This document shows, piece by piece, positions 1 through 58,990 of a stretch of DNA of 58,990 bases (position 1 is the first letter of the stretch; every line of letters starts with the position of its first letter). The notes beneath the pieces were generated by a model. It was not told where the DNA came from and did not search any database. It worked only from the letters and a program-made list of their open reading frames with translations. The DNA lies in the NCBI RefSeq assembly GCF_020176795.1, contig NZ_JAIUKE010000014.1:1-58990 (forward strand), given 5' to 3'. The stretch comes from Streptomyces sp. 8L (GTDB lineage: Bacteria > Actinomycetota > Actinomycetes > Streptomycetales > Streptomycetaceae). The position numbers and the translations under genes were made by a program.

Positions 1-397
1 GCCAAAGACCCCGTGGGACTTCAACCGAACAATCTCCCCCACGGGCAATGAATGGGTGGAGCCCGGGAACACTCACCCCGCCACGACCACGATCCAACCA
101 ACACACCCCCACACCCAACCGTTCCCCCGCCCCCGCCGTACGGAGCAGGCCTCTGCTGAGGTGATTCACGGGCAAGGCTCGCTGCGTCGCGCAGGGCACA
201 CGCACCTGCCCTGCGCGACGACGCAGGCAGTCCATCGCGCGGGCGTTCGATCAGGTGCATCGCCTTCCCAGCGGGCCGTGAGGACGGACTTCGTGTCCGC
301 GATCTGGCCGCGTGCCGGAGCGGCGGTAGCCGTCGCCGTCCATCACGCTGCGGGATGCGTACCTCCACCCGCCGGCCTCGCCTTTATCACGGCTTGT
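1..397. other. No recognisable gene
   Basis: I see no supportable gene here. Open frames on both strands are Pro/Arg/Gly-rich readings typical of unselected frames in high-G+C DNA, with no convincing start, ribosome-binding site or family motif. It may be decayed sequence or the 3' flank of a gene outside the window. Confidence 0.5.
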
Positions 398-844
398 TCA
401 TTCCTTCGTCCCCTCTGCATCTTCGCGCGGGCTCCAGTACCTTTCCGACCACCAGTAAAGAACCGTCCGGTCGTTCGGCCATGGGGCAAGCGCGACCAAT
501 GTCTCTTCGAAGCGGTCCCGGGTGAGGTCGACGGGGTGCCACCACGGTTCGGTCTCTTCACCCTGGAGCGGCATCCGCACGGATGATCCTTCGAAACGTT
601 CCTCGCAGGCACCTGTCCGACGGTAGTTGTCCTGCGCCGTGACGAGGCTGACTCCGTTCGCTGCTCTCTCCAGACACGGCCAGCGCAGCTGCATGACGTC
701 GTCTTCCCAGAAACACACTGGACAGATGTCGTGAAGTCCCGGCGGGCTCTCCAAGGTTCGGTGGCCGCAACAAGAACACGGGTATCGGAGCCCAGGGGCT
801 CTCGAACTTTGATGGGTCACCAACTCGGATCTCCTATCTGCCAT
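398..844 (-). CDS. CPCC cysteine-rich domain protein
   Basis: A 148-residue protein from an ATG at 844. Near the N-terminus it has a paired-cysteine motif, CSCCGHRTL, followed about 20 residues later by CPVCFWEDD. These are the hallmarks of the CPCC cysteine-rich family, a small presumed metal-binding domain of unknown function common in polymorphic toxin and immunity neighbourhoods. The C-terminal half is acidic and Trp-rich (WWHPVDLTRDRFEETL, YWWSERYWSP), as in full-length members. The frame stays open upstream of the chosen start, but that part reads as low-complexity antisense. The start overlaps the end of the preceding gene by 28 bases, suggesting coupling. Family assignment is by motif; the function is unknown. 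Confidence 0.75.
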   Translation of the reverse strand: MADRRSELVTHQSSRAPGLRYPCSCCGHRTLESPPGLHDICPVCFWEDDVMQLRWPCLERAANGVSLVTAQDNYRRTGACEERFEGSSVRMPLQGEETEPWWHPVDLTRDRFEETLVALAPWPNDRTVLYWWSERYWSPREDAEGTKE

Positions 845-1092
845 GGCTCTCCCGGCATCGCTTTGAACGTGTTGATTCCCCCGTCGAGGTTGTAGAAGGT
901 GATGATGCCCTTCGGATGCGGGTGGCCCCCGACAGCCTGGCGTTGCGCAGTTCGTGAGCGTACGTACGGTGCGCTGCGCCGCATTACATCGGCGGGGTGC
1001 ACGGTGCCCGCATACAGGACCGGCTCCCCACATCGGGGACACGCGGGTGCGACCAGCCGGTCCTTCACCGCTCGGTGCTCCCGCACGCTCAA
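817..1092 (-). CDS. Small zinc-ribbon hypothetical protein
   Basis: A 91-residue frame with a CPRCGEPVLYAG motif near the N-terminus, like half of a zinc ribbon, and an ordered C-terminus (GIITFYNLDGGINTF, EPWQIGDPSW). It lies directly upstream of and overlaps the CPCC gene on the same strand. The first possible start is TTG at 1092; a GTG two codons later and another a few codons on are alternatives, and no clear Shine-Dalgarno sequence decides. I do not recognise the family. Its composition looks coding rather than antisense, but the start and function are uncertain. Confidence 0.45.
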   Translation of the reverse strand: MSVREHRAVKDRLVAPACPRCGEPVLYAGTVHPADVMRRSAPYVRSRTAQRQAVGGHPHPKGIITFYNLDGGINTFKAMPGEPWQIGDPSW

Positions 1093-1233
1093 GCGTGCAC
1101 GAGGAGAGCACCAGGGTGATCACACGGACTCATATTCACCATGCACATTTCACTCCTCGGACTCCACCCGCGTCGCACGAGGCGGCGGCATGCTGACGGC
1201 ACGTCATCGCCCTGCAGCCCGCCGGGAGACCAG

Positions 1234-1683
1234 ATGCCCTCGACACTTCACCGCCTGTCCACCCTTGCCGGTACCGCTCCCATCACTGCCGGCACCCTCG
1301 CGGCGACCGCCACACCAGCCGACACCACACCGCCCACACCCGTGACAGCCCCCACCACCCGCTCCTACCTCGCAGACCTGGACCGCCGCCTCCGACCTCG
1401 ACATCGACCATCTCGTCCCCCCTCGCCGAAGCATGGGATTCCGGGGCCAGCGCCTGGACCGCGCCACAGCACGAGGCCTTCCCCAACGACATCACCCGCC
1501 CCCAGCTCCTGGCCGTCACCGACAACGTGAACCAGTCCAAGGGTGACGACGACCCCGCGCAGTGGCTGCCAATGGCCTCCTGCCAGTGCACGTACGTACA
1601 CGCCCCAATCCAGGTCAAGCCACTGCAACAAACTCACCGTCGACGGGGAGCCGCCGCCCCGTCCCACATCTGTGGATCAGTAG
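1234..1683 (+). pseudogene. Broken secreted HNH endonuclease (DUF1524/GmrSD_C-like)
   Basis: Three frames together spell a secreted HNH nuclease of a type common in Streptomyces. The ATG at 1234 begins a signal-like N-terminus (LAGTAPITAGTLAATATP). Near 1378 the reading jumps to the frame containing WTAASDLDIDHLVP, the beta-beta-alpha metal-binding histidine motif, and a large middle part of the family is missing. At a C-run near 1416-1421 it shifts again to LAEAWDSGASAWT and then to TDNVNQSKGDDDPAQWLP. Near 1618 it returns to the first frame (HCNKLTVDG) and reaches a TAG at 1681. An internal deletion plus two or more single-base shifts make this a clear pseudogene. Family recognition comes from the DHLVPLAEAW and NVNQSKGD signatures. 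Confidence 0.8.
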
Positions 1684-1846
1684 CGGGGCATACCGGGCTC
1701 GACTGCCCGCTCGTACGCCCCGGCGGAGCACAGTGCAGATCGGCACTGACTCGCAGTGATCGCGAGCGAGATGTAGGGGACTGCGCTCAAGCAGAGCCCG
1801 CCGTGGTGGCCGAATCGGATGAAGCGGCGACCCTACCCATTCTGGA

Positions 1847-2248
1847 TCAGTAACTGTGCAGCCCCCTGATTCTCAAAATAATTTCTCTATAATTTTCTCG
1901 CACCATACGTTCAACCTCAGCCACGGCGAATTCTGGAGTGGATTCGCCTGCCACTTTCATTTTCGGCGCCCCGTAGACAACACTTCCCGATTCTTCACAG
2001 ATGTCCATTTCTATCTCGTCGTCGCCACCGGTCCGGCGAACCCTGAGGGAAATATCTACCGGTTCTCCACCGATTCCGTCATTGAGTGAGATGAACACAG
2101 AGACAAGATCAAGATACTCCTTACCCCCCGCCGCACGCCCCGCAGAGCTTGCGACCGAGGGAATCTCCCCTACCACCCGCTCCACAATCCGCGCTCGAAG
2201 TCCTTGGAGGAGATCCAAGACCGTCCGCCGATATTCTTCGCCGTTCAT
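1847..2248 (-). CDS. Putative immunity protein of RHS toxin remnant
   Basis: A 133-residue protein from ATG 2248 with a GAAGG ribosome site a few bases upstream. It is mildly acidic and well ordered (DLVSVFISLNDGIG, VDISLRVRRTGGDDEIEMDI, MVRENYREIILRIRG). No family is recognised. The evidence for immunity is positional: its ATG overlaps by ATGA the stop of the upstream toxin frame when that frame is read through an internal TGA, the usual toxin-immunity coupling. The gene is clearly less G+C-rich than its surroundings, pointing to acquisition with the toxin tip. It appears intact although the toxin is broken. Confidence 0.6.
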   Translation of the reverse strand: MNGEEYRRTVLDLLQGLRARIVERVVGEIPSVASSAGRAAGGKEYLDLVSVFISLNDGIGGEPVDISLRVRRTGGDDEIEMDICEESGSVVYGAPKMKVAGESTPEFAVAEVERMVRENYREIILRIRGLHSY

Positions 2249-3180
2249 TCTACCTTCAATACATCAACCACAGAATCCAACAATTCTTGAGTGAAATCAT
2301 GCGGAGCTTCGTTGGCCGTGTCTCAAGATCCTATCCATCCCTCCATTTGACTCATGTCCCTGGGGCGAATCGACACATGCCCGCCACCATCAGGTACTGC
2401 CTCCAGCGAGTCGAGTTGCTCTGTATCTATTTTCTGCAGTTTAGCACCTTTCCGAAACTTCTCGATGTTGTCGAACGTACTCAATCCTTCCTCGTCAGCA
2501 CCAGGGCGTGGAGTCATAGACTGCGGTGTTCCCGAGGACGCTCGATATACGTATTTAGGTACGTATGCCGCAGCCGAGGACGATACATTACCGCAGCCGA
2601 ACCCCAGAAGCCGGCACTTCCAGCCACCCAGGCTTTTTTCTACAGCCTTATGCATGCCTCTTTCTGCGTTAGTTACGCTTTCATTCAGACGTTCTCCGCA
2701 AGTAGCTGATTTCCTGCAAATCGCCTCCCAGGTGAGCAAATCGCGATAGGAGTCCTTGACGTCGCCAGGGACCCGAGGGTCTCCATCCTCAAAAACATTC
2801 CATTCAAAAGGTATCGACATCCTTTCCCATAGCTTTTTGTACAGGACGCTGAGCCTTTTGATCTGCATTGGACTGCCGGAAACCGTCACGTTGCAATCTT
2901 CTTGGTGACAGTTCCGCCACCAGAATGCTGACTGGATCCGCTGCCGCTGCTGCCCGTCGATCCCGTGCCGGCGTAACCAAGCGCAGTACCACCACCAGTG
3001 GGCTTGCCCCCCCCTTGGACAGGCTGCCGTCCCCGTGAGTCACGACGCCCGTTCCGCAGCCCAGCTCCTCGGGGCCACTTCCGCAGGCGAGGGCCTCACC
3101 TGTGGGGTCGGAAGACGAAACTGGGTTGTCGGCCGCGTAGGCGTAACCGTTCAGGGTTTCCTGGATGTTGGTCTGGAGCA
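2245..3180 (-). pseudogene. Truncated RHS-repeat toxin, C-terminal end, multiply broken
   Basis: The rightmost part carries the conserved RHS core end, LNGYAYAADNPVSSSDPTGE (about 3095-3160), which normally precedes a variable toxin tip. At an 8-G run (3007-3014) the good reading shifts to a Gly/Ser-rich linker (KPTGGGTALGYAGTGSTG) that stops at 2886. There it overlaps a GTG (2889) opening a 188-codon toxin-like frame. That frame hits TGA at 2323-2325, but the same frame continues for 25 sensible codons (NEAPHDFTQELLDSVVDV) to a stop overlapping the immunity start. Nearly all of the RHS barrel is absent upstream. I see it as a displaced toxin cassette inactivated by a frameshift and a nonsense change. 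The toxin activity is not recognised. Confidence 0.7.
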
Positions 3181-3196
3181 GCGGCAGCCGGACCGG

Positions 3197-3454
3197 ATGC
3201 GCCTCAACAGCCGCTCCTTCACCTCTTCCCTGGAAGAAGCCGGTCCGTGCGCCGGGGACGCCGTCCGCTACCGGATCTCCTCCCGCCCGCGCGGCGGGCC
3301 GCCCCCTGAGACGACCTGGTTCCCGCCGGGCGGTGTCCGCGGCGAGATACGCGTCGGCGGGGCCTGGCGGGCCGCGCAGATCCTCACGCGCCACCGGTGG
3401 CCCGAAGGCATCGAAACCGTCGACGCGAACGTGTTCCTGCCCGAACCGGCCTAG
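3197..3454 (+). CDS. Hypothetical protein, possibly partial
   Basis: An 85-codon frame from ATG 3197 ending at TAG 3452-3454. The C-terminal part (VRGEIRVGGAWRAAQILTRHRWPEGIETV) looks like a compact beta-rich protein and not like antisense. It ends just before the GTG of the next rightward frame. It abuts the point where the RHS remnant ends on the other strand, so its 5' end may have been lost in the same rearrangement. I do not recognise the family. Confidence 0.35.
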   Translation: MRLNSRSFTSSLEEAGPCAGDAVRYRISSRPRGGPPPETTWFPPGGVRGEIRVGGAWRAAQILTRHRWPEGIETVDANVFLPEPA

Positions 3455-3463
3455 GGGGCGCAC

Positions 3464-3894
3464 GTGCGCTACCACCGCTCCTACCTGTGGGACCCGGACA
3501 CCATCCGCTTCACCACCAGCCCGCCGCGCCCGCGAGTACGCCCGGACCGCTCACGCCCTCACGGCTGGAGCTCCTGCAGTTCCTGCGCCGCTACCTGGCC
3601 GCAGAGCTGGCGCGCGTGGACGAATGGATCCGCCGGGAGACCCTGCGGGAGGAGGACCGGCGCGGTCAGCGGATGCGCGCCGCCCGCGCGGCCGAGCGTC
3701 CCTGGTGGATCCACCACGAGGACGGCCGGCCGATACGCCCTCACCACGCGGGCCGCTTCATCACCTCCCGCCACGACGACGGCCAGCCCTGCACCCGCCC
3801 CCAGGCCCTCACCGCTCTGGCCCAGGGCGCCGAGCCCTGCAGCGGCTGCCAGCCCGAGACCGAACTCAACACCGCCCGCCTCGCCCCCTGCTGA
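3464..3894 (+). pseudogene. DUF6233-like protein, probably frameshifted
   Basis: A GTG at 3464 with a GGGGG stretch upstream begins RYHRSYLWDPDTIRFTTSP, then degenerates into Pro/Arg reading. From about 3550 a different frame gives LELLQFLRRYLAAELARVD and IRRETLREEDRRGQRMRAA, and ends CSGCQPETELN. This helical start with a late Cys-x-x-Cys and ETEL/DTAL ending matches DUF6233 proteins, which are numerous in Streptomyces and of unknown function. No start codon serves the second frame locally, so one frameshift around 3525-3550 is likely. Alternatively the two pieces are unrelated. Confidence 0.5.
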
Positions 3895-3950
3895 CCCGTG
3901 CAGAGCCGGATCGCCCGCGCAGCAGACACCTTCCTCGCACAAGATCGAGG

Positions 3951-5195
3951 TTAGCTCTCGTGAACCAAGTAGCGGATGTCGGCCACGACGCATTCGCCGT
4001 AGCACAACAGCCCACTCCCCAACTGCTCCAAGGTCTCGTACTGGTGCGGAGACAGTGCCGTACCAGCCTGGGCGAGTGCCCGCAGCATCAGGCGGACGGC
4101 CAGATCCACGCTGCGGAGCCAGGCGCAGTCGATGATTGCCTGCTCGACCTCGGGTGCCAAGAGGCGGGCGATCGTGTCGATCTCGTCGACCCTCTGCCTG
4201 TTTCTGTTCCCGCCGTCTGCCAGATCGGCGCCCGAGAGCGGTTCCACGTCTAGGCCGGCCAGGCGAGCGTCACATGCATCGATGACTGTTTGCATCCACG
4301 CCTTCCCCGACGTTGCCTCGGGCGTGTCCGGGGAGAAGAAGCTCGGCGCGAGTCCCGTCCCAGCCAGCCAGAGCGTTTGGCTCGTATGGGCCGGGAGGTA
4401 GTCGAGGAGGTACTGTGCGTCCCGGCGCAGTGCCAGTGTCGCCCTCGGGTCCGACTCGTCGGCGAGCCTCCTGCGGAGAGTATGGAGCGGGGACGCGGGG
4501 AGGCTGCCACTGGGAGCCGGGCGAAATGCCCGCATCAACCAGGTCACACCGAAGTCGGCATCAGTGAACCTGCGGACAGGCACCGAGGGCGGCGGGCCCT
4601 CTTCGATCAGGTAGGCAACCCGGTCCACCAGGAACTCGCCATAGTGGAGTGCTGATCCGATGGCCTCCATCCTCGCGTACTGCTCCTGTGACAGCCACGC
4701 CCCGGGGGTGTTGGTCAGCACCGTCAGCAGGACTCGTAGGGCCAGGTCCGGGGAGCAGCGGCGAGCGCATGCGGTGAGAGCCTGCCGTACGCACGGATCG
4801 AAGAAGCCCAGGCGGTCGATCTCAGCAACGATTGTCGCCTCGTATCCTGCGCCGTCCTCAAGATCGGGTCCGGTGAGCGGTTCGATGTCTGCCTTTTCCG
4901 AGAGCCGGGCGTCGCACAGCGCAATGATCGTCCGCGTCCATTCCGCCGAGGCGTTCGACGCGTTGGCGGGGAGGCACTCCGCGCCAGCCGACCAGAGCGC
5001 TTCGAGCGCTTCCGGGTCGAGATGGTCGGCGAGGGCCTGGGCGTCACGCCGGACAGCGAGGATTTCCTGGTCGCTCTCCTCCGCGAAGTGCTTCTTCAAC
5101 ATCCCGGCAGCCGTGTCGGCCTCGTGCATCCAGTCCTGATGAAAGAGACCCATCACCCACGGCACACCGAACTCGAAATCGGTGAAACGCTCCAC
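3951..5195 (-). CDS. Tandem-duplicated CdiI-like immunity protein
   Basis: A 414-residue cytoplasmic protein made of two copies of one domain. Residues about 1-205 begin RFTDFEFGVPWVMGLFHQDW and residues about 207-414 begin RFTDADFGVTWLMRAF. Paired landmarks include AVRRDAQALADHL with LRRDAQYLLDYL, IALCDARL with IDACDARL, EPLTGPDLEDG with EPLSGADLADG, and a closing YGEFLVDRVAYLIEE with YGECVVADIRYLVHES. The FHQDW element and helical pattern recall the CdiI_2 family of contact-dependent-inhibition immunity proteins. It starts 19 bases after the RNase A-like toxin gene stops, on the same strand, so it most likely neutralises that toxin. The second copy has lost FHQDW, suggesting divergence after duplication. 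Confidence 0.75.
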   Translation of the reverse strand: MERFTDFEFGVPWVMGLFHQDWMHEADTAAGMLKKHFAEESDQEILAVRRDAQALADHLDPEALEALWSAGAECLPANASNASAEWTRTIIALCDARLSEKADIEPLTGPDLEDGAGYEATIVAEIDRLGFFDPCVRQALTACARRCSPDLALRVLLTVLTNTPGAWLSQEQYARMEAIGSALHYGEFLVDRVAYLIEEGPPPSVPVRRFTDADFGVTWLMRAFRPAPSGSLPASPLHTLRRRLADESDPRATLALRRDAQYLLDYLPAHTSQTLWLAGTGLAPSFFSPDTPEATSGKAWMQTVIDACDARLAGLDVEPLSGADLADGGNRNRQRVDEIDTIARLLAPEVEQAIIDCAWLRSVDLAVRLMLRALAQAGTALSPHQYETLEQLGSGLLCYGECVVADIRYLVHES

Positions 5196-5214
5196 CTTGT
5201 GTCGCCTTCCTCTT

Positions 5215-8200
5215 CTACTTCGGGTACGCGGTGTACACGTAGTAACCGTGCGGGTGCCCCTTGGCCCTCCTGAGCATGATGTAGAAGCCGTTGCCCGCTT
5301 CCTTCGTGCTTCCGTTCGCGTAGTACACCGTGCCGAGGGAATTCTTCGCCCCGAAAGTGCCGGTCAACGACAGATCCTGTTTCGGCCCACGCAGCCATTT
5401 GGCGATGCGACTCGCTTGACTGGCAGTGGCATAGTCCACGACCTGCTGAGCTGTCACCTCGTCCAACCACACGCTGTTGGGCGTGTCCTTCCCCTGAGCA
5501 GCCGTCTTCTTCGCTGCCAGAGCGACTGCCTCCGCCTTGTCGGGGTCCACGTGCTCGTCGAGCACGTGGGCGAGGCCGGGAAACTGGCCGTCATCCGCGA
5601 TGAGATCGTTGCAGTTGTGAACGAGAACCGGAGCGCGGCCCGCCACCGCGTAGAAGGTGTGCAGGCCCGACACGGTCAGGTCGTACACCGTCTGCGGTGC
5701 AGCGTCCTCCCGCTCCCGCAGTGCGCCCACCTTGCGCAGGGTGCCGTCCGGCGTGCGCAGGTGGTCTCCGGCGTGCAGGTTGGACGCTATGGTCCAGCCG
5801 CGGCCGATGACGAAGAAGCGGTGGCCCGGCGTGCTGGTGAGACGTCCCTCGCCCACCAGCGGTATGTCCACGAGGTCCTCGGTTGTGTGGTGGAAGGTAC
5901 GCGTCACTGGCTCGGGCTGCGTGTGCCCGGTTGCGGGGTCGGTGGCCATGAGCATATCGCCCACATGCACGCCTTGTATCGGCTTACGGCTACCGTCAGC
6001 GAGCATGACATCGGTCGCGCCAGGGAAGCTGTTGATGTTGCAAGCCGTCCGTGCGTCTTCGTAGACGGACACCATCTGGTCGATGTCCGCGAGTGTGTTG
6101 GCATCCACGTCCGCTGCCTTGAGGGCCTTCAAGGCATCGGTGACCCCGATCCCGGTTTGCATGGCGGCATCGAGGGAGCGGATCAGGTCGGCGGTCTTGG
6201 CGATAGTGGTGTCCGGGATGAACCAGGAGGCGGCCCAGGCGCAGCTGCTGATGCTGCCCTTGGAGCATTTGACGAAGTCTTCGGTCAGGCCGTCCCAGAG
6301 AGCCTTGAGGAAGGCCTTGTCGACGATCATGGTGATGTCCCAGTTGCTGAAGTGCCTGGTGACGTCGGTGGTCTGATCGCTTGTCTGGGTGCCGAGGAAG
6401 ACGATGGATTCGGCGGGGCATGAGGCGGCGGTCACGTCGGAGGCCGTGTCGGCTGTGCAGAGGTAGAAGTCGACGGTGAGTGTGAAGTTGAGGCGGAAGG
6501 TGACGTCGCAGCCGCTGTTGCCCATGCCGAGGACGCAGTCGTTGAGCGGCTTCGGGTCGCCGATCGGTGTGATCTTCTGCTTCGTGAACATCTGGCCGAT
6601 GCCGGTGGCGCCGCCCTGGTTCAAGGTGTTGTTGGCTGCCGCCTGTTCGGCACGCGTTGCGGCGTCCTGTGCTTCCTGGGCGGCTTGCTGTGCGTTGGCG
6701 GCAGCGGTTTCGGCCGTGGTGGCGTCGGCGTCGGCCTGGTCGGCGACTCCGCGTGCGGTGGCCGCGTCGGTCTCGGCTGCGGTGGCGGCATCCCGGGCGC
6801 TGGAGGCATCGGTTTCGGCGGAGGTCGCCGAGGCGTCTGCCTGGTCCGCGTAGCCGGCTGCAGAGGTGGCGGCGTCTTGGGCGGCGTCCGCGTCCGTGGT
6901 GGCCTGGGTGTTGTAGGCGACGGTCTGGGTCTCGGCCGCTCTGGCGGCGTCTGCCGCTGTGTCGGCTTGTTTGGCGGAGGCCTGGGCGTCCTGGGAGGAG
7001 TCCTGTGCCTGTGCGGCCCAGTCCGCCGCCGACGCTGCCGCGACGGCCGCGGCCTTCGCGTCGGCGCTCGCCTGGTCTGCCAGCGCCTTCGCGTCCGCCG
7101 CGGCCTGCTTGGCCTGAGCGGATTTGGCCTGGGCGACGGCCTGCTGTTTCTCCGCCTGCGTTTTCGCCGCCTGCCCCGTCAGCACGGCGAGGCCCGCCGA
7201 GGAGTCCGTCTGCGCGTAGGGGGCTCCCAGCTCGATGGCGTCATTGGCCGGCTTGGCGACCTGGGCGGCCGAGTCGCTGGCCGCGGCGGCCGCCTGCGCG
7301 GTGGCATAGGCGTAGCCCGCCGTGCGCACAGCTTCCGCCCCCGCGGCGGTGGCCTCCTTCTGTGCAGTGTCCGCGTCGGCCTTGGCCTGCGCGGCCTGGG
7401 CCTGTGCCGCGCTCGCAAGGGCCTTGGCTGTGGCGGCGTTGCGGTCGGCTGCCTCGGATGCGTCGATCGCGTCTGCTGCCGCCGCGTGTGCCTTCGTCAC
7501 CGCGGCCTCGGTGACGGCCACGTCGGCCTTCGCCGCGTCGGCCGCGGCCTGGGCCCGGGTGGCGGCGCCTTGTGCCTTGGTAGCTGCGGCCCGTGCGTTC
7601 GTCGCTGCCGTCGTCGCTTCATCTGCGGCCGAGCGGGCGCTGGTCGCGGCCGTCGTCGCGTCGTTGGCGTCGGCTCGCGCCTGATCTGCCGCCGCCCGGG
7701 ACGCGGACGCCGCCGCGGTGCCCTCGTCGGCGGCGACCTTGGCCTCAGCCGCGTTCGCGCGGGCGAGTGCGGCGTCGCGGTCGCTCTCGGCATCAATGGC
7801 TTTGTTGCGGGCGTCGACCGCTTTGCCCTCCGCGGCGACCGCGTCGTCCTTCCTCGCCGCGGCCGTGGCACCCGCGCTCTGCGCCGCGGTCAGTTTGTCC
7901 GCGGCGACCTGGCACTGCGCTTGTGCACGGGACTCCGCGTCCGCTGCTTTCGCGCGCTCGGTGTCCGCGAGTTCCTTCTGTGTCTTGGCGGTGTCCCGCT
8001 CATCCTCCGCGGTCTGCCGTTTCGCCTTCGCGTCCGCCGCCGCGTTCTTTGCGGTCGCTTCCGCGTCTTCGGCCCTGGCCTGGGCGTTCTTCGCCGTCGT
8101 GGCGTTCGCCGCGGCCTGCTTCGCGTGCGAGGCGGCACTCTCGGCTGCGGCCTTCGCCTGGGCCTGGGCCTCTTGGGCCGCCTCGCGGCGGAACTCCGCT

Positions 8201-9645
8201 TTCGTGGCGTGCGCCTGCGTCATCGCCAGCGAGTTGAGCGCCTTGCTGTCGGAAGCCGACGCCCGCGTCGCCTGGACCGCGGTCTCCGTGGCCTTCGAGG
8301 CAGCCAGCGCTGCGGCGGCCGATGCTTTGGTGACCTGCGCGGCCTGCTGCCCATACAGCAGACCTCTGCCGCGCGGCAGGCCGGCCTGATCGGCGATGGC
8401 GTAGGCAGCGTTCTGCGCGACGGTAACCGCATCGGCCTGCTTCTGCGCGTCCAACGCCGCCCTGGATGCGACGAACATACGGCCCGACGCACGTGCCCGC
8501 GCCTGCGCCAACCACGTGGCGACCTGATTGATCTCCGCGTCCGTCGGATTGCCGAAGTCGTCTTTCGGCCTGGGCAGAAAGTACGCCTGCCAGTCCGTGA
8601 GCCGATCCGCGATCAGCGACTGGCCCAGCGACTCCGTCATCGCCTGCGCCGCCACCTGAAGATCGGCCGACGCCTGCTGCTCGGCCGCCAGGATCGCGTC
8701 ACGCTGATCACGCTGGCCCTTGATCTCAGCCTGCCACTCCTGCGCCGCCACCGTCAGCTCATCCGTCAGAACATGATGCGGATCGGGCGGATTGGTCGTG
8801 GTACAGGACGCGAACCGGGACTTCAGGTTCTCCACATCCACCCGGAACTCCATCGAACCCGGATCCGGCGCGGACGTCGCGAACCCCCCGTTCTCCAGGA
8901 AGACCCGCGCATCATCCGCATAGATGCCGTCCACGAAGGGACTGGGGTGCTTCATGTCCTGCGTCCACGCCTCCCAGTCGTCGTAGTCTTCGGTACGGGA
9001 ATAGCCGGAAGCAATCTGTTTGGCAGCTGACACGGAATCGGCGCCCGCCAACGGCGTCTGGTCCACGTAGAAGTCGTCTTCGTCCTGCCAGAAGACGTTA
9101 TTGACCCATGGACCGATCCCTGTCTGGGTCCACATCGTGGGGTCACGCGGCGCATCTTGGAAGCTCGCGTAGGTGTAGTCCGGAGGTATGTCGTAGACGT
9201 CGAGGGAGGTCTGCCAGGCGTCCGTACGCGCGTCCAGTTCGTCGATCTTGGCCGTGGACCAGTCCTGGTCCTTGTTGAAGGCGACGTCCAGCGGTGTCGA
9301 CTCCCAGTAGCCCGGGTCGGCGGCCGCCAGCAGTTGAGCGTCACTGCCGTCCAGTCCCGCGCGGGCGACCTTCTTCATCTCCGTACCGCCCTTGCGCAAC
9401 ACCGCGCCCATCAGGCACTGCGCGTCGCGGATCTTCTTCGCCGCGTCCAGGTCGAAGGGCGGCGCGCCGCCGCCATCGTCCTCCGGGGCCGCGTTGGCGG
9501 CCATGGCGAAGCGAGGTGTGACGGGGCCGAGTTGGCTGCCGGACGCGCTGGTGGTGAACGCGGCCAGCAGAGCCGTTCCGGTGAGCAGGGCTGAGGGCCA
9601 TCTGCGCAGGGCGCGACGGCGCCCGCAGTGTGCGCGGATACGCAT
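5215..9645 (-). CDS. Secreted polymorphic toxin: coiled coil, Hint, RNase A-like tip
   Basis: A 1,476-residue protein from ATG 9645. The N-terminus is an Arg-rich segment then a hydrophobic core (ALLTGTALLAAFTTSASG), a signal peptide. Residues about 40-330 form an ordered Trp/Tyr-rich region (DDWEAWTQDMKHP). About 330-1005 is an extreme Ala-rich heptad-like coiled coil of AxAxAA/ADA units. A Hint self-splicing/cleavage domain spans about 1202-1345: Cys of CNINSFPGATDV, MLADGSRKPIQGVHVGD, TPGHRFFV and terminal VLVHNC. The tip (1346-1476) matches the bacterial RNase A-like toxin pattern: AHVLDEHV with its His, SVWLDEVTAQQVVDYAT, RIAKWL, and YYVYTAYPK at the end. The likely role is export, Hint-dependent release of an RNase tip, and interbacterial killing. 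The immunity gene follows. Confidence 0.85.
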   Translation of the reverse strand: MRIRAHCGRRRALRRWPSALLTGTALLAAFTTSASGSQLGPVTPRFAMAANAAPEDDGGGAPPFDLDAAKKIRDAQCLMGAVLRKGGTEMKKVARAGLDGSDAQLLAAADPGYWESTPLDVAFNKDQDWSTAKIDELDARTDAWQTSLDVYDIPPDYTYASFQDAPRDPTMWTQTGIGPWVNNVFWQDEDDFYVDQTPLAGADSVSAAKQIASGYSRTEDYDDWEAWTQDMKHPSPFVDGIYADDARVFLENGGFATSAPDPGSMEFRVDVENLKSRFASCTTTNPPDPHHVLTDELTVAAQEWQAEIKGQRDQRDAILAAEQQASADLQVAAQAMTESLGQSLIADRLTDWQAYFLPRPKDDFGNPTDAEINQVATWLAQARARASGRMFVASRAALDAQKQADAVTVAQNAAYAIADQAGLPRGRGLLYGQQAAQVTKASAAAALAASKATETAVQATRASASDSKALNSLAMTQAHATKAEFRREAAQEAQAQAKAAAESAASHAKQAAANATTAKNAQARAEDAEATAKNAAADAKAKRQTAEDERDTAKTQKELADTERAKAADAESRAQAQCQVAADKLTAAQSAGATAAARKDDAVAAEGKAVDARNKAIDAESDRDAALARANAAEAKVAADEGTAAASASRAAADQARADANDATTAATSARSAADEATTAATNARAAATKAQGAATRAQAAADAAKADVAVTEAAVTKAHAAAADAIDASEAADRNAATAKALASAAQAQAAQAKADADTAQKEATAAGAEAVRTAGYAYATAQAAAAASDSAAQVAKPANDAIELGAPYAQTDSSAGLAVLTGQAAKTQAEKQQAVAQAKSAQAKQAAADAKALADQASADAKAAAVAAASAADWAAQAQDSSQDAQASAKQADTAADAARAAETQTVAYNTQATTDADAAQDAATSAAGYADQADASATSAETDASSARDAATAAETDAATARGVADQADADATTAETAAANAQQAAQEAQDAATRAEQAAANNTLNQGGATGIGQMFTKQKITPIGDPKPLNDCVLGMGNSGCDVTFRLNFTLTVDFYLCTADTASDVTAASCPAESIVFLGTQTSDQTTDVTRHFSNWDITMIVDKAFLKALWDGLTEDFVKCSKGSISSCAWAASWFIPDTTIAKTADLIRSLDAAMQTGIGVTDALKALKAADVDANTLADIDQMVSVYEDARTACNINSFPGATDVMLADGSRKPIQGVHVGDMLMATDPATGHTQPEPVTRTFHHTTEDLVDIPLVGEGRLTSTPGHRFFVIGRGWTIASNLHAGDHLRTPDGTLRKVGALREREDAAPQTVYDLTVSGLHTFYAVAGRAPVLVHNCNDLIADDGQFPGLAHVLDEHVDPDKAEAVALAAKKTAAQGKDTPNSVWLDEVTAQQVVDYATASQASRIAKWLRGPKQDLSLTGTFGAKNSLGTVYYANGSTKEAGNGFYIMLRRAKGHPHGYYVYTAYPK

Positions 9646-9686
9646 GAGTGGTGTGAGCCGATCTGTGTCGGAGCTTGCGCCCGGGG

Positions 9687-10610
9687 TCAGAACAGGACGT
9701 TGAACGCGGACCAGCCGGACGTGCCGATCTGCACGCGCGCCGCGAACGGAGCAGACGCGTTGCCCGTGCCGGGCAGCAGCCACAGCGCGCCCGCCGCGTC
9801 CACCGCGATCAGGTCCGGCTTTCCGTCGCCGTCCTGATCCCCCGTCGATACCAGCCGCTTGTAGGTGTTCCAGCCCGAACCCACCGTGACCCGCGGGGAG
9901 AAAGCACTGTCGGCCGTGACCTTCCCGGTCCCCGGATAGATGTAGAGAGTCCCCGACGTCGACCGGGCGATCAGGTCGTTCTTCCCGTCGCCCGTGTAAT
10001 CACCCCGACCGGTCAGGGCGTCCATGCCGTTCCAGCCGGACGTACCGATGCGTACCTTCGTCGCCAGTGTGCCGCTGGCGCTGCCCTGGTAGAGCCACAG
10101 AGAGCCGTCGGTGTGCCGGCCGATGATGTCGTCGTACGTGCTGCCGCCCATGTCCCCCGGGCCGATCAGCAGGTTGTAGATGTTCCAGCCGCCGCCGATG
10201 ACCTTCGTGTCGTTTCCGCGCTCGGCCGTGTAGTACAGCGTGGAGCCCATCCGGAAATACAGATCCGCCGCGCCGGAGGCCGACTGGGCCGCCTGTACGA
10301 ACTGGTCCGCCTCGCCGTAACCGACGCCCAGCTTCACCGCTGCCTGCCATCCGGCGCCGGCCTTCGGCTCGTAGTCATAGATGATCCCGTCCGACTTGCG
10401 GCCGAACAGCGACAACCGTGAAGGGGCGTTGGCGGCCGCAGTATCCCTAGCCGTCTGCGCCTGGCTGCCGGACATCGCCGTCTCGGCCGACGGCAGCGCG
10501 TACGCCCCACCCGTGATCAGTAGGGCCACGGCCGCGAGGCCCGCCGCCCAGCCGATCGCACGCGAACGTGCCGGCGCACCACGCCACATACCCATGAACC
10601 ACTCGACCAT
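9687..10610 (-). CDS. Secreted/anchored FG-GAP (VCBS) repeat protein
   Basis: A 307-residue protein from ATG 10610, with GGGGA about nine bases upstream. A basic N-terminus and one hydrophobic segment (AIGWAAGLAAVALLITGG) form a signal anchor or signal peptide. The rest is a beta-propeller-like series of FG-GAP/VCBS repeats with Ca-binding-type Asp/Gly loops: GRGDYTGDGKNDLIARS, STGDQDGDGKPDLIAVD and weaker ones. A recurring phrase, GSGWNTYKRL / GTSGWNGMDAL / GTSGWSAFNVLF, marks the blades. It lies 41 bases upstream of the toxin gene on the same strand, so it is probably co-transcribed. It may bind the toxin or cell surface; that role is inferred from position only. Confidence 0.8.
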   Translation of the reverse strand: MVEWFMGMWRGAPARSRAIGWAAGLAAVALLITGGAYALPSAETAMSGSQAQTARDTAAANAPSRLSLFGRKSDGIIYDYEPKAGAGWQAAVKLGVGYGEADQFVQAAQSASGAADLYFRMGSTLYYTAERGNDTKVIGGGWNIYNLLIGPGDMGGSTYDDIIGRHTDGSLWLYQGSASGTLATKVRIGTSGWNGMDALTGRGDYTGDGKNDLIARSTSGTLYIYPGTGKVTADSAFSPRVTVGSGWNTYKRLVSTGDQDGDGKPDLIAVDAAGALWLLPGTGNASAPFAARVQIGTSGWSAFNVLF

Positions 10611-11155
10611 GAAGACAGTCCCCACCCCACACACCACACACGCAGGGCAGAGCACGGCACAGCGCCATCGCGCCACGTGCCCCCCAGCCCGCTACCGGGT
10701 CGGCGACCACGGCGCGATCACGCTACGACGCGACCATGCCAACCGTGAAGATTTGTGAAGCACCTGTGCCCATCCTGTTAGAAAGTCGGCCTGAAATGAT
10801 GGTCTCAAAATCTTCAGCGAACGAAATGCCGCCCCCCAGGCCGGACATCACAGGACTTCAGAGCGCAAGTCAGCTCGCGTGCGCAGGCAGCGGACTGGAT
10901 GCCGGTGCCGGCCGTGCTCGACAGTGCCGCCCACCCGGCGGATTCTCCGTCAAGTTCAGCCGGCTGCAGCGCAACGGCCCACCCGTGAGCTCAACCGATG
11001 ACCGGGCTGCAGCGTCCGACGGGACCCGGCCTCACGCCGAACGAGTCGCCCAGATTTGCGGCCACCGGAGAAGTCGCCGTTCCGCTACTCGGTGATACCG
11101 TATAGTGGTACTCATTAACACGTAGTACCGGCAAGGCTGCAGGGAGCACCCCGCG
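10611..11155. other. Divergent intergenic region
   Basis: No gene is seen between the leftward toxin operon and the rightward PadR operon. Promoters for both must lie here. The only clear element is the inverted repeat next to the PadR gene. Open frames across 10736-11095 are low-complexity and have no family features. Confidence 0.55.
11107..11129. promoter_or_regulatory. Inverted repeat, candidate PadR operator
   Basis: Perfect six-base arms GGTACT and AGTACC are separated by an AT-rich 11-base spacer, immediately after a TATAGT (-10-like, 11101-11106) and about 27 bases before the PadR start. This placement suits autorepression. No good -35 is visible. Confidence 0.5.
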
Positions 11156-11482
11156 ATGGACGACCTGACGGAGATGTTGAAGGGCACGCTCGAAGGGTGC
11201 GTGCTCGAAATCATCGGCAGCGAGGAAACCTACGGGTACGCCATCACTCGCCAGCTGAACGAGCTCGGCTTCGCCGACGTCATCGAGGGCACGGTGTACA
11301 CGATCTTGCTGCGGCTGGAGCGAAACGGGCTCGTCCAGGTGACGAAACGCCCATCCGGGGTCGGCCCGCCGCGCAAGTTCTACGCGCTCAACGACGCCGG
11401 GCGCGAGGAGCTCGCACGGTTCTGGGCGAAATGGCAGTACCTCTCATCACGCATCGACAGGCTCAAGGAGGGCGGGAAATGA
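11156..11482 (+). CDS. PadR-family transcriptional regulator
   Basis: A 108-residue winged-helix repressor. The classic PadR core is present: LKGTLEGCVLEIIGSEETYGYAI, then the recognition region LNELGFADVIEGTVYTILLRLE, wing residues GLVQV and the family phrase GPPRKFYALNDAGREEL. The C-terminal dimerisation helix is short, as in the one-helix subfamily. GGGAG lies nine bases upstream of the ATG. The stop overlaps the next gene by ATGA. PadR genes are often followed by DUF1048 genes in actinomycetes, as here. It probably represses its own operon through the nearby inverted repeat. Confidence 0.9.
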   Translation: MDDLTEMLKGTLEGCVLEIIGSEETYGYAITRQLNELGFADVIEGTVYTILLRLERNGLVQVTKRPSGVGPPRKFYALNDAGREELARFWAKWQYLSSRIDRLKEGGK

Positions 11483-11835
11483 ACTTCTGGGAGAAGGCCA
11501 CAGGCAGCGATCTCACCAGGGACTGGAAGGCGTTCGGAGCCCGGGTTGAGGCTCTACCGGACGACTACCGGGAGGCGTGGGACCAGATCGTCGCTCACCT
11601 CTTCCCTTACAGGGACTTCACCGGCCGCAACCTGACGCCGATCCTCGACTCTGCCCTGGGGCTGCTCGAAGTGTCGGCGGCGCACGGGCAGAGCATCCAC
11701 GAGGTGCTCGGTCACGACATCCAGGGCTTCTGTACGGCACTGGCCGGCGGAACAGGGGCCCGAACGCATCGCGACCAGTGGCGCGAGCAGTTGAACAGGA
11801 ACGTCGCACGGAAACTGAGCCGGCTGGGAGGCTGA
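11479..11835 (+). CDS. DUF1048 family protein
   Basis: A 118-residue helical cytoplasmic protein. The pattern (W-x5-F-x2-RVEALPDDYREAWDQIVAHLF, then DSALGLLEVSAAHGQSIHEVLGHDIQGFCTAL) is that of DUF1048. Its ATG overlaps the PadR stop (ATGA), so translation is coupled. DUF1048 proteins have no established function; pairing with PadR is a recurring arrangement. A second family member follows directly. Confidence 0.85.
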   Translation: MNFWEKATGSDLTRDWKAFGARVEALPDDYREAWDQIVAHLFPYRDFTGRNLTPILDSALGLLEVSAAHGQSIHEVLGHDIQGFCTALAGGTGARTHRDQWREQLNRNVARKLSRLGG

Positions 11836-11836
11836 C

Positions 11837-12163
11837 GTGAGCATCCAGGACATCGTCGAAGGCAAGAAGCAGTGGCGTGCGCATGTTGCCCGGGTCAAGG
11901 CGCTACCGCCTGACTACCAGATTGTGTACAAGGAGATGCAGAAGTATCTGTTCAAGATCGGACCGGTCAGCCTGCCCGACGGGCCCCTCCTCCCTGGAAT
12001 CGTCGACTTCTTCGAAGAGGGCGTCGCCGCGGGCAAAGGAGTCCTGGGACTCGTCGGCACCGATGTCGCCGCGTTCTGCGACGACCTGATCAAAGACTCT
12101 CCCACCTACGCGGATGCCTACCAGGAAGCCATCACCGGGGAACCCGGCGCGGCCAGGAAGTGA
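11837..12163 (+). CDS. DUF1048 family protein, second copy
   Basis: A 108-residue protein from GTG 11837, one base after the preceding stop. It shares the same skeleton: W-x3-VARVKALPPDYQIVYKEMQKYLF, then GIVDFFEEGVAAGKGVLGLVGTDVAAFCDDL. The two tandem DUF1048 proteins are clearly related but diverged, suggesting an old duplication or a heteromeric pair. It ends the three-gene PadR operon. The biochemical role is unknown. Confidence 0.85.
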   Translation: MSIQDIVEGKKQWRAHVARVKALPPDYQIVYKEMQKYLFKIGPVSLPDGPLLPGIVDFFEEGVAAGKGVLGLVGTDVAAFCDDLIKDSPTYADAYQEAITGEPGAARK

Positions 12164-12169
12164 CAGCCA

Positions 12170-12524
12170 CCGAACCAGTTCGCGACGCTGCCGGGTAACA
12201 CCACGCGGGATTCATGGTGAGGTCGGCTCCTGCGCGTCGATCCGGTCGTGCTCGTGGTGGTCGGCCAGCGCTCGCAGGTGTGCGGCCGCGGCGGGTGATC
12301 CGGTCGGCGACGGGACCAGGAACCGCCTCGGAGGCGGCCTGCTTCTCCAGGGCCTGGGGTTCTGCGGCACGGTGATCGATGCGCGCGACGTTCCGCGCAC
12401 GTCGGCAGCGGTCCAAACGCGGCGCGCCACCGGCATCCAGGTGGTGACACAAGGCCGATCGCGGTTGTAGACGCACATCAGGAAGGACCGCAGGTTGTCG
12501 TAGACATTCAGCGCCGGTTCGCGC
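12170..12524 (-). other. Unidentified stretch beyond transposase break
   Basis: Leftward of the transposase fragment a different minus-strand frame reads ALNVYDNLRSFLMCVYNRD and continues Pro/Arg-rich to a stop at 12212. The first 20 or so residues look coding; the rest does not. It could be the scar of another gene joined to the transposase break. I do not recognise it. Confidence 0.3.
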
Positions 12525-13008
12525 GGCCCTGATGTCCTGGACGGACCCCGGCAGCGCGGGCGACGCCCACGGTAACCGTTCCGCCGGGGCGGCGATCACC
12601 TGCACGTTCATACCGTGCTTCCTGTGTTTACCAAAGGAGAAGGGTCGGTCGGCGGCGATCCCGTCGATCGACAGCAGCGTGCCGTCCAGGATCACGAACG
12701 CCTTGCCGGAGGCTGTCCTCACCGCATCGGTGCGGGTTGGAGCCAGAGCGGCCAGGGTGGCGACGACCTCGGTGATGTACCAGTAGGCGGTGGTGGTGCC
12801 CACGCCGAATCCGGCGGCGAGCTGGGCGCAGGTATGGCCGCACCGTGGATGAGCCAGCACGAGCAGCGCCTGGTGTCCTCGGCAGGCCGGCGCCGTCGTG
12901 TCCCTTGCGCAAGGCGACGTACGGTCAGCTCGCGGGGCGAGGAAGTGCAGTGCGGAGGTGGGCAGATCGACCACGGCTGAGTGGGCGGGTGCGTGTCGAG
13001 TCCAAGCC
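12525..13008 (-). mobile_element. IS5-type transposase remnant, N-terminal half
   Basis: The minus-strand reading carries the N-terminal helix-turn-helix and first DDE region of an IS5-group transposase: QALLVLAHPRCGHTCAQLAAGFGVG, AYWYITEVVATLAALAP, FVILDGTLLSIDGIAADRPF, KHRKHGMNVQVIAAP and SPALPGSVQDIRAAR. The first catalytic Asp is in LDGTLL. A frame disturbance near the start (after LHFLAP) and the abrupt end after DIRAAR show it is dead. The missing C-terminal half of the same family occurs at 15123-15400 on the other strand. Confidence 0.85.
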
Positions 13009-13281
13009 ATCCTGCCAGGAGCTTCTCTAAGCCCGGACTCCGCCCTCACTCCAGCGGCCGTGCACCACACCCGGGTTGAGGAAACCTCAGTGAGTGGTGG
13101 CGTGAGGGAGCGCGCGGATGTGCTCGGCGCCGATCACGGGCGCGGGACGGTGTTCGAAGCGACACCGGTCCCCTTCGTGCCCGCATCGCGCCCGGCTGCC
13201 TGCGAGCCGGGCACGAGCTGGATTCGGTCGAGCTCGCGGCTCGGGGCCGGATCGGACTCCCTCCGGTTTGCTCAGCCGTGC

Positions 13282-13617
13282 TCAGCGAGGAGCGGTATCG
13301 GCCGGGGGGCCTGCTCCCAGGAGCGCGAGGAGGCCGGGGAGTCTCTTCTCGATGTCCGCCCGTCGTAGCCGGATGCCCTTGCGGTTGCCGTAGTCGATCT
13401 CGTCAATGAGACCTGCCTCGCGCAGGACCCGGAAGTGATGGGTCTGGGTCTGCTTCGAGATCGGAAGATCGAACGAGTTGCAGCCCCGCTCGCTGTCGCT
13501 GCGGTCGGTGGCCAACTGCGTCATCACCGAACGACGGTGCTCGTCGGCGAGGGCACGAAACACCGTACCCAGATCGAGCGCATCGGCCTTCGGGCCGTCC
13601 AGGTTCCTCCCGGCCAC
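13282..13617 (-). CDS. ArsR-family winged-helix regulator
   Basis: A 111-residue regulator from GTG 13617 with an excellent AAGGAGGTG ribosome site. It begins with the ArsR-like helix (LGTVFRALADEHRRSVMTQLA), then FDLPISKQTQTHHFRVLREAGLIDEID, the helix-turn-helix and wing entry, and YGNRKGIRLRRADIEKRLPG. There is no metal-binding Cys motif, so it probably senses something else. It is divergent from the FAD monooxygenase gene across a short region with two near-identical palindromes, so it probably represses both genes. Confidence 0.88.
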   Translation of the reverse strand: MAGRNLDGPKADALDLGTVFRALADEHRRSVMTQLATDRSDSERGCNSFDLPISKQTQTHHFRVLREAGLIDEIDYGNRKGIRLRRADIEKRLPGLLALLGAGPPADTAPR

Positions 13618-13631
13618 GCGGCACCTCCTTC

Positions 13632-13653
13632 AGGTATGACTTGCATCGTACCT
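13632..13653. promoter_or_regulatory. Palindromic operator, site 1
   Basis: A 22-base imperfect palindrome with arms AGGTATGA and TCGTACCT around a six-base spacer, just upstream of the ArsR-family gene's ribosome site. It shares sequence with site 2, so both are probably bound by the same dimer. Confidence 0.7.
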
Positions 13654-13671
13654 GAAAGGCGTGCTTCTCTG

Positions 13672-13693
13672 AGGTACGAAATTGATCGTACCT
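13672..13693. promoter_or_regulatory. Palindromic operator, site 2
   Basis: A 22-base palindrome with perfect arms AGGTACGA and TCGTACCT around AATTGA. Its centre lies 40 bases from that of site 1, close to four helical turns, so bound dimers would sit on the same DNA face. It lies on the monooxygenase side of the divergent region. Confidence 0.75.
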
Positions 13694-13786
13694 TGGTCAG
13701 GTTGCACCGCCCCGTGCCGCCGCTCCCTCAGACCCGGCCCGGCACTCGCCAGAACCCGGTCATCGACACTCCGAGAGGTCAACGTC

Positions 13787-14929
13787 ATGAAGAAGCCCGA
13801 CGTGCTGATAGTCGGCGCCGGAATCGCAGGGCCCGCACTCGCCCACTGGCTCTCCCGGAATGGATACCGGCCGACGGTCGTCGAACACGCCCGGCAGCTG
13901 CGCTCCGGTGGTAGCGCGATCGTCGTGAAGGGGCCCGCGATCCCGGTCGCGGAGCGCATGGGCATCCTCCCGCAGCTCCGCGAGCTCGCCACCCGCAATC
14001 GGTCGCTGACCCTGCTCGACCCCGGCGGCAGGCGAATCCTGCGACTCCCGCTCACCTCGGACAACGCGCCGACGGTCGAGGTGACCCGAGCCGACCTGTC
14101 CGAGGTGCTCCACCGGTCGGCGCAGACCGAGGCCGAGTTCTTGTTCGACGACACGATCACCGCTCTCGACCAGGACGAAGGCGGAGTGGACGTCACCTTC
14201 CGACGGTCCGCGCCACGGCGCTTCGACTTGGTAGTCGGTGCCGACGGGATGCACTCCGCCGTACGGCGCATGGTATTCGGGCCCGAGCGGCAGTTCGCGG
14301 GAGACCTGGGCCTGTACGGCGCGACCGTCCCGCTGGAACCCGACGCCATCGAGGACCCGACCGAGATGACGATGCTGACCGTGCCGAACCGGATGCTGGT
14401 CCTCCATCCCTCGCGGACCACCCCGCTCGCGATCTTCACCTTCCGGTCCGCGCAGCCGGCGCCCCACGACCGCAAGAACATCGCCCTTCACAAGCAGACC
14501 GTGGCCGACGCCTACGCCGACGTGCGGTGGCGGGCACCGGAACTCGTGGCAGCCTTCCTCGACCACCCGGCCCCGTTCTTCGACCCCCTGACCACCGTCC
14601 GGGTGCCCTCGTGGTCCCGCGGACGGGTCGTACTGCTCGGGGACGCCGCGGCGGCCACGGCCCTGCTGGGTGACGGGTCCAGCATGGCCATGGCGGGCGC
14701 GTACGCCCTCGCAGAAGAGCTCGCCGCCCATCCCGGCGATCACGCCCGCGCCTTCGCCGCCTACGAGTCGCGGCTGCGCCGTGAGGTAGGCCCGCGGCAG
14801 CGACGCGTCGGTCTGCTCTCCAGGCTCATGGTGCCCCGCACCCGGCCGGGCCTCGCGGTGCGCAACACGGTGGGCCGCGCGGTCGGTCGCACGAACCGGA
14901 TCACCTCTCGCGAAGCCGCGAACCGGTAG
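13787..14929 (+). CDS. FAD-dependent monooxygenase (class A)
   Basis: A 380-residue flavoprotein hydroxylase from ATG 13787 (GAGAGGT upstream). The Rossmann GxGxxG for FAD is VGAGIAGPALAHWL near residue 10; the DG motif is VGADGMHSAVR near 150; the GD motif is VVLLGDAAAATALLGDGSSMAM near 280. The usual Pro after the GD motif is absent. The closest general type is the PHBH-fold antibiotic-inactivating or tailoring oxygenases. With its divergent repressor it looks like an inducible detoxification pair. It uses NAD(P)H and oxygen to hydroxylate an aromatic or drug-like substrate; the substrate is unknown. Confidence 0.88.
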   Translation: MKKPDVLIVGAGIAGPALAHWLSRNGYRPTVVEHARQLRSGGSAIVVKGPAIPVAERMGILPQLRELATRNRSLTLLDPGGRRILRLPLTSDNAPTVEVTRADLSEVLHRSAQTEAEFLFDDTITALDQDEGGVDVTFRRSAPRRFDLVVGADGMHSAVRRMVFGPERQFAGDLGLYGATVPLEPDAIEDPTEMTMLTVPNRMLVLHPSRTTPLAIFTFRSAQPAPHDRKNIALHKQTVADAYADVRWRAPELVAAFLDHPAPFFDPLTTVRVPSWSRGRVVLLGDAAAATALLGDGSSMAMAGAYALAEELAAHPGDHARAFAAYESRLRREVGPRQRRVGLLSRLMVPRTRPGLAVRNTVGRAVGRTNRITSREAANR

Positions 14930-15122
14930 ACCGGGTCCGCACCGACCGCTCACCGGCCGGCGCGCAGCTCCGCGGCAGCTCTCAGCCGGCTCGGCGCCGC
15001 CATGTCCGACGAGCCCGGCCCGCAGTGGCAGGTCATCGCCGATGCGGCAGGCCGACCGCTGCGGGCCTCACCCACCGCTCCCCGCGCTCGCCACAACATG
15101 GGCACTGCCGGTGACTACACCC

Positions 15123-15400
15123 CCGCGACGCCGAGGTGAAGTGCTGGGCGGACAAGGTATATCAAGGCGGCGACGGCGTCATCCCGGTGCCCTTCCGCAG
15201 CCTGCGGCTCAAGCTGCGGCAACGCCGGCACAACGGCCCCCGCGCAGAGATCCGCTGCCTCGGCGAGCAAACCATGGCCGCCCTGAAGGGCTGGTGCCTC
15301 CCGCAGGAAACTCCGCCGTAGCACCAACCGGGTCACCGCCATCGTGAAGACCGTCCCCACCCTTCGTCACGCCTCAACCTGAGGTTGGAAAAAGCTCACT
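15123..15400 (+). mobile_element. IS5-type transposase remnant, C-terminal half
   Basis: The plus-strand reading starts at RDAEVKCWADKVYQGGDG and continues PVPFRSLRLKLRQRRHNGP, EIRCLGEQTMAALKGW. After a frame change near 15300 it goes on with RRSTNRVTAIVKT and ends in the family tail LEKAH. WADKVYQG carries the second catalytic Asp of the DDE triad. No N-terminal half is attached. The end fits closely with what is missing from the minus-strand fragment at 12525-13008. Confidence 0.82.
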
Positions 15401-15649
15401 GGCTGCCTCCGGGACGCCGTAACGGGCCGCGCTCCGCGAATGTGTGGCCCCCGGACAAACCGGCCGGGGCCATACGGTCATCGCTGCCGCACCCACCAGA
15501 CGATCCCCCCGGCGGGACGTGCCCAGGACGCCCCCCCCGGCACTGCGTGCGGCTCCGTGCGCCGGGGAGCGAGACGCTGACGACGACTACGGTGCCGAGC
15601 GGCGCCGGCGCAAACCGGCTGACGGGAGCGGCATGTACTTGTAGCGGTG

Positions 15650-16117
15650 TCAGTCGAGGGGGATGTCGTGTCCGGGTCCGCGTTCGGCGTCGGGGCGCGG
15701 GCCGAAGTAGCGGCGGTCCGCCGCGTCGATGGCCAGGTCGTTGATGCTGGCTTCGCGGCGGCGCATGAGGCCGTTGTCGGCGAATTCCCACAGCTCGTTG
15801 CCGTAGGAGCGGAACCACTGGCCTTCGGTGTTGTGCCACTCGTACTGGAAGCGGACGGCCATGCGGTCGCCGCGGAAGCCCCACAGGCTCTTGCGCAGGA
15901 CGTAGTCGAGTTCGCGCTCCCACTTGGCGGTGAGGAACTCGACGATCTTCTCGCGGCCGGTGAGGACCGTGTCCCGGTTCCGCCAGGCGGAGTCCTCGGT
16001 ATAGGCGAGAGCGACCTGGTGCGGGTCGCGGGTGTTCCAGGCGTCCTCGGCGGCCTGGACCTTGGTCAGGGCGCTGTCGAGGTCGAACGGCGGGAAGGGC
16101 GGGCGTGCTTCAGTCAT
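15650..16117 (-). CDS. DUF1348 (SnoaL/NTF2-fold) protein
   Basis: A 155-residue protein. ATG 16117 is preferred because AAGGA lies about nine bases upstream; a GTG at 16135 is possible. The DUF1348 signature is complete: [73 protein letters not shown] and [13 protein letters not shown]. Members are single-domain cone-shaped alpha+beta proteins of unknown function, often beside redox genes, as here. It starts 24 bases after the oxidase-like gene and is probably co-transcribed. Confidence 0.92.
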
Positions 16118-16141
16118 GACGGGGCAGTCCTTCACAGTGCG

Positions 16142-17071
16142 TCACGTGATCGGGGGGTTGTCGGGGGCGGCGGTGACGGTGTCGGCCGCAAGGGGCAGCA
16201 GGCGGCCGGCCACGAGGCGCTCGGGGATGAAGTGGACGCGCCGTCCGGTGTCGTCGTCATCTCCGGGGACGCCGGTCCCGGTCCATTCCAGAGCGGCCCG
16301 GCCGGAAAGCTGCAGGGTGTGACCGACGGTGAAGTCGCAGAACAGCAGTGCGGTCGTCGGGTCTGCCCGCAGGTTGCCGAGCGTGTTGAACATGTTGTTG
16401 CCCCAGTAGTCGGGCCACCACAGCTCGCCGTTCTCGACGCGGACGAAACCTGGCGGCCCGCCGCGGTGCGAGGCATCGTTGCCGCGGACGGGGTGGGTGG
16501 TGCCGATCAGGAAGGTGTCGGCCCTGCGGACCAGTTCGATGTCGTCGGCGGTGAGGGTCTGCCCGCGGCGTACTGGCTCCGTGCCGGGGGCCGGGGCGGG
16601 TGCGGTGTGCAGGTGCCGGCTCTGGATGTACTGGGGGCAGTTGCCGTACGCCTGCTCCACGTCGATGCGCAGGCCGTCGGCGTCGGTGCGGGACAAGGTG
16701 CCGTTGATCCGCAGACGCCTGCGGATGGCGAACTCGACGACAATCAGCCCGACGGGCTGGCCTGCCTCCACGTTTTCGAGCGGGTCGCCTGCCGCGGGGA
16801 GTGTGCGCACATCGAGCGTGGTCGGTGAGGCCACGTGGAGGAATCCGTGCGGGCCGGCCAGCGGGGATGTCCACAACGCGCCATCGGCGTCGCGGGCGGT
16901 GATCGCGGCGAACGTGCGCTCGGCCAGGAACCGGGTCACAGCGCCGCGCAGATTGGCGGGGGCGAGCATGCCCGTGAGCCGGGCCGCGTCCCGGGCCACG
17001 CCCGCTGCGCGCTGCACGGCGAGTTCGCCCTCGTGGAAGCCGGTCGTGATATTGCCTACCGGGTTCGTCAT
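16142..17071 (-). CDS. Pyridoxamine 5'-phosphate oxidase-like flavoprotein
   Basis: A 309-residue protein from ATG 17071 with GGAAGGAAG upstream. It has a split-barrel flavin-binding fold typical of the large PNPOx-like family: FLAERTFAAITARDADGALWTSPLAG, then VGLIVVEFAIRRRLRINGTL, CPQYIQSRHL, FIGTTHP-type HPVRGNDASHRGGPPGFV and a terminal FCDFTVGHTLQLSGRAALEW. The last block resembles the C-terminal domain of long family members. It is probably an FMN/F420-using oxidoreductase; the true B6 role is unlikely because the family is broad. It lies between the AhpD-like and DUF1348 genes on the same strand. Confidence 0.85.
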   Translation of the reverse strand: MTNPVGNITTGFHEGELAVQRAAGVARDAARLTGMLAPANLRGAVTRFLAERTFAAITARDADGALWTSPLAGPHGFLHVASPTTLDVRTLPAAGDPLENVEAGQPVGLIVVEFAIRRRLRINGTLSRTDADGLRIDVEQAYGNCPQYIQSRHLHTAPAPAPGTEPVRRGQTLTADDIELVRRADTFLIGTTHPVRGNDASHRGGPPGFVRVENGELWWPDYWGNNMFNTLGNLRADPTTALLFCDFTVGHTLQLSGRAALEWTGTGVPGDDDDTGRRVHFIPERLVAGRLLPLAADTVTAAPDNPPIT

Positions 17072-17177
17072 CGTGCTTCCTTCCGCTGGTCCGGCGGCTC
17101 GGTCGGCGGCGTGTGCGGGGTGTGGCCGCCTGCCGGACCCCAGATCGGGGGCCGGGCAGGCGGGACCGCGGTGCGGA

Positions 17178-17726
17178 TCAGGCCGCGGTGCGCGGGGTGA
17201 CCACGGGCCAGTCGTTGTCGACCCTGGCCAGGATGTTGAAGTAGTTCGTCAGCACGTTCAGGGCCAGGTGCCCGACGACCTCGCCGATCTCGTCGTCGGT
17301 GGCACCCGCGTCGCGTGCCGTCTGCAGGGCGGCGTCGTCGACCCGGCCGTGGCCGCGGGCGATCGTGTCCGAGAGGGTCAGCAGGGCCTGCGTATGGGCG
17401 TCCGCCGCCTTCGCGTCCCGGGCCGACTCCAGCTCCACCGCGTCGATCTTGGCGATGTTCGCGCCGATGTCGGTGTGGGCCGACAGGCAGTACTCACAGC
17501 CGTTGTACTCGGCCGTCGCCAGCGCGAGACGCTCGCGGACCGGCGCCGGCAGCACACCCTCCGAGAGGGCACCGTTCAGGGCGAGGTAGCCCTTGAGCAG
17601 GGCCGGGCTGTTCGCCATCACCTTGGTCATGTTCGGCGTGAGGCCGAGCGTCTGCTGCACGTCGGCCAGCAGGTCGGCGGCCTTTCCGGTCGCGGTGGCG
17701 GGCTCGACGGGGGCGAAACCGGTCAT
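17178..17726 (-). CDS. AhpD/carboxymuconolactone decarboxylase-like peroxidase
   Basis: A 182-residue protein with a GAAGGAG ribosome site. The peroxidase-type active site CEYC (residues 77-80) with His 84 (EYNGCEYCLSAHTDIG) matches AhpD-like alkylhydroperoxidase proteins. The rest is the helical CMD fold (LLKGYLALNGAL, PAPVRERLALATAEYN, GEVVGHLALNVLTNYFNIL). Its likely role is thiol-dependent peroxide reduction. It heads a three-gene leftward group and is divergent from the CGNR gene, with repeated half-sites in the gap. Confidence 0.92.
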   Translation of the reverse strand: MTGFAPVEPATATGKAADLLADVQQTLGLTPNMTKVMANSPALLKGYLALNGALSEGVLPAPVRERLALATAEYNGCEYCLSAHTDIGANIAKIDAVELESARDAKAADAHTQALLTLSDTIARGHGRVDDAALQTARDAGATDDEIGEVVGHLALNVLTNYFNILARVDNDWPVVTPRTAA

Positions 17727-17752
17727 GAGAACAACGCTCCTTCATCCATCCG

Positions 17753-17848
17753 GTTCTAACGCTTGGATGCGTCAGCAACCGTTGGAACAACCGTGGCATC
17801 AGACTCCCTCGATGTCAAACGGTTGGAGTGGCCTTTATCCGTTAGAAG
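17753..17848. promoter_or_regulatory. Four CGTTRGAAS-like half-sites
   Basis: Related nine-base elements lie in the divergent gap: GTTCTAACG (17753, inverted), CGTTGGAAC (17780), CGGTTGGAG (17820) and CGTTAGAAG (17840). The first two face each other. This suggests an operator array for a regulator controlling both directions, plausibly the adjacent CGNR protein. Confidence 0.5.
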
Positions 17849-17866
17849 TGCGGTAGCCTCGACGTC

Positions 17867-18487
17867 ATGGACACGAACGCACCGCTTCTGGGCGAGCCCT
17901 TGCCCGTGGAGCTGATGAACACGATCTGGGCGGACCGGGACGGTGTGCACGACGCGCTGCGCGACCCGGACGGAACCCGGGCCTGGCTCCATGCCGTCGC
18001 CCCCCGAATCGATCTGATGACGCCGGAGGGCCTGGACGCGCTGACCGCATCCGACCTGGGAAAACTCGGCAACCGATTGATCGGACTGCGCGACGCTCTG
18101 CGCCGGCTGGCCGCCGAGGCGACCGAGGACCCGCGTCCGGGGGCCGCGTCCGACACTCACGCGTTGGATGCGGCCGTCCGCGTGCTCAATCAGGCCGCCT
18201 GCGACACGCCCCACTGGTCGGCGCTGTCATGGACGCCCGGCCAGGAACCCTCCCGACACACCCGCACCAGCGGGCAGATGGCTTCCGCCGCCGTCTCCGC
18301 GATCGCCGAGGAGACGATCACACTGTTCAGCCAGGACACCCGTCACCAACTGCGCGCCTGTCTCGCGCCGGGCTGTGTCCTGTACTTCCTCAAGAACCAC
18401 CCCCGCCGCGAGTGGTGCTCGGCAGGCTGCGGAAACCGCGCCCGCTCCGCCCGCCACTACCAACGCCACCGCCAGAGCACCGCCTGA
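17867..18487 (+). CDS. CGNR zinc-finger, ABATE-domain regulator
   Basis: A 206-residue protein. The N-terminal ABATE-like domain (LPVELMNTIWADRDGVHDALRDPDG, AWLHAV) is followed by helices and a C-terminal CGNR zinc finger: CLAPGCVLYFLKNHPRREWC then AGCGNRARSARHYQRHR. The finger supplies the Cys residues and the family-naming CGNR. Such proteins are thought to be stress-linked transcription regulators. Its divergent position over repeated half-sites suggests control of the AhpD-like operon. Confidence 0.9.
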   Translation: MDTNAPLLGEPLPVELMNTIWADRDGVHDALRDPDGTRAWLHAVAPRIDLMTPEGLDALTASDLGKLGNRLIGLRDALRRLAAEATEDPRPGAASDTHALDAAVRVLNQAACDTPHWSALSWTPGQEPSRHTRTSGQMASAAVSAIAEETITLFSQDTRHQLRACLAPGCVLYFLKNHPRREWCSAGCGNRARSARHYQRHRQSTA

Positions 18488-18566
18488 CCGCCGCAGACCG
18501 GCTTCAGCAGGCCGACAGACACCACCGGCATCGATCACGCCCTCCACCACGACACGGGAGCCCGAC

Positions 18567-19217
18567 ATGGCCAGTCACAACACCATCGCCTACCGCCGAC
18601 TGGCCACCGACCCGGTCCTCAGCCACCTCATCGACCGTGTCGGACGGCCCGACCCCTTCGACTGGGCGGAGCGCGAGTTCCCCTCCAGCACCAATTTCGA
18701 GGCCATGGCCCTGCACATCGTCGGCCAGCAGATCTCGATCGCCGCAGCGCTGACCATCTTCGCCCGCGTCACCACCGCCGCCGGCGGCACCCTCACACCC
18801 AAGCGCATCCTCGCCCTCGCCGCCGACGACCTGCGGGCCTGCGGCCTCTCCCGCGCGAAGGCCGCCTACCTGCGCGACCTCGCCCAGCGCCAGGACGACG
18901 GCACCATCGACCTCGAGCACATGGACGACGTCGACGACACCACCGCCCTTGCCGACCTGACCGCGATCCACGGCGTGGGCCTGTGGTCCGCCCAGATGTT
19001 CCTCATCCACCAGCTCGAACGCCCCGACATCCTGCCGGCCGGCGACATCGGCATCCGCCGTGCCATCCAGAACGCCTGGCACCTCACCGACACCCCGAGC
19101 ATCGAGGACACCCGGCAACGCGCAACAGCGTGGACGCCGTATCGCACCTACGCCTCAGCCCTGCTGTGGGCCTCCCTGCGCGCCCCTACGACCGCACCCG
19201 TATCACCTGCCCCATAA
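18567..19217 (+). CDS. DNA-3-methyladenine glycosylase II-like (AlkA/HhH-GPD)
   Basis: A 216-residue base-excision repair enzyme from ATG 18567 (GGGAG upstream). Substrate-site helices (FEAMALHIVGQQISIAAALTIFARV) precede the helix-hairpin-helix LTAIHGVGLWSAQMFLI (about 131-147) and the catalytic Asp in LPAGDIGIRRA (Asp 160). It lacks the N-terminal domain of E. coli AlkA, as expected for the short MPG-II type. It should remove alkylated purines, and it follows the CGNR gene at a distance of 79 bases on the same strand. The last dozen residues (APTTAPVSPAP) are probably disordered. Confidence 0.9.
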   Translation: MASHNTIAYRRLATDPVLSHLIDRVGRPDPFDWAEREFPSSTNFEAMALHIVGQQISIAAALTIFARVTTAAGGTLTPKRILALAADDLRACGLSRAKAAYLRDLAQRQDDGTIDLEHMDDVDDTTALADLTAIHGVGLWSAQMFLIHQLERPDILPAGDIGIRRAIQNAWHLTDTPSIEDTRQRATAWTPYRTYASALLWASLRAPTTAPVSPAP

Positions 19218-19801
19218 ACCCACACCTGCCGGAAGAACAGTCAACCCACGTCCGCGTCGCCCACAACCACGTCAGAATCCCGGAACAGCCACAGACTCGG
19301 CCGCAGCCACCGGCAGTGACAGCGAACAGATAACGGCACAGGAAGTTGATCCGCCGGCCCCTCAGCGGCGAAAGGCAGGCAACATCCTCGCCCCTGGTCT
19401 GGTGTCCCCGGCGCGCAGCCACGCGACGGGTGCGTCCAGGCAGCGGATGTTCCATGGCTCGCGGCGACCCTCCGCACGGGCAGCCTGGGCCCACTGGCCG
19501 ATCAAACATGCCGGACGGCGCCCTCGTAGGTACTGGTGATCTGGGTCATCGCCAGCAGCGACGTGGCCGAGCCACGAGCCGGGGGCACAGCTCGTAGCGC
19601 CTCCGTTTCAGGCGGAGTTGGGGGGAACTACGATGCCGCCGATCAGTGTGCTGCCGGAGAATCCTTCGATGGTGTTGGACGTCAGCCAACCCACCCGGCC
19701 TCCGCGGAGATCGACGACGGGTGCCGGGCCAGTGGGTTGTCTGTTGTGCTGGCCTCGGTGCACCGGGTGCGCCCGGCCCACCGAGGTGTTGCCGGTGGGG
19801 T
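19218..19801. other. Intergenic, convergent ends
   Basis: This gap lies between the glycosylase end and the LAL regulator end. No gene, RNA or mobile-element motif is recognised. A short hairpin-capable segment (CTCCG...CGGAG near 19600) could help termination but has no T-tract. Confidence 0.5.
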
Positions 19802-22608
19802 TTACTGGGGTGCCGCGTGCCCCCACGGATCAGCTAAGCGGAGGCGTCCTCTGCGGCGGGGTGTGGGGGGCGGTTGGGGGCCGAGGCGGGAGAGCAGCTG
19901 CACTCGTGAGCTGACGCCCAGTTTGCGGTAGATCCGGGTCAGGTGCTGTTCCACCGTGCTGGTCGTGAGGTAGAGCTTGCCGGCTATCTCCCGGTTGGTC
20001 AGGCCCTTTGCCGCGACCTTGGCGACCCTGCGCTCCGCGTCGCTGAGCGCATGCATGTCGGCTTCCGTCTGCTCCAGCATGTCCGGCGTGCCGACTTGCG
20101 GAGCGGGCTTTTCCGCGAAGCACGCCTGCCTTATTCCGTTGGCCTTGCGTGCCACTGACCGGGCCTGGCCGGCCTCACCGAGTTGGGTGTACGCGTCGTG
20201 CAGCGCGGTGAGCGCGCACGCCAGCTCGAACTTGTCCCCGCTTCGGTGCAGTACGTCCACGGCCTCGCGCAGCATCGGTGGTCGCAGGTGCAGTTCGCGG
20301 GTCGCCGCCAGCAGCCGCAGCGTGCGTCCGCGCACCCGCATGTGGCCGTCCGTGCCGATCCGGCGCAGCTGTTCGCGGGCGTAGCGCGCGGCCATCTCGT
20401 GGTTTCCGAGTTGCAGGTGAGCCGCGGCCATCTCCGTGCGCCACGGCAGCGTCTCGGTCTCGGCCATCCCCCACTGGTCGAGCAGGTCACCCACGGTCTG
20501 CAGATCGTCGAGTGCGACTTGCGCGAGACCGCGCTCGACGTAGTGACGGCCGCGCGCCAGCAGATAGGACAGGCCGAACGGCGTCTCGAACATCACGTCC
20601 GGCACGCGCAGGGCGAGTGTGCGTGCCGCTTCGTCGTGTTTGCCCTGCAGCGTTTGCGCTGTCAGCAGGGTGGTCAACGGTTCGGCGGCCAGCACGCCCC
20701 AGTCGGCGACCGGGATGAGTTCGAGCGCGGCGGACGCCCGGGAGACCGCGACGCCGAGCGAGCCCCGGCGCAAGGCGATCTCCGCCGCGATCGCGCAGAA
20801 CAGCGCACGCCAGGTGGGCGCCTGGAGGTCGTGGCAGGTCTGCACCAGTTCCCTGCACCGCTGCTCGGCTTCCTCCAATCGCTCGGCGTACACCATCGTG
20901 TGCAACGCGAGGACGACCGGCAGCAGATTGATCTCCGTCAGCGGCTGCTGCCAGAACGCCTCGTCCGCCTGGACCAGGCATTCCGCGGTCGCCCCTTGGT
21001 GGTGGGAGCTCTGAAAGTGTTCGAGTAACCGATAACCGATGGCGCCAGGAGGCATGATCGGCGTACCGCTCGTCCTGCTCTCGCCGGCCACGCGCCGGAA
21101 GATGCCCGGATATATGTCGGCCAGCCACATCCGTACCATCTCGAACTCCCAGGAGGGCCGGGAGCCCGGCGGCACGTCGGCCGCCAGCCGGGAGAGCACG
21201 GCGCAGGCGTCGGCCACCCGCCCCTGGAGCAGCAGCATGATGATGGGCATCGTCGCGTGCCGGCCCTTGAGCCGGCCGCCCAGCATTGCCTCGGTCAGCT
21301 CGGACAGATGCCCGACCGACGCCCGCAGATCGTCCCGCCACCCCGCCCGCAGCAGCAGGGCAAGAACCTCCACTCGACGCCGGCCCTCGGTGTCGACCTG
21401 GTACGCCAGCCGCAGCAGCTCTGTGGCCCGCCGCGAGTGGCCCTCCTCCAGCGCCTGCTGTGCCCCCTCCACCAGGGTCAGCACGGCCGACGGGTCGTCG
21501 AGACGGCCGGAGGCGACGAAGTGCTCCGCGATCGTCAGGGAGTCCGCGCCGCACGCCTTGAGCAGGTCCGCGGCCCGCCGGCTCAGCTCGGACCGGTCCG
21601 CGGCCGAGAAGACGTTGAGCACGGCGCCGGCCATGATCGGGTGCCGCAGCCGGCCGGCCTCCACCAGACCGGTCCGGGTCAGTACCTGCATGGCGACAGC
21701 GACCCGGTCCGACGCGGCATCGACCAGGCGGTCCAGGAACGCGAACCGCGACGGCTCACCGATCACCGAGATCGCACCCGCGACCCGCAGCGTCACCGGA
21801 TCGCACCGGCTCAGGACGAGCTGGACCGCCCGCTCGAACTCGGGCCCGGTGTGCAGCTCGGCCGGCGGCCCGTCGCCGCGGGCGGCAGCCCAGCTGTCCT
21901 CCAGCAGCGCTTGCAGCAACACCAGATTGCCGCCGGTGAGCCGGTGCGCCTCCGCGGCCAGTTCCGTCGAAACGGACGCGAGGAGTCGCTTGTTCATGAG
22001 TTCTCCGACGCCGCTCGCCGACAGTGGAGCGAGTAGCAGCCGCCGCAGGTAGGCCTGTTGGCAGAGTTCGGCGCACAGGAGCCGGGAGTTGCTCGGAGAC
22101 ATCTGGACGTCGTCGTCGCGCCAGCCGAGGACGATCAGGATGCGGGCGAGCCCGGCACGGCGGATCAGATAGATCAGCCAATCCTGGGAGAACCCGTCGA
22201 GGTACTGCGTATCGTCTATGGCGATGACGACCGGGCTCTGCTCGGCCAGCTCCAGAACCGCCGTCGCCAACCCGTCCAACACCCGGGAGCGGCTCACCCC
22301 GTCGCACACCGCGTCGGCGAGGAGCTGGTGGTCGAGCAGACCGCGTACGATGGCCGCCCTGTCGCGGTCGAAGACGTCACCAGCGAGCAACTGACGCACG
22401 ATGCCCAAGGCGAGCGACCGCTCGGTCGGCGCCCCGCTCGCCTGGAGCAGTCGCGCCCCCGCCCCCGAGCCCGGCCGCCGAACTCCTCGATCAACGCTGT
22501 CTTGCCCGTCCCCACAACCCCTTGGAGCACGACGACCCGCACGCCCCCGGCGGCGGACTCGTCAAAAGCCGCAGCCAGCTCAGCCAGCTCAGACTCTCGC
22601 TCGATCAT
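19802..22608 (-). pseudogene. LAL-type LuxR regulator, apparently frameshifted
   Basis: Two frames make one large ATP-binding LuxR (LAL) regulator of about 935 residues, the usual size. From ATG 22608 (AGGGA upstream) the first frame reads MIERESELAELAAAFDES and VVLQGVVGTGKTALIEEFG (Walker A). Then, in a C/G-run region (about 22452-22482), it goes out of frame. The other frame resumes RLLQASGAPTERSLALGIVRQLL, then VVIAIDDTQYLD (Walker B), TPR-like helices and the C-terminal HTH (ALSDAERRVAKVAAKGLTNREIAGKLYLTTSTVEQHLTRIYRKLGVSSR). It lies at the edge of the PKS cluster and is probably its pathway activator. A one-base sequencing error is an alternative to a true pseudogene. Confidence 0.8.
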
Positions 22609-22852
22609 GCACGATCCCTGTCTCTCATGGAGCGGTTCCTCACGAGTACGTCGCGCGCAGACAGACCGCGCAGAAGAAGGATCAGAAAAAGGACCAAAAG
22701 ATACGGAAATCGACGGATTGAGACTAGACATCAATGCTGGTTCGACTACCCGTACGGGCTGACATTGGCCACATCGACGGCCACACCCATCTCTACCTCC
22801 GTCGATCGCCGTTGAACCCGTGAGCGGGGTGGTGGCAACCGTCCTCAGTTCG

Positions 22853-22975
22853 TCAGAGATCCCGGTTGGCGGCTCTGAGCTGGGAGTTCGTGGTTACTCG
22901 GTAGGAGCTTGCCTCGTATTCGACAGGGGGAATGTGCCCTATCTCACCGCGGAGCCGACGGGGTCTCATACCAGC
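22853..22975 (-). mobile_element. Probable integrase-core (IS3-like) transposase tail
   Basis: About 40 codons ending at TGA 22853 read RRLRGEIGHIPPVEYEAS and SYRVTTNSQL. This resembles the last segment of integrase-core transposases (HGxxGHxPPxEYE-x-YY). Nothing upstream extends the similarity. Its position between the regulator and the carboxylase/reductase suggests an old insertion at the cluster edge. Confidence 0.5.
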
Positions 22976-23429
22976 CGGCCCGCTCGGCGGCGAGGGCGGG
23001 CTCAACGTTCGAAGGTGTCTTCCGGGGCTGCTGCGGTCTGATGACCTTGGTCTTGACCGGCCGTTCGTAGACTCCCTCAGCACCTTGTCGTACGCGTCGC
23101 CGGGCCTCGCTGGTCGAGGCCGCGATGGCGGCCGCACCGAGGATGTTCGGCGGGGTGAAGTGAGGTGTATGGCCAACTGGGGGCCCAGCACGGGTCGGGC
23201 CGGCGGGGCGACGGACTGGCGGTCGAGCAGGTCCGGGGCTCGGGCGGCGCCCGGAGCCGACATGATGGTGAGCGCCTTCTCGCAGGGGACGACGGCCATG
23301 CCTGCCTCCGCGGTGCCCAGCGAGTCCGCATCCGTCCGGCGCGACGGCTCGGCGGGGCCCATGTGCGACCGCCGGGCGTCCGGTTCGGCTCGCGCACCTG
23401 GGTCAGGGAACGCGCCGGGTCGTCGCGTG
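22976..23429. other. No recognisable gene
   Basis: This gap lies between the transposase tail and the crotonyl-CoA reductase end. Open frames on both strands are Arg/Pro/Ala-rich without motifs. I see nothing supportable. Confidence 0.5.
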
Positions 23430-24794
23430 TCACTGGCTGGAATCCCGGTGCGCCTGGCGGAATGCGTTGATGCTGCCGAGGTGCCGGGCACGTTTGTCGT
23501 TGTCCCGCACGCCGAGGCCTTCTTCCGGCGCGAGGCACAGTACGCCGACCTTGCCGTGGTGCGCGTTGCGGTGCACGTCCAGCGTGGCCTGACCGGTGTC
23601 CTCCAGCGCGTAGGACTTCGACAGCGTCGGGTGGATGAGCCCCTTGTCGATCAGCCGGTTGGCTTCCCACGACTCCCGGTAGTTCGCGAAGTGCGATCCG
23701 ACGATCCGTTTGAGGTTCATCCACAGGTACCGGTTGTCGAACTGGTGCGTATATCCCGAGGTGGACGCGCAGGTCACGATCGTGCCGCCCTTGCGGGCCG
23801 CGTAGACCGAGGCGCCGAACGTCTCCCGGCCCGGATGCTCGAACACGATGTCCGCGTCGTCGCCGCCGGTCAGCTCCCTGATCCGGGCGCCGAACCGCTG
23901 CCACTCCTTCGGGTCCTGGGTGTGCTCGTCCCGCCAGAACCGGTACCCCTCGGCTCTGCGGTCGATGACCAGCTCCGCTCCGAGGCGGTGGCAGATCTCC
24001 GCCTTCTCCGGACTGGACACGACGCACACCGGGATGCCGCCGCCGTTGAGCACGTATTGCGTGGCGTACGAGCCGAGCCCGCCGGAGGCTCCCCAGATCA
24101 GGACCACGTCGCCCTGTTTCATGTTCGCGCCGTTGCGCGACACCAGCTGCCGGTACGCGGTCGAGTTGACCAGCCCGGGGCTTGCCGCCTCCTCCCAGGT
24201 CAGGTGCGCGGGTTTGGGCATCAGCTGGTTCGCCTTCACCAGCGAGATCTCAGCGAGGCCACCGAAGTTCGTCTCGAAACCCCAGATCCTCTGCTCTGGG
24301 TCGAGCATCGTGTCGTCGTGGCCCTCGGGGCCCTCCAGCTCGACGCTGAGGCAGTGCGCCACGACCTCGTCGCCCGGCTTCCAGCGGTGCACCCCGGGAC
24401 CGGTCCGCAGCACCACGCCCGCGGCGTCCGAGCCGATCACGTGATGGGGCAGGTCGTGCCGCTTCGACAGCGGGGACAACTTTCCGTAGCGCCGGAGGAA
24501 CGTGAAGGTCGGCAAGGGCTCGAAGATCGAGGTCCAGACCGTGTTGTAGTTGATCGCGCTCGCCATCACCGCGATCAGCGCCTCACCGGGCCCGAGCTCC
24601 GGTGTGGGGACCTCCTCCACGTGCAGCGACTTGCGCGGGTCCTTGTCCGCGCCGTCGATGCCCTCGAACATCGAGGTCTCCTCGGCGTGCACGGTCACGC
24701 CGCGGTAGCTCTCCGGCACCCGCAGCCCGGCCAGCGCGCCCGGGTCCCCGGTCACGACGGCCTGCTGGATCTCCTTGAGCTCTGCGTTCGGCAC
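23430..24794 (-). CDS. ccr: Crotonyl-CoA carboxylase/reductase
   Basis: A 454-residue medium-chain reductase from GTG 24794 (GAAGGAAAG upstream). It converts crotonyl-CoA, CO2 and NADPH to ethylmalonyl-CoA, and related enoyl-CoAs to other branched extender units. Hallmarks are SAINYNTVWTSIFEPLPTF, DLPHHVIGSDAAGVVLRTGPGV, RIWGFETNFGGLAE, WEEAASPGLVNSTAYRQLV, the nucleotide fold WGASGGLGSYATQYVLNGGG and GSHFANYRE. Length matches characterised CCRs. It lies in the PKS cluster on the same strand and should feed the AT with the atypical motif. The broader CCR family also makes longer-chain malonyl-CoAs; ethyl is the default inference. Confidence 0.93.
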   Translation of the reverse strand: MPNAELKEIQQAVVTGDPGALAGLRVPESYRGVTVHAEETSMFEGIDGADKDPRKSLHVEEVPTPELGPGEALIAVMASAINYNTVWTSIFEPLPTFTFLRRYGKLSPLSKRHDLPHHVIGSDAAGVVLRTGPGVHRWKPGDEVVAHCLSVELEGPEGHDDTMLDPEQRIWGFETNFGGLAEISLVKANQLMPKPAHLTWEEAASPGLVNSTAYRQLVSRNGANMKQGDVVLIWGASGGLGSYATQYVLNGGGIPVCVVSSPEKAEICHRLGAELVIDRRAEGYRFWRDEHTQDPKEWQRFGARIRELTGGDDADIVFEHPGRETFGASVYAARKGGTIVTCASTSGYTHQFDNRYLWMNLKRIVGSHFANYRESWEANRLIDKGLIHPTLSKSYALEDTGQATLDVHRNAHHGKVGVLCLAPEEGLGVRDNDKRARHLGSINAFRQAHRDSSQ

Positions 24795-25317
24795 GGCTTT
24801 CCTTCTTTCACTGGTCCGGTCCACGACAGGAGGCCCGGGTCGGCCTCGTCCTCCTCGCCGGCGGCACACCCTGCCGGGTGCCACCCGCCGTTCCCCGCCG
24901 TTCCCGTTCGCCGGCGGGCCGTTGCGGCCGCGGAGTCAAGGAGGTGAGCCACCGGCTCCGCTGGGCCGCGCCCGGAGCGTTTCGGCCCGCCTCGCCGTGT
25001 CGGCCGGGCGCCGGCCGCTCCGCCGAGCGTCCCGCGCGGACGTGCCGACTCTTCGGTCCAGCCGGCGACATCGGGTCCGAACACGGCCTCCGGGTCGGCG
25101 GCCCCGAGCGCCTCGTCGATGGCCGGCCGCCCGGTCTCCGGTCCGCGCGGCGCGGCCCTCTCCTCGTAGCGGGAGACCCGTTCGGTCGGTGCTCGCCCGG
25201 CGTGCGCGGCGAGGTCGGTTTCGTGCGGCCTGTGGTGGTCCGGGACGACGGTCTGCCGCGCCCGGCCAGCAACCACCCGCGCTGCGGAGCAGGGCCCTGC
25301 GGGCGAAACGGTCAGGC
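24795..25317. other. Intergenic, no recognisable gene
   Basis: 523 bases between ccr and the SDR gene. Long open frames are Arg/Gly/Pro-rich, with no motif, start context or family. It may hold the ccr promoter. Confidence 0.5.
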
Positions 25318-26151
25318 TCAGTCGCGGTGCGCGGTGGCGAGCGCTCTGCTGCGCCACGGGGCGATCTGCTCCGCGAGCATCGCGTTCTTGGCGTGGTAAC
25401 GCTCGTAGGCGTCGCTGCCCACCAGCAGGTGCGAAGGCAGCGTCTCGCCGTCGGTCACCTCGACGATCAGCGCCGCGCCCTTGACCGGGTCCCCGGGCTG
25501 GGCGTGGTTAGCCGCGCCGACTCCGTCGCGCACGAGGTGGGCGGGGGTGCCGTCGTAGGCCGCCAGCCGCGCCTCGGAGACCGACAGGGAGCTGGCGTCG
25601 AAGAGGTCGGTGCGGAACGCTCCGGGCTCGACGACCATGCTCTGGATTCCCAGCGGACCCAGCTCGGCGGCGAGGGCCTCGCTGATGCCGGCGACCGCGA
25701 ACTTCGATGCGCTGTACAGGCTTACGCCGGGCTCGCCCTCGAACCCCGCCCGGGAGCCGATGTGCACGATCTTGCCCTTGCCGGCCGCGCGCATCGTCGG
25801 CAGGACCGCTCGCGTCACGTTGATCAAACCGAAGACGTTGACGTCGAACAGCGATCTGGCCTCGGCGTCGGTGACCTCCTCCAGCGCACCCACCAGCACC
25901 CGGCCCGCGTTGTTGACCAGGACGTCGATCGTGGCGAACCGATCGACGACCTCGGCGACGGCACGGTCGATCTGGGCCTGGTCGGTGACGTCCAGGGTGA
26001 CCGGGTGGCATCGCTCGGCGTCCCGCAGGTCGTCGGGCAACGTGTCGATATGCCGGGCGCCGACGGCGACATCGTGTCCGGCCTTCAGGGCGTGTCGGGC
26101 TGTCTCAGCGCCCAGGCCTCGGGCGGCTCCGGTGATGAACCATGTCGCCAT
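25318..26151 (-). CDS. SDR-family oxidoreductase
   Basis: A 277-residue classical short-chain dehydrogenase from ATG 26151 with AAGGAGA upstream. The cofactor motif is TGAARGLG at residues 7-14. NNAG at 80-83 follows, and the catalytic Ser 133, Tyr 146 and Lys 150 (YSASK) are present. The beta2 end GARHIDTL suggests NADP preference. The C-terminus is extended (QPGDPVKGAALIVEVTDGETLPSHLLVGSDAYERY), typical of the SDR group that includes many secondary-metabolite ketoreductases. It is probably a tailoring or precursor dehydrogenase of the polyketide cluster; the substrate is unknown. Confidence 0.88.
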   Translation of the reverse strand: MATWFITGAARGLGAETARHALKAGHDVAVGARHIDTLPDDLRDAERCHPVTLDVTDQAQIDRAVAEVVDRFATIDVLVNNAGRVLVGALEEVTDAEARSLFDVNVFGLINVTRAVLPTMRAAGKGKIVHIGSRAGFEGEPGVSLYSASKFAVAGISEALAAELGPLGIQSMVVEPGAFRTDLFDASSLSVSEARLAAYDGTPAHLVRDGVGAANHAQPGDPVKGAALIVEVTDGETLPSHLLVGSDAYERYHAKNAMLAEQIAPWRSRALATAHRD

Positions 26152-26527
26152 GACGGAAACGTCTCCTTATGCAGGCATCGGTGCTCGCTGCGGGACCGCG
26201 GTCCACGGCCCGGCGATGTCTCTTCTTGATCTGGCGGTGTCGCCGGCCGTGGTCGGTGACCGTCCGGCCGGCGTCCTCCGGCGCGGGCCTCGGAAACGGT
26301 TCGGCCCGGTCGCGTCCGACGCGTCGGTGTCGCGGCTGCTCACCGTGACGGCCGGCGACCCGGTGCGGGCCCTCGCTTCCGGGCGCCGATCGGCGCCGCT
26401 TCCCGCAAGGCGGTGTGGCGACGCGGTCAGCGAGGCCGTGTGGCGACGCGTCGGTGCCGCAGCCCCGGACCAGGAGCTGCCCTGGCCGTGCTCGTGCACT
26501 GCGGACGGGCGCCTCACGACGGCACGG
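26152..26527. other. Intergenic with 13-base direct repeat
   Basis: No gene is seen. The only structure noted is a direct repeat, GTGTGGCGACGCG, at 26413-26425 and 26438-26450, 25 bases apart start to start. This could be a regulator site or chance in a G+C-rich gap. Confidence 0.4.
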
Positions 26528-27709
26528 TCAGGACTCCCCGGCCACCTCATCGGCGTACTTGCGGTTCATGTGCGCGAGCGCCGCGCCGGCAGCGATGCTC
26601 GCTTCCTCGCGCCGCGCGACAATCCGGGCCCGGGCGTTGTGGGACGACTGGGCGTGGGTCGTCCCCGAACCCTGGAAGTGCGGGGCGACCTGACGGGCGA
26701 CGAGTTCCCACGAGCGCCACTTCGCCGCCGGCGCGGCCCAGTCGTGCGCCAGCAGCAGCACGGTGCCGAACCCGCCGGACTGGTCGACCATGCGCTGGAT
26801 CTGGCGGCGGACGTCTTCGGCCGTGCCGATCGCGCCCAGGCCCGATTCGTTGACGAAATCGATCAGCTCCCGTGTGCTGCCGTCGGGCAGTGTGAGACCG
26901 GGTGTGGCCGCATTGTCGTTCAGGTGTCGCAACCAGTCCTGAAGCCCGAACTCGACGTCGCGGTATGCCTGTTCCCGGGTCTCGGCGACGTGCACGTTTG
27001 TGACCAGCCGCCAGGTCGAGCGGTGGGGCTCGGGCCGTCCCGCGTGGGCGGCGCGCTCAGTGGCGATCCCCCAGTGGTACGCCAGGGCGTCGAATCCGTC
27101 CTGGCTCATCGTCGCCCCGAGCGAGATCAGGCTCACACCGCGGCTGCCTGCCAGGCGCGCGCCGGTCGGCGACGCCGTCGCGGCCACCGCGATCTCGAAG
27201 CACGGCTCGGTGAACGGGCGCAGTTGCAGCGTCGCGTCGACCAGCGTGTGGGTTCCGACCGTCGTGGTGACCGACTCGCCGGCCAGCAGCCGCTGAATGA
27301 CGTCGAGATGGGTCTCAAGGAGCTCGCGGCTCTCGGTGGGGGTCATGCCGATCATGGCCACGTCGGAGGGCAGGGAGCCGGGACCGACCCCGAACATCAC
27401 CCTGCCCTGCGTGAGGTGGTCGAGCATCACCATCCGGTCGGCCACCCACAGCGGGTGGTGGTACGGGAGCGAGGTCATGCCGGTCCCGAGGCGTATCCGG
27501 GTGGTGCGCTCGGCTGCCGCCGCGATGAAGATCTCGGGCGAGGCGATGAGGTCCCGGCCGGTCGAGTGGTGTTCCCCGATCCACGCCTCGTCGAAGCCCA
27601 GCCGGTCGAGGTGCGCCATGAAGTCCAGGTCGTGGCGTAGCCACCACGTCGGGTTCTCTCCCAGCGGGTGGATCGGGGGCAGGAACGCACCGAAGCGCAG
27701 GCTAGTCAC
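26528..27709 (-). CDS. Luciferase-like (LLM-class) flavin monooxygenase
   Basis: A 393-residue TIM-barrel flavoprotein from GTG 27709 (GGAG five bases upstream). Bacterial luciferase-family marks are LRFGAFLPPIHPLGENPTWW, DRLGFDEAWIGEHHSTGRDL, TRIRLGTGMTSLPYHHPLWVADRM, DHLTQGRVMFGVGPGSLPSD and later GTAEDVRRQIQRMVDQSG. It uses reduced FMN and oxygen for hydroxylation, epoxidation or Baeyer-Villiger-like steps. The start overlaps the 98-residue upstream gene (GTGA), so the two are coupled. It is a likely post-PKS tailoring enzyme; the substrate cannot be told. Confidence 0.88.
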   Translation of the reverse strand: MTSLRFGAFLPPIHPLGENPTWWLRHDLDFMAHLDRLGFDEAWIGEHHSTGRDLIASPEIFIAAAAERTTRIRLGTGMTSLPYHHPLWVADRMVMLDHLTQGRVMFGVGPGSLPSDVAMIGMTPTESRELLETHLDVIQRLLAGESVTTTVGTHTLVDATLQLRPFTEPCFEIAVAATASPTGARLAGSRGVSLISLGATMSQDGFDALAYHWGIATERAAHAGRPEPHRSTWRLVTNVHVAETREQAYRDVEFGLQDWLRHLNDNAATPGLTLPDGSTRELIDFVNESGLGAIGTAEDVRRQIQRMVDQSGGFGTVLLLAHDWAAPAAKWRSWELVARQVAPHFQGSGTTHAQSSHNARARIVARREEASIAAGAALAHMNRKYADEVAGES

Positions 27710-28002
27710 AAGTTCTCCACCAGGTCGGCGTCCATATCGGTCACTCGCGTCCGCAGCGCTTCCACACGACGGCCGGTGCATGCGCCGGCCGTGGGGCGGC
27801 GCTGACGGGTGTGCTCGGGCGGATCGGTCGGCGCCTGGCGCATGTCCTCGTGGCGCGTGGCCGGCCGACCGGTCTTGCCCTCAGCGAGCCGCAACCGAGT
27901 GCCCGGCCGATTCTGTTGCGGCTCGTTGTGCTGTGGGGGATGGAAGACTGACGGCGCGGGCGGGTAAGGGGTCAAGACTGGCGCCTGGTTGGCATGAGCC
28001 AT
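27706..28002 (-). CDS. 98-residue hypothetical protein coupled to monooxygenase
   Basis: The ATG at 28002 has a strong GGAGG seven bases upstream, and the stop overlaps the GTG of the luciferase-like gene (GTGA). Both argue that the frame is translated. The sequence is Pro-rich and polar (TPYPPAPSVFHPPQHNEPQQN), then basic (RLRLAEGKTGRP), then acidic at the end (VTDMDADLVENL). No Cys pair, membrane segment or known domain is visible. It may simply provide translational coupling, or be a disordered partner of the monooxygenase. The family is not recognised. Confidence 0.55.
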   Translation of the reverse strand: MAHANQAPVLTPYPPAPSVFHPPQHNEPQQNRPGTRLRLAEGKTGRPATRHEDMRQAPTDPPEHTRQRRPTAGACTGRRVEALRTRVTDMDADLVENL

Positions 28003-28089
28003 GAATCAACCTCCGAAAGGCTGCGTGCGCCCCACGGTAGGCTCTGCGACTCCGCGAGCCATCCCCTAGTTTTCCCGGTGAGCCAGCCC

Positions 28090-28480
28090 CTAGTTGTCAC
28101 GAGGCATCTCTGGGGTCTCTGGGGTCTCTGTGACGCCCTGTCCCTCTCCGACCTGGTGGCGGGATGCGGCGTGCAGGGCCAGGCCGAGGTGGACGGTGCC
28201 TGTCCGCAGCGTCGTGACGACCGCGTAGAGCCCTTTGGGGGATGGCGAGGCCGCCCAACGGTCCGGGCGTCGTCACGGTCAGGTCCGCGGGCTCAGCGTC
28301 GGGCAAGCGGTCCTCGTGGGTGCTGGGGAGGTCACGCCACGTCACCTCGAAGCCGTACGGGGCCTCCCTAGTGGGAATACCGGGGCTTCTGTATGGAGGA
28401 CAGAAGACGAACGCGCCGGTCGCCACGGCCGGGGCCCCGCTTCGGCCGACGATCGAAGCGCGGTCGGGCCGACGATGCAC
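28090..28480 (-). pseudogene. Unidentified broken coding remnant
   Basis: Two minus-strand frames join into sensible protein. One reads GFEVTWRDLPSTHEDRLPDAE and DLTVTTPGPLGG. After a single-base shift near 28240, the other reads SPKGLYAVVTTLRTGTVHLGL and ALHAASRHQVGEGQGVTETP, ending at TAG 28090. Neither has a convincing start. The continuity suggests a gene remnant with one frameshift and a lost 5' end. The family is unknown. A short near-perfect repeat (GGGGTCTCT twice, 28112-28128) sits near its end. Confidence 0.4.
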
Positions 28481-28628
28481 GCCGACGAGCGTCGCCCGCT
28501 CGTCGGCCTCGCTCGGCCCCTTCTCCTACGGGTCGGCGTCGGACGGCCCGTTGTGCGCGGTGAACAGGCCCGCCGCCCAGTCGTTGCCATGGCGGCATCT
28601 CGGTCCCCGCGCCGGGCCGGCAACGCGC

Positions 28629-29459
28629 TTACGGCGTCTTGCGCGCCGTGGCCACCAGGTAGCCGAACTCCGGCAGTGCGGACAGCGGATGCACCAGGAC
28701 CTCGATCAACTGCTTGGCCGCGTCACCGAACTGCTCCTCGAGCTCGCTGCGGTGCTCGGTCGCGCCATCGGCCATGATCCGCAGCGTTCGCCTGGTGTGC
28801 TCACTGACGTCCAGCACCTCGTCCAACTCAAGGCCCGCGCCGGTGATCAGGCCCCGGTAGTCCTCGATGCTGGGAAGTTCGACGATGGCGAACTTCGCCT
28901 TCGCGTCGTCGAGTATGTCCTGGTACTCCGGTCCGATCGGCGCCCGTTGGCACGTGTCCGCGATCACCAGCCGGCCGCCGGGCCGCAGCACGCGCCGCAT
29001 CTCCGCCAGCGCGCGGGAACGATCCATGTGCAGCAGCGATTCGAACGCCCAGGCCACGTCGAACGACGCGTCCGGATAGGGCAGCGCCATCGCATCGGCG
29101 TGATCGAACCGGACGCGGTGGGACAGACCCGCCGCCGCGGCGCGGGCATTGGCCTTCTGCGCCTGTCCCGAGTTGATCGTGACGCCGGTGATGTCCGCCT
29201 CGACCGTACCGGCCAGGCGGAGCGCGGGCGTACCGATGCCGCAGCCGACATCGAGCATCCGCTGACCGGGCCGCAGCCCGAGCTGCTCGATGAGCAGATC
29301 GGTGAGCCGGTCTGTGGCGACGTCCACGGAACTGTCGTCCTCGTCGGAAAGCCAGTAGCCGTAGTGGAAGTTCTCACCCCAGAAACGCAGGAACATATGG
29401 GTGAACACGTCGTAGAAATCCGAGACCAGCTCCAGCTGCGTATCCATTGGGTCAGTCAT
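28629..29459 (-). CDS. SAM-dependent methyltransferase (O-methyltransferase type)
   Basis: A 276-residue class I methyltransferase from ATG 29459 with GGAGAAG upstream. An N-terminal helical lid (YDVFTHMFLRFWGENFHYGYW) precedes SAM motif I, MLDVGCGIGTPAL (about 68-80), then GVTINSGQAQKANARAA, motif II (FDHADAMALPYPDASFDVAWAFESLLHM) and motif III (RVLRPGGRLVIADTC). The closest overall types are the RebM/27-O-demethylrifamycin methyltransferase-like enzymes that methylate sugars or polyketide hydroxyls. It sits in the PKS operon, so it is probably a late O-methyltransferase; C-methylation is not excluded. Confidence 0.88.
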   Translation of the reverse strand: MTDPMDTQLELVSDFYDVFTHMFLRFWGENFHYGYWLSDEDDSSVDVATDRLTDLLIEQLGLRPGQRMLDVGCGIGTPALRLAGTVEADITGVTINSGQAQKANARAAAAGLSHRVRFDHADAMALPYPDASFDVAWAFESLLHMDRSRALAEMRRVLRPGGRLVIADTCQRAPIGPEYQDILDDAKAKFAIVELPSIEDYRGLITGAGLELDEVLDVSEHTRRTLRIMADGATEHRSELEEQFGDAAKQLIEVLVHPLSALPEFGYLVATARKTP

Positions 29460-29744
29460 GCCCTTCTTCTCCACGGTGTGATCGGTCGACACGGACGGAC
29501 AGGCCGTCCACACCGCGCGGAAGCAGCATGGGGCCCTGACGCCGGAGTCTCCGACACGGCTACGGGCCACAGTAGTTGATGTGCCGTCACGTGTTTCTCG
29601 CGGGCGAGGGGCCCCGTTGTCCGCCAAGCCGCCGATGACGCTCATGGACTGGGAGCCTTCGCCGCGGCCGGGTCCGCGACCGGGTGTACGGGAAGGAGTG
29701 CACTCGCCGACCGCGGAGACCGGTCACCGCTCGTGGAAGACCAA

Positions 29745-30971
29745 TCACGCAGCTTTGATCGGGATTCCCCGAAGGCCCCGCAGTGTGAAGTCGGGGCCGA
29801 ATTCGATGTCGCCCGCGATCTCGTACTCCGGCAACCTGTCCAGCAGCCGGTTCAGCCAGATGCGCATCTCCATCCGGGCCATATGGATGCCGAGGCAGAT
29901 GTGCGGCCCGAAGCCAAAGCCGATATGTGCTTTACGGAGACGGAAGATGTCGAAGGAGTGCGGGTTGTCCCAGCGGGCGGGATCGCGGTTCGCGCACCCC
30001 AGGAGAGCGACGACCGCGGAACCCTCGGGGATCGTGAACCCCTCGACCTGCGACTCGTCGCTACAGGCAAAGCGGAGAACCGACTGGGTGAGAGTCGACC
30101 AGCGGTGGACCTCTTCGAGTGCGGCCGGAACGAGCGACCTGTCGGCGACCAGCGCGCGACGCTGGTCGGGATGGCGGCCCAGCGCATACAGCATCATCGC
30201 CATCACCTGTGCCGTGCTCTCGTTCGCGGCGACCGTCAGCATCGTCCCGTTCGCCAGTATTTCCCGATCGGGCATGGACGGCGCGAAGTCGTCGAACACC
30301 ATCTGGGCCATGAGCGATCCGTCAGACACGCCCAGCGCACGGTGCTTTGCGATGAGGCCGCCGATGTACGAGTTCAGAGAGACCGCTGCCGCGGCGCCCT
30401 CGGCGACAATCTCTTGGCCCCTCGGAGTCGGGTCGAGCCGTGCGCCGAGAACCGCCGCCGTCGCGTCACTCCATTTGATGAAGTCCTCGTACACGTCCTC
30501 TTCTGCGCCCAGCAGTTGGGCGGTGACAACGGTGGGGATGATCCGCGTCATCTCCGCGAGAGCGTCGAGCGATTCACCGGATCGAAGGCGTTCCACGAAT
30601 TGATCCACGTATACGTCCACAACCTGCTGTATTCGGGCTGCCCAGTCGGCCTCGACAGCCTTGCGCTCGAATCCTGGCTCCCAGATTCCGCGGACCGTCT
30701 GGTGCCGTGCGCCGTCGGTGCCGAGGAAAGTCGGTCCTCCGAACGCCTTCTCCATCTCCGGGAGAACGTTCGCCGAGTTGAAATGGCGGATGTCACCGAG
30801 CACTCGCGCACAGTTGTGATGCGACGTGATCATGTACTGCTGGTGATGGGAGTTATAGACGACCGGCCCCAGACCACGCCATGCGGCCATGGTCTCAAAG
30901 GGGTTCTGCACGAAGTCGGGGTCAAGCATGTTCAGGTCCACGGTGGGACATTCCGCCACTGGAGAGTTCAT
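29745..30971 (-). CDS. Cytochrome P450
   Basis: A 408-residue bacterial class I P450 from ATG 30971 (AGGA six bases upstream). The heme loop is GFGPHICLG, with the ligand Cys about residue 359. The ExxR is in LEEVHRW, and the I-helix VAANESTAQ departs from the usual AGxETT but keeps the acid and a hydroxyl. It begins with a 4-base overlap of the preceding 63-residue gene. It probably carries out regiospecific hydroxylation or epoxidation of the polyketide, with ferredoxin from elsewhere; none is encoded here. Confidence 0.93.
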   Translation of the reverse strand: MNSPVAECPTVDLNMLDPDFVQNPFETMAAWRGLGPVVYNSHHQQYMITSHHNCARVLGDIRHFNSANVLPEMEKAFGGPTFLGTDGARHQTVRGIWEPGFERKAVEADWAARIQQVVDVYVDQFVERLRSGESLDALAEMTRIIPTVVTAQLLGAEEDVYEDFIKWSDATAAVLGARLDPTPRGQEIVAEGAAAAVSLNSYIGGLIAKHRALGVSDGSLMAQMVFDDFAPSMPDREILANGTMLTVAANESTAQVMAMMLYALGRHPDQRRALVADRSLVPAALEEVHRWSTLTQSVLRFACSDESQVEGFTIPEGSAVVALLGCANRDPARWDNPHSFDIFRLRKAHIGFGFGPHICLGIHMARMEMRIWLNRLLDRLPEYEIAGDIEFGPDFTLRGLRGIPIKAA

Positions 30972-31159
30972 TGCACGTCCTGTTGCTGGTCGGGGTCGAT
31001 GTCACCGGCCGTCATTGCGGCCAACACATGTTCAGCGGGCACGTTGTAGCGGTGGGCGTCGAGCGTGTGCAGCTGGGACAGGTGGATGAGCTCATCCTTG
31101 TCCGCCGCCTCGATGAGGCCTCCGCACATCGGGCAGCTCACTTCAAGGCCGGCGTCCAT
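30968..31159 (-). CDS. 63-residue Cys-pair protein coupled to P450
   Basis: A small protein from ATG 31159. It contains SCPMCGGLIEAADKDELIHL then SQLHTLDAHRYNVPAEHVL. The CPMCG pair followed by two His residues (HL, HTLDAH) could form a single zinc site. The size and pattern recall DUF1059-like small proteins, but I cannot confirm that. ATGA overlap with the P450 indicates coupling. It could be a zinc-binding accessory protein; it is not a ferredoxin, because the Cys count is too low. Confidence 0.65.
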   Translation of the reverse strand: MDAGLEVSCPMCGGLIEAADKDELIHLSQLHTLDAHRYNVPAEHVLAAMTAGDIDPDQQQDVQ

Positions 31160-31216
31160 GGCCGCCCCCTCTTCCGGTTCGTCGCCGCACGGACCCTGGT
31201 GTTCCGCCGTGATGCC

Positions 31217-32038
31217 TCATGACTGACCCCGACTCTGGGATGCCGCGTCCACGTGCGGCGGTCGAGTGCCTTCGGAGCGGAGGCCGAGGAGCACGCGCCG
31301 CACACAGTCGGCTATCTCGGCGACGTGCTCGTGTATGAAGAAATGGCCCCCGGTCAGGACCGTCATCTCGAAGGACTCCGCAGTGTGTTCCCGCCAAGCA
31401 CTCGCCTCCGCAAGCGTCACGCTCGGATCGCGATCGCCCGTTATGGCCATGACCGGCACGTTCAACACCGTCTGTGCTGTGGGCGCGCGATACGTCTCGA
31501 CGGCACGGTAATCGCCGCGGATCACGGGAAGGATCATGCGCCGCATCTCGTCATCGTCGAGGAGAGCCGGATCGGTTCCGCCCAGCGACCGGAGGTTGGC
31601 GATGAAACTGGCGTCGTCGGCCGCGTGCACGTCCTCATCGCGAGGACATGACGGGGCGCGGCGCCCGGACGCGAACAAGGCGAGCGGCGCACGTCGATTT
31701 TCCCGCTCGAAGCGACGCGCCACCTCGAACGCGACCACGGAACCCATACTGTGACCGAAGAGTGCGAGTGGCTGCGTTTCCCAGGGGGCCAACGCCTCAT
31801 AGATCTCATCGGCGAGCCTGCCGATGTCCTCGATCAAAGGCTCGTGGCGGCGGTCCTGCCGGCCCGGGTACTGGACTCCGAGCACCGAGATATCCGGTTC
31901 GAGAGATTTCGCCAGAGCGTGGAAATATCCGGCGGAGCCGCCCGCGAACGGAAAGCAGACGAGGTGCACCTGGCTGCGCTGGGCTGCGTTCCGCAGCGGC
32001 CTGATCCAGGACCCGCCGCTCGTGGTTGATTCGTACAC
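31217..32038 (-). CDS. Type II thioesterase
   Basis: A 273-residue alpha/beta hydrolase from GTG 32038 with AAGGAAC upstream. The sequence VHLVCFPFAGGSAGYFHALAKSL and VLGVQYPGRQDR is the classic TEII start. The nucleophile is in LALFGHSMGS (Ser 97); Asp is in ITGDRDP and the final His in TGGHFFIHEH. It removes misprimed or decarboxylated acyl groups from PKS carrier proteins and is not the chain-release domain. It lies mid-operon. The C-terminal Arg/Pro-rich tail is probably disordered. Confidence 0.92.
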   Translation of the reverse strand: MYESTTSGGSWIRPLRNAAQRSQVHLVCFPFAGGSAGYFHALAKSLEPDISVLGVQYPGRQDRRHEPLIEDIGRLADEIYEALAPWETQPLALFGHSMGSVVAFEVARRFERENRRAPLALFASGRRAPSCPRDEDVHAADDASFIANLRSLGGTDPALLDDDEMRRMILPVIRGDYRAVETYRAPTAQTVLNVPVMAITGDRDPSVTLAEASAWREHTAESFEMTVLTGGHFFIHEHVAEIADCVRRVLLGLRSEGTRPPHVDAASQSRGQS

Positions 32039-32186
32039 GTTCCTTCTTTCTCGGGCCACGCGGCCGGCGACACTTCTGATCGGCGCCTGGGAATCTGAAG
32101 CAATCGATGCACGGGCACGTGGTCAGCACCGCCACGGAGAGTCAGGCCGTCCGACGCGCGACGGCCGCCTCGGGGTGTGGCCCAGC

Positions 32187-32663
32187 CTACTGATCGAACG
32201 GGCTCTGCCCAGCCGGAAACGCGAAGGTACCGACTTCGGGCCTGGTCAACGGGATCACTTTGCGGCTGGAGAACTTCCAGACCCCGTCCTCGCGGACGTA
32301 TTCGTCCTTGTAGTACGCGGTGGCCCGAGAGATCCCGCCGGCCCGCACGTCGCCCTGGGCGAAGACATGGCAGTTGCCGGACGCCCGGGATTCGAGAATC
32401 TCGTTGATCACGTGATTGACCGTCATGTGACAGAGATTCTCCATCTGTCCGTATATGTCGGCCTCGAAGTGATGCCGGATCTCGTCCTTTCCCGTGAACT
32501 TGCCCAGCCCGAAGTCCTCTTCGTCGAAAACCGGGCCGGCGTCGCTCCACAGCTCCATCAACGCATCGAACTGGCGCGTGTCCAGCCGATAGGCGTATTT
32601 GGCCGTCAGCTCGATGATGTCGAGTCGGTCGACCATTCGAGAGAGCGTGTTCTCTGCCATCAT
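32187..32663 (-). CDS. SnoaL-like (NTF2-fold) protein
   Basis: A 158-residue protein from ATG 32663, preferred over the next ATG because AGGAGG lies seven bases upstream. The NTF2/SnoaL_4 pattern is clear: LDIIELTAKYAYRLDTRQFDALMELW, FTGKDEIRHHFEADI, HMTVNHVINEILESR and YYKDEYVREDGVWKFSSRKV. Such proteins act as cyclases, isomerases, hydrolases or hydroxylases in antibiotic pathways; the fold alone does not decide. His pairs (RHHF, CHM, VNHV) could be catalytic. It is one of two SnoaL-fold proteins in this operon. Confidence 0.85.
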   Translation of the reverse strand: MMAENTLSRMVDRLDIIELTAKYAYRLDTRQFDALMELWSDAGPVFDEEDFGLGKFTGKDEIRHHFEADIYGQMENLCHMTVNHVINEILESRASGNCHVFAQGDVRAGGISRATAYYKDEYVREDGVWKFSSRKVIPLTRPEVGTFAFPAGQSPFDQ

Positions 32664-32758
32664 GGGGAATCCTCCTAGAGCTTGTCCGCGCATGAGACGC
32701 GAACTGGATTGGGGTTGGCCAATGAGCGACGTCTTGTTCCGTGAGCGGTGACCAGCCG

Positions 32759-33601
32759 CTATCGAAGCTTGTTGGGAAGCATCATTCCGGCGTCCACGGG
32801 AAGGGTGATCCCGGTAACGTGACGCGCCTCTTCCGACGCCAGGTAGACCACGGCGTCGCTGACCCCCTGCGAGTCCAGCCAGCCGACGGGCAGCGCACTC
32901 ATTTCTTTCATCACGTTGTTTGCGGCCTCCGGTGTCGGATCAGGGACTTCGGGCAGGTAGAGCTGCCGCATCTGGGCGTTGTTGACCATCGGCGTGTCGA
33001 CATTTCCCGGATTGACCGAGTTCACGCGTATGTTGTGCGGTGCCAGCTCTGCCGCCAGGGCACGCATCAACCCGACGACGCCGTGCTTGGACGCGGTGTA
33101 GTGCGCCATGGTCGGTACGCCGATCAACCCCGCTGTCGAGCTGATGAAGACCAGCGAGCCGCCCTCACCTCGTTCGATCATGTGCGGAATCACCGCTTTG
33201 ACGGTTTTCCATGATCCCGTCAGGTTGACGTCGATGATCTCCTGCCAGGCTTCGTCGGTGAGTTCCCACGAGAACCCGAAGCTTGACATTCCGGCATTCG
33301 CGCACACGACGTCGATGTGCCCGAACTCGGCCATCGCCTCGTCGACGACGCTCTGCAACTGCTCGGAGTTGCGTATGTCCGCCTGGCGCGCAAGGGCCCG
33401 CCGGCCCAGCTTTTCGACCAGTTGCGTCGTCGACGCAAGATCCTGGTTGTTCGCTCCTGGATACGGCGTGGTTTCGAGTTCTGCGCACAGGTCGACAGCG
33501 ACGATGTCCGCCCCCTCTTGGGCAAGTCGCACCGCATGCGAACGTCCCATTCCACGCGCGGCTCCTGTGACCAACGCGACTTTCCCTGCGACCCGGCTCA
33601 A
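32759..33601 (-). CDS. SDR oxidoreductase with nicotinoprotein-type insert
   Basis: A 280-residue SDR from TTG 33601; GGAGGG seven bases upstream supports that start. TGAARGMG is at residues 12-19, NAG at 102-104, Ser 154/155, Tyr 168 and Lys 172 (YTASK). A roughly 20-residue insert after the second strand (ELETTPYPGANNQDLASTTQ) is typical of the mycofactocin-coupled SDR subfamily, which binds NAD tightly and needs an external acceptor. It is probably an alcohol-to-ketone tailoring enzyme in the polyketide pathway. No mycofactocin genes are in the window. Confidence 0.87.
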   Translation of the reverse strand: MSRVAGKVALVTGAARGMGRSHAVRLAQEGADIVAVDLCAELETTPYPGANNQDLASTTQLVEKLGRRALARQADIRNSEQLQSVVDEAMAEFGHIDVVCANAGMSSFGFSWELTDEAWQEIIDVNLTGSWKTVKAVIPHMIERGEGGSLVFISSTAGLIGVPTMAHYTASKHGVVGLMRALAAELAPHNIRVNSVNPGNVDTPMVNNAQMRQLYLPEVPDPTPEAANNVMKEMSALPVGWLDSQGVSDAVVYLASEEARHVTGITLPVDAGMMLPNKLR

Positions 33602-33705
33602 TTCTCAACCCTCCACGTCAGAGAACAAAGATGTCCCATTCGGGGCACAGTGCCCCGGATCTTGAACTCGAGAACCCTCACCTCCTCATGTCACCGCGGG
33701 GTTCT

Positions 33706-34128
33706 TCACTCGGCAGCGGCAAACATGATCAGTTTCACGTCGGCTCCTTCCACCTTGCCCAGATCGTAAGGACGCCAGGCCATGAAACCTGTTTGGCCGA
33801 GATACCGGCCGCTGGTGCCCACGCTCGGGTAGTAGGCCCAATTACCCGACAGGAGTGACCCGAGATCGATCCAGCCGGCGACCCGGATCGTTCCCGACCC
33901 GTCCTCGAAGACGACTTCGTTGGTCAGATAGGCCATGAACTGCTGATCGGATTCTCGCTGGTAGAGGATCTTGTAGCCGCCCGAGGTGGTGGCTACCTTT
34001 TCACCGGACTTGGTGAACAGGGCGTGCTCGTAGGTACCGCCCTGGCCGACCTGGATGTTCTGGAAGTCCTCGATGTCAGTGGTGGCGCTGATCGTTGTCT
34101 CGACCAGTTCCTCGTAGCTGTTGTTCAC
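33706..34128 (-). CDS. Allene-oxide-cyclase-like beta-barrel protein
   Basis: A 140-residue protein from GTG 34128 (GGGAAG upstream). It is beta-rich with the AOC-like barrel pattern: GQGGTYEHALFTKSGEKVATT, then YKILYQRESDQQFMAYLTNE, FEDGSGTIRVAGWIDLG, and a late VGTSGRYLGQTGFMAWRP. In bacteria this barrel type includes enzymes proposed or shown to catalyse polyketide cyclisation, such as spirotetronate [4+2] cyclases. It sits between two SnoaL-fold genes and an SDR, directly downstream of a PKS predicted to make a conjugated diene. A pericyclase or other ring-forming role is attractive but inferred. Confidence 0.75.
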   Translation of the reverse strand: MNNSYEELVETTISATTDIEDFQNIQVGQGGTYEHALFTKSGEKVATTSGGYKILYQRESDQQFMAYLTNEVVFEDGSGTIRVAGWIDLGSLLSGNWAYYPSVGTSGRYLGQTGFMAWRPYDLGKVEGADVKLIMFAAAE

Positions 34129-34156
34129 GGCTTCTTCCCTTTCTTGACGGGGCGTT

Positions 34157-34516
34157 TCAGACCTTGCGGTAGACGTCTTTGAGAGTGATCTTTCCGTCGC
34201 TCAGGATGAAGAGGTCAACACCGCGGTTGACCACCTTTCCTTCGTCGGTCTCCACGGTCCACCGAACCAGCCCCATGTTCTCGTCGAGCATGATCGGCGA
34301 CTCGAATTTGCCGTCGACCCCGGACGCGATCATCTTTTCGCGCATCGCGTTCATGCTGGTGATCAGATCACCGATCTGATCCTTGGTGTGGACCGTCCCG
34401 ATTCCGTCCCCGTCGGGCGTGATCCACTGCCCGTCGTCGGCGAAGCACGCGACGGCGGTCTCGATGTCGCCGGCCCCCGAGCTCTCGAAGAACCGGTCGA
34501 TGACTTCTGCTGACAT
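34157..34516 (-). CDS. SnoaL-like (NTF2-fold) protein, second
   Basis: A 119-residue protein. ATG 34516 is chosen because the family starts close to it (EVIDRFFESSGAGDIETAVACFAD) and GAGAG lies upstream. An ATG at 34558 overlaps the P450 stop (ATGA) and would add 14 residues. The pattern QWITPDGDGIGTVHTKDQIGDLI, LVRWTVETDEGKVVNRGVDLFIL and a final KDVYRKV is the classic SnoaL-like small cone fold. It could be a cyclase, isomerase or epoxide hydrolase of the polyketide pathway. It ends 28 bases before the AOC-like gene. Confidence 0.82.
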   Translation of the reverse strand: MSAEVIDRFFESSGAGDIETAVACFADDGQWITPDGDGIGTVHTKDQIGDLITSMNAMREKMIASGVDGKFESPIMLDENMGLVRWTVETDEGKVVNRGVDLFILSDGKITLKDVYRKV

Positions 34517-34554
34517 GGGTCCGCTCCGCTCTCGTTGTTGACGGTGTGCATGGG

Positions 34555-35805
34555 TCATGCGTGCAACCTGACCGGCAGCCGCTCCAGACCGCGGAACTGC
34601 AGGGTGTAGCGCCAGGTGAGCTGTTCCAGTGGCTCGGCCGCCTCCCAGCGCGGGAACCTGTCCAGCAGCCGGGCCAGCACGATTTCGCCCTCCAGGCGTG
34701 CCAGCGGCGCGCCGACACAGTGATGGATACCGTGGCCGAAGGCCAGGTGCGTAGCGGCGTTACGGCGTATGTCCAGCCGGTCAGGCTCCGCGAACCGCTC
34801 CGGGTCGCGATTCGCCGAGGACAGCGCCAGAAACACCACCTCGCCGGCGGGGATGACCGTATCGCCGACCTCGACCGGTTCGGTGGTGTAGCGCAGTGTG
34901 GAGAGGTTCAACGGGCTTTCGTAGCGCAGGAATTCTTCCACTGCGTTCGGTATGAGAGTGGCATCTCCGCGCAACAGCTCCAGCTGTTCGGGGTGCTTCA
35001 GCAGAGCGTACACCGAGCTGCTGATCAAGTTCGCGGTGGTCTCGTACCCCGCGTTCATCATCAGGAAGATGGTGGACAGCAGCTCGGACTCTTCGAACCG
35101 CTCCTCGTTGGCCGGGTCGATCAGCGCGTTGATCAGGTCGTCCGCACCGTCCTGGCTGCTCGTTTTCTGGGCGACCAGGGTCCGGAAGTACTCAAGCGAC
35201 GCCATATAGGCCTGATACTTCTCCGACGGCTCGGAGTCGACGCTGGTCAGCGCGCGGTTCCACCGGCGGAGATCCTGGTGGGCGGCGCGGGGTACGCCGA
35301 GCAGCTCGCCGATCACCGCGATGGGGATGGCCATCGCCACCGACTCCACCAGGTCGATCTCGGCTCCCCTCGGGATCGAGTCAAGCAGCTCGTCGGTGAG
35401 TTCCTCGATGCGCGGCCGCAGATCCAGTGTCCTGCGCATCGTGAACGCCCTGCTGAACATCCGGCGCAGCCGCGAGTGTTGCGGCGGATCGCTGAACAGC
35501 ATGCTCTCCGACGTGATCGACGCGCCCGAGACGTCCTCGGTGCTGTGCCTGGCGATGACCGGTGCGGCGGCCCCGGCCGCCTTCGAGAGTCTGGGATCGG
35601 CCAGCAGCCGGCGCACATCGGCGTATTCGGTGACCAGCCACGAACGCAGGCCTGTGCTCAGGGTCTTGATGACGAGCCGCCGAGGTCCCGTCCCGGCGCG
35701 CATCTCCTGGTAGGTCAGGTACGGGTCCTGGATGAAGTCCCAGCTCAACAGGTCGGCCTCGGCTGTCTCGGTGCCGGAGGCGCGGGTCTTCGTGGAGTCG
35801 GTCAT
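34555..35805 (-). CDS. Cytochrome P450 (macrolide-type)
   Basis: A 416-residue P450. The heme loop FGHGIHHCVGAPLARLE has its Cys about residue 363. The I-helix MNAGYETTANLI is canonical, ExxR is in VEEFLRYESP, and FSDPPQHSRLRRMFSRAF is the usual C-helix block. The CYP107-like character suggests oxidation of a macrolide or related polyketide. It is the first gene after the large PKS (63-base gap), so it is probably translated from the same transcript. Confidence 0.94.
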   Translation of the reverse strand: MTDSTKTRASGTETAEADLLSWDFIQDPYLTYQEMRAGTGPRRLVIKTLSTGLRSWLVTEYADVRRLLADPRLSKAAGAAAPVIARHSTEDVSGASITSESMLFSDPPQHSRLRRMFSRAFTMRRTLDLRPRIEELTDELLDSIPRGAEIDLVESVAMAIPIAVIGELLGVPRAAHQDLRRWNRALTSVDSEPSEKYQAYMASLEYFRTLVAQKTSSQDGADDLINALIDPANEERFEESELLSTIFLMMNAGYETTANLISSSVYALLKHPEQLELLRGDATLIPNAVEEFLRYESPLNLSTLRYTTEPVEVGDTVIPAGEVVFLALSSANRDPERFAEPDRLDIRRNAATHLAFGHGIHHCVGAPLARLEGEIVLARLLDRFPRWEAAEPLEQLTWRYTLQFRGLERLPVRLHA

Positions 35806-35868
35806 GAGGGGCGTCCCTTGTGCTCGCGTGGCGAAAGGAGGGAATCGGCTGGTCTGGACGGTCGCCGG

Positions 35869-54356
<18,488 letters not shown>

Positions 54357-54360
<4 letters not shown>

Positions 54361-57300
54361 GAGGTCGGCCCCTCCGCTCGGTCGGACGCGTCGGCTCGGC
54401 CGTTTGCGGCGCGTATGAGATCAGCCATGTCCATCGAGTCGATCGCGGTCGTGGACCCGGCGCTGTCGGCCGGCTCGCCGCCGCCGGGTGCGGTCTCGGC
54501 CAGCCGGAGCAGGGCGTCCACCAGGCCGGCCTGCCTCAGCGAGGCGATCGGAATGCGGTCGATGATCTTCTTCAGTCCGGCGTCGTCGACGCCCTCGCCG
54601 CTCTCGCTCCCGTGGGTCTCGGTGTCCTCGCCGAACAGTTCGGCGTACACCAGCTCCGCGACCGCGGCGGGCGTCGGGTAGTCGAAGATCAGCGTGGCGG
54701 GCAGCTGCAGGCCGGTCGCCATGCCGAGCCGGTTTCGCAGCCGCAGGGCGGTGAGCGAGTCGAAACCGGTCTCCTGGAAACTGCGCCCCGACTCGACCGA
54801 GCCGGCGTCGGTGTGTCCGAGCACGGCCGCCACCGTGGTCCGGACGAGGTCGGTGATCGCATACGTCCGCTCGGTGGCGGGCAGGCCGGCGAGCCGCTCC
54901 CGCACACCGGTGCCCGCCGCTTCGTCCGCCGGTCCTTCGGGGTCGTCCGCCCTCGTTTCGAGCAGCTCGGCCAGGAGCGGCATCGATCGGGTGCCGACGA
55001 GTTCGGTGGCGAACGAGGACCACTCGACGTCCGCCACGACCGCTGCCGTCTCGTCGCGGTCGATCACCTGGCCCATGGCCTCGATGGCGCCGCCGGGGTC
55101 CATCGCGCGCAGGCCGCGGGCCGCCAGCTGGTGCCGCACGTCGTCGCGGTCGGCGATCCCCGGGCCCTGCCACAGTCCCCAGGCGATGGAGGTCCCGGTC
55201 AGGCCGAGGGCCCTGCGGTGTGCGGCCAGTGCGTCCAACGAGCTGTTCGCGGCGGCGTAGTTGGCCTGGCCGGCCGGGCCGACCGTACCGACGAACGACG
55301 AGAACAGGACGAAGTCGAGGAGGTCGTGGTCTCTCGTCAGCTCGTGCAGGTGCCACGCGCCGGCCACCTTCGGGCGGAACACCCGCTCGAAGCGTTCCGG
55401 GGTGAGCCGGTCGATGACGCCGTCGTCGAGCACGCCCGCGGTGTGCACGACCGTGGTCAGCGGATGTTCGGCCGGCCAGTCGGCCAGCAGGGCGGCGAGC
55501 TGCGCCCGGTCGGCCACGTCGCAGGCGACCACCGACACCACGGCGCCCTGCTCGGTGAGTTCGGCGGCCAGTTCGCCCGCGCCGGGGGGGGCGGGGCCGC
55601 CCCGGCCGGCCAGCACCAGGTGTCGCGCGCCGCGCCGGACGAGCCAGCGCGCCGCCTCCGCCCCCAGCGTGCCGGTGCCGCCGGTGATCAGCACGGTGCG
55701 CGGGAGGGGTTGGTTCGTGCGGGGCGCGGGGGCGGTGACCCGGGTCAGGCGGCGGCGGAACACCGCGCCGCCTCGTACCGCCAGTTCGCTCTCGCCGTCC
55801 GAGAGGGCGCCGGCCAGCGCCGCGAGGTCCGCTTGGCCGACGTCGCGCGGCAGGTCCACGACGCCGCCCCACGACGCGGGTTGCTCCAGGCCCGCATGCC
55901 GGGCGAACCCCCACAGCGCGGCCTGCCGTGGCTGGGTGACGGTGTCTCCGGGCCGGACGGCGACCGCGTCCTGGGTCACGCACCAGACCGGGGTCGACAG
56001 GCCGAGCCCACTGACCGCCCGCACCAGCGCGAGCGTGCCGCTCAGGCCGACCGGCACTGATTCGGTGTCAGTGTCCGTATCGGTGTCGGTGTCGGTGTCG
56101 GTGTTGAAGGCTGTGTCCGTCGCCAGCAACGACAGGATGTTCCCGGCCGGTTCGCCGTCCAGCGCCGCGACGAGCTGGTGACCGAGCGCCTCGGCATCGG
56201 TCGCTCGGGGGACGTCGACCCGGCCGACCCGGGCCCCTCGGGCGCTCAGCGCCTCGATGACCTGGTCGAGCCATGTCGGCTCCGTCGTGTCCGCCGGGAC
56301 CAGGACCAGCCAACGGCCGGTGAGCGGTCGGCCGGGTCCCGGGGCGGGGCGCCAGGTGACGCGGTACTGCCAGCCGGCCAGCGTCGCCTGCTGCCGGCTG
56401 CGCTCACGCCACGACGACAGGGCCGGGAGCACGGTGCTCAGCGAGGACCGGCCGGCGTCGTCGGAGAGGGCGAGCGCCGTGGTCAGTCCGTCCAGGTCGC
56501 CCTGGTCGACCATCGTCCAGAACGGGCTGTCGGCCTCGGTGCCGCGAGACGGGCGGCCGGGCCGCGTCTCGATCCAGTAGTGGGTGTGCTGGAAGGCGTA
56601 GGTGGGCAGCTGTACCGGCCCCCGGCCCGAGGGGAACAGGTTGGACCACCGCACGTCGACGCCACCCGCGAACGCCTCGGCGGCGTTGCGCAGGAATTCC
56701 CGCGCGCCGCCGTGGCCGCGGCGGAGCGTTCCGACCGTCGTGACCGGCGTTTCCCTGGCGTCGGCGAGCTCCTGTACCGAATGGACGAGTACCGGGTGCG
56801 CGCCCACTTCGTGGAACGATCGGTGTCCGTCGCTGAGCAGCTGGTCGACCGCCTCCGCGAATCGCACCATCTCACGCAGGTTCCGGTACCAGTAGTCGGC
56901 GTCGAGTTCGCGCCCGTCGAGCAGCGAGCCGGTCACCGTCGAGTAGAACGGAACCGTGCCGGGCGAGCACTCGACCACGCCCAGTGTGTCGGCCAACTCG
57001 GCCCGGATGACCTCTACTTCAGCCGAGTGCGACCCGTAGTTGATGGGTACGCGCCGGACCCTTGCCCCCTCCGACTCCCAGACCGACAAGAGCTGGTCGA
57101 GCTCGGCGGTGGCCCCGGAGACGACTGTGGACATCGGTCCGTTCACCGCGGCGATGCCGAGCGCGCGAGTGCCGGCGAGGCGTTCGCGCACCTCGTCCGC
57201 CGATCGGTTCACCCAGCCCATGCCGCCGTGCGCCGCCAGACGCCGGAGCACCCGGGATCGCAGAGACACTACGCGCGCGCCTTCGGCGAGCGTCAGCGCT

Positions 57301-58990
57301 CCCGCCGCCACGGCAGCGGCGAACTCGCCCTGGGAGTGCCCGACGACGGCCGAGGGCCGGACTCCGAGTGATGCCCACAGCCGGGACAACGAGACCCCGA
57401 TTGCGAACAGCGCGGGCTGGACGACGTCGTCCCGGTCGAGGCTCGGCGCACCGGGTGCCCCTTCGAGTACGTCAAGCAGCGAGAATCCGTCCCAGTCGAC
57501 CCATGGCGCAAGCGCCTCGTCGCAGGTCCGCATCAGCTCCGCGAACGTCGAACTGCTCTTCCACAGCTCGATGCCCATTCCGAGCCACTGGCCCCCCTGC
57601 CCGGGGAAGACGAAGACCGGGCCGTCGTGGACGGCTTCACCGGCTCCCGCCACCACCAGGGCCGAGTTCTCCGACTGGCCCGCCGCGATCGCGTCAAGGC
57701 CGGCCAGCAGCTCGGGGCGGCTCTCCGCGATCACCACGGCGCGGTGGGAGTGCGGGGTCCGGCCGTTGGTCAGTGCCGCGCCAAATCCGGCCAGGTCGGA
57801 GTCGGGTGCGTCGGCGAGCGCGGTCCGCAACCGGGTTGCCTGGGCCGCCAATGCCGCGGGTCCCCGGCCTGACACCGGGAAGGCGAAGGCTCCGAGCCGC
57901 GTCACGGCGTCCGCCTGCCCGGCCGTCGGCTGCTCCGGCGCCTGCTCCAGGATGACGTGCGCGTTCGTGCCGCTGATGCCGAACGAGGAGACCCCGGCAC
58001 GGCGGGGCCGGCCGGCCTTCGGCCAGTCGTGGTTCTGGTCGAGCAGGGCGACGGCTCCCTGCGACCAGTCGATGAACGGGGAGGGCTGCTCGGCGTGCAA
58101 CGTCCGCGGCAGGACGCCGTGACGCATCGCCATGACCATCTTGATGACGCCGCCGACCCCGGCGGCAGCCTGGGTGTGCCCGATGTTCGACTTCAACGAA
58201 CCCAGCCACAGGGGAGTTTCGCGGTCCTGGCCGTAGGTGGCCAGCAGTGCCTGGGCCTCGATCGGGTCGCCGAGCTTCGTGCCGGTGCCGTGCCCCTCGA
58301 CCACATCGACGCCCGACGGGGACAGACCGGCCGAGGCCAGCGCCTGGCGGATCACCCGCTGCTGCGAGGGACCGTTCGGCGCGGTCAGGCCGTTCGAGGC
58401 GCCGTCGGAGTTCACCGAGGAGCCCTTGAGTACCGCGAGTACCTGGTGGCCTTGCTTGCGGGCGTCCGACAGCCGCTCGAGCACCACGAGGCCGACGCCC
58501 TCGGCCCACCCGGTGCCGTCCGCACCGGCGCCGAACGCGCGGCACCGGCCGTCCGGGGACAGGGCTCGCTGGTGACCCAGGTCGACGAACGTCATCGGGG
58601 TGGACATCACCGTGACCCCGCCGGCCAGCGCGAGCGAGCACTCGCCGGACCGCAGTGCCTGTGCGGCCAGGTGGAGTGCCACCAGTGACGACGAGCACGC
58701 CGTGTCGACCGAGACGGCGGGTCCCTCCAGGCCGAATTGGTACGCCACCCGGCCGGAGAGCACGCTGCCCGCACTCCCGGTCAGAACGGCTCCGCTGAGC
58801 TGGTCGGGAACCAGATCCACCGCGGGCGCGTAGTCGTGGTACATGACACCGGAGAACACACCGGTGCGGCTGCCGCGCAGTGAGTCGGCGTCGATGCCCG
58901 CGCGCTCGAAGGCCTCCCAGGCCACCTCCAGCAACAACCGCTGCTGCGGGTCCATCGCCGTCGCCTCACGCGGCGAGATCCCGAAGAACC
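54357..58990 (-). CDS. Type I polyketide synthase, 3' part (KS-AT-KR-ACP)
   Basis: The gene continues beyond the right edge; the visible reading enters at [17 protein letters not shown]. The KS Cys codon lies near 58696 (VDTACSSS). The AT has GHSQGE (Ser near 57334) and YGSH near 57030 in place of YASH, both methylmalonyl-like. A complete KR with its structural subdomain follows (TGGTGTLG near 55685, LDD motif, Tyr near 55258), then an ACP (Ser near 54757, TGFDSL). There is no DH. The C-terminal docking tail ends [11 protein letters not shown]. It overlaps the four-module PKS by ATGA and should pass a 2-methyl-3-hydroxyacyl chain to it. Confidence 0.95.
56064..56106. repeat. GTGTCG hexanucleotide repeat within KR region
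   Basis: Seven or so near-identical six-base units (GGTGTC-type on the plus strand) encode alternating Thr-Asp residues, [12 protein letters not shown], in the KR structural subdomain of the partial PKS. The phase keeps the reading frame, so slippage by whole units would only lengthen or shorten the Thr-Asp stretch. This insert is not seen in the other KRs of the window. Confidence 0.9.

Follow-up and report, generated by a model that had tools for sequence, protein, structure and literature searches.

For the cochleamycins and macquarimicins, chemists have long proposed a route that combines a Knoevenagel condensation with a transannular Diels-Alder reaction. Here we compare a small SnoaL-fold gene and the adjoining AOC-like barrel gene of Streptomyces sp. 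8L with their closest described relatives. For the barrel the best solved relative is PDB entry 5dyq, which we take to be AbyU, the abyssomicin Diels-Alderase (the label in the entry itself is YD repeat-containing protein). For the SnoaL-fold gene it is CatM, with three PDB entries (9iq5, 9iqm and 9iqn), among them structures, released in 2025, with the substrate mimics L6S and, for the W86A mutant, L6R. The titles of these entries name no reaction, and a literature search by PDB codes, protein names and topic, which covered few subscription journals, listed nothing recognisable as a description of CatM, SacM, MicM or an AOC pairing. AkaM (9iq3) is of the same SnoaL subfamily as the protein of our locus (E 4e-15, about 30% identity) and presumably corresponds to Orf8-525 of the akaeolide cluster. 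In the part of the akaeolide study available to us (Zhou et al., PMC4306953), a P450 is proposed to oxidise the terminal methyl to an aldehyde and the SnoaL-like Orf8-525 to close a C-C bond onto an activated methylene, and the P450 Orf8-524 precedes Orf8-525, as is also seen in our locus. The same part gives an acetate starter and a beta-keto-delta-lactone product, like the chain predicted for our cluster, and the authors judge the DH domains of m3 and m6 of the akaeolide PKS to be not functional; unlike our locus, the gene table there names no AOC-like barrel and the proposed pathway contains no cycloaddition. Among AOC-like proteins, the accessible part of PMC10946715 describes Trp124 and Phe41 of AbyU as an aromatic pair across the lumen found 'in many instances', and the rearrangement enzymes Tsn15 and Tmn8 as having neither the head salt bridge nor the stacking aromatic pair.

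The window, by which we mean the whole stretch of 58,990 nucleotides that was analysed (contig NZ_JAIUKE010000014.1, G+C 70%), appears to hold most of a modular PKS cluster for a polycyclic carbocyclic polyketide (Table 1). A preliminary description had placed a 140-residue barrel 28 bases downstream of a SnoaL-fold gene, preceded by a P450 and a diene-making PKS and followed by an SDR and a second SnoaL-fold gene. This layout was recovered in full, with the P450a gene directly preceding the SnoaL gene and the predicted diene coming from the consecutive modules M4 and M5, and the suggestion of a candidate cyclisation pair placed after an oxidase, with a diene in the chain, is retained as a predicted function. 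Also the outer boundary proposed for the pair, 34516, was right: the SnoaL ORF is listed from 34558, with an inner ATG at 34516 which is the likely start, since the solved orthologue starts there and since in S. varsoviensis an in-frame TAA stands ahead of the matching ATG, at which the ORF of that copy begins. A scan of GTDB contigs gave seven named loci (Streptomyces coffeae, S. varsoviensis, S. pyxinicus, Streptomyces sp. NEAU-Y11, S. olivaceus, S. iranensis and Saccharothrix coeruleofusca), all seven with the order P450, SnoaL, barrel, SDR, SnoaL_4 at 78-97% protein identity (88-97% for the barrel). The GC3 of the barrel and SnoaL ORFs (0.79 and 0.82) is of the coding type and, taken with this conserved five-gene order, argues that the gene pair is not due to chance. 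On these comparisons P450, SnoaL protein and barrel together are a real, conserved cyclisation cassette, its ring chemistry being predicted.

Table 1. Features of the window, with coordinates in the window and the supporting matches
Feature	Positions	Strand	Evidence or remark
AOC-like barrel protein, candidate [4+2] cyclase	33706..34128	-	140 aa; PF18678, 9.8e-44
SnoaL-fold protein, CatM orthologue (AkaM family)	34157..34516	-	119 aa; 9iq5, 6e-72
Cytochrome P450 (P450a), usual partner of CatM-type gene	34555..35805	-	PF00067; nearest solved 8w6z and TamI
SDR, mycofactocin-coupled subfamily	32759..33601	-	TIGR03971, 401.7 bits (cut-off 300)
Second SnoaL/NTF2-fold protein (SnoaL_4), dehydratase-like	32187..32693	-	PF13577, 5.5e-18
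Type II thioesterase (typed by being free-standing)	31217..32059	-	PF00975; 6 of 7 named loci
Presumed ferredoxin of 63 aa, judged by size and place	30968..31159	-	counterpart of 82.5-86% identity in 4 of 7 named loci
Second cytochrome P450 (P450b)	29745..30971	-	PF00067; 5 of 7 named loci
Luciferase-like monooxygenase	26528..27781	-	PF00296; 4 of 7 named loci and the G005 and G298 clusters
Second SDR	25318..26151	-	PF00106; 5 of 7 named loci
Crotonyl-CoA carboxylase/reductase (CCR), branched extender supply	23430..24884	-	TIGR01751, 596 bits; 5 of 7 named loci
LuxR-family regulator	19802..22408	-	PF00196; G298 and G005 clusters have copies of 85-90% identity
FAD-binding monooxygenase	13682..14929	+	37% identical to one in L039
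PKS: M3 (no reduction), M4 (DH-KR), M5 (DH-KR), M6 (KR)	35869..54360	-	
Module M4, first diene module	45886..51345	-	KS-AT-DH-KR-ACP; catalytic motifs present; AT motif YPTH
Module M5, second diene module	40756..45885	-	KS-AT-DH-KR-ACP; catalytic motifs present
PKS module M2 (KS-AT-KR-ACP)	54357..58988	-	contig ends inside M2 at 58990

The SnoaL half of the pair is, by its sequence, already known as the orthologue of a solved protein. It matches CatM at 112 of 119 residues (94%), with the same start and seven substitutions, and W86, the residue mutated in 9iqn, is conserved. The corresponding protein of genome G005, which has the same neighbour genes as the window, is also 112/119 identical to ours and is identical to CatM throughout (119/119); therefore, the window cluster can be taken as an orthologue of the CatM cluster. 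Foldseek was used for its entry titles alone ('CatM, SnoaL-like protein', with SacM, MicM and AkaM as relatives), as the query model built from eight close sequences was of low confidence, and the kinship was drawn from sequence; the VIA-align result (best Z of 5.9, mixed with unrelated folds) was given no weight as fold evidence. It may be noted that a comparison with AbyU, PyrI4 and IdmH had been suggested. For the SnoaL protein no entry named IdmH occurs among the 40 matches listed (E up to 1), where CatM, SacM, MicM and AkaM entries are present instead, and an IdmH-type Diels-Alderase was set aside as the less likely reading of this gene because CatM is far closer. The expectation of undescribed enzymology is not supported for this half, 94% identical to a protein with three PDB entries. 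It has evidently been studied elsewhere (structures with substrate mimics), which lowers the novelty and leaves the role of the barrel directly testable.

The SnoaL subfamily was searched at two levels, with matches in 8 of 297 genomes of the family and 4 of 394 of the class, our own included in both. Seven loci lie outside the window lineage (L079-L085). A P450a homologue of 50-56% identity adjoins the SnoaL gene in six of them; the barrel comes next in three (G143, G126 and G912), while G197, G038 and G822 have the P450 but no barrel. The remaining locus (G922, the weakest SnoaL match) has neither P450 nor barrel. AOC_like domains by themselves are common (70 of the 297 genomes of the family). 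On examining the best 29 places besides the window, out of the matches in these 70 genomes, a CatM-type gene was found beside the AOC_like domain in 2 of the 14 neighbourhoods around other such domains (again G143 and G126). The barrel itself, searched phylum-wide, matched in 2 of 396 genomes, one being our own and the other having an E value of 7.9e-4, and a plasmid search for it gave no match. Judged from this distribution, P450 and SnoaL gene make up the core, to which some lineages have added a barrel with a history of its own.

Against PF18678 (AOC_like) the barrel scores 148.5 bits (curated cut-off 25.9) and covers domain positions 1-123 of 123. In a sequence search its top PDB match is 5dyq (3.6e-21), followed by AbmU (3e-14) and PyrI4 (0.03), so that of the relatives named in the preliminary description AbyU is confirmed and PyrI4 is marginal. 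From the homology to AbyU we infer the barrel fold; the AlphaFold model from the single sequence, with a mean pLDDT of 44.8, is too poor for judging the pocket. A barrel tree was made from 40 loci. Ten of these (L003, L015, L023, L025, L026, L027, L029, L030, L031 and L032) had no barrel within the limits set (E no higher than 1e-4, length at least 80 aa), and L087 was dropped because it repeats the gene of L084; together with the AbyU stretch this left 30 tips. All 14 cassette rows fall in one clade with support of 1.0. These represent 12 genomes, since L005/L035 and L007/L037 are, judged by contig number and length, the same contigs. AbyU and the neighbour L006 lie outside, AbyU on the sister branch, and on this tree the AOC half of the cassette is a distinct sub-clade, apart from AbyU.

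The position of AbyU as best solved relative and in the sister branch would favour a barrel that acts as a spirotetronate cyclase of the same kind. Spirotetronate pathways make a tetronate and are not known to use TE release. Here a TE domain ends the PKS, the cassette clade excludes AbyU, and none of the ten flank proteins scanned (seven from G005, three from G298) is a tetronate-forming gene; on these three grounds the AbyU-type function was discarded, and we give it almost no credence.

The residues of the lumen bear on the type of reaction. To number the AbyU chain we applied one constant offset, which suits both residues of the aromatic pair described in the available part of PMC10946715, and on this numbering W118 and Y33 of our barrel align with the Trp124 and Phe41 columns. 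The Trp/Tyr pair is kept in 14 of 14 cassette rows of the barrel alignment (12 distinct genomes), and Tyr is retained in the window barrel at the AbyU Tyr106 column. On the other hand, the column of the head salt-bridge residue described in that part of the paper, Arg122 in Cyc15, where AbyU has Arg too in the alignment, holds Met116 in the window barrel and Met in all 9 distinct barrels of the window lineage, whereas the other cassette sub-clade (three genomes) keeps the Arg and has Cys at the Tyr106 column. Thus our barrel resembles AbyU in family, aromatic pair and Tyr, and differs from it in Met116, in its separate clade and in its CatM-type neighbour. Since the bridge is likewise absent in Tsn15 and Tmn8, as the paper describes them in the portion available, the reaction may differ from a plain [4+2]. 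It could be another pericyclic reaction or a rearrangement, as with Tsn15, instead of a [4+2] to a decalin, and the distinctness of the barrel clade from AbyU would suit this as well. We regard this as improbable, since the likeness to Tsn15 and Tmn8, which is drawn from those descriptions, stops at the salt bridge. They have no stacking aromatic pair, whereas its equivalents are kept in our barrel, the sister sub-clade retains the Arg, and the PKS offers a normal diene and tether. We keep the [4+2] cycloaddition as the preferred predicted function of the barrel in what follows.

As the contig ends inside M2, the remaining modules were read elsewhere: contig C97 of our own genome carries the loading-module KSQ, M7, M8 and M9 with a thioesterase, and M1 was read from the orthologous clusters of G005 and G298. 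Starter, TE and overlapping genes suggest how the four PKS proteins follow one another, and on this arrangement the line is KSQ-malonyl, M1 (DH-KR), M2 (KR), M3 (unreduced), M4 and M5 (DH-KR), M6 (KR), M7 (DH-ER-KR), M8 (DH-KR) and M9 (unreduced, with TE), ending in ACP-TE in C97, G005 and G298 alike. In all four complete PKSs (G005, G143, G126 and G197) the starter is KSQ-malonyl and M1, M4 and M5 are DH-KR, which places the start of the conjugated diene exactly four carbons past the terminal alkene. These four carbons, set by M2 and M3, separate diene from dienophile and would make a decalin the expected ring. In 5 of 6 PKSs a TE comes after an unreduced last module (the stretch of the sixth, G822, did not resolve), which points to a beta-keto acyl end and hence an acidic methylene, as the cassette would need for an enal and acidic-methylene route. 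The penultimate module has a DH beside the KR in G005 and G197, and KR alone in G143 and G126. The M8 DH motifs look intact in G005, our own genome and G298; if this DH is active the hydroxyl for the delta-lactone would be lost, which counts against our best explanation.

Taking these observations jointly, we consider it fairly probable, with moderate confidence, that the P450 makes an enal, the CatM-type protein closes a C-C bond and the barrel performs a [4+2], most likely to a decalin, giving a polycyclic carbocyclic polyketide. The chain released by the PKS would carry a beta-keto-delta-lactone on one side and CH3-CH=CH- on the other, and the allylic methyl of this second terminus would be oxidised by P450a to give the enal. 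Between the acidic lactone carbon and the aldehyde the CatM orthologue would then form a bond, by an aldol or Knoevenagel reaction like that proposed for the matching akaeolide step, to give a macrocarbocycle. The barrel would hold the folded chain in its lumen and catalyse a [4+2], either intramolecular or transannular, in which the M4-M5 diene adds to the M1 double bond, the latter activated by the newly made carbonyl; in this PKS the new bonds would be C10-C19 and C13-C18. The SnoaL and barrel steps may occur in either order.

The same PKS also allows a different division of labour, in which ring closure by the SnoaL protein is of the C-O type (oxa-Michael, tetrahydrofuran or tetrahydropyran), the P450 hydroxylates only, and the [4+2] of the barrel is the sole carbocycle. 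M2-M3 of the window PKS leave a hydroxyl and a ketone, suiting ether closure, and in the available part of PMC4306953 akaeolide has a cyclic ether to which the authors assign no gene. But the role proposed for the family in that part is C-C closure, and the acidic methylene set by the unreduced last module and TE goes with the cassette in the five PKSs counted above; we hold C-O closure to be unlikely. Another reading needs no catalysis by the small proteins, the rings forming spontaneously after oxidation and the proteins merely binding or protecting intermediates. G197, with diene and tether but no barrel, points this way, and it follows from this genome that a diene does not demand a barrel; yet three other diverged loci keep the barrel beside the SnoaL gene, with invariant residues in common, and we find spontaneous closure very improbable.

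If the enal, C-C closure and [4+2] module works as proposed, genome sequences could be used to predict the ring pattern in a family of polyketides that are still unexplored: a P450 with a CatM-type gene would indicate a macrocarbocycle, and where an AOC barrel joins them a [4+2] ring would be expected. Genetically tractable enzymes for testing the natural transannular Diels-Alder route would be a further gain. The finding would matter more if the barrel is a decalin-forming or transannular Diels-Alderase. A tentative extension, possible but in our estimate rather doubtful, is that P450, CatM-type protein and AOC barrel form a portable module which takes a linear polyketide with a beta-keto-lactone end and a diene on a four-carbon tether to a decalin-fused macrocarbocycle through a transannular Diels-Alder reaction. 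If true, the barrel would be a bacterial AOC-type decalin synthase and the module an enzymatic counterpart of the route that chemists proposed, with its Knoevenagel and transannular Diels-Alder steps.

The SDR following the barrel had been called nicotinoprotein-like. Its subfamily holds (TIGR03971, with carveol dehydrogenases as nearest PDB entries), but the cofactor part is weakened: the mycofactocin radical-SAM maturase (TIGR03962) is above cut-off in one of the eight cluster-bearing genomes, G298 only, and our own genome reaches a best score of 60.3 bits against a cut-off of 265. With the maturase absent at cut-off in the other seven, mycofactocin coupling was rejected, and the SDR probably works on ordinary NAD or another carrier. 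The second SnoaL protein has weak PDB matches to LinA (1.3e-6), with scytalone and bile-acid dehydratases weaker still; MonBI and MonBII are weakly matched by this protein only (E 3e-4). Epoxide-opening chemistry, which had been offered as an alternative to pericyclic closure, found no positive support and was set aside, no dedicated epoxidase being identified in the conserved block. The flanks of both window and G005 do contain FAD-binding monooxygenase genes, and a luciferase-like oxygenase lies in the cluster. The window and G005 FAD proteins share only 25% identity (37% for the one in L039), and for this reason they were not treated as cluster genes, although they may belong to the pathway.

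A branched extender unit is suggested by the CCR gene together with the AT motifs of M4 (YPTH) and M7 (VAGH), which we presume to be unusual motifs pointing to extender choice. The M7 AT of G005 (L043, 11851-18135) has GQSCG in place of the usual GHSxG active-site motif and is possibly an unusual extender-unit AT. G143 and G126 (L064 and L066) belong to another, smaller PKS lineage, which keeps the gene order P450-SnoaL-AOC-SDR and in which three consecutive DH-KR modules would give a triene instead of a diene. The orientation of the CCR-SDR-luciferase block relative to the cassette differs among G298 (L049-L050), G005 (L041) and the window, which implies block-wise rearrangement of the cluster. 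At its edge, L037 shows a partial match to the LuxR-family regulator. Between P450b and the luciferase-like gene lies a methyltransferase (28629-29645, - strand) with no match in the loci of 11 relatives; in 18 loci the only stretch was one of 32% identity elsewhere in G298 (L046), and the gene may be specific to this strain. Further away in the window, a 1522-aa protein (5215-9783, - strand) carries a C-terminal pretoxin-HINT and a CdiA-CT type RNase A domain, and this product of a gene near the PKS cluster looks like an interbacterial polymorphic toxin.
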